Positions 1-58,731 of a DNA stretch of 58,731 nucleotides are shown here, piece by piece. Made by a program: the position numbers and the translations under genes. Positions within the stretch are counted from its first letter, which is position 1; each line of letters opens with the position of its first letter. The notes beneath the pieces were generated by a model. It saw only the letters and a list, made by a program, of their open reading frames with translations. It was not told where the DNA came from and ran no database searches. Location of the stretch: positions 1-58,731 of the IMG/VR virus record IMGVR_UViG_3300023199_000106; one strand, 5' to 3'. Source of the stretch: a virus.

Positions 1-137
1 GCCCATTCTGAATTGTGAGCCACCAGCTCAGTCCATTTTCTGGGCTGAGCTTCGAGCCAATCGAGTGCTTCTGAGCAAGCGCCAAGCTCGCGTGCACAGT
101 TGATCATTTCCTGTGTGATTAGGTAGTCAGTCATCAT
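1..137 (-). CDS. 22-residue-repeat protein, N-terminal part (runs off window start)
   Basis: Reading leftward from an ATG at 137 (a second ATG follows at 134), 45 codons encode the same N-terminal domain as the gene at 167-742, with the ITQEM, ACSEALDWLEAQP and ELVAHNSEWA motifs. Positions 1-134 match 609-742 almost base for base. The frame leaves the window before the repeat array begins. The C-terminal part of apparently the same gene is at 58393-58731, so the gene is cut by the window ends rather than broken. A GGAG-type ribosome site lies just upstream of the start. Function unknown; see the 167-742 entry for the family. Confidence 0.75.
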   Translation of the reverse strand, partial: MMTDYLITQEMINCARELGACSEALDWLEAQPRKWTELVAHNSEW

Positions 138-166
138 TCTGCTCCTTATGAGATTAAAGAATACAA

Positions 167-742
167 TCACGATTCAATTGGACAATCGGGCCGTTTAGCC
201 ATGATCCGAGCCCGTTCGTCCGAATCGAGTCCGGTCAGATCGATCGGGCAGTCGGGCCGGTTGGTCATGACTCGCGCCCGTTCGTATGAATTAAGCCCGG
301 TCAGATCGATCGGGCAGTCGGGCCGGTGGGCCATGACTCGCGCCCGGTTGAATGAATTAAGTCCGGTCAGATCGATCGGGCAGTCGGGCCGCTCAGCCAT
401 GACCCAAGCCCGTTCGTTCGAATCGAGTTCGGTCAGATCGATCGGGCAGTCGGGCCGGTAGGTTATGACTCGCGCCCGTTCGAATGAATTAAGCCCGGTC
501 AGATCGATCGGGCAGTCGGGCCGTTTAGCCATGACTCGTGCCCGTTCGTCTGAATTAAGCCCGGTCAGATCGATCGGGCAGTCGGGCAGGTGGATAATCG
601 CCCAAAGAGCCCATTCTGAATTGTGAGCCACCAGCTCAGTCCATTTTCTGGGCTGAGCTTCGAGCCAATCGAGTGCTTCTGAGCAAGCGCCAAGCTCGCG
701 TGCACAGTTGATCATTTCCTGTGTGATTAGGTAGTTAATCAT
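167..742 (-). CDS. Leucine-rich-variant-like 22-residue-repeat protein, paralogue 1
   Basis: This 191-residue protein has an N-terminal domain of about 50 residues (ITQEM, ACSEALDWLEAQP, HNSEWALWAIIHLPDCPI) followed by six full 22-residue repeats and a short cap ending PIES. Each repeat has the frame RPDCPIDLTxL, then a variable stretch, then ERAxVMA. Pro, Cys, Leu and the VMA helix are fixed, while the residues after the Asn-Ser or Asp-Ser and the last residue vary. The pattern resembles leucine-rich-variant (LRV) solenoid repeats; that is inference. The N-terminal domain recalls phage proteins beginning ITxEM...AC...WL. It has a ribosome site (aaggagcac) and a 29-bp spacer to the next copy. 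It is one of four tandem paralogues around the window ends. No function can be assigned. Confidence 0.8.
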   Translation of the reverse strand: MINYLITQEMINCARELGACSEALDWLEAQPRKWTELVAHNSEWALWAIIHLPDCPIDLTGLNSDERARVMAKRPDCPIDLTGLNSFERARVITYRPDCPIDLTELDSNERAWVMAERPDCPIDLTGLNSFNRARVMAHRPDCPIDLTGLNSYERARVMTNRPDCPIDLTGLDSDERARIMAKRPDCPIES

Positions 743-753
743 ACTTGTGCTCC

Positions 754-1533
754 TTATGTGAGATTTTCTACGTCTGCTATGATTTGTCGGCGTACAGTAG
801 TGTTTTCTTCTTCAAGCCAGTGAATTTCTTTTACTGAGTCCAAATCGATTTCATCTGCAATCCCGTTGATTTTATAGTCACGACCATAGAAGCCCCCACA
901 GCTGTCAATTTCATCGTTGTTTTCATTATATAAGATATAATCGTAGACCTCGTTAGTGAGGTATTGGTTATAAATCTCAACTTCACATTTCAAATAATAT
1001 GACACAAACTGTTCAAAAGATTGGAACTCACAGTCAACGCACTGGCCGTTATCCCAGCATTGTCGGACTAGAGGGAAGTCTTCAGGTTTGATGTCATACG
1101 TTTCTGCAGCGCGGGCTTTCGACACATAAATAAATCCAACGCGCCCTGAATCCCAATGACAGGCAAACGGGATGCAGCGCATCGTAATACCAGAGTGGTC
1201 ATACAAATACAGTTCGTTGATGACAAACAGCTCATCAAGTTTTTCAACAATGCGGTTGTAATAAGCTGCTCGCCAATTTTCGAGAGCATCAACGCTGTTA
1301 TGTTTTGCAAAAAATTCTTCAGCCTCACGTTCAAGATTTTCAAGAAAACCTTCGTGACCTTTGTTAATGAGCATTCTTTCGTAAAACTCTTCGATTGAAC
1401 CAGGTGTTCTAATGTCACCCAGAGAATAGTCAGAATGCCAACAAACCATCGTACCGATGTTGTCAGAGCATTTGCGAGGGTCTGGCGGGTTTAAATCCCG
1501 TTGTATTTTGAGAATGTGTGTGCGCTCTGTCAT
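754..1533 (-). CDS. Conserved phage hypothetical protein (HILKIQRD...GTMVCWHSDY...LGD family)
   Basis: A soluble 259-residue protein. The opening, HILKIQRDLNPPDPRK followed by GTMVCWHSDYSLGD, is the signature of a family I recall as common in phages and mobile elements with no known role. It is rich in acidic and aromatic residues and has no signal peptide or membrane segment. The ATG at 1533 has a GGGGAGAA ribosome site and overlaps by four bases (ATGA) the stop of the 31-codon gene upstream, so translation of the two is probably coupled. It sits in the leftward early block between a terminator and the repeat-protein family. Function unknown. Confidence 0.8.
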   Translation of the reverse strand: MTERTHILKIQRDLNPPDPRKCSDNIGTMVCWHSDYSLGDIRTPGSIEEFYERMLINKGHEGFLENLEREAEEFFAKHNSVDALENWRAAYYNRIVEKLDELFVINELYLYDHSGITMRCIPFACHWDSGRVGFIYVSKARAAETYDIKPEDFPLVRQCWDNGQCVDCEFQSFEQFVSYYLKCEVEIYNQYLTNEVYDYILYNENNDEIDSCGGFYGRDYKINGIADEIDLDSVKEIHWLEEENTTVRRQIIADVENLT

Positions 1534-1625
1534 AATGTGTTCTCCCCCACGCCGTGAGGTACTTTGATAACTGCAAATAGTTTGTGCTCCTGAAGCAGTT
1601 TGGTTTTAAGGGATATGCTGATCAT
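1530..1625 (-). CDS. Small 31-residue protein, translationally coupled
   Basis: The ATG at 1625 follows AAGGAG at an eight- to nine-base spacing, and the TGA overlaps the ATG of the 754-1533 gene. The product begins MISISLKTKLLQEHKLFAVI and is basic and amphipathic with no clear membrane segment. The strong ribosome site and ATGA junction are the reasons for calling it. It could act only as a leader that delivers ribosomes to the next gene. Confidence 0.5.
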   Translation of the reverse strand: MISISLKTKLLQEHKLFAVIKVPHGVGENTL

Positions 1626-1650
1626 GTGTTTTTGCTCCTTCGGGGTTCAT

Positions 1651-1683
1651 AAAAAATGCCCTCCCAGCCGAAGCTGGGAGGGC
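1651..1683 (-). terminator. Rho-independent terminator
   Basis: An 11-bp GC-rich stem, gccctcccagc/gctgggagggc (1658-1668 with 1673-1683), closes a TTCG tetraloop as read on the minus strand and is followed by a run of six U. It begins eight bases after the stop of the 1691-2434 gene and ends that transcript before the small gene at 1625. Confidence 0.9.
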
Positions 1684-1690
1684 AAGAAGA

Positions 1691-2434
1691 TCAGAAGTCG
1701 GTTTTGTCTTCGGCATCTTCGATTTCTTGATCCGGTTGTTTTGCACCACGAGACCAGAACAAGTCACGCGTTGTCCGTTGAACGGCCTTCCGATTTTGGC
1801 TGGCCTGCTGGTTCATCAATCGCCAGCCGGCTAGGCCGAGCGCATCCTGGCATCCTTTCATTAGATTAACGTCAGCGCCCTGCTCTTCGCACCAGTCAAG
1901 CAACTGCGCTATTTTAAGCGCCTGCTGGCGAGATGATTCGAAGTTAATCAAGCTGTTTTCGGCTCCGGCTTCGTTGCCGTTGTCACTATGCCGTTCAATC
2001 ATCTCTGCGTGGATACGCACCCAGTTCATGGCCGAGGCAAACTCGGCCTGGTAAGCCCGTACGAGCTGGTAGGCCATACCAGAAGCCAGGAAATCATTTC
2101 CTAGTGCCAGCTGCTTTTGAAGCGCATTGAGTGCTCTATTCATTTTTACATCGGGTGGGAGTTCCTCATCCCGTTGTTCGCGGTCTGCAAACACATCGTT
2201 GGCCAGCTCGAACAGCTTGTTGATGTTGTCCTGGGTCGGCACAATCGTCGGTTTGCCAGCTGCCGTCTTGGACCAACGGAATCCGTCGGGCAGGCCGGGG
2301 GACCGGTTTTGGAGGTCTTCGGCAGGCATAGTGGCTTCCCGGTCATCTCGTTGTTCTTTGGTGCGATCGTAATGGCTGCCAATCTCATCGAAAGGAGCGG
2401 TGCCGACAGAAGGAGGATTAAATACTACGTTCAT
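1691..2434 (-). CDS. Hypothetical acidic helical phage protein
   Basis: A 247-residue protein. I chose the ATG at 2434 because ACGGAGAA lies at good spacing; an upstream in-frame extension to 2587 would run through the hairpin element and is unlikely. The sequence is strongly helical and charged: a central part (about residues 80-200) with NKLFELANDVFADREQRDEE, then long helices, and an acidic tail ending EDAEDKTDF. No catalytic motif, membrane segment or zinc ligand set is seen. It is followed by a strong terminator and preceded by a palindrome and a conserved hairpin leader, so it is its own short transcription unit. Not recognised; possibly an abundant early DNA-associated or scaffold-like protein, but that is a guess. 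Confidence 0.75.
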   Translation of the reverse strand: MNVVFNPPSVGTAPFDEIGSHYDRTKEQRDDREATMPAEDLQNRSPGLPDGFRWSKTAAGKPTIVPTQDNINKLFELANDVFADREQRDEELPPDVKMNRALNALQKQLALGNDFLASGMAYQLVRAYQAEFASAMNWVRIHAEMIERHSDNGNEAGAENSLINFESSRQQALKIAQLLDWCEEQGADVNLMKGCQDALGLAGWRLMNQQASQNRKAVQRTTRDLFWSRGAKQPDQEIEDAEDKTDF

Positions 2435-2462
2435 AGTGTTCTCCGTTTTATTTGGATGATAC

Positions 2463-2478
2463 GTGTCAAGATTGACAC
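2463..2478. promoter_or_regulatory. Perfect 7-bp-arm palindrome, possible operator
   Basis: gtgtcaa-ga-ttgacac lies 29 bp upstream of the start of the 1691-2434 gene. Read leftward, its second arm contains TTGACA, a perfect -35 hexamer, though no convincing -10 sits 16-18 bp further on. It could be a repressor site or only an RNA hairpin in the leader. Confidence 0.35.
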
Positions 2479-2483
2479 AAAAA

Positions 2484-2524
2484 CCCGCATGAATCCGACG
2501 CGGGCGGAAAAACCGCCCGCGTCG
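2484..2524 (-). promoter_or_regulatory. Hairpin plus ATTCATGCGGGT leader element, copy 1
   Basis: Read on the minus strand, a 12-bp stem (cgacgcgggcgg/ccgcccgcgtcg, 2496-2507 with 2513-2524) is followed at once by ATTCATGCGGGTTT and then the start of a gene about 50 bases on. The same arrangement recurs at 4161-4202 and 6769-6816. This copy has a different loop (TTTTT on the minus strand) from the other two. The role is unknown: an RNA processing site, a 5' stabilising hairpin or an attenuator are possible. Confidence 0.5.
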
Positions 2525-2587
2525 CGATGTCACACACAGGCGGTTGAATGCGACGACCCAATGACGTGGGTCGAGTGGTTCGAACAA

Positions 2588-2606
2588 GCCCAGCTTGATG
2601 CTGGGC
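2588..2606 (-). terminator. Weak hairpin after the 2613-3011 gene
   Basis: A gcccagc/gctgggc stem (2588-2594 with 2600-2606) lies seven bases beyond the stop of the 2613-3011 gene and is followed on the minus strand by TTGTTC. A second 7-bp hairpin (cgaccca/tgggtcg, 2554-2573) follows. The U-tract is poor, so termination would be partial. Confidence 0.4.
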
Positions 2607-2612
2607 TCATTC

Positions 2613-3011
2613 TCACTGCCCGCTTTCCATCGGGCGCTCGCCCGCGACGAACCCGGCGTGGCGGAACACGGACCGCTTGGTCACGGTTCCGTCGTCCGCG
2701 ACTTCTTCGACGCTCTCGCGCCGAGAAAACGCATAGAGCGGGATCAAATCGAATCTACGCAGCGCGCGTTCGAGGGGTGCCATCAAGAACGGTGCCCCGC
2801 CGATCATGACGAGGGGGTCCCCGTCCGCGACCTCGTCAACATCGGCGCTGGCGAGTTCCGCTAGCGCGGACGCTGCGGCGGCGATTTCCTCCCCACTGGG
2901 GAGGGAATTGAAAGTTAGGAGGCGGCGCACCGCCTCCTTGTCGCGGGGTTCGACAACCCCGGCGTCGGCTTGCTCAGCCGTCGCTGGGTGCTGGGTGAGG
3001 TTCAAAATCAT
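2613..3011 (-). CDS. Conserved hypothetical protein (MILNLTQHPAT family)
   Basis: A 132-residue protein starting at the ATG at 3011, which has AGGAG at seven-base spacing; the longer in-frame extension to 3080 lacks a ribosome site. The start MILNLTQHPATAEQ, the block VMIGGAPFLMAPLERAL, then IPLYAFSRRESVEE and the end FRHAGFV are the hallmarks of a family I recall from phages, plasmids and integrative elements. No biochemical role is known to me. No membrane segment is seen. The gene lies at the end of a tightly packed run of small early genes (3022-4132) and is followed by hairpins. It is GC-richer than the late genes. Confidence 0.85.
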   Translation of the reverse strand: MILNLTQHPATAEQADAGVVEPRDKEAVRRLLTFNSLPSGEEIAAAASALAELASADVDEVADGDPLVMIGGAPFLMAPLERALRRFDLIPLYAFSRRESVEEVADDGTVTKRSVFRHAGFVAGERPMESGQ

Positions 3012-3021
3012 ATTTGATCTC

Positions 3022-3369
3022 CTAATAAAATTTGTGGCGGTCTTCGCCACCGTATGGGTTCGGCGACCAGCCGTCGCCATCCGGTTCTGGCGTGGCCGGC
3101 GGCGGGTTTCGCCGCTGCTCTTCGAGCGCCGCTAAGCGCTCGGCCTCCACCCGGTCGACGAGCTCCGGGCAGATTTTGCGCGCTGAGGCTGAGCCGCCGA
3201 GGCAGCAGATCAGGTCCTGCCCGCCCTCCGTGACCAATACGGAGAGTGGGTCCTCAGCGGCCAGCGCGCGCTGACACACGCCAGCCACCGCTTCGATTTG
3301 CTCGTCCGGGTACCGGACGAGCTCACGTTGGATCGCCGCCGCAACGGCGATCACCGAGGGGGCGCTCAC
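3022..3369 (-). CDS. Hypothetical protein, 115 residues
   Basis: A helical N-terminal half (AIQRELVRYPDEQIEAVAGVCQRAL), a CCLGG pair of cysteines near residue 55, and a proline/glycine-rich tail (NPPPATPEPDGDGW). Its ATG at 3369 overlaps the TGA of the gene at 3366-3557 (ATGA), so the two are probably co-translated. The GC-rich composition matches the 2613-3557 genes and differs from the AT-richer genes at 3554-4132, which suggests a block of separate origin. Not recognised. Confidence 0.65.
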   Translation of the reverse strand: MSAPSVIAVAAAIQRELVRYPDEQIEAVAGVCQRALAAEDPLSVLVTEGGQDLICCLGGSASARKICPELVDRVEAERLAALEEQRRNPPPATPEPDGDGWSPNPYGGEDRHKFY

Positions 3370-3557
3370 GAGGAGCGCCCCTTGCGCGCCAGCCGGTTGG
3401 CCCGGCGGCGGTTGGTGCGGGCTACGCCGTAGCCCGCGGGATCCGTCAGGCCGGCGTGTGCCAGCTTGGCGGGGTGGTCGGCCGGGAGGGCGTTGTACGC
3501 CTTCCGGGCCGTTTGTGTGTCGCGGCTGTTGACCGCGACTTCGGGTCTTGTTTTCAT
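3366..3557 (-). CDS. Small basic hypothetical protein, 63 residues
   Basis: Very basic C-terminus (RTNRRRANRLARKGR) after a helical RKAYNALPADHPAKLAHAG segment, so nucleic-acid binding is possible but unproven. The ATG at 3557 overlaps the TGA of the 3554-3892 membrane-protein gene, and its own stop overlaps the next start: a chain of ATGA junctions. An AGGCA-type ribosome site lies upstream. Confidence 0.65.
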   Translation of the reverse strand: MKTRPEVAVNSRDTQTARKAYNALPADHPAKLAHAGLTDPAGYGVARTNRRRANRLARKGRSS

Positions 3558-3892
3558 AAATGCCTCCAGGTTGGTTGTCGTCTGTTGTTAAAAATGCCGG
3601 GTACGAGAACCCACATGATTTTAACCCTGTTGCCTTTCGATCTGTAGATCATTCCTTTCTCATAACCTGAGACGAACTTTGTGATAATTAGCAGCGCTGA
3701 AAATATCAGCCCGCCGACAACTGCTGCTGCCATGCCGGCAAATGTGCCGGAAAATGCAAGCATCATGCTGACAGTGGCAGCGATGTCGACAAGCAGATCA
3801 AAGCCAAGCAGCCTGCGTCGAACAAGCGTTGGCAGCTTTAAAATAAATATGAAAAAAGCAACAGCTGTTAAACCGCCCATGATAATCATCAT
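3554..3892 (-). CDS. Small integral membrane protein with about three membrane segments
   Basis: 112 residues. Hydrophobic stretches are near residues 3-20 (GGLTAVAFFIFIL), 33-52 (LVDIAATVSMMLAFSGTF) and 54-72 (MAAAVVGGLIFSALLII), with a basic LVRRRL loop after the first and a polar basic tail. The start MMIIMGGLTAVAFF and the DLLVDIAATVSMMLAFSGT block recall a phage inner-membrane protein family of unknown role. Its stop overlaps the next start. Because it is encoded in the early block, modification of the host envelope or exclusion of other phages is a guess rather than a lysis role. Confidence 0.75.
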   Translation of the reverse strand: MMIIMGGLTAVAFFIFILKLPTLVRRRLLGFDLLVDIAATVSMMLAFSGTFAGMAAAVVGGLIFSALLIITKFVSGYEKGMIYRSKGNRVKIMWVLVPGIFNNRRQPTWRHL

Positions 3893-3907
3893 GTACTCCT
3901 TGGTTTT

Positions 3908-4132
3908 TTAAATATACTCAGCAGCTTCGGCATGAAGCTCGTTAATGCGCCGATCAATGGCAATTATCAAACTGCCATTAGAAATCAAACGATTGCGCAT
4001 TTTGGTCAGTCTCTTGATTCTTTTTTGGATATTGCTAAAACGCTCAAGATCTGCGCCATAAAAACACCCGTCTTCACCATGATAATTGAAATAGTCTTCA
4101 GTGGGTGTTGCACTCATGCTTCTAGCCATCAT
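3908..4132 (-). CDS. Hypothetical protein, 74 residues
   Basis: A short aromatic N-terminal part (EDYFNYHGEDGCFYGADLERF) is followed by a basic helical hairpin (IQKRIKRLTKMRNRL, then DRRINELHAEAAEYI) that could form a coiled coil. The ATG at 4132 follows ATGGAGCAGA, with GGAG as the ribosome site. A conserved hairpin leader lies immediately upstream (4161-4202). Not recognised. Confidence 0.6.
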   Translation of the reverse strand: MMARSMSATPTEDYFNYHGEDGCFYGADLERFSNIQKRIKRLTKMRNRLISNGSLIIAIDRRINELHAEAAEYI

Positions 4133-4160
4133 TCTGCTCCATGTTTAAAATAAAAGCACA

Positions 4161-4202
4161 AACCCGCATGAATTACCGATGAACAGATTCACCGTTCATC
4201 GG
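4161..4202 (-). promoter_or_regulatory. Hairpin plus AATTCATGCGGGT leader element, copy 2
   Basis: On the minus strand a 9-bp stem (ccgatgaac/gttcatcgg, 4176-4184 with 4194-4202) closes a GGTGAATCT loop and is followed by TAATTCATGCGGGTTTGTGC, then the start of the 3908-4132 gene about 28 bases later. The loop and tail match copy 3 (6769-6816) while the stem sequence differs but still pairs, which is the mark of a conserved RNA structure. Confidence 0.55.
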
Positions 4203-4233
4203 TTAAAGCCAACTACGCCACCAACTTCGTATA

Positions 4234-5151
4234 TTACGCACCCAAGTACACTTCGAGGTCTGCAGGGGATAACCCATCCAGCTCTGAAGCCAGGAGCTCG
4301 TTGAAGCTGAGCGCATCGGGACTGGACTCACGGGCGGATATGGTGTCACGGCGTGCGTTCCAGGCGTGGAACCAGTAGGGGTCGCGTGGGTGCTCCGGGC
4401 CGCGCTGCGGCTCTCCGAGCAGGTCTGAGAACAGACGATGTGGTTCTTCAGCAGCTTTGGGCAGGAAGATTTCAAAGCCCGACGCGGCGGCAATGAGTTC
4501 AGGTGACAAGTCAGAAATGGTGTAGCCGCAGGTGTCGAGCAGGAACGTTTGAAAGCGCTGCACAGCTTGCCAGTAGCACCACGGACCGTAAGTCGAGCTG
4601 ATGCGCTGCTTGGTTCTGCGGTCGTAGTATTTAAGGCGCCAGCGCGTGAAGTGAGGCTCCCAGGTGATGTAAGGGTTCTTGGGATTGAACCAAGCGATGC
4701 AGTCGAGCGGTGCACGATTAGGCACTTGGAAGTCGGAATAGAAGTGCGGCGAGTATGTGCGATGTCGCATCTCGTTCATAAATTGTACGAATTTAAGAAA
4801 AGCATCCTGGCTTGGTAAGAAGAAGAATGGACCAGGTGCAGGCTTGCGGAATACCAGCATGTGAATGATGTCAGCAAATAACATGGGCTGCACGTACTGG
4901 TTGCGCTTGAGCAGAATATTGAATTCGATGTACCAAGGCACAGGACCAAGGGTGTAATAGAACGGGCACGTTGCGTGCTGGAGTGCGTAACCACCTCTGC
5001 GTGACTTACGGTTTGGGCCGTAGTCAACGAAGGGCCAGCCGTGCTTGGTACAGTGTAGCTGACCAGTCCAGGGGTTGTAGGTGAGGCGATTACGGAGAGT
5101 TGCATAGGATGCAATGGATACAGTGCGTTGCGATGCGTATGGCTTAGTCAT
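4234..5151 (-). CDS. Unrecognised 305-residue protein next to the iteron region; candidate initiator
   Basis: A soluble protein rich in Trp, Tyr, Phe and Pro. The N-terminal part (about residues 15-60) reads LRNRLTYNPWTGQLHCTKHG, then a basic NRKSRRGGYAL, faintly like the opening of phage HNH or AP2-type DNA-binding proteins. The middle is aromatic (CIAWFNPKNPYITWEPHF, RRTKQRISSTYGPWCYW) and the C-terminus is acidic and helical (FNELLASELDGLSPADLEVY). No Walker or nuclease motif is visible. The ATG at 5151 lacks a good ribosome site. It is the first gene read leftward out of the repeat-rich gap at 5152-5918, so a DNA-binding replication or regulatory role at those repeats is a reasonable inference from position only. 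Confidence 0.65.
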   Translation of the reverse strand: MTKPYASQRTVSIASYATLRNRLTYNPWTGQLHCTKHGWPFVDYGPNRKSRRGGYALQHATCPFYYTLGPVPWYIEFNILLKRNQYVQPMLFADIIHMLVFRKPAPGPFFFLPSQDAFLKFVQFMNEMRHRTYSPHFYSDFQVPNRAPLDCIAWFNPKNPYITWEPHFTRWRLKYYDRRTKQRISSTYGPWCYWQAVQRFQTFLLDTCGYTISDLSPELIAAASGFEIFLPKAAEEPHRLFSDLLGEPQRGPEHPRDPYWFHAWNARRDTISARESSPDALSFNELLASELDGLSPADLEVYLGA

Positions 5152-5208
5152 GGCGGTTTTGGGGGCTAGGGGTTATTTAAGAATGTAGCAACTATAAGGG
5201 CTGAGGGT

Positions 5209-5237
5209 AGTATATCAGTGCAACTCAATGGAAGCAA
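5209..5237 (-). promoter_or_regulatory. Candidate extended -10 promoter for the 4234-5151 gene
   Basis: On the minus strand TTGCTT (5237-5232) is 17 bp from TATACT (5214-5209), and the latter is preceded by TGA, giving an extended -10 (TGnTATACT). It lies 58 bp upstream of the ATG and overlaps the outer edge of the inverted-repeat cluster, as a self-regulated promoter would. Confidence 0.4.
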
Positions 5238-5240
5238 GAG

Positions 5241-5517
5241 AAGTGTGTTAACTTCTGAGACATTTATTTTTCTAAGGATTTCAATTAGTTATATTGTTTT
5301 ATACCCCTAAAAAACCAGTTAACTCAGAAAAACGCCAAATTGGGCTGCGAAAAAAGTTAAAAATTAAATCGTGTTTTCTGCCGCTGGCATTTTCGTGTTT
5401 TTCTGAGTTAAGCCCCTTTTTTGCTGTTTTATCCGTGTAACCTATTGATTTTACTGACAACAAAATGTCTCAGAAGTTAACACACTTGGTTTTCACTGTA
5501 AAATCAATAAGTTACAC
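5241..5517. repeat. Three pairs of inverted repeats in an AT-rich gap
   Basis: Pair 1 is 25 bp and perfect: 5241-5265 with 5463-5487, core gttaacttctgagaca. Pair 2 lies inside pair 1 and is 15 bp and perfect: 5319-5333 with 5397-5411 (ttaactcagaaaaac). Pair 3 is 20 bp with one mismatch, 5435-5454 with 5498-5517, and encloses the right arm of pair 1. Pairs 1 and 2 share a related GTTAACT core. No gene is seen here. The arrangement suggests binding sites for a dimeric initiator or repressor, or cruciform structures at an origin. Confidence 0.75.
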
Positions 5518-5544
5518 GAAGTATACAAATATACAGTATTTTTT

Positions 5545-5797
5545 GCGTAACGTTTCAGTTGCAGAGCGTTGCGTAACGTTTCAGTTGCAGAGCGTTGCGT
5601 AACGTTTCAGTTGCAGAGCGTTGCGTAACGTTTCAGTTGCAGAGCGTTGCGTAACGTTTCAGTTGCAGAGCGTTGCGTAACGTTTCAGTTGCAGAGCGTT
5701 GCGTAACGTTTCAGTTGCAGAGCGTTGCGTAACGTTTCAGTTGCAGAGCGTTGCGTAACGTTTCAGTTGCAGAGCGTTGCGTAACGTTTCAGTTGCA
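5545..5797. repeat. Iteron array: nine full and one partial 26-bp direct repeats
   Basis: Nine identical, directly abutting 26-bp units begin at 5545 and run to 5778; each starts gcgtaacgtttcagttgc and ends agagcgtt. A tenth unit keeps only its first 19 bases (5779-5797). There are no spacers, so it is not a CRISPR array. Identical iterons beside an AT-rich region with inverted repeats are typical of plasmid and phage replication origins where an initiator binds cooperatively. No gene crosses the array. Confidence 0.85.
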
Positions 5798-5816
5798 TAT
5801 TTTGCTGCAACTGAAA
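5787..5816. repeat. Hairpin formed by the last iteron and an inverted partial copy
   Basis: tttcagttgca (5787-5797) pairs perfectly with tgcaactgaaa (5806-5816) around an 8-base AT-rich loop. The inverted copy ends the array and marks a boundary of the presumed origin. Confidence 0.7.
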
Positions 5817-5885
5817 AACACCGCTCCCCTCGAGCCCCACGCCGTGGTGCCTGGTTGCCCTCGGGCCTTCGGCTGGCAATAAAAA

Positions 5886-5912
5886 AGCCCCAGTGCACGA
5901 GTCACTGGGGCT
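5886..5912 (-). terminator. Rho-independent terminator
   Basis: The stem agccccagtg/cactggggct (5886-5895 with 5903-5912) is followed on the minus strand by a run of U from the A-run at 5881-5886. It lies just beyond the stop of the 5919-6116 gene and stops leftward transcription from entering the origin region. Confidence 0.9.
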
Positions 5913-5918
5913 GTTGCT

Positions 5919-6116
5919 CTACCGGGACTTGAGCTTTCGCTCATAGTCCCGGATCTCTTCGAGCAGCTGTGGGTCGCACAGCCGCTCAGCCGGGCGTTGC
6001 TTGGTGGCCCACCAGGCACCGACGCAGGCGGCTCCTACGAGGAGGCCCAATAGGGGGAAGATCGCCCCAGCCGCGAAGGCTAGGGCGATATAGAGGATGA
6101 CCCGGCTACCGCCCAT
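5919..6116 (-). CDS. Small membrane protein, 65 residues
   Basis: Two closely spaced hydrophobic stretches (ILYIALAFAAGAIFPLLGLL and VGAACVGAWWA, about residues 7-40) precede a basic, charged tail (LLEEIRDYERKLKSR) likely to face the cytoplasm. The ATG at 6116 overlaps by 11 bases the end of a 29-codon gene upstream. A strong terminator follows. The role is unknown; an early membrane peptide is all that can be said. Confidence 0.65.
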   Translation of the reverse strand: MGGSRVILYIALAFAAGAIFPLLGLLVGAACVGAWWATKQRPAERLCDPQLLEEIRDYERKLKSR

Positions 6117-6195
6117 GGCGGCACCGGGTCCAGATGTGCCAGGCCGCCCAAAGGGCGGCTGGCACGAGGCCTGGCCATACTACATTAATGGCCAT
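6106..6195 (-). CDS. Micro-protein with one membrane segment, 29 residues
   Basis: The ATG at 6195 has AAGGAGAA at seven-base spacing, and the frame ends in TAG within the start of the next gene (11-base overlap). The product MAINVVWPGLVPAALWAAWH plus a basic tail is one Trp-rich hydrophobic helix. The good ribosome site and overlap support it as a real gene coupled to 5919-6116. Confidence 0.5.
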   Translation of the reverse strand: MAINVVWPGLVPAALWAAWHIWTRCRHGR

Positions 6196-6335
6196 TAATG
6201 TTCTCCTTGTGAAGGAGAATTCACAGTGTGTAAAGAGCCACCATAAAGGTGGCGGCAAATCCGCTCCGCGGCGGCAGCGTGCCACGCGCGGATATAATGT
6301 ACGACCAGGGCACCCTGGTCGTCTAGGAACAAGAC

Positions 6336-6362
6336 GGAGAACTCGCTCATAGCGAGTTCTCC
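6336..6362 (-). terminator. 12-bp hairpin over the stop codon of the 6347-6712 gene
   Basis: ggagaactcgct (6336-6347) pairs with agcgagttctcc (6351-6362) around a three-base loop that contains part of the stop codon. The minus-strand tail GTCTTGTTCC is only weakly U-rich, so it may act as an mRNA 3' stabiliser rather than a terminator. A further palindrome, cgaccaggg/ccctggtcg, is at 6302-6321. Apart from these, the 6196-6335 stretch shows no convincing gene. Confidence 0.45.
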
Positions 6363-6712
6363 GGGGCGTTAAATACTGGGTAGACGTCTACCCAGATATG
6401 CCCATTTCGATCCTTTCGTTGCTTGCCGCGTGGGGCAAGCGTGGTCCCTAGCGCCTTCGCTAGAAGGCGAACGGTTATTTCCCCGCTATATTCGGGGTTT
6501 ATTTTGCAGTTCAGTACGTCACCGTACTGATTTGTCCTGCGGTTGACACGAGCGATAACGCTTTCATCGAACTGCTGTTCGATGTGCTCGTCGACCTGGG
6601 CGATGGCTTTGTCGGCCATGAGTTCTTTGATCGAGGCCCTGAGGGCCTCGATCGTTTCATCGCGCTCGACGAGGGCTGCGATCAGATCGGCCTTGGTTTG
6701 GCGGATCGCCAT
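6347..6712 (-). CDS. Hypothetical early protein with N-terminal coiled coil, 121 residues
   Basis: Residues 1-50 form a heptad-like charged helix (ADLIAALVERDETIEALRASIKELMADKAIAQ), followed by a compact domain with INPEYSGEITVRLLAKALG and a C-terminal GHIWVDVYPVFNA strand. The ATG at 6712 follows AAAGGAGAAG, a strong ribosome site. This is the first gene of the leftward early block, with a hairpin leader 57 bases upstream. A DNA-binding or regulatory role would fit the position but no motif proves it. Confidence 0.65.
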   Translation of the reverse strand: MAIRQTKADLIAALVERDETIEALRASIKELMADKAIAQVDEHIEQQFDESVIARVNRRTNQYGDVLNCKINPEYSGEITVRLLAKALGTTLAPRGKQRKDRNGHIWVDVYPVFNAPENSL

Positions 6713-6768
6713 GGGACTTCTCCTTTATTGAATGTGCCAAGCCGGGCCAATCCCGACTTGATCGAAGA

Positions 6769-6816
6769 CCCGCATGAATTATGAGCGCACAGTTTCACCG
6801 TGCGCTCATTTTTTTT
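6769..6816 (-). promoter_or_regulatory. Hairpin plus AATTCATGCGGGT leader element, copy 3
   Basis: On the minus strand a 10-bp stem (atgagcgcac/gtgcgctcat, 6781-6790 with 6800-6809) closes a GGTGAAACT loop and is followed by AATTCATGCGGGTC. Read on the plus strand the same stem is followed by eight T (6809-6816), so it could also terminate rightward transcripts. It lies at the divergent junction between the early and late blocks. Confidence 0.55.
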
Positions 6817-7013
6817 GTGTCTCGGAGAAAAGAAGGTTCATTATGCTGCTAGGGACTCAAGTGTCTGGGGCGTTTGGGCCTGAAATTTGTAGGGTGGGGG
6901 GTCTTTGGCTTTGTAGGGTAGGAGCAACGCACACCTCGTCACTTTAATTTCCCAAGTAATTCCCTCGCACCTATCGCGCTGGACTGCGCTGCTCTTAAAA
7001 CCCTTTTTGCGAC

Positions 7014-7042
7014 TTGACATAAGGCGCCTAATAGAACACAAT
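7014..7042 (+). promoter_or_regulatory. Candidate late promoter
   Basis: TTGACA (7014-7019, perfect -35) is 17 bp from CACAAT (7037-7042, four of six for -10). It sits about 20-30 bp upstream of the first rightward gene and is the only good sigma-70 site found in the divergent gap 6713-7062, which otherwise holds leader copy 3 and no convincing gene. Confidence 0.55.
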
Positions 7043-7071
7043 ACTTACAGTCCTTTTCGGGAATGCAGGCT

Positions 7072-7380
7072 ATGATCGTGTTCTTTACAAATAATACCGC
7101 TGCTGGCAATTCAGCCGCTTACCCTGTCGTAGCTCAACGAGGAGCGCTTTTGGCCCTTAACATCGAAGGGTTGGGTGCCGCGACTTGTCAGCTCCAGCGA
7201 AAAACCCCTAATGGCACATTTATCCCAGTGATTTTCGGTACTTTGGCAGACATCACGCTGGATGGTCATTACATCATCGATGGGCTGTCCGGTACCTACC
7301 GAATAGCCCAAACCGGCACAGCTGATGGGCTCTACGCCTCCCTCGAAACTGAGAATGCTGCCTTGGCTTCGGCTCAATGA
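7072..7380 (+). CDS. Small beta-rich virion-associated protein
   Basis: About 102 residues, beginning MIVFFTNNTAAGNSAAYPV. Alternating hydrophobic residues (LLALNIEGLGAATCQLQR, HYIIDGLSGTYRIAQTG) suggest a single beta-sandwich like small phage head- or fibre-decoration proteins. The ATG at 7072 has GGGA nine bases upstream; the other ATG at 7063 has no room for a ribosome site. Its stop overlaps the start of the large surface protein, so it may be a partner or chaperone of it. No closer assignment is possible. Confidence 0.65.
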   Translation: MIVFFTNNTAAGNSAAYPVVAQRGALLALNIEGLGAATCQLQRKTPNGTFIPVIFGTLADITLDGHYIIDGLSGTYRIAQTGTADGLYASLETENAALASAQ

Positions 7381-9884
7381 TCCGATCAGCTATCAGATCT
7401 GCCTTAAGACCCGCTCTGCGTTCAGCCTTCGGAACGTATGAAGTATCTACCTTGCGTGAACGTTTGATTGCGTCTTTATTTAAGACTCATGAAGGAGCGA
7501 TGTTTGACGTATCTGTCGAGGGAACTCGGTTTACAAAATCTGCTGGGGATGTGGAGGCTGTGTCGGATGGAGATAATTTAAGGCTACTCCTTGACATCAG
7601 TCAAAATCTGAACCTGTCAGAACATTCTATCTGGTCTGACCCTCCGAATTTTGTAGGGGGTTCCTGGGCGGATAATGGTGATAACTCATATACCTATAAC
7701 GGAGTGGACTCCGGGTCTGATACCCTACTCTACCAAAGCGGCCACCTTGAAGATAAATTATTTCGAATTGGGTTTACAGCATCTGGGGTTACGTCAGGGA
7801 GTGGCTTGGTTCGAGCTTTCGGTAACGTTAATTCAACGTGGGATAGTAACGGTGAGCAGGAACGGTACCTTATTATAGGTAATGGGAATCTTGGGTTTTC
7901 TGGGATCTCACTGAACTCTGGTACAACCGTAGCAGATGTATCCACGCAACAAGTGCTGGGGGCGCATGCGCAGATTTCTCCGACTGGTATTTATAAAACA
8001 GATGGGGGAGTGCATTATCTACAGTCCTCAGGTACTGCTCAACTTACTGTTGGGTTTGTTTCGTCTCTTGGTTCAAATTCCACAGTGAGCTATGTTACCG
8101 CAGATGGGATTACTCACCTCACTGGCCAGACTGTTGGTGCCAACTATACTCCTCCTATCGAAGATTATCATGTCCTGATTATCTACGATGACGTGTATAC
8201 GGCGGAGCAGCTTGCGTTGGTTGAAGAGTATTTGACTGCTGCTGTTCAGGTTCAGCATCCGATGGCGGCGAGCATACCTGCAGGTTATTTCGACACAAAT
8301 ACAGACTCCGGGGCTGAAAGAGTTATTCAATGGAAAGGAGCGGATACAAAGCCATTCATCATCCATGTGGATACAGAAGCGACGTCATCTACCGCTACTG
8401 TTTCAGATAGTGACCAGTTCATTCTCTGCACCATTGGCACCGGATTTTCATTTGATGTTGACTGGGGGGATGGCAGTGGGGTTGAGTCCTTAACTGAGTC
8501 AGATTTTACAACTTTCAACGGCAGTGACACGGGGTTCGGACATACGTACGCTGCTCCAGGAGAGTACACGATTGCAATTACAGGGGAGTTCCCCCGCATG
8601 CGCGGTGGGGAGAACACAGATCATGGTAAGATCATTGAAATCAGGGACTGGGGGAGCCACGAGTGGGACGAAATGTGGCTTACCCTCTCAAACACTTATC
8701 GTCTGGAGCTCACTGAACGTGCAGTGATTATCCCACCGATTACTCCGAGTGTGACAAGGTGGCATCGGTTTACACAGCAGTGCGCAGCTCCGCGGCATCC
8801 TCCATACGACGTATCGAGCGCCACTATGCTGGACCGTATGTTTTATCTGGCTGATCTGGAGACTGCCCCACGGTTGCGCACCGGCGCATGTGTGAACTTC
8901 CACAATTTTTTTCGAGGGTGCGAATTTCTGGAAGGTCCGATCCCTACGTATGATATTTCCAGCGCTGAGGATCTATACCGGTTTTTCCGCGGGTGCTTCC
9001 TGCTTACTTCTGATGATATTCCCTCTTGGGCGACAGGGCATGTCCGCGGCATGCACATGATCGTTGCGGATTGCCCGCTAATAACCCGCGTGCCCAGCAC
9101 CTGGGCATTTGATTCCATCGGAGAAGAGTTCACACCTGAATATACAACCCATGCGGAACAAAACAACGCAGTAGGGATGTTTGCCAGTTATACTGGTGAT
9201 CTCGGTGTTTCTGGGAGTGACGCGGCTTGTAGTGTAGCGGATGTCAGTGAGCTAAACTTTTCCCCCCTGGAGAATATCAGATCCTTGTTTTACCGTAACG
9301 CTGGAGCTACAGATATATCTAATATTGAGTTTACTTCAGCCACAATAGCGGATCAGATATTTTATGGTTCTGTACTTGAAACAGTTGACGGGCTTTCTTT
9401 CCCGGCTTTGACTTCTGCATTTAGTATGTTCGAAGGCTGCGTAGATCTTGTATCCGCCACCGGGTTGGAATTCCCGGTGGTTACAATTGCTAGTCGGCTA
9501 TTTGCCAATTGTACGGCCTTGACGACGCTAGAGATCACGATCCCGCTCGCCACTTCGATTTCAGGCATGATTGATGGCTGTCCATTATTGTCAAACGTGC
9601 TGCTCCACGGGTGTCGAACTACTTTCCATTTGACGGACCGGCAAATGTCTCGCAGCAGTATAATGGCCTTAATAGATAGTGTTGCTGATGTTACCCCTTC
9701 ATTAAGGTCAATGTATTTGGGAGGTAATCCTGGGTACGCAGACCTTACTTCCGAAGACATAAATGCTGCGCTTGACAAAGGATGGGTGGTTTCTGAATAC
9801 TATGCTCCTGAAGTAGCAGATTTAGGAATTGAAGATTTTCTCCCATACATTAACCAATCAACTCTTGTGAATTTTCCTCCATGA
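7377..9884 (+). CDS. Large surface protein with PKD-like domain and BspA-type leucine-rich repeats; probable receptor-binding protein
   Basis: An 835-residue protein. Residues about 60-290 are beta-rich and lectin-like. Near residue 360 FDVDWGDGSGVESL, then HTYAAPGEYTIAITG, is the usual PKD signature. Residues about 470-760 form irregular repeats of the BspA/DUF285 leucine-rich type: MFYLADLETAPRL, FFRGCEFLEGPIP, LFYRNAGATDISNIEF, MFEGCVDLVSATGLEFP, LFANCTALTTLEI. Such repeats occur in adhesins. There is no signal peptide, as expected for a virion protein. It overlaps its neighbours on both sides by four bases. Host recognition is inferred; a tail-tip role is not proven. Confidence 0.75.
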   Translation: MIRSAIRSALRPALRSAFGTYEVSTLRERLIASLFKTHEGAMFDVSVEGTRFTKSAGDVEAVSDGDNLRLLLDISQNLNLSEHSIWSDPPNFVGGSWADNGDNSYTYNGVDSGSDTLLYQSGHLEDKLFRIGFTASGVTSGSGLVRAFGNVNSTWDSNGEQERYLIIGNGNLGFSGISLNSGTTVADVSTQQVLGAHAQISPTGIYKTDGGVHYLQSSGTAQLTVGFVSSLGSNSTVSYVTADGITHLTGQTVGANYTPPIEDYHVLIIYDDVYTAEQLALVEEYLTAAVQVQHPMAASIPAGYFDTNTDSGAERVIQWKGADTKPFIIHVDTEATSSTATVSDSDQFILCTIGTGFSFDVDWGDGSGVESLTESDFTTFNGSDTGFGHTYAAPGEYTIAITGEFPRMRGGENTDHGKIIEIRDWGSHEWDEMWLTLSNTYRLELTERAVIIPPITPSVTRWHRFTQQCAAPRHPPYDVSSATMLDRMFYLADLETAPRLRTGACVNFHNFFRGCEFLEGPIPTYDISSAEDLYRFFRGCFLLTSDDIPSWATGHVRGMHMIVADCPLITRVPSTWAFDSIGEEFTPEYTTHAEQNNAVGMFASYTGDLGVSGSDAACSVADVSELNFSPLENIRSLFYRNAGATDISNIEFTSATIADQIFYGSVLETVDGLSFPALTSAFSMFEGCVDLVSATGLEFPVVTIASRLFANCTALTTLEITIPLATSISGMIDGCPLLSNVLLHGCRTTFHLTDRQMSRSSIMALIDSVADVTPSLRSMYLGGNPGYADLTSEDINAALDKGWVVSEYYAPEVADLGIEDFLPYINQSTLVNFPP

Positions 9885-10810
9885 TTACTGCAGTTGAGAC
9901 TGTATATTTAGGTGGGGCCCCTTCAGGGGAGATTACTCCAGGATACCTGGTAAAAACTACTGATGATGGGTTGACGTGGGCGACAGTTAAGGATGATTTT
10001 TCGCACCGCGTGGTTGGAATAGCGGTCACAAGTTCAGCACTGATAGTCAAAACTATCCTCGGTTCGAATGGGTATTTTTCTTCCTCTGATGGCGGAGCTA
10101 CCTGGACTTCAGGATATGATGCAGGGGACATTACAACGCACGATAACTTGGAGGCTATTGGGGATGATATTTACGCTTCAGGATTTAATGCCTCCTCTGT
10201 ATTTAAAATGTACCACTCAGATGACGATGGGGCCTCATGGGCGGCCTATTCGGTTCCTTCCGGATATAATGAATGGTTCTGGTTGAGTCCTTTAGGATTG
10301 ACTTTCGGACATTCGACGCTTGCTCAGATTACGTATAAAGAGGATGAAGGGGCTTCATATTTAACGCTGGCAATGCCTATTGTTGGGGAGTACTCAGGTA
10401 CAATAGCCCGTCTGATCGATGGCCGGTTGGTAGTTTCCCCTGTTTTGTATTCACCTTCTGGGGTAGCTAGTGCTAAAGTGTACGTTTCGAACCACGACTG
10501 GGAAGCTTCAGGCGTAGAATGGACAGAGCTGACTACGCTGGCAACGTCGGTTAATTCCGATCCAGGAACCTATGGTGTACGCCGCCTCTGGCACAAAAAC
10601 GGAGTTTTGTGTGCCGAAATAATTGAATGGAAAACGGGGTTTGGTACTGCATACAGCTACTATGTATCAACTGACTCTGGTGCTACTTGGACTGATATGG
10701 TACGATCTACGTTAGCCCAAACCGTGTATTTAGGGGGTAACGAGCTGATGTGGAGCGACGTAATGGATGGCAACGGCGTCTTATCTGTGATAGCATACGA
10801 CTCAATTTAG
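9881..10810 (+). CDS. Asp-box (BNR) beta-propeller-like virion protein
   Basis: A 309-residue protein with four Asp-box motifs: KTTDDGLTW near residue 25, SSDGGATW near 68, HSDDDGASW near 110 and STDSGATW near 262. These turns are typical of sialidase-fold propellers and of some phage fibre and spike proteins. The catalytic Arg triad of sialidases cannot be made out, so a binding or structural role is more likely than hydrolysis. The ATG overlaps the stop of the 835-residue surface protein, so both probably belong to the same adhesion apparatus. Confidence 0.7.
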   Translation: MITAVETVYLGGAPSGEITPGYLVKTTDDGLTWATVKDDFSHRVVGIAVTSSALIVKTILGSNGYFSSSDGGATWTSGYDAGDITTHDNLEAIGDDIYASGFNASSVFKMYHSDDDGASWAAYSVPSGYNEWFWLSPLGLTFGHSTLAQITYKEDEGASYLTLAMPIVGEYSGTIARLIDGRLVVSPVLYSPSGVASAKVYVSNHDWEASGVEWTELTTLATSVNSDPGTYGVRRLWHKNGVLCAEIIEWKTGFGTAYSYYVSTDSGATWTDMVRSTLAQTVYLGGNELMWSDVMDGNGVLSVIAYDSI

Positions 10811-10821
10811 GAGGATACAGT

Positions 10822-11007
10822 ATGGTCGATCTGAGAGATCTAATTCGAGACGTGGCTATTGAAGAAAGTGGCCAGCGCAGCGCTGGTGGCACTGCTCAGG
10901 TAGGCGAGATCATTGGCATACTCGGCCGCAGATGGCGCGGAGTACCGCTGTGGCAAGCAATGAAAGAGTTTTTGGCTATTCGTACTCGAGCGGGGAAAGT
11001 AGAATGA
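10822..11007 (+). CDS. Small hypothetical protein, 61 residues
   Basis: The ATG at 10822 has a strong TTTAGGAGGATACAG ribosome site, so longer frames from 10750 are discarded. The product is charged and helical (VDLRDLIRDVAIEESGQRSA, then VGEIIGILGRRWRGVPLWQAM). Its TGA overlaps the ATG of the lipoprotein gene. It opens the lysis and envelope cassette. Not recognised. Confidence 0.65.
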   Translation: MVDLRDLIRDVAIEESGQRSAGGTAQVGEIIGILGRRWRGVPLWQAMKEFLAIRTRAGKVE

Positions 11008-11750
11008 CTACATTATTCAAAGTAATCATATTGTCAATTGCCTTGGCCGGTTGCGCCACGGGCAAAATCAACGAGCAGTCAATGCAGGCGCATGATATGC
11101 AGCTGCGGGCGATCCATCAGCAGGCGGAGTCCTACCAATCCACGATAGCTGAGACTGCTGCGGGCTGCCGTGATGACATGTGTCGTGTGGCCGTGATGCT
11201 GGCCGGCGCGCTCGGCCGGCCTGAGATGCGGATTTCTGCCCCTCAGCTACGCTCCCCTGGCGAAGAGTTCGCGCGTGCATTTTCACCGATCGCAAACCTA
11301 GCTAGCGCAGGTCTTCAGGTGTGGGGTGCGGGCTGGCTGGTCGAGCGCAGTGGTGAGCAGATGGTCAATCTAGCCGGTTCTATTGGTGGCATTGTCGGAC
11401 AAGTACAGGGTACTGTAGATAATAGCGTAACGGTCGGTGGGAATCTCGGTGATACGGACCAGTCGACGACTGTCGGCGGGAATTTTGGCGCCACAGATCA
11501 GTCGGTGGCGGTAGCGGGAAATCAAGGTGATACGGACCAATCTGTCGGCGGCAACCAAGGTGATACGCGTGGTGACGTGGTGGGTCGCGATCAGATAGGC
11601 TCCGTCGAGAACGGCTGTATCGGGCCTGATTGCCGAGCCGTCAGCCCTGGTCCGATTGACCAGTCAGATAACTCAGATAACTCCGACAATTCAGATAATT
11701 CAGATAATTCTGACAATTCAAACAGCTCTGTAGGTGACGACGATGGGTAA
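11004..11750 (+). CDS. Lipoprotein with repetitive Gly/Asp/Ser C-terminal half
   Basis: 248 residues. The start MTTLFKVIILSIALAGC is a lipoprotein signal with lipobox LAGC (Cys17), predicting a lipid-anchored periplasmic protein. Residues about 20-120 are helical with CRDDMC cysteines. From about 140 on there are GGNxGDTDQS-like repeats, then a GCIGPDC pair, and a final run of Asp-Asn-Ser triplets (about 11664-11727) coded by 9-bp repeats. It could act in lysis, envelope modification or exclusion of other phages. The DNS tail is unusual for a lipoprotein. It overlaps both neighbours (ATGA upstream, eight bases downstream). Confidence 0.75.
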   Translation: MTTLFKVIILSIALAGCATGKINEQSMQAHDMQLRAIHQQAESYQSTIAETAAGCRDDMCRVAVMLAGALGRPEMRISAPQLRSPGEEFARAFSPIANLASAGLQVWGAGWLVERSGEQMVNLAGSIGGIVGQVQGTVDNSVTVGGNLGDTDQSTTVGGNFGATDQSVAVAGNQGDTDQSVGGNQGDTRGDVVGRDQIGSVENGCIGPDCRAVSPGPIDQSDNSDNSDNSDNSDNSDNSNSSVGDDDG

Positions 11751-11901
11751 TTTTGTACTGATTTATCTGGCTGGTGTGCTGGTGGCGTCCGTAGTGCTCT
11801 TTATGCGCCACGATCATTATGAGGTACTGGATGCGCTGTGGCAGGCGTTGCGCTGGCCGTGGCATCTCGCTCTCTGGGTATATGAGCGAGTGCGACGATG
11901 A
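11743..11901 (+). CDS. Small membrane protein, 52 residues; possible lysis accessory
   Basis: The ATG at 11743 lies inside the end of the lipoprotein gene. Residues 4-20 (FVLIYLAGVLVASVVLF) form one membrane helix, followed by a Trp-rich amphipathic tail (LWQALRWPWHLALWVYERVRR). Its TGA overlaps the ATG of the next membrane-protein gene. Small membrane proteins in this position are often holins or antiholins, but there is no family signature. Confidence 0.6.
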   Translation: MGNFVLIYLAGVLVASVVLFMRHDHYEVLDALWQALRWPWHLALWVYERVRR

Positions 11902-12173
11902 TGCGCGCTGCGCCGTGGTGGTGTGGAGTCGTTGTTGTTTTGTGCGCCATGCTGTGGGTAGGCGCGCTCTCGGAGGGGTATGTCATGCGTATGCTCGGAG
12001 CCGCGCTGAAGTGCTGCGCTGGTCTGTCGATCGGATATTATGCACATCGCCATCTAGTGATGCAAGGTGAGCGGATACAACGCTGGGACGAGGGCGCGTC
12101 GGCCATGTCGATGAGAACTGCTAGGGCTGTGCTGATGAGCGCCTGCGCGATTGCGGTCGCGATAGCCGTATGA
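11898..12173 (+). CDS. Membrane protein with about three hydrophobic segments; candidate holin
   Basis: 91 residues. Hydrophobic stretches are at about 8-25 (WCGVVVVLCAMLWVGAL), 31-48 (MLGAALKCCAGLSIGYY) and 76-91 (AVLMSACAIAVAIAV), separated by a charged loop (RHLVMQGERIQRWDEG). Size, layout and position directly before the muralytic gene match class I holins. The family cannot be proved from sequence alone. Stop-start overlaps join it to both neighbours. Confidence 0.6.
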   Translation: MMRAAPWWCGVVVVLCAMLWVGALSEGYVMRMLGAALKCCAGLSIGYYAHRHLVMQGERIQRWDEGASAMSMRTARAVLMSACAIAVAIAV

Positions 12174-12793
12174 GGACGGTCGCGCTCATGACACTGCTCG
12201 CATGTGCGGCTGTATCAGCACAGGTACCAGAGCGAGCGTATCAATATCAGCGCATGGCGCTCCAGGAGTGGCACACCACATTCGGCCCTGGTGCGCCGAC
12301 AGGTACGCTCGCTGCACAGATCCACCAGGAGTCTGGATGGCGCAGTGATGCGCAGAGCCGGTACGCACTTGGGCTCGCACAATTCACCGCCGACACTGCG
12401 TCAGATATGGCGCGATTGCATCGCAGCCTAAGACCGGCTGACCCCGGTGATCCGCGTTGGGCACTGCGGGCACAGGCGCAGTACATGCGTGCGCTGGTGT
12501 CACGATACGACGATAGTGGAGAGTCTTGGCTCATGGCTCTGGCCGGCTACAATTCAGGGCCTGGATGGACCGATCGCAGCCGTAGAGTATGCGCGTCTAT
12601 GTCGTGTTGGTGCGACCCACGACGGTGGGCGGGAAACGTTGAGCACGCTGTGCATAGGCGCCATGCGGCGGCTGCTGTGCGCGAGAATCGTCATTACGTG
12701 AGCCAAATTATCCGTACTCACTCGCCGCTATATGCTGAGGCTGGCTGGGGGGCTGTCGTCGATGTTCCGCTGAATTGGAGCGTGCAGCGATGA
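12170..12793 (+). CDS. Endolysin: lytic transglycosylase-like (SLT/goose-lysozyme fold)
   Basis: 207 residues. The N-terminus (MRTVALMTLLACAAVSAQV) is a cleavable signal or signal-anchor-release segment, so export may use the host Sec system. The catalytic Glu54 sits in IHQESGWRSDAQS, followed by YALGLAQFT and ALAGYNSGPGW, the standard SLT motifs I, II and III. The C-terminal part carries Cys-rich RVCASMSCWCDPRRW and the RHYVSQIIR motif also usual in SLT proteins. It should cleave peptidoglycan glycan strands at lysis. It lies between the candidate holin and the spanin genes with four-base overlaps. Confidence 0.85.
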   Translation: MRTVALMTLLACAAVSAQVPERAYQYQRMALQEWHTTFGPGAPTGTLAAQIHQESGWRSDAQSRYALGLAQFTADTASDMARLHRSLRPADPGDPRWALRAQAQYMRALVSRYDDSGESWLMALAGYNSGPGWTDRSRRVCASMSCWCDPRRWAGNVEHAVHRRHAAAAVRENRHYVSQIIRTHSPLYAEAGWGAVVDVPLNWSVQR

Positions 12794-13167
12794 GTCTTGG
12801 AAAAGTATACGAGGTCATATTGTCGGGCATCAGTCCAGAGGTCAGGCGAGAGCTGATGCTGTTGTTGTTGGTTGCAGCGTTCACCTTGCATGTTGCCTGG
12901 GCGTGTGGCTATTTACCCAGGCTACCTGGATTTGCGCTGGCTGCTGATGTCCAGGAGTTAATGAGCGCGGTAGGCAGGATTGAGGATAGCCTTATCACCG
13001 ACAGGATCGATAGGCTGGAGAGTGAGATTAGGAATCTGCACATGCTGCGCTGCTATGCGTCGGATTCCACGCGTCAGTTATACGCTCAGATGCTGGACGC
13101 AAAATTGGTGCGGTATAGGCGGCTGACGCAGAATCAGCTGACCCTGCCGCCGTGCGCAGACCTGTGA
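12790..13167 (+). CDS. Membrane-anchored coiled-coil protein of the lysis cassette
   Basis: 125 residues from the ATG at 12790, which overlaps the endolysin stop. One membrane segment near residues 22-42 (LMLLLLVAAFTLHVAWACGYL) is followed by a heptad-rich helix (VQELMSAVGRIEDSLITDRIDRLESEIRNL) and a polar end with Cys. The layout is N-in, C-out. It may regulate the holin or be a spanin-like component, but the next gene pair fits the spanin role better. Confidence 0.6.
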   Translation: MSLGKVYEVILSGISPEVRRELMLLLLVAAFTLHVAWACGYLPRLPGFALAADVQELMSAVGRIEDSLITDRIDRLESEIRNLHMLRCYASDSTRQLYAQMLDAKLVRYRRLTQNQLTLPPCADL

Positions 13168-13670
13168 AGGCGCTGCTCGCGAAAGCCGGCCGACTGACGC
13201 TCACTGGGCGCGCGGCGTGGCTGTGTATCGGGATAATGGCGACGGCCATTGGTTGGGCTGGGTGGACGCAATGGAGGATCGGCTCGCTACACGAGCGAGT
13301 CGGAGAGCAACGCTCGTCGGTGCGTGCGATGCAGCAGGTAGCTGGCGTGAATCAGGCTGCGTTCGAGGCCTGCCGATCGCGGCTGATCGCAGAGATCGAG
13401 GGGCGAGTAATGGACCGAGCCGCTCAAGAGGCTGCTAGCGCAGAATGGGAGCGCCGAATCCAGGCTGCACGTGCTGAGTCTGCACGCGCCAGAGTACAGA
13501 GGCAGGTGATATATGACGAGAATAACTGCGACAGTGATCGGCCTGTCTGCTCTGATCTGGCTGACGGGCTGCGTGCCAGAGCCGGTGGTGAGAGTACAGA
13601 CACTAGAGATTCCGGTACCGGTGATGCAGCCGATACCGATGAGGCGGATAGAGCCGATCCCCCGTCCTAA
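13164..13670 (+). CDS. Rz: Inner-membrane spanin (Rz-like)
   Basis: About 168 residues, starting at the GTG at 13164 that overlaps the previous stop (GTGA); another GTG at 13152 is possible. One membrane segment (AAWLCIGIMATAIGWAGW, about residues 16-34) is followed by a long charged coiled coil (LHERVGEQRSSVRAMQQV ... EWERRIQAARAESARARV) in the periplasm and an acidic tail. A lipoprotein gene starts inside it in another frame at 13513, the classic overlapping Rz/Rz1 layout. It should join the outer-membrane partner to fuse the two membranes at the last step of lysis. Confidence 0.8.
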   Translation: MKALLAKAGRLTLTGRAAWLCIGIMATAIGWAGWTQWRIGSLHERVGEQRSSVRAMQQVAGVNQAAFEACRSRLIAEIEGRVMDRAAQEAASAEWERRIQAARAESARARVQRQVIYDENNCDSDRPVCSDLADGLRARAGGESTDTRDSGTGDAADTDEADRADPPS

Positions 13671-13794
13671 GTTACGGGCTGGGGAAATCACGTTGCGCGA
13701 TCTAGTCGAGCATGCGCACGATCTGCACGACGCACTTGACCTATGCGACGCGGATCGCGCTTGGCTAGAAGGCAGGCAGAAAGGTAGTCAATGA
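13513..13794 (+). CDS. Rz1: Outer-membrane spanin lipoprotein (Rz1-like)
   Basis: 93 residues. The lipobox LTGC (Cys20) follows a hydrophobic signal (ITATVIGLSALIWL), and the mature part is proline-rich (VPEPVVRVQTLEIPVPVMQ, IEPIPRPKLR), as in Rz1 proteins. The first half overlaps the Rz-like gene in a different frame and the rest extends beyond it. The C-terminal helix (LVEHAHDLHDALDLC) is longer than in lambda Rz1. Its stop overlaps the small terminase start. This pair is the best evidence for a Gram-negative host. Confidence 0.85.
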   Translation: MTRITATVIGLSALIWLTGCVPEPVVRVQTLEIPVPVMQPIPMRRIEPIPRPKLRAGEITLRDLVEHAHDLHDALDLCDADRAWLEGRQKGSQ

Positions 13795-14282
13795 GAAGCA
13801 ACGTTACTTTATTGGCAGACCACGCTGATGCTCGGGCGCGTCGTCTAAACGCTATTGAGGCTATCGCTGTACGTGGCATGCGGACAAAAGAGGCAGCGGC
13901 ATTTGCTGGTATAGAACCTGCAACGCTGCGAAATTTGCTGAATGATGAGCGGGTTCAAAGCTACATCAAGCAGATGCAGGCTGCGCATGCCGAAGCCCTC
14001 AACGTGCGTCGTGGGGATGTCATTCGAGGCATGTTGGATGCCATTGACCATGCCAAGCTGGTCAATGATCCAAGCACCGAGATCCGTGGGTGGGAGGCCA
14101 TTGCCAAGCTCCAGGGGTACAATGCACCTGAAAAACACCTACACGATTTGCCTGATGATACGAAGCGGCTTCTTGAAGCTATGCAGAACATGAACGACGC
14201 TGACGTTGCCAAGCTGGCCAATATGGACGATTTGATTGACCTGATACCTGGCAAAGACTTTAAGGTAGTCAGCAGTGAATAG
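13791..14282 (+). CDS. terS: Terminase small subunit
   Basis: 163 residues. The N-terminal helix-turn-helix (RLNAIEAIAVRGMRTKEAAAFAGIEPATLRNLLNDERV) is that of phage small terminases, followed by a helical oligomerisation part and an acidic C-terminal end (LEAMQNMNDADVAKLANMDDLIDLIPG) that probably contacts the large subunit. It recognises the packaging site on phage DNA. It lies directly before the large subunit gene with an eight-base overlap, and its ATG overlaps the Rz1 stop. Confidence 0.85.
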   Translation: MRSNVTLLADHADARARRLNAIEAIAVRGMRTKEAAAFAGIEPATLRNLLNDERVQSYIKQMQAAHAEALNVRRGDVIRGMLDAIDHAKLVNDPSTEIRGWEAIAKLQGYNAPEKHLHDLPDDTKRLLEAMQNMNDADVAKLANMDDLIDLIPGKDFKVVSSE

Positions 14283-16902
14283 GCAGATAGCAGCACAACG
14301 AGAGATGGCGCTGCGCCATCTGGCGAAGAAGCGCATCCTGCCGTTTGCCCGTCGATTCTACCCGGACTATTTGGCTGGGTGGGCACACAAAGTCATTGCA
14401 GCGAACCTCGAGCGCTTTTTGCGGGAGACACTTACCAAGCGGTCTCCTCGGCTTATGATATTTATGCCTCCTCAGACGGGGAAAAATTTAGCCCACGACA
14501 CTCCGGTTTTAACTGCAAATCGAGGATGGACAACGCATGGTGAATTGCGAGTAGGGGACGATGTGTTCCATCCGTCGGGGCGTCCAGTTAGAGTCTTAGC
14601 GTTGTCTGAGGATGCCCCGGCGGAATACGAAGTAACTTTCTCAGATGGAGAGATTATTACTGCACACGCTCGCCACGAATGGCGGGTGTATGACCGCAAG
14701 AAAAATGGGTATCCAGAAGTCGTTATCGAAACCCAAGACATGTTTGCGGATTACTGGATCGGATCAAAAGGCAAGCGAGGTGGTCGGGCACGCTGGCAGC
14801 TACCTGAACACGCTGCTCTCTCGTTCCAGGAACAAGAACTTCCTATATCTCCCTACGTTCTTGGTGTATGGCTTGGAGATGGTACGTATACAGCAGCTAA
14901 TATTACAAATTCTGAGGAGGACGCCGTAGTTTTCCAGCAAGCGTTCGAGAGACTTGGATATTCTCATTCTGGAGTCAACACCCACAAACAATATGGCACT
15001 CACAGAACAAACTTGGGTCACACCGGACTGTACTCTCAGCTCCGCCAAGAAAACTTGCTCGGAAACAAGCACGTCCCAGAGGCATATATTCGCGCTTCTA
15101 CGGAGCAGCGCTTAGAGTTGTTGGCAGGAATAATAGACTCTGATGGACACGTAGATCCGAAAGGAAGAGTCATTATCACAACAACGTCCGAGCAGATTAA
15201 AAACGGAGTTCTGGACTTGGCAACGACGTTAGGACAACGGCCAACATGCCGCAGTGAATCTCCTTCTCTCTCTACCAGCGGGATTCAAGGCACTAAAGAG
15301 CTGTTTATTATCGCGTTTCAACCTACTGTTGAAATTCCTACTCGGTTGCCCAGAAAGCGCATACATCGGACTCTCGATTCCCGACGACGCAGATCTATTC
15401 GCGGTGTTCGCAAAATAGCCCCGAAACCTGGCCGCTGCATTCGAGTGGATTCGCCAGATGGCATGTACTTGGTTGGGAAATCTTTAATTCCCACTCATAA
15501 CTCTATGTTGGTTTCGGACATATTCCCCAGTTGGGCGCTCGGTCTAGCGCCGCACCTTCGTTTTATTCTGACTTCCTACAGTGTTTCTCTTCCGATTCGA
15601 TTTTCTCGGTACAACAGAGAGCGCGTTAAGTCTGAGCCGTACCGCACGTTGTTTCCAGGCACGTCTATCCATCCTGAGATTATGAGTGCTGAGCACTGGG
15701 AGACAACGGAGCGCGGCGGATTCCGGGCCGTCGGTGTCGGTGGTTCGATTACAGGGCACGGTGCTGAGATAATCTTAGTCGACGACCCGTTCAAGGATTA
15801 CGAAGAGGCGCACTCTGAAACAATACGGGAAATGGTCCACAACTGGTATCCGACGACGCTCCGCACTCGTTTGCAGCCGGGCGGCGGGATAATCAACGTA
15901 AACACCCGCTGGCATGACGACGACCTTTCTGGTTGGCTACTGCGCCAAGACAAGGAGAATCGTGAAGAAGGGAAGCCAGAGTCGCAGCTTGAAAATTGGA
16001 GGGTGCTGAGTCTCCCTGCGCTGGCTACCCAGAATGAGTTCGTGGATCGCGATTTCATTATGCACTACGAGCCGGCACCCGACCGGGTACTTGTTCGAGA
16101 AACTGGACAACCGCTGCACGAAGAGCGCCACGATGCGGAAGAATGGCTTTGCCGAAAAGCAGGGGCTACTAAGCAGCAGTGGTCATCTTTGTATCAGCAG
16201 AATCCAGTCCCCGACACTGGTGATTTTTTTACGCGGGCAGATTTCCAGTTTTACACTTCAGTTCCTGAGCTTCACCATTACCCAGTGTATTTTGCATGGG
16301 ATTTGGCGGTTGGCGAGAGGAAGAACAATGACTATACTGTAGGGATGGCTGGTGTAGTGATACCACGCGACGGGCTGAACTGCTTATACCTCCTGGATAT
16401 GTTCCGCGGCCGTGTGCGGGATTTGGAGCTGTACGAAGCGGTCGTTAATATGTACTTGAAATATCGACGGAATGCCGCTAGAATTGGTATGGAGTATGGG
16501 CAGCTATTTTTATCTGTAGAGCGCCCAATTCTCGAAGCATTTCGAAAATATGGTGCTACTCCGGGGTGGGACCGCTCGCTCAAACCTGTATCGGATAAGC
16601 GGGTTCGTGCGACACCTGCTCGGTCGTGGATGCAGCACCACCGGGTGTATTTTCCTAAAGATGCGCCGTGGACTGAAGTAGCTATGAATGAGATGCTGCG
16701 GTTCGACGCAGGAGTACATGACGACATTGTAGACGCTCTGGCTTGGCTAGTACGGATGGTCCACAGTATGCCAACGGTTAAAGCATTCGGAGAAAATAAG
16801 AAAATTGACGCCTGGGGATTTAAGCCATTGGAAGCTCAGATTCGTGATTACGCCCGCAGCTCCAGGCTCGGGGGCTCACCTACAGGATACATGGCGTCAT
16901 GA
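14275..16902 (+). CDS. terL: Terminase large subunit, interrupted in frame by an intein
   Basis: An 875-residue precursor; removal of the 339-residue intein leaves 536, a normal size. The ATPase P-loop is split: MPPQTGK ends at residue 70 and SMLVSDIFPSWALG resumes at residue 410. Walker B is IILVDDPF near residue 500. The RNase H-like nuclease has YFAWDLAVGE near 675 and HDDIVDALAW near 816. It packages DNA into proheads using ATP and cuts concatemers. The GTG at 14275 lies inside the small-subunit gene. The protein should be inactive until the intein has spliced, because the Lys and Ser of the P-loop are separated. Confidence 0.93.
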   Translation: MNRQIAAQREMALRHLAKKRILPFARRFYPDYLAGWAHKVIAANLERFLRETLTKRSPRLMIFMPPQTGKNLAHDTPVLTANRGWTTHGELRVGDDVFHPSGRPVRVLALSEDAPAEYEVTFSDGEIITAHARHEWRVYDRKKNGYPEVVIETQDMFADYWIGSKGKRGGRARWQLPEHAALSFQEQELPISPYVLGVWLGDGTYTAANITNSEEDAVVFQQAFERLGYSHSGVNTHKQYGTHRTNLGHTGLYSQLRQENLLGNKHVPEAYIRASTEQRLELLAGIIDSDGHVDPKGRVIITTTSEQIKNGVLDLATTLGQRPTCRSESPSLSTSGIQGTKELFIIAFQPTVEIPTRLPRKRIHRTLDSRRRRSIRGVRKIAPKPGRCIRVDSPDGMYLVGKSLIPTHNSMLVSDIFPSWALGLAPHLRFILTSYSVSLPIRFSRYNRERVKSEPYRTLFPGTSIHPEIMSAEHWETTERGGFRAVGVGGSITGHGAEIILVDDPFKDYEEAHSETIREMVHNWYPTTLRTRLQPGGGIINVNTRWHDDDLSGWLLRQDKENREEGKPESQLENWRVLSLPALATQNEFVDRDFIMHYEPAPDRVLVRETGQPLHEERHDAEEWLCRKAGATKQQWSSLYQQNPVPDTGDFFTRADFQFYTSVPELHHYPVYFAWDLAVGERKNNDYTVGMAGVVIPRDGLNCLYLLDMFRGRVRDLELYEAVVNMYLKYRRNAARIGMEYGQLFLSVERPILEAFRKYGATPGWDRSLKPVSDKRVRATPARSWMQHHRVYFPKDAPWTEVAMNEMLRFDAGVHDDIVDALAWLVRMVHSMPTVKAFGENKKIDAWGFKPLEAQIRDYARSSRLGGSPTGYMAS
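14485..15501 (+). mobile_element. Class 3-type intein with LAGLIDADG endonuclease, in the terminase P-loop
   Basis: 339 residues inserted between GK and S. The first residue is Asn, not Cys or Ser (NLAHDTPVLT), so standard N-terminal acyl shift is not possible. Block B reads HARHEWRV (His64, Trp66 of the intein), block F GRCIRVDSPDGMYLV, and the end is LIPTHN before Ser. That supplies the Trp (B12), Cys (F4) and Thr (G5) triad of class 3 inteins, in which the block F Cys takes the first step. LAGLIDADG motifs are VLGVWLGDGT and LLAGIIDSDG, so a homing endonuclease is present. Splice borders are set by homology to uninterrupted terminases. Confidence 0.88.
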
Positions 16903-18992
16903 GTAACGAAGCGAAGACTAACTACGAGCGCTACCAGTATTCTCTTCAGCGCGGGCACAAAGACTACATTAAAAAGCACGACGCGTGTGACGCCTTCTTT
17001 TTTGATGAGCAGTGGGAAAAGGAAGACCGTGATAAACTGGTCAACTCCAAGCGTCCAGCACTTACGATCAACAAAATCAAACCTATTATCCTAGATATGA
17101 CTGGGGAGTTTTTATCGAATCGTTCTGAAGTCAAGTTCGTTCCGACATCAACTGGCCAAACAGAGACCGCGACGGCTCTAACTAAGCTGTTTCTACATAT
17201 TCAGAATGAGCAGGAGCTAGATGAAAAAGAGTTAATTCTATGGTTTGATGGTATCATTACATCCCGGGCCTACTACGATGTTAGAGTTGAGTTTGACGAC
17301 AATGACCGCGGCGAAGTCCGGGTGTTTGTCCCAAATCCGAAAAACGTTATTCCTGACCCGGACTCGGATAGCAAAGACCCCGATGATTGGAACGAAGTCA
17401 TTATCAAATCCTACTTGACGATTCAAGATGTTGAGTTCCTTTACGGCAAGAGCAAAGCTACAAAAATCAAGCAGTATCCTGAGCTCCAAGTAGATATTGA
17501 GGGTAGTGAGCTTCACAACGACACGTTTGCCGGTCCTGATTTTACGACGCACCATGTTTCACATGGTTCTGGTGACGAAACAACTCAGCGTTTGTACCTA
17601 GTTATTGAACGCCAGTACAAGGCTATGGAAGATGTTCAGTTCTTTATTAATGAGCAGACTGGCGATCTCCGCCGCGTGCCTCCTAGTTGGACGTCTTCCC
17701 AAACAGCTCAGTTCCTGGAGCAGTTTCCAGAATTTGTAATTGAAAAGCGCCGTAAGCAGATTGTTCGTTGGGTAGTTTCGTGCGGGGACGTTCTTTTGCA
17801 TAATGACGTGAGCCCATACGATAAATTTACAATTATTCCATGGTTTCCGATTTTTCGTCGGGGGAAATCTTCCGGCGCGGTAGAGAGCCTGCTTGATCCC
17901 CAGCGTAACTTCAACAAGCTCCGCAGCCAGGAGCTTCATATTGTCAATGGCACGTCGAACAGTGGTTGGAAAGTCAAACGCGGTTCTTTGACGAACATGA
18001 CAACCGAAGATTTGGAGATTCACGGAGCGAAAACCGGACTGGTTGTCGAGTACGATGGTGAGTCAGAAAAAGTCATTGACCGTATTCAGCCAGTTAGCAT
18101 TCCTCAAGGGGTAGATCGAATCAGTGAAAAAGCTGACCGGGATTTGAAAACGGTATCAGGGGTGGATGATGAAGCCCGCGGCGTGGCTCGATCTCAAACG
18201 GCAGGAAAAGCTATTCAGGCTCGTAGAGAGGCTGCGCTGATTAGCTTGGCACCTTATTTCGACTCGCTCGCCTGGACGCGCAAACGACTGGCAAAGCGGA
18301 TTCTTGCTCTGATCCAGAAGTTTTATACGGAAGAGCGTCACATTCGGATTACGTCTTCCGATGCTCGCAACCAGATTACGGACATAGGATTAAATGTTCC
18401 GCAGGAAGATGGCACAGTGTTGAATGACCTGACGCTTGGCGAATACGACGTTGTAGTGACGCCTACTCCACAACGAGATTCGGAAGAACAGGAAACGTTC
18501 AATGAGCTACTGGAGCTGTCCAAGCTGGGATGGAGTATTCCTGTGCATTTGATGGTCGAAACTATGCACCTTGCGCGGAAGCCTGAAATTGTCGAGTCGA
18601 TCAAGGCTGCAAATGGAATGGTCGAGCCGTCAGAGGAAGAGCGTCAGCTGCAGCAGATGATGCAAGAGTTAGAGATGGAAGAAAAGCGGGCGGCGATTGC
18701 TGCCCGCATGGCCCAGGCTCAGTTGTCGCAGGCCCGCGCACAGAAGGTGTTGTCTGAAATCGACGCTGCGAAGGATGATACAGAAAAGTTGGAAGAGCTG
18801 TTATTGCGAGCGCGCGACCTTGATGCTAAGATTCACCACAATGAGCGTAGTATGGATGTCCGGGAGCGAGCCCTCGATGTTCAGGCGGCAAAAGCAGGGC
18901 TTGATGATATTGTAAAGAACCGGCAGATCGACGCGCAGCTTGAACAGCGGCAGCGCGATGCACAACAACCTACAGGAGCTAGTAATGGCTAA
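16899..18992 (+). CDS. Portal protein (P22 type)
   Basis: 697 residues. The N-terminal DAFFFDEQWEKEDRDKL and RPALTINKIKPIILDMTGEF are the hallmarks of P22-like portals of short-tailed phages, followed by FVPNPKNVIPDPDSDSKDPDDW and the conserved NFNKLRSQELHIVNGTSN and GVDDEARG blocks. Residues about 580-690 form a long charged helix (MQELEMEEKRAAIAARMAQAQLSQARAQ), the portal barrel or crown. Twelve copies form the DNA channel at one capsid vertex. The ATG overlaps the terL stop, and the end overlaps the scaffold start. Confidence 0.9.
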   Translation: MSNEAKTNYERYQYSLQRGHKDYIKKHDACDAFFFDEQWEKEDRDKLVNSKRPALTINKIKPIILDMTGEFLSNRSEVKFVPTSTGQTETATALTKLFLHIQNEQELDEKELILWFDGIITSRAYYDVRVEFDDNDRGEVRVFVPNPKNVIPDPDSDSKDPDDWNEVIIKSYLTIQDVEFLYGKSKATKIKQYPELQVDIEGSELHNDTFAGPDFTTHHVSHGSGDETTQRLYLVIERQYKAMEDVQFFINEQTGDLRRVPPSWTSSQTAQFLEQFPEFVIEKRRKQIVRWVVSCGDVLLHNDVSPYDKFTIIPWFPIFRRGKSSGAVESLLDPQRNFNKLRSQELHIVNGTSNSGWKVKRGSLTNMTTEDLEIHGAKTGLVVEYDGESEKVIDRIQPVSIPQGVDRISEKADRDLKTVSGVDDEARGVARSQTAGKAIQARREAALISLAPYFDSLAWTRKRLAKRILALIQKFYTEERHIRITSSDARNQITDIGLNVPQEDGTVLNDLTLGEYDVVVTPTPQRDSEEQETFNELLELSKLGWSIPVHLMVETMHLARKPEIVESIKAANGMVEPSEEERQLQQMMQELEMEEKRAAIAARMAQAQLSQARAQKVLSEIDAAKDDTEKLEELLLRARDLDAKIHHNERSMDVRERALDVQAAKAGLDDIVKNRQIDAQLEQRQRDAQQPTGASNG

Positions 18993-19980
18993 AAACCACG
19001 AAGATAATGACATTGTGGAAGATACTTCGTTGAAAGGATTTGATGACGAAGACTTTAATAATTCGCCCGGCGATCTTGAGGATGAGGATGAGGATGAGGA
19101 TGAGGATGAGGATGAGGATGAGGGTGACGATTTTGAAGACACTCCTGAATCGCGCGGGGATATTCTCGACTCTGATGATGAATACGAGCCTGAAGACGAG
19201 CCTGAAGACGAGCCTGAAGACGAGCCTGAAGAGGAAGAGGCACTGCCAGAAACTGATCCTAAGGCAAACGTACGTGTCCCATTAGCGCGACTTGATGCTG
19301 AAATCGCTAGGCGTAAAGCGGCAGAGGAGCGCCTGGCACAGCTGGGGGGGCGAAATAAGCAGACTGAAGAGAAAGCTGACCGTTTGAGTGAGATCGCAGC
19401 TCGCATGACAGAGATTGACAGAGAATTTGCCGAGGCCAGCCTCGAAGGGGATTCGGATAAGCTGATTGGGCTGCGTGTAGAAGAGCGCCAGCTTGATAAA
19501 GAGGCGATGGCTATTGAGCTTGCTCGATCGACGCAAAGGGCGGTGTCGAAAACCCGTTTTGATACAGCTCTTGAAGCTGTAGAGGCGAAGTATCCACAGC
19601 TAAATCCTGACAGCGATAAGTATAATCAGGATTTAGTAACTGAGGTAGAAGAGCTGATGCGGGCTTTTGAAAAAACAGGCGAGCCCCCTGATGTAGCGCT
19701 CCGTCGCGCGGTCGGATACGTGGCTCGTGATGAGGTTGAAGAAGATGCGGCGCCTTCGCAAAAAAGAGGGCTGCGGGAGAAAGCTGCTGCGCGTTCTACG
19801 GATATTCCAAGAAGCAAGAATCGGAAGGCTAAGTCCCAACAGCCACCAACAGTGGCGACTCGTCGGTCTGTCTCCGATACCGAAGAAGTCGACCCGCTGA
19901 ATATGACTGACGAAGCGTTTGATCGTTTTTTCGATTCGAAGGAGGGACGGATAGCTCGAGGAGATGTTTTAAGTAGTTGA
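18985..19980 (+). CDS. Capsid scaffolding protein
   Basis: 331 residues from the ATG at 18985 with AGGAG upstream. An extremely acidic N-terminal part (runs of Glu-Asp about residues 30-45 and Pro-Glu-Asp-Glu repeats about 68-85) precedes a helical, charged central region (LDAEIARRKAAEERLAQLGG, ITEIDREF-like helices) and a basic C-terminal part (GLREKAAARSTDIPRSKNRKAK). Low sequence complexity, helices, a basic tail and the position between portal and coat are all typical of scaffolds that guide coat assembly and then leave. Confidence 0.8.
   Translation: MAKNHEDNDIVEDTSLKGFDDEDFNNSPGDLEDEDEDEDEDEDEDEGDDFEDTPESRGDILDSDDEYEPEDEPEDEPEDEPEEEEALPETDPKANVRVPLARLDAEIARRKAAEERLAQLGGRNKQTEEKADRLSEIAARMTEIDREFAEASLEGDSDKLIGLRVEERQLDKEAMAIELARSTQRAVSKTRFDTALEAVEAKYPQLNPDSDKYNQDLVTEVEELMRAFEKTGEPPDVALRRAVGYVARDEVEEDAAPSQKRGLREKAAARSTDIPRSKNRKAKSQQPPTVATRRSVSDTEEVDPLNMTDEAFDRFFDSKEGRIARGDVLSS
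19078..19236 (+). repeat. Short tandem repeats within the scaffold gene
   Basis: A run of 6-bp gaggat units at 19078-19122 codes for Glu-Asp repeats, and 12-bp cctgaagacgag units (three perfect and one altered, 19189-19236) code for Pro-Glu-Asp-Glu. Slippage here would alter acidic-tail length without shifting the frame. Confidence 0.85.
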
Positions 19981-20006
19981 CATTAATGGTCAGAGTACTC
20001 TATACT
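19977..20006 (+). promoter_or_regulatory. Promoter of the major capsid gene, overlapping a palindrome
   Basis: TTGACA (19977-19982) is 18 bp from TATACT (20001-20006), a near-consensus sigma-70 promoter beginning over the scaffold stop codon. A perfect 10-bp palindrome, ggtcagagta/tactctgacc (19988-19997 with 20003-20012), covers spacer and -10, so a dimeric regulator could block it; alternatively it forms a hairpin in read-through RNA. Confidence 0.65.
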
Positions 20007-20137
20007 CTGACCTAACTCGTATGGTGGCGACGATACAGCCCCAGGTGCGCGAGCACCTAAATCATCGGATCTCGCCCGCTGAAGCGTAAGACAGCAAGGT
20101 AGCTATTTGGAGTTCATGCAGAATAGGAGATGCCATA
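20007..20137 (+). other. Structured leader of the capsid gene
   Basis: 131 bases without a gene. It holds an aggtgc/gcacct hairpin around 20042-20057, and the ribosome site AATAGGAGATGCC just before the coat start. A long leader with hairpins on an abundant structural mRNA may stabilise it. Confidence 0.4.
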
Positions 20138-21247
20138 ATGGCGTACACTAATTTTGCGGCCTTGACTGAGCATCCGTTGAAAGTATGGCAGCGGAAAGTT
20201 TGGCGGGCTGCGCGAGAAAAGATGTTCATCGGTAAGTTTCTCGGCACCGATGAGAACGCGATGATCCATCGCATCACTGAACTGACTAAGACGACTAAGG
20301 GCGACCAGGCGGTCATCACTCTGGTTACGGACCTGGAAGACGACGGCGTTGCCGGAGATCGCTTCCTGGAAGGTAACGAAGAGGCGATGGTCTCTGACGA
20401 CCAGGTTATCACCATTGATCAGCTGCGTCATGCAGTTCGGAGCAAGGGTGAAATGGCCGATCAGCGGTCCGTCGTTCGGTTCCGTCAAACGGCCATGAAC
20501 AACCTGTCGTATTGGCTGGCCGATCGTTTTGACCAGATGGCGTTTCTGACCCTGTCTGGCATCAGCTACACGTTCACGACCAAAGGCGCGCTGCGTCCGA
20601 AGCAGGAACTGGCCAATTTGGCTTTTGCTGATGATGTTTCGGCGCCAACCTCCGCGCGTCATTTCCGTTGGGTGGACTCTTCGGATTCCTTCGCGGCTGG
20701 TGCAACGGGTAGCGTAGCGGCTGCTGACAAGGTGAGCTATGCCACTATCATCAACGCTCGCACGCTGGCGGAAGAAAACTACATCCGCCCGGTTCGCGAC
20801 GTTGGCGGTGTGGAGTGGTACAACATGTTCATGCACCCGCGCCAGATTGCCGCACTGAAGCTCGACAACGACTTCAAGGCTGCGTATCAGAACGCGCTAA
20901 GTCGCGCCCCGAGCAACCCGCTGTTCAAGGGTACGGACGTGATCTGGCTCGATGGCATCGCAATCCATAAGCACCGCTACGTGTACAACACCCTCGGTGC
21001 CGCAAGCGGCTCGAAGTGGGGCGCCGCTGGCGCAATTGACGGCGCACGAATCCTCATGTGTGGCGCTCAGGCACTGGCTATGGCGGATATTGGTGCTGCG
21101 AAGTGGGTCGAGAAGGAATTCGACTATGATAATCAGCCGGGTATTGCTGTGGGTAAGAAAGCAGGTATGTTGAAGCCGCAATTCTACTCTATCTACAATC
21201 AGAGCGTGCAGGATTTTAGCGTTATCTGCATTGACACTGCGCTGTAA
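20138..21247 (+). CDS. Major capsid protein, N4-gp56 family
   Basis: 369 residues. The start (TNFAALTEHPLKVWQRKVWRAAREKMFIGKFLG), then ITELTKTTKGDQAVITLV, LEGNEEAMVSDDQVITIDQLRHAVRS and NNLSYWLADRFDQMAFLTLSG are characteristic of N4-gp56-type coat proteins with the HK97 fold. The gene has its own promoter, leader and downstream terminator, and codon choice is GC-richer and more biased than in neighbours, all consistent with the most abundant virion protein. Confidence 0.92.
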   Translation: MAYTNFAALTEHPLKVWQRKVWRAAREKMFIGKFLGTDENAMIHRITELTKTTKGDQAVITLVTDLEDDGVAGDRFLEGNEEAMVSDDQVITIDQLRHAVRSKGEMADQRSVVRFRQTAMNNLSYWLADRFDQMAFLTLSGISYTFTTKGALRPKQELANLAFADDVSAPTSARHFRWVDSSDSFAAGATGSVAAADKVSYATIINARTLAEENYIRPVRDVGGVEWYNMFMHPRQIAALKLDNDFKAAYQNALSRAPSNPLFKGTDVIWLDGIAIHKHRYVYNTLGAASGSKWGAAGAIDGARILMCGAQALAMADIGAAKWVEKEFDYDNQPGIAVGKKAGMLKPQFYSIYNQSVQDFSVICIDTAL

Positions 21248-21262
21248 TCGGAGGATATGACC

Positions 21263-21652
21263 ATGAGTATGACCAAAACTGACGATTACCAATACCCACT
21301 AGCGAAGGTAAAACGCTTCACTTTTGCGGATTTGGTAAACGGCGATTCTGTAGCAGCACATTCGATCTTCCCTAGCGCTATAGTGATTGCTGGCGCTGTG
21401 GTGGTAGTAACTGCGTGGGACAGCGGTACGTCGGCGGTCCTTGAAGTCGGAGATATTAACGATTTGGATCGTTATACGTCGAGCGCTATTGATCTCGCTT
21501 CTGCTGGCCGAACTGCCCTTACGCTGACGGGGCACAAGCACACCGCTATGACTGACTTGCTGCTGACACTGACGGAAGTCGGTACTGCTGCGACGGAAGG
21601 TGAAGCGTATTTGGAGTTTCAGATTATTATGGAAGACCGCACGAACGAGTAA
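21263..21652 (+). CDS. Small capsid-associated (decoration-like) protein
   Basis: About 129 residues from the ATG at 21263, which has GGAGG at eight-base spacing; the ATG at 21257 is too close to it. The sequence is beta-rich (VAAHSIFPSAIVIAGAVVVVTAW, AYLEFQIIMEDRTNE). It lies between the coat gene and the terminator, so it is made with the coat. A capsid decoration or stabilising role is inferred from size, fold and place. Confidence 0.65.
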   Translation: MSMTKTDDYQYPLAKVKRFTFADLVNGDSVAAHSIFPSAIVIAGAVVVVTAWDSGTSAVLEVGDINDLDRYTSSAIDLASAGRTALTLTGHKHTAMTDLLLTLTEVGTAATEGEAYLEFQIIMEDRTNE

Positions 21653-21671
21653 AGCACAGGGCATACTATAA

Positions 21672-21698
21672 GGGGCCTTGCTTAAGGCCCCCTTTTTT
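21672..21698 (+). terminator. Rho-independent terminator after the capsid unit
   Basis: ggggcctt (21672-21679) pairs with aaggcccc (21684-21691) around a four-base loop and is followed by six T at 21693-21698. It ends or thins out the capsid transcript, while late transcription through it must feed the tail genes. Confidence 0.9.
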
Positions 21699-21719
21699 AC
21701 CATCATAAGGAACGCTATT

Positions 21720-22265
21720 ATGCCGCAAGTAAAAGGAGCCCTGATGGTGTGTGGACACGATATTACTGTCGCCACCACTGCAGGCTATACAATTCAGTTT
21801 ATTGCCGGCGAGGAGCAGTATGTTCCGCCGTTGGCTGTACCGGAGTGCCTGAAGGTCGGTGCGCGCGAGTTGAAGCGCTACATCAACGTCAAGGCCACTG
21901 TTCCGAACACGAAGCACGGGAATATCAAATCCCACGTCAACGTAATTCCCCAGGCCGAAGATGTTATTGAAGAAGAGGTCATGCCTGAAAAAGCAAGCAT
22001 CAATGACACGCCTTCGCGGCCGAACACGCGCAACGAGCGGGTATACCCCGAAGCCGAGCAGCGTGTCCGCCGCGGGATACTGTCCATGCTCAAAGATTCA
22101 CAGGCAAAAGAGTGGACAGCCGCGGGCATTCCTAACACCGCGGCGCTTCAGAAACGCGTCGAGGATATGTCAGTGACCGGCGCCATGCGCGATGCTGTAT
22201 GGCGTAAGATGGAGGAAGCTGAAGAGATTCCGGAAGACTACGCTGAGATGTTAGGATTGCAGTAA
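21720..22265 (+). CDS. Hypothetical head-tail region protein, 181 residues
   Basis: Starts at the ATG at 21720 after AAGGAACG. The N-terminal half is compact and beta-rich (VKGALMVCGHDITVATTAGYTIQFIAGEEQYVPPLAVPECL); the C-terminal half (from about residue 105) is helical and charged (EAEQRVRRGILSMLKDSQ, RDAVWRKMEEAEEIPEDY). The place between coat and adaptor suggests a capsid or connector role, but no family is recognised. Confidence 0.65.
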   Translation: MPQVKGALMVCGHDITVATTAGYTIQFIAGEEQYVPPLAVPECLKVGARELKRYINVKATVPNTKHGNIKSHVNVIPQAEDVIEEEVMPEKASINDTPSRPNTRNERVYPEAEQRVRRGILSMLKDSQAKEWTAAGIPNTAALQKRVEDMSVTGAMRDAVWRKMEEAEEIPEDYAEMLGLQ

Positions 22266-22267
22266 TC

Positions 22268-22972
22268 ATGACTCCGGCGCAGCTTCGCGATCGCTTCCGT
22301 CGAGACATCGATGACATCAAACCGGCAGGGAGTGATGAATCCGACCTTTTATTTACGGATGATAGTATTAACGACTTCATAGACGAAGCGCATCGGGTAT
22401 TTGTCGCAGAAACGTTTTACTACCATACACTGCTTGAGCTTGATGTTGTAGCAACAGAAGCTGACATTGCACTGCCAGATACATTTTTGGATCTGCGCGG
22501 TAATGCCGGCGAACTAGTAAATGCGCAGCGTGTAGTGCGCAAGCGTGCACTGTACGAAGGTGTTTTATCTGATGATTATGGGGGTATGACCAGCGTGCTT
22601 CAGTTTTCGGATGACACTCTGGCTACACCTCGATTTTTTTCTCTTGACTTGGAGTTTAACACATTACGGCTGTTTCCTACCCCTGCTGAAGATGACATTC
22701 TTCGGCTCTCAGTATATCTTGAGCCGGACCCGATTGATTTTGCGACTCAAGATGATCTTTCCACTGCGTTTGTTATGACAAATAAGCATCATGTTTTGTG
22801 CTTACTTGACGGTATGAAGGCAATAGCGTACCGTGTGCAGGATGTAGATGTATACGATCCTAGGCAAGCAGAACGGTGGGAGGCGTCCTTCCGACGAAAA
22901 ATTGCGGATGTAAGGTCAGAACGGATGCGTCGCAGGTGTAGACCCCAGGAGATTCTATATGGCGGGCTTTGA
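22268..22972 (+). CDS. Head-tail adaptor (connector) protein
   Basis: 234 residues. TPAQLRDRFRRDIDD followed by DESDLLFTDDSINDFIDEAHRVFVAET at the start and the C-terminal RQAERWEASFRRKIADVRSERMRRRCRP are the pattern of phage adaptor proteins that bind below the portal in short-tailed phages (P22 gp4-like role). Directly followed, with a 14-base overlap, by a tail accessory protein, as in P22-like modules. Confidence 0.75.
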   Translation: MTPAQLRDRFRRDIDDIKPAGSDESDLLFTDDSINDFIDEAHRVFVAETFYYHTLLELDVVATEADIALPDTFLDLRGNAGELVNAQRVVRKRALYEGVLSDDYGGMTSVLQFSDDTLATPRFFSLDLEFNTLRLFPTPAEDDILRLSVYLEPDPIDFATQDDLSTAFVMTNKHHVLCLLDGMKAIAYRVQDVDVYDPRQAERWEASFRRKIADVRSERMRRRCRPQEILYGGL

Positions 22973-24251
22973 AAGTCAGACTAAAAGAATGCCGGGTTTT
23001 CCAGGAGGGGTTAATAACGTTTTCCGAGAAGACTCCCTTCCAGATGAGCAGCTGCGGAAGGCAGTAAATGTTGATCTTCTCCCGGGAGGGAAATTACGTC
23101 GGCGGTCTGGGTATACGAGGCGCCTAGATTTGTCTGACGCTCGCTCAGGAGCTTATTTTTTGGGCAGCTTGTACTTAGCAAACCAAGGCGATTTTATTCG
23201 GGTCGACTTAAATGACTATTCAACTGACGTTATCGCCAATGTTTCTCCGGTTGCTTATCTGAGTTATGCAGAGCAGGCAGGAAACTTATTCGTATCGGAT
23301 GGGGTTTCACAGGCATTTAGAGTTACTTCTGCTGGGGATGTAGTTTCTTGGTCGTCTGAGCAGCCGTCAGGGCAGCCATCTTTAGCCTCAGATTCTCCTG
23401 GAGGGCTTCCGGAAGGGATGTACCAGGTTGCTATTACGTATCTCCGTGGGAGTGAGGAGTCTGGAACTACTCAAGCTGCGGAAGTAACGCTTTCATCGCC
23501 TGGAAAAATAGAGGTCACTGATATTCCTGCTCCTGCTGACCCTTCAATTACTCATGTTCGTGTATATGTAAGTCATACGAACGGAGAAGTTTTATACGCC
23601 CACAGCAAGCTGGCGCCTGGGGTATCGTCATTTAGTATTTCTTCTTTGCCTGCGGGAAAAGCACTGGAGACTCAGTTCCTTGACCCTCTTCCTGCGGGGC
23701 ATATTGTAGCTGCGTATAAAGGGCGAATATTCACCGCTGTGGGGCATGATCTCTGGTATTCTGAGCCGTTTCGATACGGTCTTTGCCGAGTTTCTCAGAA
23801 TTTCATAAGTTTTGATAGTCGCGTAAACATGGTACGACCAGTAGAATCAGGCATTTATATCGGAACGGAAAAAAGAACTATCTTCTTGTCTGGCCCCTCC
23901 CCCATGGAGTTTAGAGTTTTAGGGGTGCATTACGCAGGGGTCATAGAAGGAACAGATACATCAGTGCCTTCAAGTGTATTTGCGTTTGATAGTCTTAATA
24001 CGGGAAATGTGGCTGTATGGTGGTCGAAGAGCGGATCATTTATTGTAGGTTTAGCTAGTGGGCAGGTTATCCCTTTACGGGATGGCGAGTTAGCAGTGCC
24101 TGATTTCGTTCGCGGCAATACGATGCTTCGAGAAAAGGACGGGGTGCGTAGCATAGTTTCGGTGCTTCAACAGCCAATGTCTGACCATTCAGCTTTAGTG
24201 TCTCACGACCAGGTGACTGCCGAAGTACATCGTAATGGAATTACTATTTAG
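22959..24251 (+). CDS. Tail accessory/hub protein (P22 gp10-like role)
   Basis: 430 residues. MPGFPGGVNNVFREDSLP, VNVDLLPGGKLRRRSGYTRRLD and later blade-like repeats (GSLYLANQGDFIRVDL, AGNLFVSDGVSQAFRV, YIGTEKRTIFLSGPSP) resemble the propeller-type stabilisation proteins that plug the portal tube of podoviruses. The RVYVSHTNGEVLY stretch is a fibronectin-like insert. The start has AGGAGATTCTAT upstream and overlaps the adaptor gene. Assigned by pattern and place. Confidence 0.7.
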   Translation: MAGFESQTKRMPGFPGGVNNVFREDSLPDEQLRKAVNVDLLPGGKLRRRSGYTRRLDLSDARSGAYFLGSLYLANQGDFIRVDLNDYSTDVIANVSPVAYLSYAEQAGNLFVSDGVSQAFRVTSAGDVVSWSSEQPSGQPSLASDSPGGLPEGMYQVAITYLRGSEESGTTQAAEVTLSSPGKIEVTDIPAPADPSITHVRVYVSHTNGEVLYAHSKLAPGVSSFSISSLPAGKALETQFLDPLPAGHIVAAYKGRIFTAVGHDLWYSEPFRYGLCRVSQNFISFDSRVNMVRPVESGIYIGTEKRTIFLSGPSPMEFRVLGVHYAGVIEGTDTSVPSSVFAFDSLNTGNVAVWWSKSGSFIVGLASGQVIPLRDGELAVPDFVRGNTMLREKDGVRSIVSVLQQPMSDHSALVSHDQVTAEVHRNGITI

Positions 24252-24261
24252 GAGATATAAA

Positions 24262-24792
24262 ATGAGCAGTAAACTTAGAGACGTACTGATTGCCCAAAAA
24301 AACGTGGTTATCTGTGGGACGTTCACAATTGAAAATCTGACCCGCGGGGGAATTTCTATTGCACGTAATACCGTAACTACTCAAGGGCTCAATCACATTT
24401 TAGATGTAGTTATTGGTACGACTACTGCAGTTAATACGTGGTATCTAGCGCCTTTTGCAGGTAATGTTACTCCTAATGTGAGTTGGACGGCGAGTAGCTT
24501 TGATTCAAACGCGACGGAGTTTACTAACTATACCGAGGCTACTCGGCAGACTCTTGTTCCCTCAGCTGCGGCAAGTGGAGTGATAGGGAATTTGTCGTCT
24601 CGTGCAGAAATCACGATTGGGTCTGGGGCGCAAGATACTATCTATGGAGCTGGGCTGTTGTCTGCGAGCGGTAAAGAAGCAACGACCGGGACGTTGTTGG
24701 CGGCTGCCAGACTGGCTACTGCGCGTACTGGTTTACTAGAAGACGATGTTATTGCCCTCGGGTATACGCTGACTATTTTAAACCCAAGTTAA
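24262..24792 (+). CDS. Tail-associated protein, 176 residues
   Basis: The ATG at 24262 follows TTAGGAGATATAAA. The start SSKLRDVLIAQKNVVICGTFTIENL and the threonine/serine/alanine-rich beta pattern with GLNHILDVVIGTTTAVNTWYLAPF resemble small phage tail-tip or baseplate-like proteins. It has no signal or membrane segment. It lies immediately before a large tail protein and 11 bases after the hub gene. Function is inferred from place. Confidence 0.6.
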   Translation: MSSKLRDVLIAQKNVVICGTFTIENLTRGGISIARNTVTTQGLNHILDVVIGTTTAVNTWYLAPFAGNVTPNVSWTASSFDSNATEFTNYTEATRQTLVPSAAASGVIGNLSSRAEITIGSGAQDTIYGAGLLSASGKEATTGTLLAAARLATARTGLLEDDVIALGYTLTILNPS

Positions 24793-24794
24793 CA

Positions 24795-27761
24795 ATGTAC
24801 ACTGGCCCTTTGGCATGGGAGTTTCAAGGGGATCTTCGTCTTGGGGCGCAGTATAAATCGGTTGCACGGTCACTTCTTGGGGCTGTTAAAACGTCAATGA
24901 AGAACGGAGGACTCGAGAGGCAATTTGCTTCTCGGGTTTTCTACTTTTCAAACGGGGTTAAAATCCGAGTTGCTGTATTCGGGGCGATCCACAAAGCGTG
25001 GATAGAAGTGCCTGCGACTGCTCAGGATTCTCCATTCCGAGCTTTGCAATATCAGTTTGTCTACATCGCTCCTGCAGGAGAAACTTGGCCGGTTTTCAAT
25101 GTCGATGGGGTCTGGGTTGTTGGGGGGTCTGCAGTAGGGGCGTTGTTTTTGCTATTTGATGATGGGAGTATTGAGCATGCGTTTTTTCCTTTAGTGTCTA
25201 CTGAATATGAGCCTCCAAACCACGAGTGGGTGTACTTAAATCCAATCGATCCGTCACAGTGGATAGATGCCTTACCAGTCCCGCGATACGAAATAGTCCA
25301 CGCTACGTCGCAACATATCGAATATTCAAGTAATGGTCTGATCCATGCCCCTTGGATACCAAAAGGAAATAGACATTACATGGCGAGTGCGTTTAGTTTG
25401 TCGGGGTTATCGCCCTCCGGCGCTTTACAAACTAACTTAGTTACTGGAGGATCTTTTGACATTCAATATCTTTGGGATTTCCAGTATTCTGGGGCGGCAC
25501 CGACTGATGTAGGATATGAGGCCCCTCTTTCAGATTACGAGCCTCCTGTATACGCAGGCAAAAAGGCCACCTCAGGTGGTGCAAATTTAAGCGTGCCCGA
25601 TACTGACTGGTACACGTCATACGGCATTTATACTGCTACTTCTGAAGAATATGGAGAGCGTCGTTTTGGGGTGGCAGTAGACGCGTCACAACGGGTGTAT
25701 GTTTGGCCTCTTGCTGCCGCCGGTACTGAATCTCCAGACCCAATTTATTCAGGGCAGCTGATTAAAACAAATGTACATGCCTCCTATGTTTACTCGCAGG
25801 ATTTAATTTTTCCTTCGACCGTTCGGAAAGAAGGAGAGTCTTTCAGAGATAATTATGGGGATATAGCATCAGGGGAGTCTCCATTTTTCGGATCTACCAT
25901 AGGCAGGTACACTCGATATGTATGGTACCCTAATCGAGAAGGATCGCAGTTTGTTACTATAGTTGAAGAGGCGGTCGAGCCGCAGCACCATACTTACCGT
26001 CTGTGGAATGCTGGATTTCCACAGCTTTGGGATTCTCCGGTTTTGCAGTATTCTCCAGTTGCTTTTGACAGTTCGTCGTTGGAAGAATATAGGGTTCCTA
26101 ATCCTCGAGTAGCTACTTTCAATTTAAGTGTTGTTATTACTGGCGAAGATTTAGATGCTTTTAGTGCTGAAATAACTCCAGTCGAACTTTTATCTGACGA
26201 TCCGTCTTTTTTTCCGGTGCAGGCGAGGTACGCATGTGAGGGGGCTTATAGTGAAGTAGATGTAGGAGAGCTTGTTGTTGGGGGGTTTTCTATCCAAGCT
26301 TTAGACGGAGGCATTACATCGCATGCGTTAATACAGCATTTTGAAGGAGATGAAGATATAATTAAGGATGCCTGGGGGCCTACTGGACCTGCGCTTGCAG
26401 TTTCTTTAGGATATTCTGCATCCGCTGCTTCTGGAGTTCCCCATTTTCCTTGGCTTTTATTTGATGTTTTTTCTTATGATGCTCTTGGAGATTCAAAGTT
26501 TTGGGCGAAGACACCGGCTCGGCCTTATTATGCGGGGTTTGATGGAATATATACGCAGTTGACAAAAGTTTCGTCTGCAGATGAAGCATCTCTTTCTGGA
26601 GTCTCGGATACTATTAGCAGCTTGGCTCGACGATTCACTCTGCAAGCAGAGTTTTCGATCCGCGCCGCAGAGAAAGTACTGTTTAAAAAAACAGTACGGA
26701 AATATCAGCCGAACCTTCATAGTATGGCGAACTGGTTTACCGCGCAAATTTCAGGACTGGATGTATCTACTGGATCAGTCGTTTTAGGTATATGCGAGTC
26801 TACAACTGAGACTACATGCTCACAAGTAAGGGTTCCACCATATACTCCAGGAGACTCAAGGTTCCCTAATTTTGAAAACGAAGTCGGGACTAATACAAGC
26901 CTAAAATCCCACGTCGTCTATTACAAAAGTGAAAAAATAGAGTCTACTGCGACAGAAGCGCAAGAAGCAATTTTAGACGCTCCGATTATTACTACCCCTA
27001 TATCTAAGTCTTTACGTTTTTGGGGGACGGCTTGGGCAGGAGCTCCTGGGTTTTTATCGGGGGCTGACGGGGTGCTGGTGACCCCTCTTGTGTTTAACGA
27101 AGCAAGCTTTGAATTGTTTTTAGATACTGCGGTCCCAGCACTCTCAACTTCTATGCTTTCAAAGCTGTCTCATGTTGGGTTCCGGCAGTTTCCTTGGGGG
27201 CTAGAAATGCATTCGTGGGTTGCAGGGCAGCATTACGTACAGGCCCCAAACAGCAATGTAGTAGCAAATGACGAGCTATTTTCATTCGCCGGTTGGTACC
27301 CTGGCAGTATGTCTTGGGCGCAGTCTATGTTGACTGGAGAATTAACTGGCCAGGTTACAGTTTCTACGATAAGTGTAGATATATTTCGGATTGGAGGCCA
27401 GGCGTTTACGCATAAAGAGATGTTTGAGACTGCGTATAGTGTAGCTGCGTCATTTGATTTTGACATTGAAATAAAGTCAAGGCTGGGGTTTTATATGCCA
27501 GTCGAAGTAGCAGACGGCGTGTTTTCTACATTTTCTATATACAACGCCTTAGCTGTCAGTAAGTCTTCTGGAGTTGATAAGTCAGGGTTCTTTTTGGAGG
27601 CCCCTCAATTCCGCGTGTATTGTGGAATCAACGATTTTGAAGTTCGCTACGTTGACCTTGACACGGGGGGTGGGATGGATAGTACAATAGCAGCTGCTGG
27701 GTCACGAGAGTTTCCGATCCAGGCAAGGGCGTACGGGTACATAGACACCGGGAGTAGCTGA
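24795..27761 (+). CDS. Large tail/fibre protein of unknown fold, 988 residues
   Basis: The ATG at 24795 follows the previous stop by two bases with no clear ribosome site, so it may depend on coupling. The sequence is rich in aromatic residues, Ser and Gly, with beta-strand alternation throughout and no long helices; one helix-like part is near residues 590-640 (SSLARRFTLQAEFSIRAAEKVLFKK). It has no membrane or signal segment. Codon usage is AT-richer than in the capsid gene. It is likely a tail-tube, fibre or adhesion component; no family is recognised. Confidence 0.65.
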   Translation: MYTGPLAWEFQGDLRLGAQYKSVARSLLGAVKTSMKNGGLERQFASRVFYFSNGVKIRVAVFGAIHKAWIEVPATAQDSPFRALQYQFVYIAPAGETWPVFNVDGVWVVGGSAVGALFLLFDDGSIEHAFFPLVSTEYEPPNHEWVYLNPIDPSQWIDALPVPRYEIVHATSQHIEYSSNGLIHAPWIPKGNRHYMASAFSLSGLSPSGALQTNLVTGGSFDIQYLWDFQYSGAAPTDVGYEAPLSDYEPPVYAGKKATSGGANLSVPDTDWYTSYGIYTATSEEYGERRFGVAVDASQRVYVWPLAAAGTESPDPIYSGQLIKTNVHASYVYSQDLIFPSTVRKEGESFRDNYGDIASGESPFFGSTIGRYTRYVWYPNREGSQFVTIVEEAVEPQHHTYRLWNAGFPQLWDSPVLQYSPVAFDSSSLEEYRVPNPRVATFNLSVVITGEDLDAFSAEITPVELLSDDPSFFPVQARYACEGAYSEVDVGELVVGGFSIQALDGGITSHALIQHFEGDEDIIKDAWGPTGPALAVSLGYSASAASGVPHFPWLLFDVFSYDALGDSKFWAKTPARPYYAGFDGIYTQLTKVSSADEASLSGVSDTISSLARRFTLQAEFSIRAAEKVLFKKTVRKYQPNLHSMANWFTAQISGLDVSTGSVVLGICESTTETTCSQVRVPPYTPGDSRFPNFENEVGTNTSLKSHVVYYKSEKIESTATEAQEAILDAPIITTPISKSLRFWGTAWAGAPGFLSGADGVLVTPLVFNEASFELFLDTAVPALSTSMLSKLSHVGFRQFPWGLEMHSWVAGQHYVQAPNSNVVANDELFSFAGWYPGSMSWAQSMLTGELTGQVTVSTISVDIFRIGGQAFTHKEMFETAYSVAASFDFDIEIKSRLGFYMPVEVADGVFSTFSIYNALAVSKSSGVDKSGFFLEAPQFRVYCGINDFEVRYVDLDTGGGMDSTIAAAGSREFPIQARAYGYIDTGSS

Positions 27762-28202
27762 GTGGCTATAAAGATGAGTACCGCCTTGAAAGGCGAGATT
27801 CTATTCCACATAGGACTTATTCAAGCCCTTGAGTTCGGGGTGATTCAGGTCTATTCAGGTAGTCCTCCAGATTCTGCGGATGATGCTCCTACTGGGGCAT
27901 TGCTCGGTAGTATTACTGGAGATGGGTTGACTTGGACTGCGGGTAGTCAGAATGGAGGGCTTCAACTTATTGCTCTTCCATCTTTGGCTTATGTGGTTAA
28001 GCCTCCTACTCAATCATGGGTTTTGAAGGTTAGTAATTCAGGGACCGCTGGTTGGTGGCGGTTTCGGTCGAATAACGATGCAGAGGTTCGTATGGATGGG
28101 CTGGTCACAAATAGTTATCAGGAGCTGTATATAGGTGACCCCATGCTTACTTTAGGTGAAGAACGATTTATTGAGCTTTTTCAAATTGGATTTTTCTGGT
28201 AG
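27762..28202 (+). CDS. Tail-region protein, paralogue of the 28214 gene
   Basis: 146 residues. The GTG at 27762, directly after the previous TGA, has GGGAG seven bases upstream, and gives MAIKMSTALK, aligned with MATMSTGLK at the start of the next gene. Both continue with a helix then an Ile-x-(Val/Ile)-Tyr strand, so they look like duplicated genes that diverged. Beta-rich; probably a fibre or tail-tip subunit. Confidence 0.6.
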   Translation: MAIKMSTALKGEILFHIGLIQALEFGVIQVYSGSPPDSADDAPTGALLGSITGDGLTWTAGSQNGGLQLIALPSLAYVVKPPTQSWVLKVSNSGTAGWWRFRSNNDAEVRMDGLVTNSYQELYIGDPMLTLGEERFIELFQIGFFW

Positions 28203-28213
28203 GAGGTAACGTA

Positions 28214-28693
28214 ATGGCTACGATGTCAACTGGGTTAAAGCAGGCGCTCTTAGGAACTGATGATTTCAAAACAGCGATGGATGGAGGTTATATCCATATC
28301 TATGCGTTCGCAGGGTCGTCTGACATTCCAAATCCTGACGCGATAGTGGATACAGGGTCGGATTATTTACTACTGGCTACTATTTCTGCTTCTGGAGGTA
28401 CGTCAACTACAGGGTGTAACTTCGATGCCCCTGTAGCTGGGGTAATCTCGAAAGCTGCTGCGCAAACTTGGGATAACAGCACTTCGAATAATTTGGCGTC
28501 TGGTACAGCGGCTTTCTTTGTGCATCACGCTACTGAGCATGATGGAGATGCTATCGTCGCTTCTACTACGGAAAAGCGAATTGTAGGAAGTGTGGGGTTG
28601 GTAGGTGCTGATATGAATCTACAGTCTCTATCGCTTACTTCCGGCGGAACCCAGGCAATCAGCTACTATAACCTGACACTTGGTGTCGGTTAA
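28214..28693 (+). CDS. Tail-region protein, paralogue of the 27762 gene
   Basis: 159 residues, with TAGGAGGTAACGTA upstream. The start STGLKQALLGTDDFKTAMDGGYIHIYAFAG is the form seen in small phage virion proteins next to tail fibres; the end (LQSLSLTSGGTQAISYYNLTLGVG) is beta-rich. Its stop overlaps the next ATG (TAATG). No enzymatic motif. Confidence 0.6.
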   Translation: MATMSTGLKQALLGTDDFKTAMDGGYIHIYAFAGSSDIPNPDAIVDTGSDYLLLATISASGGTSTTGCNFDAPVAGVISKAAAQTWDNSTSNNLASGTAAFFVHHATEHDGDAIVASTTEKRIVGSVGLVGADMNLQSLSLTSGGTQAISYYNLTLGVG

Positions 28694-28974
28694 TGGCAGT
28701 CTTTGATACTGCGCTGGCAAAGACTACGGCGTATGTTACTGTCCCTCCTGAGTGGGTACTCGGCACAGAGAATGAATGCTCTGTCGTTTTCCATCCAGGA
28801 GGGGGTTCCAGCGGGCCGTCAGAAGAAGTTGATTTGGGATTTGTGTTTACCCATATGCGGATTTTTGTAGAGAATGACCATGGTAGGTTTGCAATAGATG
28901 CAGTTTTTCCTGGCGATTTTGATGGGTATTACGAGATCGTAGATGGCGAATCTGTTTTTATCTCTACGCCTTAG
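28693..28974 (+). CDS. Small tail-region protein, 93 residues
   Basis: The ATG at 28693 shares one base with the previous stop (TAATG), suggesting re-initiation. The product is acidic and beta-rich (YVTVPPEWVLGTENECSVVF, VFTHMRIFVENDHGRFAID), with no membrane segment. Not recognised; the fibre-region setting suggests a structural part or chaperone. Confidence 0.55.
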   Translation: MAVFDTALAKTTAYVTVPPEWVLGTENECSVVFHPGGGSSGPSEEVDLGFVFTHMRIFVENDHGRFAIDAVFPGDFDGYYEIVDGESVFISTP

Positions 28975-28988
28975 ATTCGGAGCTTGAT

Positions 28989-29375
28989 ATGGCCTTGGAT
29001 TTCGTTTGCCGTGAGGTAACTCGAACTAGAGCGGTTCCTGGTACAGGAGGGATTCATCAAGTCCCTGACATTTCATGGAATGCTACTGCACGCTCTGTTG
29101 AGCGAGTAGTTAATGGTGGGTATTGGAGGTATTCATTTCTGCCTAATTCCGGGGCTGTATTTATTACTGGGCTATTTGATGACTCAGTATCTCAAATTCC
29201 ACAGCCTTCTCTGTATGTCATTGCAACAGAATTCCAGCTAAATAAGATTTTTGTCCATTACGGTACGAGCGTTAGTTCTCCTATTTCCTGGTCTGGAGGT
29301 CGTATCTCCATTGTGTCGTCCCCCCCTTATTATCATGTGATAAATGGTAATAATTTAGCTTGGACTTCTTCATGA
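28989..29375 (+). CDS. Tail-region protein, 128 residues
   Basis: The ATG at 28989 follows GGAGCTTGAT. Beta-rich with aromatic residues (GGYWRYSFLPNSGAVFITGLF, SLYVIATEFQLNKIFVHYG, SPPYYHVINGNNLAW). Its TGA overlaps the next ATG. No family is recognised. Confidence 0.55.
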   Translation: MALDFVCREVTRTRAVPGTGGIHQVPDISWNATARSVERVVNGGYWRYSFLPNSGAVFITGLFDDSVSQIPQPSLYVIATEFQLNKIFVHYGTSVSSPISWSGGRISIVSSPPYYHVINGNNLAWTSS

Positions 29376-29920
29376 GCAGCGTTGTTAATCTAATTAGTAC
29401 TCAGGGGGTTGAAGTAGGAGGCCCTTCTATAACCACGTTTGAAGGGGTTTCTGAGAGCTATTCTGCCGGGGAGTATATAGTTTCTGCTGTAGGGGAGCAT
29501 ACGAGCTCTTTCAGTGGGTACACTTTTTACCTCGTGTTGGCGTCAGGGACGCATGTAGGGAAGACTCCTACTAAGCTTACCTGGAGAGTTTCTAGTGTAG
29601 TCCTTAATGGCGGAAGCAACTCACCAGATACAGGGTTTTATCGTTCGACTGGGTTTGAAACCTACTCTGGGTTGGACCTCGTTGCTCCTCAACTGTTCGC
29701 TGATACTGGGGGCACTATTACCGAGGCAGGGCCTTATATTTCTTTGTGGAGTGGAGGAACTATCACCCAAAATGATTCTTTGCTAGCTATACGGGCTGAC
29801 TATTCCGGTGTTCCTTGGGTTGATATAGAGATCCATTTTGATAGGTTAGACATCGAGTTTGCAGGAGAGGACGACCGGTTCTGGAAAGATTTTGTCCGTA
29901 CAGTAGAGTACGATCTATGA
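29372..29920 (+). CDS. Tail-region protein, 182 residues
   Basis: I chose the ATG at 29372 because it overlaps the previous stop (ATGA). The protein is Ser/Gly-rich and beta-stranded (GEYIVSAVGEHTSSFSGYTFYLVLASG, SVVLNGGSNSPDTGFYRS). The end is VEIHFDRLDIEFAG-like with acidic residues and FWKDFVRTVEYDL. Part of the run of fibre-like genes 24.3-31.5 kb. No family is recognised. Confidence 0.55.
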   Translation: MSSVVNLISTQGVEVGGPSITTFEGVSESYSAGEYIVSAVGEHTSSFSGYTFYLVLASGTHVGKTPTKLTWRVSSVVLNGGSNSPDTGFYRSTGFETYSGLDLVAPQLFADTGGTITEAGPYISLWSGGTITQNDSLLAIRADYSGVPWVDIEIHFDRLDIEFAGEDDRFWKDFVRTVEYDL

Positions 29921-31506
29921 GCGGGAATATTGGCGCTAATATATGGCTCACTGGAGAGGCTCTTCGTGAGCCTGAGATTACAACTGGGGTCGACGTACTC
30001 CCAGGTGTAATCTTGCTTGGGGATGTATTAGTACATTGCGGAGATGCTTCTACTGTACAGGGGGCGGATATTTCTTTTCCTCTAAGCATTTCTGCGGGGG
30101 CTATCAATGATGGCGGCGTAGAAATACTGAGCGAAGCCTTGGTTTTTTCTGGGAGTATAGCTTCTGCTCAAGCTGAGTTCTCAATCGGGAGTCTTGAGCT
30201 TTCAACCGGCACGAACATTACCCCTGACATTTCAGGGGTTTCTGTTGCTTTTACGTCAGTGCTGTACGCCTGGTCAGAAGCTTGGAATACCGGAGGGGCG
30301 AGTATATCGAGCCCTCTTTCTTTGTTTGCTGGGGACGTCGATAGCGGAGAAGTATCCTTATCGTTCCCTCTTTTAGTCGATACGCAATCCGTTTCAACCG
30401 GGTTTTATCATGGGCTTGCTTTTTTGCCTGGGCTTGTGGTCCTCAATAACGTTGAAGACATCTATGATCATGCGTTAATTAGCGACAGCACGGCCAGTGA
30501 GCTTCAAATAATCCTTTACGACGTGCTTAAGACATATGAAGGTTTGAGCACTTCAGGTTCGTTTCTCAATGTGCTTATTATGGAGCATATAACAGCCCGC
30601 GTTGTGGCTGCGTTACCTTATATGCTTGAAATTTTTGACTTCGTGCACGGATCTGACCAGGCTGCTTTCAGCGTGTATAAACTGATAACTGCGCATACGC
30701 TGGTGTCAGCTGACGAGGACTACGATACGCAGGTAGCGTTTAATGTAACGTTGAGCGCTGCATTAGTACTGCAAAGCGCAGTTACGTCGGCGTTAGACTT
30801 AACTTTTATAGATGCGGCTGAGGTTCTTTCGGCGAACTCGGCCAACTTACAGGCTGTAATTGATAGCGTAGAGACCCTCCAGGCAATCATATCTATTCCT
30901 GGTACGGCTACGCTATTTTTAGACTCTGATGAGGCTTTAGATGTTTCAGACGAAGCGTCTACGAGTGCTTTTTTACAGGCTTTATTCAGTGAGCAAATTG
31001 ATACATACGTTTCTATCCGAGTCGGGGATGACACTTTTTGCGGATGGGTAATGAACACTGAGTCTACCGGGTTTAGCGAGTATTCTAACTACCCGTTCAA
31101 TAGTCTAGTTTCTGCGGAAGGTCGGTACTTTGCTGTCGCTCAAGATGGAGTATATGAACTGACTGGTGATAGCGATCAGGGGGAGCCGATTGCTGCGAGT
31201 ATCAAGACGGGTCTTATGGATTTAGAAACTTCGTTTACAAAGGATGCAAAGGCAGCTTATATAGGGTATACTTCAACAGGGCGCATGGTCCTTAAAGTGT
31301 CTACTACGGAAAGAGGTCGAAAAAATGAGTGGTGGTACGAAGCGAAGCCTTCTTCGGCAGGGGCCCCTCGTAGTGGGAGGTTTACAATAGGGCGAGGCTT
31401 GCGCTCTCGATATTTTCAGTTCGAGCTGGTAAATGCGGAAGGAGATGACTTCGAGCTTGATGGTATTGAAATTATGTATAGTATTTTATCTCGGAGGTTG
31501 CGATGA
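29917..31506 (+). CDS. Tail protein with conserved C-terminal domain, 529 residues
   Basis: The first 170 residues are repetitive and beta-rich (LPGVILLGDVLVHCGDASTV, GGVEILSEALVFSG, GASISSPLSLFAGDV), a middle part is helical, and residues about 370-529 (EYSNYPFNSLVSAEGRYF, DGVYELTGDSDQG, IKTGLMDLETSF, GRGLRSRYFQFELVN, FELDGIEIMYSILSRR) match a domain I recall from podovirus tail proteins. It overlaps both neighbours by four bases. Structural role in the tail is likely. Confidence 0.65.
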   Translation: MSGNIGANIWLTGEALREPEITTGVDVLPGVILLGDVLVHCGDASTVQGADISFPLSISAGAINDGGVEILSEALVFSGSIASAQAEFSIGSLELSTGTNITPDISGVSVAFTSVLYAWSEAWNTGGASISSPLSLFAGDVDSGEVSLSFPLLVDTQSVSTGFYHGLAFLPGLVVLNNVEDIYDHALISDSTASELQIILYDVLKTYEGLSTSGSFLNVLIMEHITARVVAALPYMLEIFDFVHGSDQAAFSVYKLITAHTLVSADEDYDTQVAFNVTLSAALVLQSAVTSALDLTFIDAAEVLSANSANLQAVIDSVETLQAIISIPGTATLFLDSDEALDVSDEASTSAFLQALFSEQIDTYVSIRVGDDTFCGWVMNTESTGFSEYSNYPFNSLVSAEGRYFAVAQDGVYELTGDSDQGEPIAASIKTGLMDLETSFTKDAKAAYIGYTSTGRMVLKVSTTERGRKNEWWYEAKPSSAGAPRSGRFTIGRGLRSRYFQFELVNAEGDDFELDGIEIMYSILSRRLR

Positions 31507-33338
31507 GCGCTACCCCACCAATTCTTGATTCTGCTGGGTTAGTCAATACCGGGTGGGATCTTTTTTCGAGCAAAGCGAATTCTGCAGTTGCGCAGGCGCT
31601 CGCTTTGGCTGGTACGTTAGGCGAGTTTAATATTTCGCCAGTGACGTATGATGTTTCATTTACGCCACCTTCGAACAATGATTTAGTATTCAATCGTCCT
31701 CAGCGGCCTGATGAACCTATCTTTGATTACCAGGTAGACTTGCCTGAGCCTCTTAACATTACAATTCCGAGCCTTCCGAATTTCGAAGCTCCTCCTGAGT
31801 TCAACAAAGAGGCTCCTGATTTAGACTTTAGCGGAATGCCTGGAGCAGTACAGTTTACTACCCCTCCGAACCCGCCTACTCTAGACGAGGTTGAAATCCC
31901 GGATGCTCCAGTTATTCAAATGCCAGATCTTCCCATTTTTGAAGAGCTGGCTCTTCCTTCTCCTCCGGTATTAGACGACATCGAGTTTTTAGGAGTACGT
32001 CCTGGTTTCAGCGGAGTGGTCCCTACTGCTGGATTAAACTTTGTTGAACCAACATATACTTCTGAGCAGTTAACTAAGATTCAGCAGGAGATTCAGCGGA
32101 TTTTAAACGATGGTACTGGCATGCCTGCTGTTGTTGAGCAGATGCTGGTTGACCGCTTGGTAGAGCGAGAAGAGCGAGAGTCGGCACGGTTAATAGATAC
32201 TGCAGCAGATGAAATTGCAAGCCGTGGCTTTTCCCTCCCTCCAGGAGTGTTGCTGAAACGTATTGATGAAGTTCGACAGAAAAATGCAGATCTTCGGGCT
32301 GCGCGGCATAGAGAAGTTTACTTGTCTCGCCGCCAGGAGGAGGTTCAAAATTTTCAGTTTGCTATAAGTCAAGGAATTGCTTTAGAGAATGTTTTGATCA
32401 ATCTGCATTTAGCAATAGTGCAGCGGTCTTTTGAAGTTGCTCAGTTTGTAGTTAACTTGCAGTATCGACAGCTCGAAGCTACTATTGCTGTTTACAATGC
32501 GGCAATTCAAGGATACCAGGCTGATGCTTCTGTATTCGCGTCGTTGATTCAATCAGAACTTACAAAGTTGGAAAATTATCGTCTTACGATACAAGCAGAA
32601 GCGCTTAAACAAGAGATAGATAAAAACAAGGTTGCTATATACACTGCTCAAATAGAAGCGCTGCGGACGGTTGTAGAAGTTTATAGAGGGCAGATTGAAG
32701 CTGCGAAGGCTGTTGCGGAAAAGAATGCTTCTTCTGTACGTGCTTACGTAGGCTTACTTGACGGCATTCGGCTTGAAATTGAGGGCGCTAAGGCCGAAAG
32801 CCAGATATGGGCAACAAAAATACAAGGACAGCTTGGTAAAGTTCAAGCGTTTGAAGCTGAGTCGAGAGCATTTTTAGCAACAGTGCAGGCATATGAGGTT
32901 GATACGCGAGCTAAAACGGTAGTGCCTGATATTCAAATGAGGGTAGAAGACCTCCGCTTACGTGAGCTTGCTGCATCGCTAGAAGTAGCTAGAAGTAAAA
33001 TCCAGTCAGAAGGGCAGCGGGCATCTGCTTTAGCTTCTGTATTTGGGTCAAAAGCTCAAATATATTCGGCGGACGGTCAGATTGCAACAAATGAATCCGC
33101 AGCGCGTGACAGAAATTTCCGTTCTGCAGTTGAATCACGACGGTTGGAAGCGGAACAAGCTTTGGCTAAAGCTAATCTTGATGTTGAACAAGTGTTACGC
33201 GCTGCTCAGATACTTGTAAGTGCTCTTACCTCTTCCGGTACGATTACATCGCAAGTTGGCTCGGCTGCTATGGCCGCTGTAAACTTGTCGGCAGGAATAA
33301 GGGGCACTGAGAATACAAATTATGAATACAGATTCTAA
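31503..33338 (+). CDS. Proline-rich then coiled-coil tail/ejection protein, 611 residues
   Basis: Residues about 45-165 are very proline-rich (RPQRPDEPIFDYQVDLPEP, PSPPVLDDIEF), then from 180 a long helical region (TKIQQEIQRILNDG, VEQMLVDRLVEREERESARL, LRAARHREVYLSRRQEEVQ) with heptads extends almost to the end. The N-terminus may bind the tail and the helices form a rod. GGAGGTTGCG precedes the ATG, which overlaps the previous stop. Its place before the internal-protein genes suits a tail needle, fibre or ejected protein. Confidence 0.6.
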   Translation: MSATPPILDSAGLVNTGWDLFSSKANSAVAQALALAGTLGEFNISPVTYDVSFTPPSNNDLVFNRPQRPDEPIFDYQVDLPEPLNITIPSLPNFEAPPEFNKEAPDLDFSGMPGAVQFTTPPNPPTLDEVEIPDAPVIQMPDLPIFEELALPSPPVLDDIEFLGVRPGFSGVVPTAGLNFVEPTYTSEQLTKIQQEIQRILNDGTGMPAVVEQMLVDRLVEREERESARLIDTAADEIASRGFSLPPGVLLKRIDEVRQKNADLRAARHREVYLSRRQEEVQNFQFAISQGIALENVLINLHLAIVQRSFEVAQFVVNLQYRQLEATIAVYNAAIQGYQADASVFASLIQSELTKLENYRLTIQAEALKQEIDKNKVAIYTAQIEALRTVVEVYRGQIEAAKAVAEKNASSVRAYVGLLDGIRLEIEGAKAESQIWATKIQGQLGKVQAFEAESRAFLATVQAYEVDTRAKTVVPDIQMRVEDLRLRELAASLEVARSKIQSEGQRASALASVFGSKAQIYSADGQIATNESAARDRNFRSAVESRRLEAEQALAKANLDVEQVLRAAQILVSALTSSGTITSQVGSAAMAAVNLSAGIRGTENTNYEYRF

Positions 33339-33349
33339 AGGACATGGCC

Positions 33350-35038
33350 ATGGCACGTACTAGACATAGATTGCGTAAATTCGATTCCACGACGCATCCT
33401 GAACTTGAAAGGGGTCCTGGTGGTACAGGACGACGCCCCGAAGCTCCGAATATACAGGATGACATAGCTGCTACCCGGAATATAGAGGCTCCTCCTGAGC
33501 AGCCGTTTGGGCTTCGCCGCTTAGGGGGGCAATCGCGTCCTGTTCAGCCAATAGTCGGACGGTCTGAGCTAGAAGAAATGCAGAGACGCGCGCGCATTGA
33601 TGCGGCGTCAGCTATAACTAACCCATCGCGAAGGTTGGGTACTCGATCCTCTCGAGGGTTAACTATTGGGCAGCGCGCGCAACTACAAAACGCGCCGACT
33701 GCTGCTGACTTTTTACATAGCCGCCTTGATGCTATGATCAAAAGTCGTCAAGAAAACCCCACTGCTGTAGCGGCTAAGGAGCGTGGTCTTCGCCGGCTTG
33801 AAAACGACCGAAATTTCAACCTGGGCGAACAAGAGATAGCTGTCAGCCGAGAGGCTGCGGCCGCACAAGAGCGCGTGGGGTTGCGCGACGTCGAAGAGCG
33901 CGGCATTTCGAACCAGGCTGATATTCAGGTGCGCCAGGCTGATACTCAGGTGCGCCTGGTCGATGCTCTGACGCGACTAAATCAGAGCATCAACTCGCGC
34001 GGCACTGATGAGCAGCCAGATACTTCCGGGCTGATGCCTACCCGGGATATTACGGATGACAAAGGCAACGTGACTGGCACCGTTTTTGACTATACAGCCT
34101 TCGGCAATATGGATCAAACGGGGCAGCGTGCTATTGCTAGCAACATCGGCACCACAGTAGCTTCGCAGCTTACTGTGTCAGGCATTACTGCGCCTGAGAA
34201 AGACGTCGGGAATTTGGCTTTTACGATGCTGCAGAACACGTCGAGTGAGCTCGCCGGCATGAATGACGAAAAGCGGTCCGTTTACGAACGGGTGCTACCG
34301 AACGACCGCGGTGGTGTTGAGCGGCTGATGGTGGCGGCTCTTGCCCTGCCTTCGCTTGGTAAAGGCGTGTCGGCAGCAACATCACTGCCGCAAGCGCTGG
34401 ATCAAATCATGGAGTTAACGGCAAACGAAAAAGCATCATGGTTTGGTTTAGGGCGGAACAAATCTCGGGTTGGTGAAGCGAGCATTGATTTCGACAAGGC
34501 ACAAGGATTTGCCCGCACGCAGATCAACACACTAAGAGCATTTACTCGCCAGGCTGCGGCAGAGATGGCGCTGGTCAACCCGACGCAAGCCAAAAAAGCG
34601 TTGCGGGCTATTTTGAAAAGCGATTTGGATGAGATTGGGACGCCACCGCCCTTACCCGGCACCAGCTTTATGGGGGCGAATACAATCAGGCCCGAACTCG
34701 CTGCGGAGAGGGATGAACAGCGTGTTAAAATCCTTGCTCAACGAGAGCAGATTAAGGAATTGCAGAAAGCCCTCGCTAAAGATACGCCAGAAGGGCTGGC
34801 TAGAGTGCGCGAGTACATGCTCAACCAGGCAGAAAAAGAGGCGCTAGCAGAAGGTCAAACTCAGGCGCGAAATAGAATTTCACAAGCTGCTACGGACGTA
34901 GTCCATGCACCCGACGGGGCAGAAGCAAGCGCCGATTCTCGCGAGGCAGAAGAAGGCTACCCTCTTCGCAGGAGAGAAGTAAGCGCCGAGTTTCTCGAGG
35001 AAGAAAAAGAAAGAGAGAGATCTCAATATGGCTTCTGA
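33350..35038 (+). CDS. Putative internal virion/ejection protein, 562 residues
   Basis: Start at the ATG at 33350 (AAGGA at seven bases); the ATG at 33344 is too close to that site. The protein is charged, helical and rich in Arg and Glu, with GPGGTGRRPEAP near the start, IQVRQADTQVRLVDALTRLNQS in the middle and an Arg/Glu tail (EEKERERSQYGF). No membrane segment. The gene overlaps the giant protein gene by 11 bases, and this pair resembles podovirus internal proteins that are ejected with DNA. No enzyme motif is recognised. Confidence 0.55.
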   Translation: MARTRHRLRKFDSTTHPELERGPGGTGRRPEAPNIQDDIAATRNIEAPPEQPFGLRRLGGQSRPVQPIVGRSELEEMQRRARIDAASAITNPSRRLGTRSSRGLTIGQRAQLQNAPTAADFLHSRLDAMIKSRQENPTAVAAKERGLRRLENDRNFNLGEQEIAVSREAAAAQERVGLRDVEERGISNQADIQVRQADTQVRLVDALTRLNQSINSRGTDEQPDTSGLMPTRDITDDKGNVTGTVFDYTAFGNMDQTGQRAIASNIGTTVASQLTVSGITAPEKDVGNLAFTMLQNTSSELAGMNDEKRSVYERVLPNDRGGVERLMVAALALPSLGKGVSAATSLPQALDQIMELTANEKASWFGLGRNKSRVGEASIDFDKAQGFARTQINTLRAFTRQAAAEMALVNPTQAKKALRAILKSDLDEIGTPPPLPGTSFMGANTIRPELAAERDEQRVKILAQREQIKELQKALAKDTPEGLARVREYMLNQAEKEALAEGQTQARNRISQAATDVVHAPDGAEASADSREAEEGYPLRRREVSAEFLEEEKERERSQYGF

Positions 35039-38000
35039 CCCATACTCCCAAGATATTATTGATTCTCTGCGTAGTCACGGGATTGACGTACCCGACCCTG
35101 TACAGCCTTTGACACATCAGCAGCGAGTCCGACTTGGCGAGTTGAATCACGAAGCATCGGTTCTTGACAACTTTCATAGTGTTAAGGAACAAGAACGTTT
35201 AGAGAGGCTTCAGCAGGATACTAGGACTATACGACGTCATATCAGCCAGTCCGAAGAAGATCAGCAGGCGTTGCGCCGACGGCTGCTCGATACTGCCGCA
35301 CAGCCTGAGCCTGATCAGCCCCCGACCCTGTTAGACACGATGCGAGTGTCTGGCGATCGGGATTTTCGGCTGGAAGCCCGCGTCGCTCTCGAAGATACGA
35401 CGACGCCTGCCGGCCGGGGTCTGCGAGCGGCGGGCCAAAGCTTGGCCGCAGCCGTGCCAGGCACCGAGGCGCTGATCCGTGGCACTTTCGGCGACGAACG
35501 CGGCGCTGTGCTGGCTGCAGACCGGGCATTGCGACGGCAGGAGAGGGCGGCTGAGATCGGCCCCGACACCAGCATGCGCGGGGTGCTAGAGGGGGACGAC
35601 AGCCTGGTTGAGTGGGCAGCCGGCGCGATAAGTGCTCAGGCGCCGATCCTGGCGACGTTCATCGGCTCAGGATTCGTGGGCGGTCTTGTGTCCCGCGGGC
35701 TGCAGCAAGGGGCGGCTCAGGCACTCAGAGCGCAGGCCGTGCGCACCGGGGCGACGCTGGCTGGCACCGAACGCCGCGTTGCGGCTCAGCTGCTCCAGCT
35801 CAATCGCGCCAGAGAGGCCCACGCAGCGGCGCGCACCCGCAGCACGGCCGGTGCTGTTGGGGGGCGAACTACGCAGCTCCGGTACGACCGGCAGCGCCTG
35901 GCGATGGCTCAGGAGGTTCACGACGAAGCGCGCGAGCTGCTGGTGCGCCACGCACTAAAACGAGCACGGAACGAGCAGATCGGCAGCGCGGTGGCCGCGA
36001 CGAGCGCTGGGGTGCCTTTGTATGGCGCTGAGACCAGCCAGTTTTTGATTGACCCGGAAGCCGACGCGACGATCCAGCAGCGCGCGGCCGCAGGCATTGG
36101 GGCGGCGTTTGTCGCCTCATTGGCGTCTATGGCACCCACCGTGGCCGTGTTGCGGAACGTCGACATGGGCGCCAGCGCTGCGTTCCAGATTCAGCGGGCC
36201 ACTCAGTCCGCTCTGACTCGCGTAGGGGGCGCTGCGGGTCGGCAGGCGGTGTACGAAGGCTCAGCCGAAGCTGTGGCCGAAATCAGCAAAACCGCAGTGC
36301 ACGGACTGATCAACGATAACATCGAGGTGTTCAGCAACGACCAGATATGGCAATACATGGAGGCTGCAGTGGTCGGCGGCATGCTGGGTGGCGGGATCGG
36401 GGGCGCGACGGCTGCACGCGGTAGCGATTTCCGCGAGCTGAGCAGCTGGATGATGCGGCTGCGGCCGGCCGGCCCGTCAGAGTCGCTGGTGATTCAAAGT
36501 CGTTCAGAAGCTGAGCGCTCTCGTTCTGCTCGCCGCGCGCAGCCTGAGAACGACCAGGCGCGCCAGCTGTACGACACGCTGGATGACGAGACGCGCGCGC
36601 AGCAGAGCTTTGAAGGCCCAGGCGGGTTCCTTGAAGAGTTCAAGTGGGATCGGGCCGAAACGACCGCTCTGGGCAATCTGGTGGATGGCATGGACGCGCT
36701 GGAAGCTGGTACGTTGCTACGGATTCTGGTGGACCCTACGGCCGCCGAAGCAGCAGCGACTCCTCTTGAGTCCGGAGCCGAGCTCTCGTCCCTGGGCTCA
36801 GCGGCCTACGAACGCTTGGCCGCAGTGGTTGGCGAAGGAAACATGGCAGCGACCCTTGATGCGGCGCGTGACTCTCTTTTGGCGCAGGAAGCGTTCCTGC
36901 TGCGCATGGATAACCTGGCGTTTGACACGAAGCCGTTGGCACCTGCTGAAGCTCGCCAGATGTCTCGTCGGATTCAGGGGCGTCGGGAGCGCATCAAGGC
37001 GATTCGGGTAGAGATGCAGAGCGAAGGCATTGAATCTTCACCGGCGTTTAACCGAGAAATGGCTGCCGAGATGCTGGGTGATCGGTTTGGGCAGGATCGA
37101 GTATCGGTAGCGGTCGATGATGAGGAGCTTGTCAGCGCGGAGCTTACTAAGGAAGGCATCCAGCGCGATGCAGGTGACGAAGAATTCATAGCAGGTACAC
37201 AAGAAGCGGATCTGGTCGTTTCGTTTCCGTTTGGCCCGGACGACCGTGCTGCTGGCCCGGATGCCCAGCCGCGGAGCACAGAAGGGAAAACGAACATCGG
37301 TCCGGTCGGCCGAGTTTGGACGCGCAACTCCGAGGCAGCGCGCAAGCAGGCGGAGAAGATCAACCAGCGCTCGGGTATGGACCTCGAAGCAGGCCCTGGC
37401 CCCGCCCAAGTGGTGCCGGTCGCTGAGGCAATGGAGCGGGCGAAAATGAGCTCAGAGGACATTATTGCCGTGGCTCGGGAGCACTGGGTAGAGGATACGG
37501 GGCGAGGTAGTCGGTTCAGAAAAGAACAGGCTAAAAAAGCAGCTGACGTTGCAAAAGTACAGGCCGAAGTAGAGCAGGTGCGACAGAGGCTGGCAGAACT
37601 AAAAGCGCAGGCCCCATCTCCAATTGCGCAAATCCAAGAAGAACGTAACAACTTAATCGCTAGACTAGAGGTAGAGGTAGAGTCTGCAGACGACCGCGTA
37701 GCCGCAGCTCGGTTGGAAATAGCCAAAGCCTACCTCAATCAGTTCGAAACTGTCATTTCCGAGCGGCTGCCAGATAGTGTGTCTGGGCGGGAGCAGCGCC
37801 GCTTTTCTGACCGTGAGGCCAATGCTCTAATCCTCTACAAGATGCCATTGAATTTAGAAGGGCATACTCGAGGTGAGCTGGCCGGCAGCCCGGTGGCGAT
37901 CAATATAGTTGGTGCGACGCAAGCGATGTACGGGCGCATCGATGATCGCCAGGCATCCGGCCGGTCTAAAGAAGAACGGCAACGTTCAGGCGAGCGTGAA

Positions 38001-41000
38001 CGCGCTGAAGGTGGTACCTCGCGTGCTGAGGCCGGCCTTGATGGGATTGCGCGGGCGTTCAGCGAAGCGATGGCGGCGATGATCGAGCGCGGCGTCAAAT
38101 TCCCCCCGACAATCCGAGGCGATACGATCGTGTTCCGTCGTGCAGGCGGCGAAGCGATCACGGCTGGTGAACTGATCGGGCAGACCGCACTATCGAAGAA
38201 AGCCGCTCGGATGATTCAGGACACGGACGTTGCCGGCCTGACGCGCAATCGCAACCGGCTCCAGGCGGCTCTGAAAGCCACTTGGATGATTCAGGACACG
38301 GACGTTGCCGGCCTGACGCGCAATCGCAACCGGCTCCAGGCGGCTCTGAAAGAAGCCAAGGGAAAAGAGCAACGCGCGGCGTTGATGCAGCGTATCAAGT
38401 CATTCAACGCACGGATCGAAAAAGCCAAAGGATTGAAAGAGCAACGCGCGGCGTTGATGCAGCGTATCAAGTCATTCAACGCACGGATCGAAAAAGCCGA
38501 AGCAGCTCAAGAAAAGCAGATCAAGCGTTTGCTCGATCAGGCGAAGGGGCTGGAGCGCGCAGTCAGTATTGTGGGCGCAGCGCCTTTCAAAAAGCGGTCA
38601 GATGCCTCGCTCAAAGAGCAGGCGGAGAGACGTCTTGCTGTCCTGAACAAAAAGCGCACCAGTCTTGCAGCCAAAGGTGAGCAGGCAGGCCTCATCAAAA
38701 ACAAAAAAAAGAGGGAAGCAGCGTTCGACGCACTGACAGTTGAGTGGTCAGACTGGCGCGCGGAGCAAGCGGCTTGGGTGGCGATCCGCGACATGCTCGA
38801 CACGTTGACCCCGAAGCAGACTGATGCACGGCTGACTCGCGCCCGGAAGCGCCTGGCTCGCGCTAAGGTAGCGTTGATGGAAGAGCGTTTGGACCGAGCG
38901 TACATAGCGCTGGGATTACGCGAAGGCGCGCAGACCAACTCGCGCGTCGAGACCATGAAAGAATTTATTCGCAACGAAATCAATGGTGTCAATGAAGCAG
39001 CGTTCAGAGACCCTGATCAGGGGTACGTAATTTTCGGCGAGAAGGTCCAGCTCGATGAAGGCCACGACATCCGTGTCAAAGAGCTACGCCGCGAGTTAAA
39101 GATGCTTAAAAAGATAGAGGAGCCATCACAAGAGCAGATTGAGTATATCCAGCTGCTGCAGGAGGCGTTACCTGACGATTTCTCTGTCCTGCTAGGCCCC
39201 ACAATATTTGCTATCAAACAACAGCTGGAAGCGCTTAAGAATCGTAAGCCGCTCGCTACTCTTGCTAGTCAGACTGAGCTAGGACGCATAGAAGTCGTAG
39301 CTCGGTATTCTCCGGAAACTCTTCGATCTAACCCAGAAAAAGTTTATGTATTTGGAGATAACCTTGTTAAGAAGGGTAAAGGCGGTCAAGCAATAATTCG
39401 AGACGAACCAAATGCATTTGGTATCCCAACTAAGCGGCTACCGTCAATGTCTGCGCAGGCTTTTTTTGGTAAAAATATCACAGAAGAAAAAGCCGCTATT
39501 ACGGCGGCAATAGATGAGTTAATAGCTCTTCGGCGGCAAGGCAAAACCATAGTTTTCCCTCGCGATGGACTTGGTAGTGGGCGCGCGCGCATAATACAAA
39601 AATCACCAGAAGTTGCTGCCCATTTATCTTCTGAACTTAAGCGTTTTCGTAGTTTAGAACAAACTGAGCAGAAACAGCCCGCTCAGCCCGCTCAGCCCGC
39701 TCAGCTCGCTCAGCCCGCTGCAACCCCAGAAGTCAAAAAGTCCGCTCAGGCAGTCGAGCAACAGCTAAAAATTCCTGAGTCTGGAAAAGGAAGTTTAGCA
39801 AACCCTCACGTTGTTCCGATGAACTTCGAAATCAGCCGTCCTGAGCTACGAGACAAGTACAAAGGGTCGGACGGAATTGCAAAGTTGATTCGTAATAAAG
39901 CTTGGCTTGCAACTTTTAGGCGTCCATTAGTAGGAGTTAAGCAAGGGCATATTTTCAGTATTCCCTTATTTCTCGGTAAATACCAAGTAATAGGGTTTGT
40001 AAAAACTGACTTGAAAAGCGGAGGTTGGAGCATAGAAGCAGAAAGTACTTTTAGTAGTCAAGTACAGCACGGGGAAACTCAGATGTTGTTTTTTCGCGTT
40101 GATGAAGCTCAGCCCGCTCAGCCCGCTCAGTCTGCTCAGCTCGCTCAGCCCGCTGCAACCCCAGAAGTCAAAAAGTCCGCTCCCGCCGCCGCCAAGCGTC
40201 AAGTTGTAGAAGATGCCATCGTGCGGGCGACAACCCAGGTCAATACGGCCCAACGCGAAAATGAAGCGCGGTACGCCAGCCGGATCATCAAGGGATTGAA
40301 GCTGGCACAAACGACGCTCGGCAGCGTAATCTCAACAGCTGAAGCGGGCAAGCGGGTCAAGGGGAAGAACATCGACCTGAACAACCACGACGGTCTGGTC
40401 TTCCAGCGCATCAACCGGGAGACCGGTGAAATTACGATCGATATATGGGTCAACGAAACAATCACCGACCCGGCTGAGCGCCTGGGTGTGATTCACCATG
40501 AGATGGGGGAAGCAATCGTGACCAGCCTGGCGTACAAGATTGACGTAGGCGACGCTGTAGCAATCATCGCTGCGTACAACAAGTGGCGTGCGCAGGCAGA
40601 ACGAGGCTCCCAGGGTGCAGTAATCAAATCGAAGCGTAGTCTGCTGAACATGCTGCGGGTGCGGCGTAATGACCCGACGATGATAGAACAGCTGACCCAA
40701 GCGGAGCGCGATAACCTGCTCGATTTCCAGGAATGGTTTGCTGACAACGTGGGGCGCTGGCTCGAAACCAACGCTCGGCCTCGAGGCGTCATTGAGAAGT
40801 TCTTCGCCAGCGTTGCGGCTAAGCTCAAGCAGCTCATGGGGCTAAATCGGAAAGAAGGGCTACCGGAAACAACGGTAGCCAGTATGCTGAACCGGATGTG
40901 GGACAGCAAAGCGCCGAACGGGCATATCCGCAAGTTCAATCTTTGGCAGCAGCTGACGAAGCACGAGGCGCTCAGCCGAGTTTCGAAGATCGAAGACATC

Positions 41001-44000
41001 GTCGAAGAGATCCGCAGCCAGTATAAAGGCCCGATCGACCCGAAGCGCGCGCTGACTGGGTCAGTCGTAGCCGCGACGCAGCCGCACTCGATCGAGGCGT
41101 TCTGGGGCATCCGTGATTACATCGTAGCGAAGATGTCGTCAGAAGAACGGCGTGCTCTCAGCCGCGTGTTCATTCGACCGAGCGTTCAGCGCTCGCTGAA
41201 AGCCACCTACCAGCGCTCAGCCAAGGCTGGGCAGATCATTCCGTCTGACCCGCTTTCTCAGCTGGCTGTTGGCTACATGCTCTACACCGCTGGAAAGCTC
41301 GATCTTCAGCCAAACTCAGCCAAACCTTTCCGGGCGATGAGCCAATGGCTGCACAAAGTAGCCGGCATGGTCCAAGCGCACGACCAAGCGTATCAAGTGC
41401 TCTCGGCCATCCAGGCTGACGTGTTCAGCGCTCGGGAAACCACGTTGTTCGCTGAAGCGCCAAGCGGCAGCGGGCTCAACCGGGGTGCGTACGTCCTGGA
41501 GTCGGCCCAGCTGCGGCAGCTGGCACAGTGGGAGAAGCTGTTCAACATTACCGAGCAGCTGTCCAATGGAGCCAAAGGTGTCAACGAGCTGATCGAGACT
41601 CTGGTCGACCGAGCCGACCCAAGTGTGTTCCCCAAACATCTGCATGCCAATCTGATAGCCGACATGAGCGGGGGGGTGTTCACTGAAGAGTTCCTGGCTC
41701 AGTTCAAAGACCAGAGCGATTTTGTGCTGAATCCAGACAAGACGTTCGAGATCCAGAAAATCATCGGCACTGAGCCGTTGCAGCACAGTGCACAGGCCGT
41801 CTACAACCTGCTCAGTGGCAGCAAGGACTTTTTGCGCAACAGCCTGCTGGGTAAAGCCGCGTTGGGTGAAGCGTACCGCGGCCGCTTGATGGAGAACCTG
41901 GGGTTCCTGGGGCTGCAGGAGGCGTTGTTCACCGACGTTCTGCAGGAAGGTCCAGGCGAAGGGTTCATCAACCGAAAAGACTGGATGAGCGGCGCGTTTC
42001 AGACAGAGTGGGAGAGCATTTGGTCCGGGCTGACCGTCGATGAACAAAAGAATTTTCGTGAGGCGTTCTACCGCCACGAAAAACCGTCGACCCCTGCCGT
42101 GCAGGCTGCGCTGCAGCGCACGAATCGATTCATGCGGAAGCTGCACAAGTACGCGCAGGAAGTGGGTTTGCTCAAAGGCAGCCGGTTCGATGGGAATTAC
42201 CGCCCCTGGGCGTTTGACGCCAGGAAAGTGGACCTCCATTCTTCGAGGCTGCTGGAAGCCTGGACGCATCAGCGCTACCGCAAGCAGTGGTTCAAACTGT
42301 TGAAAAAACACTACCCAGACCAATATGCAATCCAGGAGGACTTTACTTCTGACGCTGATTATCAGTCCTACGTGCGGGCCTGGATCGCTAGCATCGCATT
42401 CGAAAACGGGTTTGCTGACAACCATAGACCGAACCCGGACGAAGTGCGGACCCAGCCGATTGCCCAGGCGCTCAACCGGCGCGAACTGGCTTTTCTGGAT
42501 GATCCGAAACTGGCACCGGAAGCTGATCGACAGCTGCTGGCCGGCCTGTTTGATGACTCGATCAACACGACCATGGCGAAATACATTAGCCAGATGGTCA
42601 AAAAAGTCGAGTACGTTCGAAAGTTCGGAGCGCATGATGAAAAACTGAATCGTCTCTACGCTCAGGCTCGAGAACTTGGCGCGACAGACAAGGATGTTGA
42701 GCTGATGCAGAACATGGTGAAGTCAGCCACCGGTCGGCACGGGCTGGAGGTAGCGACGTTCTGGAAAAAGATCGCTGAGCCGATCAACAAGCTCTACAAG
42801 CCTGTGCGAGATACGGGTGGGCAGCCGTTCAAATCACGCGAAGACGCTATGCACGCGCTCAAGAGCATGACCGGCAGCGGAGAAGTTGTCTCTGTTGAAG
42901 GCGGTTTTGAAGTGCGTCGGAGCATAACCGCGGACCCACGCCGGTTCAGACAAAATATGAGTTGGGTAGTGGTGTATCAAAATTGGAGGTTATTGGCTAT
43001 GGCAGCCTTTACGAACGTGGCTGACCTGGCAGGCATTGCGTTTCGAACGGGCAACCTGTTTTTGGCGTTCGAGGCGTACCGGGAAGGCGTGGGGAGGGTA
43101 ATCAGAGATGTGAAGGGGGCCAAGCGCCCGGCGGATGTCAAGCGGGCCGAGATGGACAGCGTCGAGCGGCTGGCCCAAGAGCTGGGTGTCGTTGCGCACG
43201 CGAGCGTCTCAGATCACCTGGGGCTTCAGTATGGATCGGTGCACATGACTGGGAGGGCCAAGATATGGAACGACACCCTGTTCAAGCTGAATGGCATGGA
43301 GTACCTGACGCGGGCGATCCGGATAATGGCTGTGGCCGCAGGGCGCCGGTATCTGGCGATGCACGCTCAGCTGGCCAAGGATGGGGTGGAAGGCAGCATC
43401 GAGCTGCTGACGCAGCTGGGGCTGGACCCAGCGGACGTCAGGCTCGACGCTGATGGGGAGCTGACGTTGATGCCGATCGACCGGATCAACGAGGTGTTGG
43501 AGGGCTCAAAGTTCGCTACAGGCATCGGGGTCAACGAGGCGATCAATCGGGGGGAGAAAGTAGATGCGAAGGCCGCTGAAGTGGCCCGTGACGACCGGGT
43601 CAAGCGGGCGCTGAACCGTATGGTCGACGAGTCCGTGCTGCGGCCGGCCAGCTGGCAGCGGCCGACCTGGATGAACGACCCGAACTGGCAGATCTTTAGC
43701 CACCTGAAAGGCTTTATGTACACCTACCATGAACGGGTGTTGCGCCGGATCATTGGCCGGGGCATAGCCGGCAGCGTAGCCCCGCTAATCATGGCAGCAG
43801 GGTATGTTGCAGTCATGATTGCCGCGGACTGGCTGCGGGAAATCATCCAGCACGGGCCAGAAGGTGACGATCGAAAAGAGCGCTGGGGAGTCAAGGAGCG
43901 CGTCGCTGACGGCATCCACCGCTCAGGGCTGCTGGGGATGTACACTGTGATCCCTGACATGATGAAAACGCATGAGTTCGGCCGCAGCATGCTGGCGCAG

Positions 44001-44234
44001 ATGGGTGGGCCGGCGACAAGCCAGGTCGAGCAGCTGTATCGAGCGCTGCTCGGCCCTGGCGACGTCGGTATGGCGTTCAGGCGAGCGCTACCAGCGTCAC
44101 AGATAGTAGTGGACCCAATGGTCAGCTGGAGCAGTTGGGCAGTCAATCCAAAAGCCCTGGAGCCGGAGCGAAGAGGTCTTGGCGTGCCGCTGGTGCGCCC
44201 GGAAGTAGTCGAGGCGCTGAGCAGTGACGGCTGA
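35028..44234 (+). CDS. Giant virion protein, 3068 residues; probable ejected polyvalent protein
   Basis: The largest gene in the window. Hydrophobic stretches at about residues 195-225, 350-375 and 445-465 could insert into membranes. Long coiled coils lie at about 830-900 and 1040-1320. A domain at about 1425-1550 carries VFGDN, GKGGQAIIRDEPNAFGIPTKR and PRDGLGSG, a widespread phage domain of unknown role. Near 1820 VIHHEMGEAIV and near 1900 FQEWFADNVGRWL look like a metalloprotease site with the second His missing. Near the C-terminus QIFSHLKGFMYTYHERVLRR and MAAGYVAVMIAADWL recall large polyvalent proteins of podoviruses and conjugative elements. It probably enters the host with DNA. Base composition is patchy. 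Confidence 0.75.
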   Translation: MASDPYSQDIIDSLRSHGIDVPDPVQPLTHQQRVRLGELNHEASVLDNFHSVKEQERLERLQQDTRTIRRHISQSEEDQQALRRRLLDTAAQPEPDQPPTLLDTMRVSGDRDFRLEARVALEDTTTPAGRGLRAAGQSLAAAVPGTEALIRGTFGDERGAVLAADRALRRQERAAEIGPDTSMRGVLEGDDSLVEWAAGAISAQAPILATFIGSGFVGGLVSRGLQQGAAQALRAQAVRTGATLAGTERRVAAQLLQLNRAREAHAAARTRSTAGAVGGRTTQLRYDRQRLAMAQEVHDEARELLVRHALKRARNEQIGSAVAATSAGVPLYGAETSQFLIDPEADATIQQRAAAGIGAAFVASLASMAPTVAVLRNVDMGASAAFQIQRATQSALTRVGGAAGRQAVYEGSAEAVAEISKTAVHGLINDNIEVFSNDQIWQYMEAAVVGGMLGGGIGGATAARGSDFRELSSWMMRLRPAGPSESLVIQSRSEAERSRSARRAQPENDQARQLYDTLDDETRAQQSFEGPGGFLEEFKWDRAETTALGNLVDGMDALEAGTLLRILVDPTAAEAAATPLESGAELSSLGSAAYERLAAVVGEGNMAATLDAARDSLLAQEAFLLRMDNLAFDTKPLAPAEARQMSRRIQGRRERIKAIRVEMQSEGIESSPAFNREMAAEMLGDRFGQDRVSVAVDDEELVSAELTKEGIQRDAGDEEFIAGTQEADLVVSFPFGPDDRAAGPDAQPRSTEGKTNIGPVGRVWTRNSEAARKQAEKINQRSGMDLEAGPGPAQVVPVAEAMERAKMSSEDIIAVAREHWVEDTGRGSRFRKEQAKKAADVAKVQAEVEQVRQRLAELKAQAPSPIAQIQEERNNLIARLEVEVESADDRVAAARLEIAKAYLNQFETVISERLPDSVSGREQRRFSDREANALILYKMPLNLEGHTRGELAGSPVAINIVGATQAMYGRIDDRQASGRSKEERQRSGERERAEGGTSRAEAGLDGIARAFSEAMAAMIERGVKFPPTIRGDTIVFRRAGGEAITAGELIGQTALSKKAARMIQDTDVAGLTRNRNRLQAALKATWMIQDTDVAGLTRNRNRLQAALKEAKGKEQRAALMQRIKSFNARIEKAKGLKEQRAALMQRIKSFNARIEKAEAAQEKQIKRLLDQAKGLERAVSIVGAAPFKKRSDASLKEQAERRLAVLNKKRTSLAAKGEQAGLIKNKKKREAAFDALTVEWSDWRAEQAAWVAIRDMLDTLTPKQTDARLTRARKRLARAKVALMEERLDRAYIALGLREGAQTNSRVETMKEFIRNEINGVNEAAFRDPDQGYVIFGEKVQLDEGHDIRVKELRRELKMLKKIEEPSQEQIEYIQLLQEALPDDFSVLLGPTIFAIKQQLEALKNRKPLATLASQTELGRIEVVARYSPETLRSNPEKVYVFGDNLVKKGKGGQAIIRDEPNAFGIPTKRLPSMSAQAFFGKNITEEKAAITAAIDELIALRRQGKTIVFPRDGLGSGRARIIQKSPEVAAHLSSELKRFRSLEQTEQKQPAQPAQPAQLAQPAATPEVKKSAQAVEQQLKIPESGKGSLANPHVVPMNFEISRPELRDKYKGSDGIAKLIRNKAWLATFRRPLVGVKQGHIFSIPLFLGKYQVIGFVKTDLKSGGWSIEAESTFSSQVQHGETQMLFFRVDEAQPAQPAQSAQLAQPAATPEVKKSAPAAAKRQVVEDAIVRATTQVNTAQRENEARYASRIIKGLKLAQTTLGSVISTAEAGKRVKGKNIDLNNHDGLVFQRINRETGEITIDIWVNETITDPAERLGVIHHEMGEAIVTSLAYKIDVGDAVAIIAAYNKWRAQAERGSQGAVIKSKRSLLNMLRVRRNDPTMIEQLTQAERDNLLDFQEWFADNVGRWLETNARPRGVIEKFFASVAAKLKQLMGLNRKEGLPETTVASMLNRMWDSKAPNGHIRKFNLWQQLTKHEALSRVSKIEDIVEEIRSQYKGPIDPKRALTGSVVAATQPHSIEAFWGIRDYIVAKMSSEERRALSRVFIRPSVQRSLKATYQRSAKAGQIIPSDPLSQLAVGYMLYTAGKLDLQPNSAKPFRAMSQWLHKVAGMVQAHDQAYQVLSAIQADVFSARETTLFAEAPSGSGLNRGAYVLESAQLRQLAQWEKLFNITEQLSNGAKGVNELIETLVDRADPSVFPKHLHANLIADMSGGVFTEEFLAQFKDQSDFVLNPDKTFEIQKIIGTEPLQHSAQAVYNLLSGSKDFLRNSLLGKAALGEAYRGRLMENLGFLGLQEALFTDVLQEGPGEGFINRKDWMSGAFQTEWESIWSGLTVDEQKNFREAFYRHEKPSTPAVQAALQRTNRFMRKLHKYAQEVGLLKGSRFDGNYRPWAFDARKVDLHSSRLLEAWTHQRYRKQWFKLLKKHYPDQYAIQEDFTSDADYQSYVRAWIASIAFENGFADNHRPNPDEVRTQPIAQALNRRELAFLDDPKLAPEADRQLLAGLFDDSINTTMAKYISQMVKKVEYVRKFGAHDEKLNRLYAQARELGATDKDVELMQNMVKSATGRHGLEVATFWKKIAEPINKLYKPVRDTGGQPFKSREDAMHALKSMTGSGEVVSVEGGFEVRRSITADPRRFRQNMSWVVVYQNWRLLAMAAFTNVADLAGIAFRTGNLFLAFEAYREGVGRVIRDVKGAKRPADVKRAEMDSVERLAQELGVVAHASVSDHLGLQYGSVHMTGRAKIWNDTLFKLNGMEYLTRAIRIMAVAAGRRYLAMHAQLAKDGVEGSIELLTQLGLDPADVRLDADGELTLMPIDRINEVLEGSKFATGIGVNEAINRGEKVDAKAAEVARDDRVKRALNRMVDESVLRPASWQRPTWMNDPNWQIFSHLKGFMYTYHERVLRRIIGRGIAGSVAPLIMAAGYVAVMIAADWLREIIQHGPEGDDRKERWGVKERVADGIHRSGLLGMYTVIPDMMKTHEFGRSMLAQMGGPATSQVEQLYRALLGPGDVGMAFRRALPASQIVVDPMVSWSSWAVNPKALEPERRGLGVPLVRPEVVEALSSDG
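38209..38498 (+). repeat. Two adjacent tandem duplications within the giant gene
   Basis: A 69-bp segment at 38209-38277 recurs identically at 38284-38352 (offset 75). A segment of about 60 bp at 38366-38426 recurs at 38438-38498 (offset 72). Both offsets are multiples of three, so they lengthen the coiled coil without frame change. Near identity indicates recent events. Confidence 0.9.
39678..40181 (+). repeat. 69-bp direct repeats flanking an accessory domain in the giant gene
   Basis: The stretch 39678-39746 recurs at 40113-40181 with few changes. Each codes for Ala-Gln-Pro linkers followed by AATPEVKKSA. The 366 bp between them code for a 122-residue domain (VVPMNFEISRPELRDKYKG ... MLFFRVDE). 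Recombination between the copies would delete or add the domain in frame. Confidence 0.85.
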
Positions 44235-44235
44235 T

Positions 44236-44493
44236 TTAGTCTTCGTCGTTTGCCAAGTCGACAAGGTGCTGCTCACCATCGGCGTCGGTCACAAACAGGC
44301 ACGGCCGCAGCGCGTAGGGGTCGGTCCAAATGCTCTCAGCGATCAGTGCTGCATCTAGTGGGGTTGGAGCGCTAAGTTCGATTCGCCACTCCACGATATA
44401 CTCCTGCTCTTCGTCAAGCTGACGCTGGCGGTCTTCTTCGTAAAGGCGGTCAGCAGCGTCGCCAAAATCTTCGTCTGGGTATTGTTGGCTCAT
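44236..44493 (-). CDS. Acidic hypothetical protein, 85 residues
   Basis: Start at the ATG at 44493, which has AGGAG upstream. Strongly acidic (YPDEDFGDAADRLYEEDRQRQLDEEQEY), then a strand-rich end (YIVEWRIELSAPTPLDAALIAESI, RPCLFVTDADGEQHLVDL) like small single-domain phage proteins. It is the last gene of the leftward block; its stop is one base from the stop of the giant gene on the other strand. Not recognised. Confidence 0.6.
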   Translation of the reverse strand: MSQQYPDEDFGDAADRLYEEDRQRQLDEEQEYIVEWRIELSAPTPLDAALIAESIWTDPYALRPCLFVTDADGEQHLVDLANDED

Positions 44494-44506
44494 TGGTGTT
44501 AATCTC

Positions 44507-44542
44507 CTATAGGGTTTCAAGGTCAATCATTACGTGAGTCAT
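44507..44542 (-). pseudogene. Eleven-codon remnant of a DnaQ-type phage exonuclease start
   Basis: The frame MTHVMIDLETL-stop begins with ATGA overlapping the upstream stop. MTHVMIDLET with Asp and Glu of exo motif I is the usual opening of a family of phage 3'-5' exonucleases. Here a TAG follows at once and no further exonuclease sequence is present in the 13 bases before the next gene. I read it as what is left after deletion, or a leader peptide of the same form kept for coupling. Confidence 0.4.
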
Positions 44543-44829
44543 TGCGCTTCTACCTCAATGATGTTGTGCGGCGCAGCCAGCACCATCAAGGTGCCGTTAC
44601 TGTCTGTGAGTTTGATAAAGCTGGCAGGGCCAACAATAGGTAAGTCGTCAACACCAGATACTAGTTTGATGTCGTTTTCGATGCACCACTTGGCAAATTC
44701 ACCAAATTTCATCGCTGCTTTTTTAGCTTTGCGGTGTACAGCAGGGTTGTCCTTCCCGATGTTGAGTATTATGCTGAAATTGGCAGCGTCGCCAGCTTCT
44801 TTAACGAGGCGGTACAGTTCTTCGCTCAT
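44539..44829 (-). CDS. Hypothetical early protein, 96 residues
   Basis: Helical first half (SEELYRLVKEAGDAANFSIILN, KAKKAAMKFGEFAKWCIENDI) and a strand-rich second half (LVSGVDDLPIVGPASFIKL, TLMVLAAPHNIIEVEAQ). The ATG at 44829 lies 29 bases inside the upstream gene; its ribosome site is within that gene (cgaagaac is weak). Not recognised. Confidence 0.6.
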   Translation of the reverse strand: MSEELYRLVKEAGDAANFSIILNIGKDNPAVHRKAKKAAMKFGEFAKWCIENDIKLVSGVDDLPIVGPASFIKLTDSNGTLMVLAAPHNIIEVEAQ

Positions 44830-45043
44830 AAAAGTCGATTCCTTTGAATGTTTTCAGGTAAACCAGTTTCCCTTGCGCAACGTCCACTCGGACCATACCA
44901 ATCAGTGCCCAGGGTATGTCTGCAATGCGGACCATCTTAAGGGGGCCTACGGTTTTTGTATGCAGCCCTTTCTCTCCATTGGTCATTCTGGTCACGATTT
45001 CTTGAAGTCTTGCCTTCTCCGTAGCGTCCAGGATAACGGCCAT
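44801..45043 (-). CDS. Hypothetical early protein, 80 residues
   Basis: A helical start (LDATEKARLQEIVTRMTNGEKGLH) precedes a compact part (GPLKMVRIADIPWALIGMVRVDVAQGKLVYLKTFKG). The C-terminus is basic. The ATG at 45043 is seven bases after the stop of the 26-codon membrane peptide. Overlap of 29 bases with the next gene. Not recognised. Confidence 0.6.
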   Translation of the reverse strand: MAVILDATEKARLQEIVTRMTNGEKGLHTKTVGPLKMVRIADIPWALIGMVRVDVAQGKLVYLKTFKGIDFYERRTVPPR

Positions 45044-45049
45044 AACGGC

Positions 45050-45130
45050 TTATCCGAACAAAGCGACGAAGGAAGAGATCAATGAAATACAGTCCAGTAT
45101 AAATGTGATCCAGCACATGATGTAAGTCAT
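45050..45130 (-). CDS. Membrane micro-protein, 26 residues
   Basis: The ATG at 45130 shares ATGA with the stop of the VRR-type nuclease gene and has CGGAGAA eight bases upstream. The product MTYIMCWITFILDCISLISS plus FVALFG is one hydrophobic helix with two Cys. The coupled start and good ribosome site favour a real gene. Confidence 0.5.
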   Translation of the reverse strand: MTYIMCWITFILDCISLISSFVALFG

Positions 45131-45555
45131 ATAGTTTTCTCCGATTCATTTTTTAACCATTGATCTAAGAGGACAATCAATCGGGAGTAGCATACGACGA
45201 ACACGCCCCCAATATATTTGTCCCTGTCGTTGATGGAGAGGAAAGCATAAGCATTATGGGTGTTGAACCCGCACAAGATAGCAACGCGGTGCTTGGTGTC
45301 AGCACGGGCAAATAGCCATTCTTTCTGCATATCAGAGCATTTATCAATCAGCTGCTTAGGATTCACTATTTCGCTGTGCTTCGCTCGCTTATCCCAGTGT
45401 TTTGCTTCGATAAAGCCGCACAAGCCTGGCTTGCGAAATATGTCCCAGTCAGGACGGCCGCTACGGTAGAGGTTATGAGTCTTTTCGATATGCCATCTCA
45501 GATCCCGCTCTAATTTTGGTTTGAGCCGGTTGAGCATACGATTTTCAGGCCCCAT
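45127..45555 (-). CDS. PD-(D/E)XK nuclease, VRR-NUC-like
   Basis: 142 residues. The catalytic pattern is SGRPDWDIF (Asp36) followed by GFIEAKHW (Glu50, Lys52), as in VRR-NUC and Holliday-junction-resolvase-like nucleases. The basic N-terminal helix (NRLKPKLERDLRWHIEKTH) may contact DNA. In phages such small enzymes process branched replication DNA. A hairpin separates it from the histone-like gene upstream. The exact substrate cannot be told. Confidence 0.75.
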   Translation of the reverse strand: MGPENRMLNRLKPKLERDLRWHIEKTHNLYRSGRPDWDIFRKPGLCGFIEAKHWDKRAKHSEIVNPKQLIDKCSDMQKEWLFARADTKHRVAILCGFNTHNAYAFLSINDRDKYIGGVFVVCYSRLIVLLDQWLKNESEKTI

Positions 45556-45584
45556 CCTTGTCTCCTGTTACTGCCTCGATAAGA

Positions 45585-45616
45585 CAAGCCCGGCGCATTA
45601 GTGTGCCGGGCTTGTG
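45585..45616 (-). terminator. 11-bp hairpin between early genes
   Basis: acaagcccggc (45585-45595) pairs with gccgggcttgt (45606-45616). No U-run follows on the minus strand, so it may pause or process RNA rather than terminate it. It lies after the stop of the 45634-46206 gene. Confidence 0.45.
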
Positions 45617-45633
45617 AAGGGCACTGAGACAAC

Positions 45634-46206
45634 TCAGCCTTCCAGTTTCGCCAGATGAGCTTCCAGTTTTTCGACAAGCACTTTCTGCTGTTCTGTGGCC
45701 TTCTGGGTACGACTAGCGAAGCGCTCCAGCTGCGTCGACAGCTTTTTGGCTGAACGGATCTCAGCCTTCAGACGGTCGATCTCGGCACTGTTGTCGGCTT
45801 CTGTAGCCAAGTCTTGCAGTTCAGCGTTCAGCTCGGCCAGGACGCCGTCACCAGCCGGCTTTGCTTTCTGAGGACCACGCTTGGAGCCAGGCTTCGGACC
45901 ACGACGCTTGGGTGTTGGGACTTCAGCCTCTTCGATCTTTTCCGGTTCAGGTGCCGGAGCAGCCCGCTTGGCAGTGGCTTTCTTCTTTTTTCGCCGAGTC
46001 GGTGCCGGCGATTCTTCTTCCGGCTCGAATGCCGGAGCAGCCCGCTTAGCAGCGACCTTCTTCTTGGCTTTCTTTTTGGTCCGTTTAGGAGTTAAGGTAG
46101 CTTCGATATCTTCGATATCTTCGACATCTTCGACATCTTCGACATCTTCGACATCTACGTTGCTCAGGCTATTTAGAAAATCGTCAAACTCGTTTTCATA
46201 GTTCAT
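45634..46206 (-). CDS. Histone H1-like DNA-binding protein with AT-hook-like motif
   Basis: 190 residues from the ATG at 46206 with AAGGAACAG upstream. An acidic start with repeated Val-Glu-Asp (coded by 9-bp repeats at about 46103-46155) precedes a Lys/Ala/Pro-rich region (KRTKKKAKKKVAAKRAAP, RRKKKKATAKRAAP) and KRRGPKPGSKRGPQK, close to an AT-hook. The C-terminal 70 residues are a coiled coil (LAELNAELQDLATEADN, LEKLEAHLAKLEG). It likely coats or bridges DNA. It overlaps the previous gene by 11 bases. Confidence 0.65.
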   Translation of the reverse strand: MNYENEFDDFLNSLSNVDVEDVEDVEDVEDIEDIEATLTPKRTKKKAKKKVAAKRAAPAFEPEEESPAPTRRKKKKATAKRAAPAPEPEKIEEAEVPTPKRRGPKPGSKRGPQKAKPAGDGVLAELNAELQDLATEADNSAEIDRLKAEIRSAKKLSTQLERFASRTQKATEQQKVLVEKLEAHLAKLEG

Positions 46207-46471
46207 GCTGCTGTTCCTTCTGTGGGTTGTGGGTATTCTGCAATTTGTGCAGGTGAGCACTTACGCGTTGAGCCGTAATTTGGCGTAAGCGTTTTTCAAT
46301 GCGGCTGAGAAACGACTCTCGCCGCTTGCCAGCCAGCTCAGCACGGTAGGCGCTGTACAATTCAGTGGATGTCATGGAAGTTATGCTGTTGTTCAGTTCT
46401 CGGAAAGTTGACAAGGCTCGAACAGTGCGAGCCTTATCAAATTTTCCGTGAACAAAAAACTCAGGACTCAT
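46196..46471 (-). CDS. Hypothetical helical basic protein, 91 residues
   Basis: Basic and helical (ALSTFRELNNSITSMTSTELYSAYRAEL, RRESFLSRIEKRLRQITAQRV), with a His/Gln-rich tail. The ATG at 46471 overlaps the end of the 46461-47177 gene by 11 bases. It lies between two putative DNA-binding proteins and may belong to the same replication set. Not recognised. Confidence 0.6.
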   Translation of the reverse strand: MSPEFFVHGKFDKARTVRALSTFRELNNSITSMTSTELYSAYRAELAGKRRESFLSRIEKRLRQITAQRVSAHLHKLQNTHNPQKEQQHEL

Positions 46472-47177
46472 CGGAACTGAAACTTGGCTCGCGAAGAATA
46501 GCTTCGGTGGCTTTGGGCATCTGAGACAAAAAAGCTGCCATGTAACTGTTGCCGTCTTCGTCCTCTTCCTGATAGTCCGAAGTCATCGCTTTGTGAGCCG
46601 AAAACTTAAACTTGATGTGGTCAACCGACATATCAAGTTCCACAACCGTGACAACCTGAGCTTCTGCAACGCCAGCCTCCATCAGCTTCTTGTTGTACAT
46701 ACCCCAGTTCTTCAAGCTGGCAGGCGGAACCGCCAAGAAGTAAATCGTGTCGTCTTCCACCTCATCATCATAGCGCATGAATGCCAAGTTGACCGTGTTT
46801 TTGCACGCCTTCCGATTACCATTACCAGAACCGAATTGATTCATAGGACAAGTGGCGCAAATGTCATTCTGACGTTTAGGACTGGCAGCAGCGGGGACAA
46901 GTGTGGCTGGGTTTTGACCCACAGCGACGCAAACTGGTGAATCCGTATCACCAGGGTTGTAGGCACCTTCCCAGTAGGCATAATGGTATCCCCAGTCTAA
47001 AACGACCATTGACAAACTGCCTTTGACCGAACTACCATCAGGGAAGAAAAATTGTTTATTTTTGACTTTGACGAACGGCATGGATTCGCCGCTTCCCAAG
47101 CCTGCTAAGCGTGCTGCCATGGTTTCTTGACGAGCAGCTAATTGTTGCTGGATGGATTTAGATAGTGCTGTGCTCAT
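46461..47177 (-). CDS. Zinc-site protein, possible single-stranded-DNA-binding protein
   Basis: 238 residues. A cysteine cluster ICATCPMNQFGSGNGNRKAC near residues 105-125 has the spacing of a zinc site. The N-terminal part is beta-rich (FVKVKNKQFFFPDGS, SLSMVVLDWGYHYAYWEG), the part after it too (FLAVPPASLKNWGMYNKKL, AQVVTVVELDMSVDHIKFKFSAHKA), and the tail is acidic (SDYQEEDEDGN, SFSSDES). Beta barrel, acidic tail and place among replication genes suit an SSB analogue. A strong AAAGGAGC ribosome site precedes it. Assignment is inference. Confidence 0.6.
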   Translation of the reverse strand: MSTALSKSIQQQLAARQETMAARLAGLGSGESMPFVKVKNKQFFFPDGSSVKGSLSMVVLDWGYHYAYWEGAYNPGDTDSPVCVAVGQNPATLVPAAASPKRQNDICATCPMNQFGSGNGNRKACKNTVNLAFMRYDDEVEDDTIYFLAVPPASLKNWGMYNKKLMEAGVAEAQVVTVVELDMSVDHIKFKFSAHKAMTSDYQEEDEDGNSYMAAFLSQMPKATEAILREPSFSSDES

Positions 47178-47189
47178 TCTGTGCTCCTT

Positions 47190-47567
47190 TTAGAGTTTGC
47201 GGAGATTGATACGCACGTCTTCCCGGCTATCCAGCCCAGGAATACCTTGTGGGTAGTCTTCCAACAGTTCGCGATAGCGGACAGGCGAAAGACGCTTTTG
47301 AAACAACGCCAGTTCTTTGTGACGTAGAACAAACTTATTGACCTTGTCCCAATCAGAGGCGACCGGGACAATCGATCGGGAGATCGACATAGTGGCAGTA
47401 GAGCCAGTGGACTTACTGACTTTCTGGGCAATAGCGGCTTCTAGCAGACGGGCTTTAATCTCGCTTTCTTTTGCCGTTACCTTGTCCAGCTGAGCTTGGA
47501 CCTCTCGTTTGACATCGCGGACGCGATCGAGTAGGTCAATGAGTTCTCCTAGGGTTTTTATATTCAT
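47190..47567 (-). CDS. Hypothetical early protein with coiled coil, 125 residues
   Basis: The N-terminal 55 residues are a coiled coil (LGELIDLLDRVRDVKREVQAQLDKVTAKES), followed by SKSTGSTATMSISRSIVPVASDWDKVNKFVLRHKELALFQKRL and a short end. The layout resembles proteins made next to recombination functions in phages. AGGAACAAAG precedes the ATG. Not recognised. Confidence 0.6.
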   Translation of the reverse strand: MNIKTLGELIDLLDRVRDVKREVQAQLDKVTAKESEIKARLLEAAIAQKVSKSTGSTATMSISRSIVPVASDWDKVNKFVLRHKELALFQKRLSPVRYRELLEDYPQGIPGLDSREDVRINLRKL

Positions 47568-47591
47568 GATTCTTTGTTCCTCGTGGAAAGG

Positions 47592-47822
47592 TTAGTTTGA
47601 CAGATGTCCATCCAAAAAGTCAAGTTGTTTTTCAGAGTCATCCAGATCGTGCTTAGCCAACGACGAATGTAATTGATAACCACTCTCACTTATTGCAGCT
47701 TGGCTTTTGCCTATCAGCCGCAAGGAGATTTCGGTTTCGACGTCCTCCTTGTTGTATGGTCCTGGAGTCATAGTGATAAGCTCGTTAGCTAGCTCTTCGT
47801 TGGTCAAATTTCTCGGGTGCAT
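47592..47822 (-). CDS. Hypothetical small protein, 76 residues
   Basis: I chose the ATG at 47822 because CGGAGG lies at good spacing and because TAATG joins it to an 18-codon frame. The product is helical with MHPRNLTNEELANELITM at its start and an acidic end (KHDLDDSEKQLDFLDG). Not recognised. Confidence 0.55.
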   Translation of the reverse strand: MHPRNLTNEELANELITMTPGPYNKEDVETEISLRLIGKSQAAISESGYQLHSSLAKHDLDDSEKQLDFLDGHLSN

Positions 47823-47878
47823 TATTTGTACCTCCGTGTTACCGTGAAGGTCAGTAAGCGCCTCACGTTGATGTTCAT
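47822..47878 (-). CDS. Coupling mini-frame, 18 residues
   Basis: MNINVRRLLTFTVTRRYK starts within the stop of the 47875-48399 gene (ATGA) and ends in TAA that overlaps the next ATG (TAATG). It is basic. It may serve only to carry ribosomes across the gap. Confidence 0.3.
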   Translation of the reverse strand: MNINVRRLLTFTVTRRYK

Positions 47879-48399
47879 GGCTGCTCCTGGGCGTATGCGT
47901 GGTCAACAACGCCAGAATCGTTGAACTCATTCCACAACAGTTTGACAATCTCGTCGTCGGTAACGTCGATAGATGCGCCGTCGAACCAGTCAAGATACCA
48001 AAACTCAGCACCGGTCATTAAGCCGTCCCGATCTGCGTAGAACCGAATCTCTTCACTTGGACCGCCGTAGCTGATTTGATAGCGCCAAAAACCGCGGTCC
48101 TGATTTTTGAACGTGCCGGCAGAAACGTAATCGAAGCACAGGCCGTATTCGCTAAATGCTGCTTGGCACGCTTCGCGAATTTTATCTTCATGCTCGTCGA
48201 AAAGGTCTTGAGCGAAAAGACTATCTTCGAAAGTTGTTCCACCATAGCACAACCTCCAGTGCTCGCGAGGATGAGACGGCATTTCGTCATTGATGGCCAG
48301 AAACTTAGGCTTCGGAGCAAGCATCATTTCAAGGTCTGTGCGACGTGATGCCCAAGTGTCAGCTACTTTACCTGCACAGTTTGTTCCATTCTGAGTCAT
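47875..48399 (-). CDS. Hypothetical early protein, 174 residues
   Basis: Start at the ATG at 48399 with GAGGTG upstream. An acidic, aromatic protein: LEMMLAPKPKFLAINDEMPSH, EHWRLCYGGTTFEDSLFAQ, DEHEDKIREACQAAFSEYGLC, then GFWRYQISYGGPSEEIRFYAD and FWYLDWFDGASIDVTDDE. The second half recalls small single-domain phage proteins of unknown role. It immediately follows the polymerase gene. Not recognised. Confidence 0.65.
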   Translation of the reverse strand: MTQNGTNCAGKVADTWASRRTDLEMMLAPKPKFLAINDEMPSHPREHWRLCYGGTTFEDSLFAQDLFDEHEDKIREACQAAFSEYGLCFDYVSAGTFKNQDRGFWRYQISYGGPSEEIRFYADRDGLMTGAEFWYLDWFDGASIDVTDDEIVKLLWNEFNDSGVVDHAYAQEQP

Positions 48400-48410
48400 G
48401 GTTAAACACC

Positions 48411-50267
48411 TCACTTCACATAAAAGTCTGTAATTTTCCCCTCAGCCGCAAGGGGGATTTTAGGGTTCCAGTCTGGCGGCTCAGACATGATTTCGATAGC
48501 ATCGCGTAAACACGCAGCAGCTTTCTTTTCAGGCACGCACATGACGATTTCATCGTGGACAAGCAGCACAACTTTGTAATGTCGTGAAAGGCGCAGTGCG
48601 TGCGACGCTGTTATAATCCGGCAGCGGCATTGGATGATATTTTCAAGCCACGCCCCGCCGTACAATTTCTTTGGCACAACCTTTTTGAATCTGGTGTCGT
48701 ACGGATAATACGTGTACTCGGCCGTGTTCCACTCTGGGTTAAGTTCGTAGCTCAAGCCAGGGTAGTGCATCCTGAGCCCGTTGGGCATTAGCACCGTGCC
48801 GCCTGGTTCGATAACGATGCCTCGAAATTCAATCGGGTCACGGTCACTGTCAAGCAGCACGGGGATCAGTTTCTGTAGCTGCCACCACGTATCTTTGATG
48901 GCGTAATACTTTGTGCGGTAGGTGTCGACAATGCGCTGAACGTCTGCTACATCAAGCACAACAGACGGACCAAACGCGCCGACTTCCAACATGTTTTGGA
49001 ACTTCCACGCACCGCATTGATAACCCAACCCCAATATCCCGGTCTTTCCTACGAAGCGCTCGTCAGGGTTGTCATTTTTGTTGACCGGATAGCCGTAGAT
49101 GTCCTCGGCGAATGAACAGTACACATCAACTCCTGCTGCAAATTCGTCGACAAGATCCCATTGACCAGAAAATACAGCGTTGTCTCGGGCTTCAATCTGC
49201 GAAGCATCAGCGGAAACGATCTTGTAACCGTCAGGCGCCCGAAGACAAGCTCGAAGGCGACCGTCGCGTGGAAGATTCTGAGCATTGAACTTGTCACCGC
49301 CACCAAAGCGAAACGTATGAGCGGCGCAGTAGCCAAGGTAAATTGGCACTGGCGATTTCGAACGATCCAGCATAGCTTTAGCGCGCGTTTCGTTAATCGA
49401 AGTCTTGTTGGTAATCCGGGCTTCTACAAGTTTACGAACGCGCTCCTTTTCATGTTCAAGCAGCGCAGTGAACGATAGATCAGCTTTGGCAAAAGCGTAA
49501 GATTCTTTCCCCGTCGTTGGGCTGATCTTCATTGGTACTTCGACGCCTTCAGCGCGAAGCAGGCCGGCAAACTGGTCGTTGCTGCGCAGCTGTGTTGCTT
49601 CGACGCCGGCAGACTTGCACGCTTCGCGTTTGAGCGTCTGCTCTTCTTCGATAATCGCCTGAGCTTTTTCTGTGTCAACGACAAACGCAGGCTCTGTGAA
49701 CAGCCTGATAGTCAAGTCAAGCAGGTCCAGCTCTTCGCGAGGCATTAAAGGTGCCAAATGGCGAAGCAGCTGCTCAGTGAGCTCAACGTCAAGCTGGCAG
49801 TACCTGGCCATTTCGATGCAGTCTTCGCGTGGCATGTCTTTCCAACGCTTGTTGCGCCACTTAGGCAGCACGTCTTTCATTTTGCCATCGCCGATACCTA
49901 AGTGCTGACAGAGCGTCTCAAGAGACGTCGACATGTACTGACCGTAATGTGGTTTTGCCATGGCCATGGTACAAAGATAGCGAGAGGGATGGAACCCGTA
50001 GTGCAAAGCAGCCACGTAGCCATCAAAATACACGTTATGAGCGCACAAGACCACCCGATCGGCGACGGTACGCAGTCGTTCGAAAAACTCATTGATATTC
50101 CTCCCTCGAAGTATAGCAGCACGTTTCATCTTCGGTGTTTTATACCCCATGCAATGGACGTGGAAGTCAGGATGTCCAACGTACTGGCTGGTGCCCAGGC
50201 TTTTGATGTTACACCGCGTGCCAAAGTAAGTTTCAAAGTCTATCGTGACCAGCTGGAGCCTGCTCAT
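48411..50267 (-). CDS. DNA polymerase, family A, with 3'-5' exonuclease domain
   Basis: 618 residues. The exonuclease starts with VTIDFETYF (Asp and Glu of exo I near residue 9) and continues with LCAHNVYFDGY and YCQLDVELTEQL. Polymerase motif A is SADASQIEARDNA near residue 354, motif B RFVGKTGILGLGY near 409, motif C LLVHDEIVMCVPE near 571. It replicates phage DNA. The ATG at 50267 is set by ATGA overlap with the small gene upstream; an upstream TTG at 50306 is unlikely. No 5'-nuclease domain, as in T7-type enzymes. Confidence 0.93.
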   Translation of the reverse strand: MSRLQLVTIDFETYFGTRCNIKSLGTSQYVGHPDFHVHCMGYKTPKMKRAAILRGRNINEFFERLRTVADRVVLCAHNVYFDGYVAALHYGFHPSRYLCTMAMAKPHYGQYMSTSLETLCQHLGIGDGKMKDVLPKWRNKRWKDMPREDCIEMARYCQLDVELTEQLLRHLAPLMPREELDLLDLTIRLFTEPAFVVDTEKAQAIIEEEQTLKREACKSAGVEATQLRSNDQFAGLLRAEGVEVPMKISPTTGKESYAFAKADLSFTALLEHEKERVRKLVEARITNKTSINETRAKAMLDRSKSPVPIYLGYCAAHTFRFGGGDKFNAQNLPRDGRLRACLRAPDGYKIVSADASQIEARDNAVFSGQWDLVDEFAAGVDVYCSFAEDIYGYPVNKNDNPDERFVGKTGILGLGYQCGAWKFQNMLEVGAFGPSVVLDVADVQRIVDTYRTKYYAIKDTWWQLQKLIPVLLDSDRDPIEFRGIVIEPGGTVLMPNGLRMHYPGLSYELNPEWNTAEYTYYPYDTRFKKVVPKKLYGGAWLENIIQCRCRIITASHALRLSRHYKVVLLVHDEIVMCVPEKKAAACLRDAIEIMSEPPDWNPKIPLAAEGKITDFYVK

Positions 50268-50395
50268 GGGTTCTGAATTGTGTTGTGTTTTCGAAAAAAA
50301 TTGCAATTTATGTCCGACTCGTAGAAACGATCGGCATTTCGAGAAACCATAGGTGAGCTAGTGCGTTTGCAAGCATAATCAATAAGCTGTTCCAT
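50264..50395 (-). CDS. Small protein coupled to the polymerase, 43 residues
   Basis: The ATG at 50395 follows GGGAGAGACATC, and TGA overlaps the polymerase ATG. The product starts MEQLIDYACKRTSSPMVSRN and is polar and basic with two Cys. It overlaps the previous micro-gene by 17 bases. It is probably real, given the ribosome site and junctions. Function unknown. Confidence 0.5.
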   Translation of the reverse strand: MEQLIDYACKRTSSPMVSRNADRFYESDINCNFFRKHNTIQNP

Positions 50396-50480
50396 GATGT
50401 CTCTCCCAGATAAATTTTCCAATTGACTGCAGCTTCAAAACAATGCTCAGAATGAGCCAAACGATCTTGACAAAAATCAT
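50379..50480 (-). CDS. Membrane micro-protein, 33 residues
   Basis: The ATG at 50480 has TTAGGAGAACACCC upstream. MIFVKIVWLILSIVLKLQSI is one membrane helix, followed by a basic, aromatic tail (GKFIWERHHGTAY). It lies between the exonuclease and polymerase genes. Function unknown. Confidence 0.5.
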   Translation of the reverse strand: MIFVKIVWLILSIVLKLQSIGKFIWERHHGTAY

Positions 50481-50490
50481 GGGTGTTCTC

Positions 50491-52212
50491 CTAACAGACG
50501 TTGCGGCGACAATGCCCAGTGCCTGGGTAGGCCCGCTTACCACGGCCAACAATGCCGGCTTTGTACGGGCAATACCGGCAGGCAAAGTGTGAAGGTGTAG
50601 CAGGAAATATAGTTGTGCTGAGAATCCTTTCATGCTTGGCTTTCATTGTTGGAAAAGCACGAAGGACTTCGGAGCGCGTAAAAGTGCGCTTCATGATGTT
50701 TTCGCCAGGGGGCAGGTCGAGGTACCCGACAGCGACATCAAAAATCTGGATGTCTGAATTGGCTAAACTCACACCAATAGCGTATTCCATCAACTGCTCA
50801 TGATGTTTGATCTCGTTGTTTTTCTTTTTACCTGTATTATGAGTGGGAATCAAAGCTCGAGTACAGAGATACGTATGCGAAGGCGAATCGACAGCTATAC
50901 ATTGAGTCGGAACAGAATCAACTACACGCACGTCTCTTAGTTTTCTGTATGACGAGTGGCCTTCTCCCCAAGAGTCTACGCCTTTTACTTTTCTGGGCAA
51001 CGAAAAAGGGTTAATGTTTCTTGGTCTAAAAGAAACATAATAAGCTTGGGTTTTTTTTTCAAACCCTGTAGATTTATGAGGGGATACGTACGCCTGTTGG
51101 CCCAGAGAATTGGCGAGAGTTTTTATTTGCTCAGCAAGGTGCTCCACAGTTGTTGTATATACGGCTTGTTTACGTGTATGATTGGCGTCTCCATCTCCAT
51201 CCATAAGCCCTTGAAGCAGATCCAGTCGTTGTTTTACAGACCCGTTCATATAAACATCTGGAATAAATTTGTTTCTGCCGCAATTTAACAACCCCAGCTT
51301 TCTTAACGCCCCTCTAATACCTTGAACGGTGTACGTCGGGCACTTGTTTTTGTGCACCTTAGTATGTGTATTAACAGCATACCCTAGACTTTGTACTTTT
51401 TGCCAGATAAAATTTTCCGGGTTAGATACCTTACTTGAAGAATGCGTTCCGTCGGCCAACCAAAGACCAAGAACGTATGGATGTATAGGTAGCTTTTTAC
51501 GATGTAAATTGAGAGCGTCGGGCACTGGCAAGGCAATACTCTTTCCTTGCTGAAAACGTGCAGCTAATTCTTGCACGTCTACAACGTCTCCGTTGTGAAG
51601 CATCCATAAATGCTCAGCGTCACACACCACTTTTGTCCTATCTTTGAAAACCAATTCGTAACACGGGAGGTGTTTTACTTGTGATTTTCCGGTTACTTTG
51701 CAATGCGCTCCGTTTTTATCAAATACAGTGTCACCGACTTGGATTTCCCCCATCGTAACAAAACCATTTGGGGTAGCAATTTCAGTGTCTAAGGCAAGTC
51801 CTTTCCAATCAAGGATAAAAATTCTGTCGTCAGAAACTGTTACAGCGACGTCGATGATCATGCGGTACCGAGCATTTTCAAAATCGTCGCCAGCGCAAAC
51901 AGCCCAGTCGCTGTCGAACGCAATGCCTATTTCGAGATCAACTTTGCCTCGTTCGTAGCCTTTGCGAAGCGCGTTGAGCAATGGTAAGTGATGCCGCAGC
52001 TCGTGTGCGGGCTTGAGCAACGGGTTCTGAACATAGTCTTCGCACAGTTTGTGAATGCGCGAGCCACGGTCCATTGGATGCTCTTCGCCTTCAGGCAGCT
52101 CAGGCGCCGGATCAGGTACTTTTTCCAAGTGCTTGAGCTGGAACATGTAAGGGCACTTGGCATAGTCCTGCGCTCGGCTGAAGCTGGTGGACTTGACGAC
52201 GAGACTATCCAT
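50491..52212 (-). CDS. RecB/Cas4-like PD-(D/E)XK exonuclease, interrupted by an intein
   Basis: A 573-residue precursor; the exteins give 251 residues. The nuclease is SFSRAQDYAKCPYMFQLKH at the start (motif I-type region, Cys20), GSRIHKLCEDY, then ILDWK to residue 137 and TGKKKNNEIKHHEQLMEYA after the intein, which together form the DxK and QLxxY motifs of the RecB/Cas4 family. The C-terminus has CRYCPYKAG and a final Cys pair, so with Cys20 an iron-sulphur cluster as in Cas4 is likely. It should resect DNA ends in replication or recombination. TAATG joins it to the 52212-52451 gene. Confidence 0.85.
   Translation of the reverse strand: MDSLVVKSTSFSRAQDYAKCPYMFQLKHLEKVPDPAPELPEGEEHPMDRGSRIHKLCEDYVQNPLLKPAHELRHHLPLLNALRKGYERGKVDLEIGIAFDSDWAVCAGDDFENARYRMIIDVAVTVSDDRIFILDWKGLALDTEIATPNGFVTMGEIQVGDTVFDKNGAHCKVTGKSQVKHLPCYELVFKDRTKVVCDAEHLWMLHNGDVVDVQELAARFQQGKSIALPVPDALNLHRKKLPIHPYVLGLWLADGTHSSSKVSNPENFIWQKVQSLGYAVNTHTKVHKNKCPTYTVQGIRGALRKLGLLNCGRNKFIPDVYMNGSVKQRLDLLQGLMDGDGDANHTRKQAVYTTTVEHLAEQIKTLANSLGQQAYVSPHKSTGFEKKTQAYYVSFRPRNINPFSLPRKVKGVDSWGEGHSSYRKLRDVRVVDSVPTQCIAVDSPSHTYLCTRALIPTHNTGKKKNNEIKHHEQLMEYAIGVSLANSDIQIFDVAVGYLDLPPGENIMKRTFTRSEVLRAFPTMKAKHERILSTTIFPATPSHFACRYCPYKAGIVGRGKRAYPGTGHCRRNVC
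50836..51801 (-). mobile_element. Class 3-type intein with LAGLIDADG endonuclease, in the nuclease catalytic motif
   Basis: 322 residues between DWK and TGK. The first residue is Gly (GLALDTEIATPNG), which cannot act as a nucleophile. Block B is CDAEHLWML (His, Trp), block F PTQCIAVDSPSHTYLC, and the end is LIPTHN before Thr: the Trp/Cys/Thr triad of class 3 is present. LAGLIDADG motifs VLGLWLADGT and LLQGLMDGDG match those of the terminase intein (also LPI-HPYVLG versus LPI-SPYVLG). Borders are set by the uninterrupted LDWKTGK motif of the family. Confidence 0.88.
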
Positions 52213-52451
52213 TATACAGCCTCGCTATGTATTGTCAGCTGACGCAAGTCCTCAAACTGCTGATCAGTGAGATCCTCAGCATTGCCTTCGAACTCAAGCG
52301 TAGCGTAGATGTAATTGGCTTGATACTGCCTGGTCAGAATGTTTGAGTCAATCGATTTGACTCGATAGATCGTGTTTTCGATGGGCTCATATACGAGCTC
52401 ATCGACTTCGGGAAATCCTTCCCCACGCTCTTCAATTATGTGTGTACTCAT
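52212..52451 (-). CDS. Hypothetical early protein, 79 residues
   Basis: Acidic (HIIEERGEGFPEVDELVYEPIEN) with a strand-helix end (YIYATLEFEGNAEDLTDQQFEDLRQLTI). CAGGAGCTGAGAAA precedes the ATG. It lies between the helicase and exonuclease genes and shares TAATG with the latter, so a role as partner to either is possible. Not recognised. Confidence 0.6.
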   Translation of the reverse strand: MSTHIIEERGEGFPEVDELVYEPIENTIYRVKSIDSNILTRQYQANYIYATLEFEGNAEDLTDQQFEDLRQLTIHSEAV

Positions 52452-52482
52452 TTTCTCAGCTCCTGGTTATGTTGAACGCTAG

Positions 52483-53832
52483 TCATTTTAAAAGCTCCAT
52501 CAGATGGCTCATAGCATCGAGTTTTTCACCTATGCGCTCGTACACTTTTTCTTCCAGTGTACCTTTAGCGCACACGCGGATGCTCTCTGTTGCAAGCGAC
52601 TGCCCACCTCGACGTATGCGAGCATCGCCTTGGACCAGTAAGTCTGCGCGGTCTGTAGGGGAGCACCAGATGACTGACGTGCCTTTAGTTAATGTTAAGC
52701 CGTGAGCACCGGACTGCGGGTGCATCAGCAAAGTCTGGTACTCACCGGCCTGATACCGAGAAACAAGATCTGCGCGGTCCTTGTTTTTCGTATCTTTGCC
52801 GATCTCAGCAAACTTAACCTTCTTTTTGGTCAGCGCTTCTGTAAGCCCTTCACGTTGGTGCTGCCAATTCCAGAACACTACGCTGTGCGTGCGCCCAAGA
52901 ATCAGCTCAACAATCAAATCCGTACGCCCACTGTCCAGATTAAACACTTTATCCTTGCCATATACACGGCCAGAAGCAACCTGTAGCAGCTTCTGACGGA
53001 GGCTGGCTGCATTGAGTGCAGTAACCTCACCTTCTTGAAGCTGCAACAGACAGTATTCTTTGAGCTTTTCGTAAAATTCGAGCAAGCGCTTTGAAGGTTG
53101 GTAGTACAACAAATGCTTGGTTTGCTCAGGAATGTTCTTCATGACAACATCAAATTCGTGGCGTACGCTGATGTCGCTTAAGATCTGGGCCACAGTTTCT
53201 CGAGATTCTGGCTTGTCTTCCCATTTAGACCATTCAGGCTTCATAGGATTGATGATGATCTGTTTGCATACAACATCACGGAAAGCAAAAAAGCTGGTGC
53301 CCAGCCGTTCACCGTGGTCGAGAATTAAAACTTGATGCCAGATGTCAGTAATGCTGTTACTTGTCGGTGTACCAGTCATACCCACTCGATAGTGGAAATA
53401 ATTAGACAGTTTTTTCAGCGCCTTTGATCGGGCGGAAGTACGGTGCTTGAAATAGCTGATCTCGTCGATGATCAGGGTATCAAACCCATCGAAGAATTTA
53501 CGCGGTTTCTTTGCCAGCGTAGTAACAGCGTCAGTGTTAGTGATATATAGATCTGCTTCTACTTTAAAAGCAGCCGCACGGTTTTTTGCATATGCTACGG
53601 AAAAAAGCAGCTTTGGTTGAAACTGTCTAACGTCTGCTGCCCAAGCTGGATCAAGCAGCGGTTTTGGGGCAATAACCAACGCTTTGCCACCGCCAGCAAA
53701 GCGTCGCTTAGCAAAAGCGTCGATTGCTGCGCGCGTTTTGCCAGTTCCAGGATCTGAAGTATCCAAAATAATTGGTGTTCGCTCATAAACATTAAGTGAT
53801 TGTTTTTGGTGTGGCCAAGGAACAGGTATCAC
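52483..53832 (-). CDS. SNF2-type superfamily 2 helicase
   Basis: 449 residues from a GTG at 53832 with GGAGG upstream. Motif I is TSDPGTGKTRAAIDA near residue 28, motif II LIIDEISYFK near 122, motif III VGMTGTPTSN near 150, and the second domain has VVFWNWQHQREGL, LLMHPQSGAHGLTL (motif V-like) and QGDARIRRGGQ (motif VI). Phage enzymes of this type move or unwind DNA in replication or recombination. The start overlaps the primase-helicase stop (GTGA), so both are made together. Confidence 0.88.
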   Translation of the reverse strand: MIPVPWPHQKQSLNVYERTPIILDTSDPGTGKTRAAIDAFAKRRFAGGGKALVIAPKPLLDPAWAADVRQFQPKLLFSVAYAKNRAAAFKVEADLYITNTDAVTTLAKKPRKFFDGFDTLIIDEISYFKHRTSARSKALKKLSNYFHYRVGMTGTPTSNSITDIWHQVLILDHGERLGTSFFAFRDVVCKQIIINPMKPEWSKWEDKPESRETVAQILSDISVRHEFDVVMKNIPEQTKHLLYYQPSKRLLEFYEKLKEYCLLQLQEGEVTALNAASLRQKLLQVASGRVYGKDKVFNLDSGRTDLIVELILGRTHSVVFWNWQHQREGLTEALTKKKVKFAEIGKDTKNKDRADLVSRYQAGEYQTLLMHPQSGAHGLTLTKGTSVIWCSPTDRADLLVQGDARIRRGGQSLATESIRVCAKGTLEEKVYERIGEKLDAMSHLMELLK

Positions 53833-56153
53833 TTTACTACCTCCAACTTCTTTTCAATTTTCAATCCATATTCTGGTACTTGCCAATTTACTTTGACGCC
53901 TAAAACGCCACTAAAGCGATCAAGAAATATACCGTGGTGTTTAAGCATTTGAACGAATTTAGGCGTTGTCTGTGGAACAGAATCTGAACCAATAGTGCGC
54001 AGTAACACATGGAGCTCATCACGATCGATAATCTGCGCCTCCCCACGTCGTGCAGCCCTCTCAGCTTCAACTAGCGTTTTCTGCACGCGGTCTATTGATA
54101 TGCGGTCAACCATGTCTCGGCTGGACAGTGGGGAGCTGGCAGAAGGAGCGACATCTATAAAATGCTGGAGATCACCGGCATCAAGCGCTCGGAGCAGCTG
54201 ATGGATTGAAGGTGAACTTAAGCTGCGCATCAATTTGCTTTGCTCGGTCTCAATAGGCGTGCGCAAAACATTGAAATCTACGTTCCAGTGGTAAAGGATC
54301 GTTGCAAAGTCCATGAGTTCTGACTGAATGGCGTCAATTTCTGAGTCTTTCATGTACAGACGATTTTCCTGATAAGGTGCTACGTTAAATCGTCTGTTGG
54401 TGTCGCTGATCGACACGGCTGCTCGTGAGTTTGAAGCCAGAATCACATTCATATAGTTTTTGGCTTCATAGTGGTTGACACCTTTTGAGTGAATTGGGAT
54501 GATTGGGTCAGTAATAGCCTGTTTGAGCTTAGCCATCGAACGGCTGTTCTGATCGATTTGTCGATGATCTGTTTCGTCAAGCATCAAAAGCACACAGTTT
54601 TCCATATACGCATTGAACGGGTCGTTTAACGTACTCATCAACGCAATGTGGACGTGCGAGCTACCAATCAGAGGAGACAAGACTCGGTGAACTAAAAGAC
54701 CTTTCCCAGTGCCTTCGCAGCCGCTTAACACCCAAGCTGTTTCAGCTCTCCGGCGCTTTTGTATAATGAAAGCTAGCCAGTTTAAGAACCGCTTAATAAC
54801 CTTAGCATCGTTACCTAGAGCCGACTTGAGAACTTTGGCAATTGTAGGTGGAAATGTTTTCGGCGCTGAGCCCATGCGGGCTTCGCGCAAGTAAGAAGTT
54901 TCTTGATATCGATTAAGCATGCGCTCTTCGGGTACGCAGACACGAGAATCATCAAACCGGAAGACATAGTCCCACTCTTCAACAAACTCACCGACCCATT
55001 GATTGTGTTGTCGGAGGAAGTCTTCAAGTTTTTTGACTGCGCTGGTTGGATACACATCAATTAAAGATGTCTCAGGGTTGAAAGTGCCTCGATAGTAAGT
55101 ATCTGACCGGCGATCAAGAAACGCCAGGTAGATGATGTCGCCGCTTTTGGAGTTTGCAGCGAGGATTTTTTTATATCCTTTGTAGTACTCAGGAACGATC
55201 TCTCGAGTGAGGTAGTTCGGTTCACCCTTGAAGTTAAACAATATTTCTGGGTTGTCGTTAGGGTGAAAATATCCCCAGCTATCTCCACCATTGAGATTAA
55301 GATACATAAACCCGCGAGCTTCTTTGTGGCTGGTTACAGCCACGATACCGGGTTTACTCAAAACTTCAATGCCGCTGATTATTTTAGTTGTGAATTTTTT
55401 TGCTTTGAGTCCTTTGCTTTTGCGCAATAAAGATAGCTTAGCATCTTTTTTTTCTTCGATAACAGCAGTATCAATAGTTTCAATCTGCTTGCGTAGGTCT
55501 GCCTTTGGTTTTGATTTGTAGATAATCCGTATGCGCTCTTCAGGCGGCACAGGATCAGTCATGCGCACGCAGTTGGGGGCAGCGATGTATATGAGCATTC
55601 CGTTGTTGGCCACAGAAATGTCCAAAGGCCATCGCAGCGCTGCGTTGCTTCGAGACAAACTGATGGCCTTTTCAAAATTTTCGATAGTCAGATTGGCGTT
55701 CATCAGCCAATATTTCAAAATCTCGGGTAGTATTTGATGATCAAGCATAAAAAACAAATGCGCAGAAAAAGGCTTGTCGATTTTGTGGCCGGCGCCATAC
55801 TGAAGAATGTAACTGACATCGCCCAAGCCCATAGTTTTCAACAGCGCTTCTATTTTCGATTCCGAATCAAGATAGTCGAAATCAAGACAGATCCATTCGG
55901 TGGGTTGCATTGGATCTGTCAACCCAGCTCTGGATTCGAGATCTAACGGTCGGGACAGTTTTCCTTTAAGAAGGCAGTGCTGGTTTCGGCTGTGGTAACG
56001 CAGCGCCGCTGCCATTTGGTCAATCGTTTCGACAGTCTCGAAATGAGAAGTCACCTGCTTGACCATAGGGTAGGCGTCTTTTAAAATACCGTTATCAGTT
56101 TGAGTGTAAGTCTTGACCAGAGGAACCCGAGCCTCAAGAAAGTGAAGCTCCAT
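53829..56153 (-). CDS. Primase-helicase: AEP-like N-terminus and D5-type superfamily 3 helicase
   Basis: 774 residues. The N-terminal part has ICLDFDYLDSESK and LQYGAGHKIDKPFSAHLFFML, similar to archaeo-eukaryotic-type primases. The helicase has Walker A VLSGCEGTGKGLLVHR near residue 481, Walker B CVLLMLDETDH near 525, and the B' and C motifs IPIHSKGVNHYEAKNYMNVILASNSRAA and NRRFNVAPY. It would melt the origin, unwind and prime DNA. The ATG at 56153 has AGGTGAAAAC upstream. It is the first gene of the replication set. Confidence 0.88.
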   Translation of the reverse strand: MELHFLEARVPLVKTYTQTDNGILKDAYPMVKQVTSHFETVETIDQMAAALRYHSRNQHCLLKGKLSRPLDLESRAGLTDPMQPTEWICLDFDYLDSESKIEALLKTMGLGDVSYILQYGAGHKIDKPFSAHLFFMLDHQILPEILKYWLMNANLTIENFEKAISLSRSNAALRWPLDISVANNGMLIYIAAPNCVRMTDPVPPEERIRIIYKSKPKADLRKQIETIDTAVIEEKKDAKLSLLRKSKGLKAKKFTTKIISGIEVLSKPGIVAVTSHKEARGFMYLNLNGGDSWGYFHPNDNPEILFNFKGEPNYLTREIVPEYYKGYKKILAANSKSGDIIYLAFLDRRSDTYYRGTFNPETSLIDVYPTSAVKKLEDFLRQHNQWVGEFVEEWDYVFRFDDSRVCVPEERMLNRYQETSYLREARMGSAPKTFPPTIAKVLKSALGNDAKVIKRFLNWLAFIIQKRRRAETAWVLSGCEGTGKGLLVHRVLSPLIGSSHVHIALMSTLNDPFNAYMENCVLLMLDETDHRQIDQNSRSMAKLKQAITDPIIPIHSKGVNHYEAKNYMNVILASNSRAAVSISDTNRRFNVAPYQENRLYMKDSEIDAIQSELMDFATILYHWNVDFNVLRTPIETEQSKLMRSLSSPSIHQLLRALDAGDLQHFIDVAPSASSPLSSRDMVDRISIDRVQKTLVEAERAARRGEAQIIDRDELHVLLRTIGSDSVPQTTPKFVQMLKHHGIFLDRFSGVLGVKVNWQVPEYGLKIEKKLEVVK

Positions 56154-56225
56154 GTTTTCACCTGTATCTTTTTATGGTAGACTTATGTACAGTCACGGCG
56201 TGCTCTCCCACGTTGTGATAGTTTG

Positions 56226-56259
56226 AAGGTCCTGGCAGTTCGGTCGCTGCCAGGACCTT
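56226..56259. terminator. 13-bp hairpin in the gap before the primase-helicase gene
   Basis: aaggtcctggcag (56226-56238) pairs with ctgccaggacctt (56247-56259). The plus strand continues AATTTTA, the minus strand CAAAC, so neither U-run is strong. The 191-bp gap 56154-56344 has no gene with a normal start; one leftward frame ends in HNVGEHAVTVHKSTIKRYR but would need an ATT start. Confidence 0.45.
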
Positions 56260-56344
56260 AATTTTACCTCACTGCGGTTGGTTCTGCAAGCCTCGTTAAG
56301 AATCAGGTACTTGCGAGCTTACCTCACAGCACGTAAAACGCGGT

Positions 56345-56587
56345 TTACAAATGAGCTTCTACGATAATTGGTCTATTGAGGCTTATCGAACCATGCTCTA
56401 TTTGGCGCCCTGGTTGTAACCGCCAGCTAGTGTCGCCGAGCTTTTCTACAAGTTCAGCAGTGTAGATCTCATCTGAATTTTCGCTGTAAGCGCGCATTGC
56501 AGCGCTAATCGCTCGTTCTGCACTTTTTGCAGTAGTGGTTAAAAATGGTGTTTGTTCATTTAATCTAGTTAGCGTCACGGTAATCAT
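56345..56587 (-). CDS. Hypothetical early protein, 80 residues
   Basis: The ATG at 56587 follows TTGAGGAGGCCAATA, an excellent ribosome site, so the longer frame to 56656 is dropped. The product is beta-rich at the start (MITVTLTRLNEQTPFLTTTA), with a helix AERAISAAMRAYSENS and a strand-rich end. It overlaps the upstream membrane-protein gene by 23 bases. Not recognised. Confidence 0.6.
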   Translation of the reverse strand: MITVTLTRLNEQTPFLTTTAKSAERAISAAMRAYSENSDEIYTAELVEKLGDTSWRLQPGRQIEHGSISLNRPIIVEAHL

Positions 56588-56789
56588 TATTGGCCTCCTC
56601 AATTTCCCATTGTCTTTGCGTCCGGCAATACATCTCGCCAGCAATCGCATTCTCAAAGCAGCGTTCTTGTTGCTGCGTAATAGCGGGTAGCGTGGTTGTC
56701 ATCCACGCAACAAAAATGAATAACCCGCCAAGAAAAATCATCAGCGCAATGAGACCAATTGTCTCTCGCAAAAAATCTCTAGTCGTCAT
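56565..56789 (-). CDS. Small membrane protein, 74 residues
   Basis: One strong membrane segment at about residues 11-31 (GLIALMIFLGGLFIFVAWM) after a basic start, then a polar part with two Cys (QERCFENAIAGEMYCRTQ), likely in the periplasm, and an acidic end. The ATG at 56789 abuts the stop of the upstream gene (sharing one base, TAATG). Role unknown. Confidence 0.65.
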   Translation of the reverse strand: MTTRDFLRETIGLIALMIFLGGLFIFVAWMTTTLPAITQQQERCFENAIAGEMYCRTQRQWEIEEANNDYRDAN

Positions 56790-57016
56790 TAGACTCCTCC
56801 CATCACGTGATAGATTATAGCCGCTATGGCCATGACGGCCGTCAACGCCACCATAGCGACGATGACATTGCCGACTCTAGCTTCATGGGCTGCGCGGCGA
56901 GCCTCGTACAGGCGACGTGGCTGAGCACTGACCCAGGGTTTCTCAGTAGACCCCATCTCGTCTGGCGTCCAGTCGGGTCGCTCGTAGTCAATTTGTTTTC
57001 TCGTGTCTGTGTTCAT
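56789..57016 (-). CDS. Tail-anchored small membrane protein, 75 residues
   Basis: A polar, basic front (NTDTRKQIDYERPDWTPDEMG, RRLYEARRAAHEAR) precedes one C-terminal membrane helix (VGNVIVAMVALTAVMAIAAIIYHV, about residues 48-71). AAGGAGCACAAAA precedes the ATG. It lies directly after the repeat-protein family in transcription order. Role unknown. Confidence 0.65.
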   Translation of the reverse strand: MNTDTRKQIDYERPDWTPDEMGSTEKPWVSAQPRRLYEARRAAHEARVGNVIVAMVALTAVMAIAAIIYHVMGGV

Positions 57017-57046
57017 TTTTGTGCTCCTTGATATTGATGAATAAAA

Positions 57047-57823
57047 TTACGATTTGATCGGGCAGTCAGGCCGTTTAGCCACGATCCGAGCCCGTTCGTC
57101 CGAATCGAGTCCGGTCAGATCAATCGGGCAGTCGGGCCGCTCAGCCATGACCCAAGCCCGTTCGTATGAATTAAGCCCGGTCAGATCGATCGGACAGTCG
57201 GGCCGGTGGGCCATGACTCGCGCCCGGTTGAATGAATTAAGTCCGGTCAGATCAATCGGGCAGTCGGGCCGTTCAGTCATGACTCGCGCCCGTTCGGGTG
57301 AATTAAGCCCGGTCAGATCGATCGGGCAGTCAGGCCGTTCAGCCATGACCCAAGCCCGTTCGGATAAATTAAGCCTGGTCAGATCGATCGGGCAGTCGGG
57401 CCGCTTAGCCATGACCAAAGTTTGCTCGAATGAATTAAGCCCGGTCAGATCGATCGGGCAGTCGGGTCGGTAGACCATGATCCGAGCTCGGTCAGATGAA
57501 TTAAGCCCGGTCAGATCGATCGGGCAGTCGAGCCGTACAGTCATGACCCAAGCCCGTTCGTCCGAATTAAACCCGGTCAGATCGATCGGGCAGTCGGGCC
57601 GTTTAGTCATGATCCGAGCCCGTTCGGATGAATTAAGCCCGGTCAGATCGATCGGGCAGTCTGGCAGGTGGATAATCGCCCAAACAGCCCATTCAGAATT
57701 GTGAGCCACCAGCTCAGTCCATTTTTTGGGCTGAGCTTCGAGCCAATCGAGCGCTTCTGAGCAAGCGCCAAGCTCGCGTGCTTGGTTGATCATTTCCTGT
57801 GTGATTAGGTAGTCAGTCATCAT
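57047..57823 (-). CDS. 22-residue-repeat protein, paralogue with nine repeats
   Basis: 258 residues. The N-terminal domain matches that of 167-742 (Gln for Cys near AREL: INQARELGAC against INCARELGAC). Nine full repeats follow, several with unusual changes (RLDCPIDL, NSFEQTLVMA, LTRLNLSERA), and the cap ends PIKS. The start is MMTDYL. It is the longest copy. The variety among its repeats and near identity of some with repeats in the other copies suggest unequal exchange. Confidence 0.8.
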   Translation of the reverse strand: MMTDYLITQEMINQARELGACSEALDWLEAQPKKWTELVAHNSEWAVWAIIHLPDCPIDLTGLNSSERARIMTKRPDCPIDLTGFNSDERAWVMTVRLDCPIDLTGLNSSDRARIMVYRPDCPIDLTGLNSFEQTLVMAKRPDCPIDLTRLNLSERAWVMAERPDCPIDLTGLNSPERARVMTERPDCPIDLTGLNSFNRARVMAHRPDCPIDLTGLNSYERAWVMAERPDCPIDLTGLDSDERARIVAKRPDCPIKS

Positions 57824-57852
57824 TCTGCTTCTTTTGATATGAAAGAATAAAA

Positions 57853-58362
57853 TTACAATTTGATCAGGCAGTCAGGCCGTGCAGCCATGACCCAAGCCCG
57901 TTTGGATGAATTAAGCCCGGTCAGATCGATCGGGCAGTCAGGCCGCTCAGCCATGACCCAAGCCCGTTCGTTCGAATCGAGTTCGGTCAGATCGATCGGG
58001 CAGTCAGGCCGCTCAGCCATGACCCAAGCCCGTTCGTTCGAATCGAGTTCGGTCAGATCGATCGGGCAGTCGGGCCGCTCAGCCATGACCCAAGCCCGTT
58101 CGAATGAATTAAGCCCGGTCAGATCGATCGGGCAGTCGGGCCGGTAGGTTATGACTCGCGCCCGTTCGAATGAATTAAGCCCGGTCAGATCGATCGGGCA
58201 GTCGGGCAGGTGGATAATCGCCCAAAGAGCCCATTCTGAATTGTGAGCCACCAGCTCAGTCCATTTTTTGGGCTGAGCTTCGAGCCAATCGAGTGCTTCT
58301 GAGCAAGCGCCAAGTTCGCGTGCTTGGTTGATCATTTCCTGCGTGATTAGGTAGTTAATCAT
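57853..58362 (-). CDS. 22-residue-repeat protein, paralogue with five repeats
   Basis: 169 residues with the shared N-terminal domain, five full repeats and a cap RPDCLIKL. Repeats three and four are identical (RPDCPIDLTELDSNERAWVM), so a 66-bp unit was duplicated recently. A 29-bp spacer to the neighbour and the same ribosome site (aaggagcacaagt) are kept. Confidence 0.8.
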   Translation of the reverse strand: MINYLITQEMINQARELGACSEALDWLEAQPKKWTELVAHNSEWALWAIIHLPDCPIDLTGLNSFERARVITYRPDCPIDLTGLNSFERAWVMAERPDCPIDLTELDSNERAWVMAERPDCPIDLTELDSNERAWVMAERPDCPIDLTGLNSSKRAWVMAARPDCLIKL

Positions 58363-58392
58363 ACTTGTGCTCCTTGATATTGATGAATAAAA

Positions 58393-58731
58393 TTACGATT
58401 CGATTGGACAATCGGGCCGGTGGGCCATGACTCGCGCCCGTTCGAATGAATTAAGCCCGGTCAGATCGATCGGGCAGTCGGGCCGGTGGGCCATGACTCG
58501 CGCCCGTTCGGGTGAATTAAGCCCGGTCAGATCGATCGGGCAGTCGGGCCGCTCAGCCATGACCCAAGCCCGGTTGTATGAATTAAGCCCGGTCAGATCA
58601 ATCGGGCAGTCGGGCCGGTGGGCCATGACTCGCGCCCGTTCGAATGAATTAAGCCCGGTCAGATCGATCGGGCAGTCGGGCCGTTTAGCCATGACTCGTG
58701 CCCGTTCGTCTGAATTAAGCCCGGTCAGATC
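58393..58731 (-). CDS. 22-residue-repeat protein, C-terminal part (runs off window end)
   Basis: At least four full repeats and a cap ending PIES, the same cap as the 167-742 copy; the beginning lies beyond the window. The last bases (58681-58731) match 521-571. If joined to 1-137 through a 37-bp piece as in the intact copy, the reading frame would be open, giving a protein of about 170 residues. Confidence 0.75.
   Translation of the reverse strand, partial: DLTGLNSDERARVMAKRPDCPIDLTGLNSFERARVMAHRPDCPIDLTGLNSYNRAWVMAERPDCPIDLTGLNSPERARVMAHRPDCPIDLTGLNSFERARVMAHRPDCPIES

Follow-up and report, generated by a model that had tools for sequence, protein, structure and literature searches.

Why should a phage carry several tandem copies of a gene built from 66-bp modules, what may the encoded proteins do, and how do the modules come to differ? 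These questions are raised by a locus that had been predicted, from its letters alone, to encode a self-diversifying family of solenoid proteins. The window, i.e. the whole stretch of DNA analysed, is a 58,731-bp IMG/VR-type virus record, in which the repeat-gene array lies entirely on the minus strand and points toward replication genes.

Organization of the repeat-gene array

The array and its neighbors are listed in minus-strand order, in which the two contig ends fall between gE and gA (L012 is a related viral contig described below).

1657..1684 (−), terminator-like hairpin and T run that precede the inferred operon (12-bp stem, TTTTTT; consensus match only)
754..1533 (−), phrog_6186 family gene (phrog_6186, E 1.5e-20), with which the inferred transcription unit begins
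167..742 (−), gD, N-domain and six units, 191 aa
1..137 (−), gE, N-domain alone, truncated at the left contig end and probably the 5′ portion of gA
58393..58731 (−), gA, 3′ part, 5′-cut at the right contig end, four whole units and most of a fifth
57853..58362 (−), gB, N-domain and five units, 169 aa, DNA of units 3 and 4 identical
57047..57823 (−), gC, N-domain and nine units of 22 aa, 258 aa (from ORF and unit cut; AlphaFold2 pLDDT 93.8)
56789..57016 (−), small ORF directly 3′ of gC, with a hydrophobic stretch as judged by eye and 97.4% identity to its L012 counterpart
56565..56789 (−), second small ORF, the shared part of which (56602-56789) is 96.8% identical in L012
53829..56153 (−), primase/helicase-type replication protein (phrog_24712), downstream of the array

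Each paralogue joins an N-terminal domain (N-domain) of ∼53 residues to a run of 22-aa (66-bp) units, which are free of indels and follow the consensus DCPIDLTGLNSxERA[R/W][V/I]MAxRP. Among gB, gC, and gD, DNA identity in the N-domain is 94-96%. As assessed by the ORFs, by cutting them into units, and by TRF, which scored the array 963 at period 66 and 1115 at period 198, the locus is indeed a tandem family of 66-bp-module genes with a common N-terminal domain. Both contig ends sit in exact repeats in common with gD (127 bp in gE on the left, the first 107 bp of gA on the right), and exact repeats are a usual reason for assemblers to stop. Because the ends lie in such repeats, and the gene order across the junction matches that of relatives, gE and gA are most likely one gene, which assembly has split in a genome that is circular or permuted. 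The predicted number of four paralogues therefore stands, with six units in gD, five in gB, nine in gC, and, once the two fragments are joined as we infer, five in gE/gA. The extent originally given to the locus (57047-58731) was correct as far as it went and incomplete, as the array goes on at positions 1-742.

Several other features of the window deserve mention. Two intein-like insertions with LAGLIDADG domains interrupt a RecB-like PD-(D/E)XK nuclease (50491-52212, −) and the terminase large subunit (14275-16902, +), the former appearing to start with Gly rather than Cys/Ser. A perfect 26-bp tandem repeat (5543-5797, 9.8 copies), which could represent iterons or binding sites, occupies the gap preceding the late genes. 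A single 3068-aa virion-type protein (35028-44234, +) contains internal 75-bp and 72-bp tandem duplications.

Predicted fold and variable positions

For the nine-unit protein, AlphaFold2 run on a 13-member alignment (pLDDT 93.8, pTM 0.80) predicts that positions 11-20 of each 22-residue unit form a 10-residue helix, which gives a regular solenoid with one helix per unit. A four-unit construct gives the same fold (pLDDT 94.4), and the models of both forms thus agree with the expectation of solenoid repeats. Foldseek searches with the two models returned low TM-scores and, among the matches listed, none to the PDB at E 0.001 or better, and the best viral structure match was an uncharacterized Pithovirus protein (E 5e-3, TM 0.47). 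The solenoid type hence appears to be a confidently predicted fold without a match to any solved structure.

An alignment of 85 units from five contigs, 22 residues long without indels throughout, was used to locate the variation. Entropy is concentrated at unit positions 10, 12, 13, 16, 19, and 20. Variable sites had been placed after the Asn-Ser (12-13) and at the unit end (19-20); this was borne out, and position 16 and, across genomes, position 10 have to be added. Asp5 and Arg21 are invariant, and Leu6, Leu9, Arg14, Val17, and Met18 nearly so. On a helical wheel, by which exposure was judged rather than by accessible surface, positions 12, 13, 16, 19, and 20 fall at 340-100 degrees and the conserved residues at 140-300 degrees. 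The five variable helix positions span a 120-degree arc opposite the core, and only 1.1% of five-position subsets of the helix are equally tight, so that the predicted helix and the wheel together place them on one face, as had been anticipated. These positions are rich in Tyr, Phe, Trp, and Arg, with Tyr/Phe favored at position 12 and Arg/Trp at position 16. Such residues are typical of protein interfaces. Finally, pN/pS is 0.9-1.6 at variable positions versus 0.16-0.35 in the framework. A ratio of ∼1 fits relaxed exposed positions and diversifying selection alike, and selection for change is possible as judged from these sequences.

Relatives and probable remodeling of the array

With degenerate patterns that require the core motif, and would miss more diverged relatives, we found three other viral carriers among 2.9 million viral contigs. 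IMGVR_UViG_3300031216_000012 (L009) has four repeat genes and one stray unit, 3300048592_000454 (L027) has three repeat genes, and 3300023214_000082 (L012) has one. Among GTDB contigs there is one carrier (L033), binned as Patescibacteria, with two genes that lack the N-domain, beside an ERF-type gene; this MAG contig is likely a phage contig, and no further Patescibacteria carrier was found beyond that one MAG among 380. L011 and L013, considered as further carriers, were rejected as chance pattern matches or different proteins, and weak Pfam/PHROG matches to Pellino, TBP, and phrog_7582 were discarded as short motif matches. A relative of the phrog_6186 gene adjoins the repeat genes in both L009 and L027. 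L009 keeps the order phrog_6186-type gene, repeat genes, primase, and L027 likewise has a repeat gene between the phrog_6186-type gene and the primase. The nearest isolates by primase are the Pseudomonas phages KPP25/phiR18 (36%). Isolate phage records gave no match by blastn and, by tblastn to E 10, one irrelevant match and no repeat homologue, KPP25-like relatives included. No relevant publication on phage LRV or repeat proteins came up in literature searches.

Three pairs of units in the window are identical over all 66 bp (gB units 3/4, two gA units, and gB1/gD2). When codons were shuffled within columns, a linkage-free null, the mean was 0.002 identical pairs, with a maximum of 1 in 2000. 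Recent exchange of duplicate units had been proposed, and identical units within and between paralogues, far above this null, substantiate it. In L027, genes Y1 and Y3 share an exact 137-bp run that includes one identical unit pair, and exact runs common to paralogues measure 60-137 bp overall. The signal is not universal: identical whole units exceed the null in two of four genomes, with none, and no excess, in L009 and L033.

Comparison with L012 is particularly informative. Its module at 2921-3820 and window positions 56565-57823 have in common a repeat gene and the two small ORFs. The flank is 96.9% identical and the N-domain 88.7%, but there are four units versus nine in gC, and no unit is identical. 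Because the tail and structural genes of L012 are unlike those of the window, the repeat module moves between phages. The difference of nine to four units could be due in part to recombination with a breakpoint within the gene, and not to remodeling in place. Unit and paralogue numbers also differ across L009, L027, and L033. Separately, L009 carries a single 22-aa unit near the C terminus of an otherwise unrelated 298-aa ORF (7955-8851, −), which matches a unit of X3 at 61 of 66 bp and suggests that units may be captured by other genes.

Taken together, the cross-genome comparison supports a probable recombination-driven remodeling of the array, and the diversity would need no more than slippage or homologous recombination among 66-bp blocks that are nearly identical. 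Of the self-diversifying locus that had been envisaged, unit duplication and exchange and the nine versus four units at an orthologous site stand, and a dedicated mechanism or reverse transcriptase was not found.

Possible roles and likeness to known systems

It is quite possible, if somewhat short of probable, that these are early modular phage proteins that bind host proteins through a variable face remodeled by unit recombination. Each would consist of an N-terminal cap and a stack of 22-residue one-helix repeats, whose conserved framework would build the rod and whose positions 12, 13, 16, 19, and 20 would form a continuous variable face for protein targets. The targets would most likely be host proteins blocked or recruited early, with defense factors as leading candidates. 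Since the 66-bp units can replace one another and hardly differ in DNA, homologous recombination and slippage could add, drop, copy, and swap them within and between paralogues, so that new target faces would arise quickly. The array does lie beside replication genes, as expected of the early locus that was predicted, and early expression is presumed from that position. Counting against this reading, exposed positions vary in any repeat protein, pN/pS is not clearly above 1, a nearby Csx20-like gene (see below) is set off from the repeat operon by the terminator-like hairpin, the L012 difference may be partly a breakpoint effect, and L009 and L033 show no excess of identical whole units. Protein binding, host or defense targets, and selection for diversity are what we infer.

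Counter-defense is a plausible role and the leading candidate, from the position of the array and from a neighboring gene (2613-3080, −), ∼1.1 kb upstream of the phrog_6186 gene, which encodes a 155-aa protein resembling the CRISPR ring nuclease Csx20 (PADLOC E 5.9e-8). Rhodothermus phage RM378 and Pasteurella phage Pm86 encode relatives. Few phages carry Csx20, an enzyme that cleaves cA4 (PMC12409355), and the product of the window gene is a candidate anti-type III CRISPR protein. Because the terminator-like hairpin intervenes (1684-1657), the Csx20-like gene belongs to a different inferred transcription unit. The early-type position, the mobility of a small module, and the several paralogues are further circumstantial support for counter-defense. 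That the locus is, in full, a recombination-driven binder repertoire of unsolved solenoid type, in which 66-bp unit swaps retarget the variable face against evolving host defense proteins, is nonetheless doubtful and rather unlikely.

The best-surviving alternative, which we regard as less likely than host-protein binding but a serious contender, is passive repeat turnover. The proteins would be scaffolds with one conserved partner, in which exposed residues drift and unit number fluctuates neutrally by slippage and gene conversion, with no selection for diversity. This is consistent with a pN/pS near 1 at exposed positions and ≤0.35 in the framework, and with near-identical synonymous sites among units, which show concerted evolution. 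On the other hand, variable sites rich in interface residues are unlike a typical neutral surface, several diverged paralogues are kept per genome, and between the window and L012 divergence is much greater in the repeat gene than in the 97%-identical flank. It is improbable that the proteins instead bind a component of phage or host replication or DNA metabolism, for example as adaptors of the adjacent primase/helicase, with a face tuned to the phage's own partners. In favor of this, the replication operon directly follows the repeat genes, which have ERF/YqaJ/SSB-like neighbors in L012 and an ERF-like neighbor in L033 (as read from ORFs). Against it, the module travels by itself between phages that otherwise carry different genes (L012), and a tblastn search gave no homologue in the KPP25-like relatives that have the primase. 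An acidic DNA-mimic or nucleic-acid-binding solenoid is very improbable. The acidity of the window proteins (pI 4.5-4.8, charge −10 to −13) speaks for it, but charge is not conserved (X1, pI 6.1, −3; Y2, pI 5.5, −4), Arg is kept at 14 and 21, and the repeats resemble none of the pentapeptide, TALE, or PUF families.

Should the host-protein binding reading be correct, phages would resemble adaptive receptors in that the binding specificity of their early proteins evolves through the shuffling of entire repeat units. The units would offer a natural code-like scaffold for binding proteins, with five positions per 22 residues, and whether unit number and order track host defense content would become testable. 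Regardless of binding, the repeat proteins form a family not described before, whose confidently predicted fold has no match.

Among known repeats, the phage unit most resembles LRV (PF01816; PDB 1LRV), with which it shares an N/R-P-x-C-P-[IV]-[DE]-x-L...R...A core. Profiles of three units matched the LRV protein of Synechocystis pSYSA, a true LRV (E 4.5e-65) that matches 1LRV, with 83.7% hhalign probability versus ≤0.7% in 20 column-shuffled controls, and a tblastn match to an LRV protein had E 8e-9. The gene for the pSYSA protein, the closest cellular match (L007, 5242-7158), is listed on that plasmid immediately after type I-D cas1d/cas2 and before a DUF262 gene. The best LRV Pfam score of the phage repeats is 15.1 bits (10.5 in L033) versus a gathering cut-off of 21.6, and 1LRV is not among the best 50 Foldseek matches listed for either model; we therefore do not file the family as LRV. 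Its units are also shorter (22 residues versus ∼24-26, with 26 per unit in LRV), its N-cap differs, and it occurs as tandem paralogues in a phage. The Azotobacter LRV protein has a Cys-rich N-terminal 4Fe-4S domain, whereas the phage N-domain has one or two Cys and no Cys cluster. By sequence, the family is best described as a distant, contracted LRV-like repeat.

Diversity-generating retroelements likewise create phage diversity at set codons, and position-12 codons in the window, nearly all NNC, have a similar look. Such an element was rejected because no reverse transcriptase (PF00078) was found in the four records (the window and three related); control genomes did give matches. Here, diversity is apparently recombinational. 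In how they may work, the proteins are like ankyrin/DARPin, ARM, and HEAT binders, which are also modular solenoids with a fixed framework and variable exposed positions. They differ in that each 22-aa unit has a single helix, and they show no similarity in sequence to these binders and a Foldseek TM ≤0.25. A binder repertoire of this kind would be the natural counterpart of designed repeat-protein libraries.
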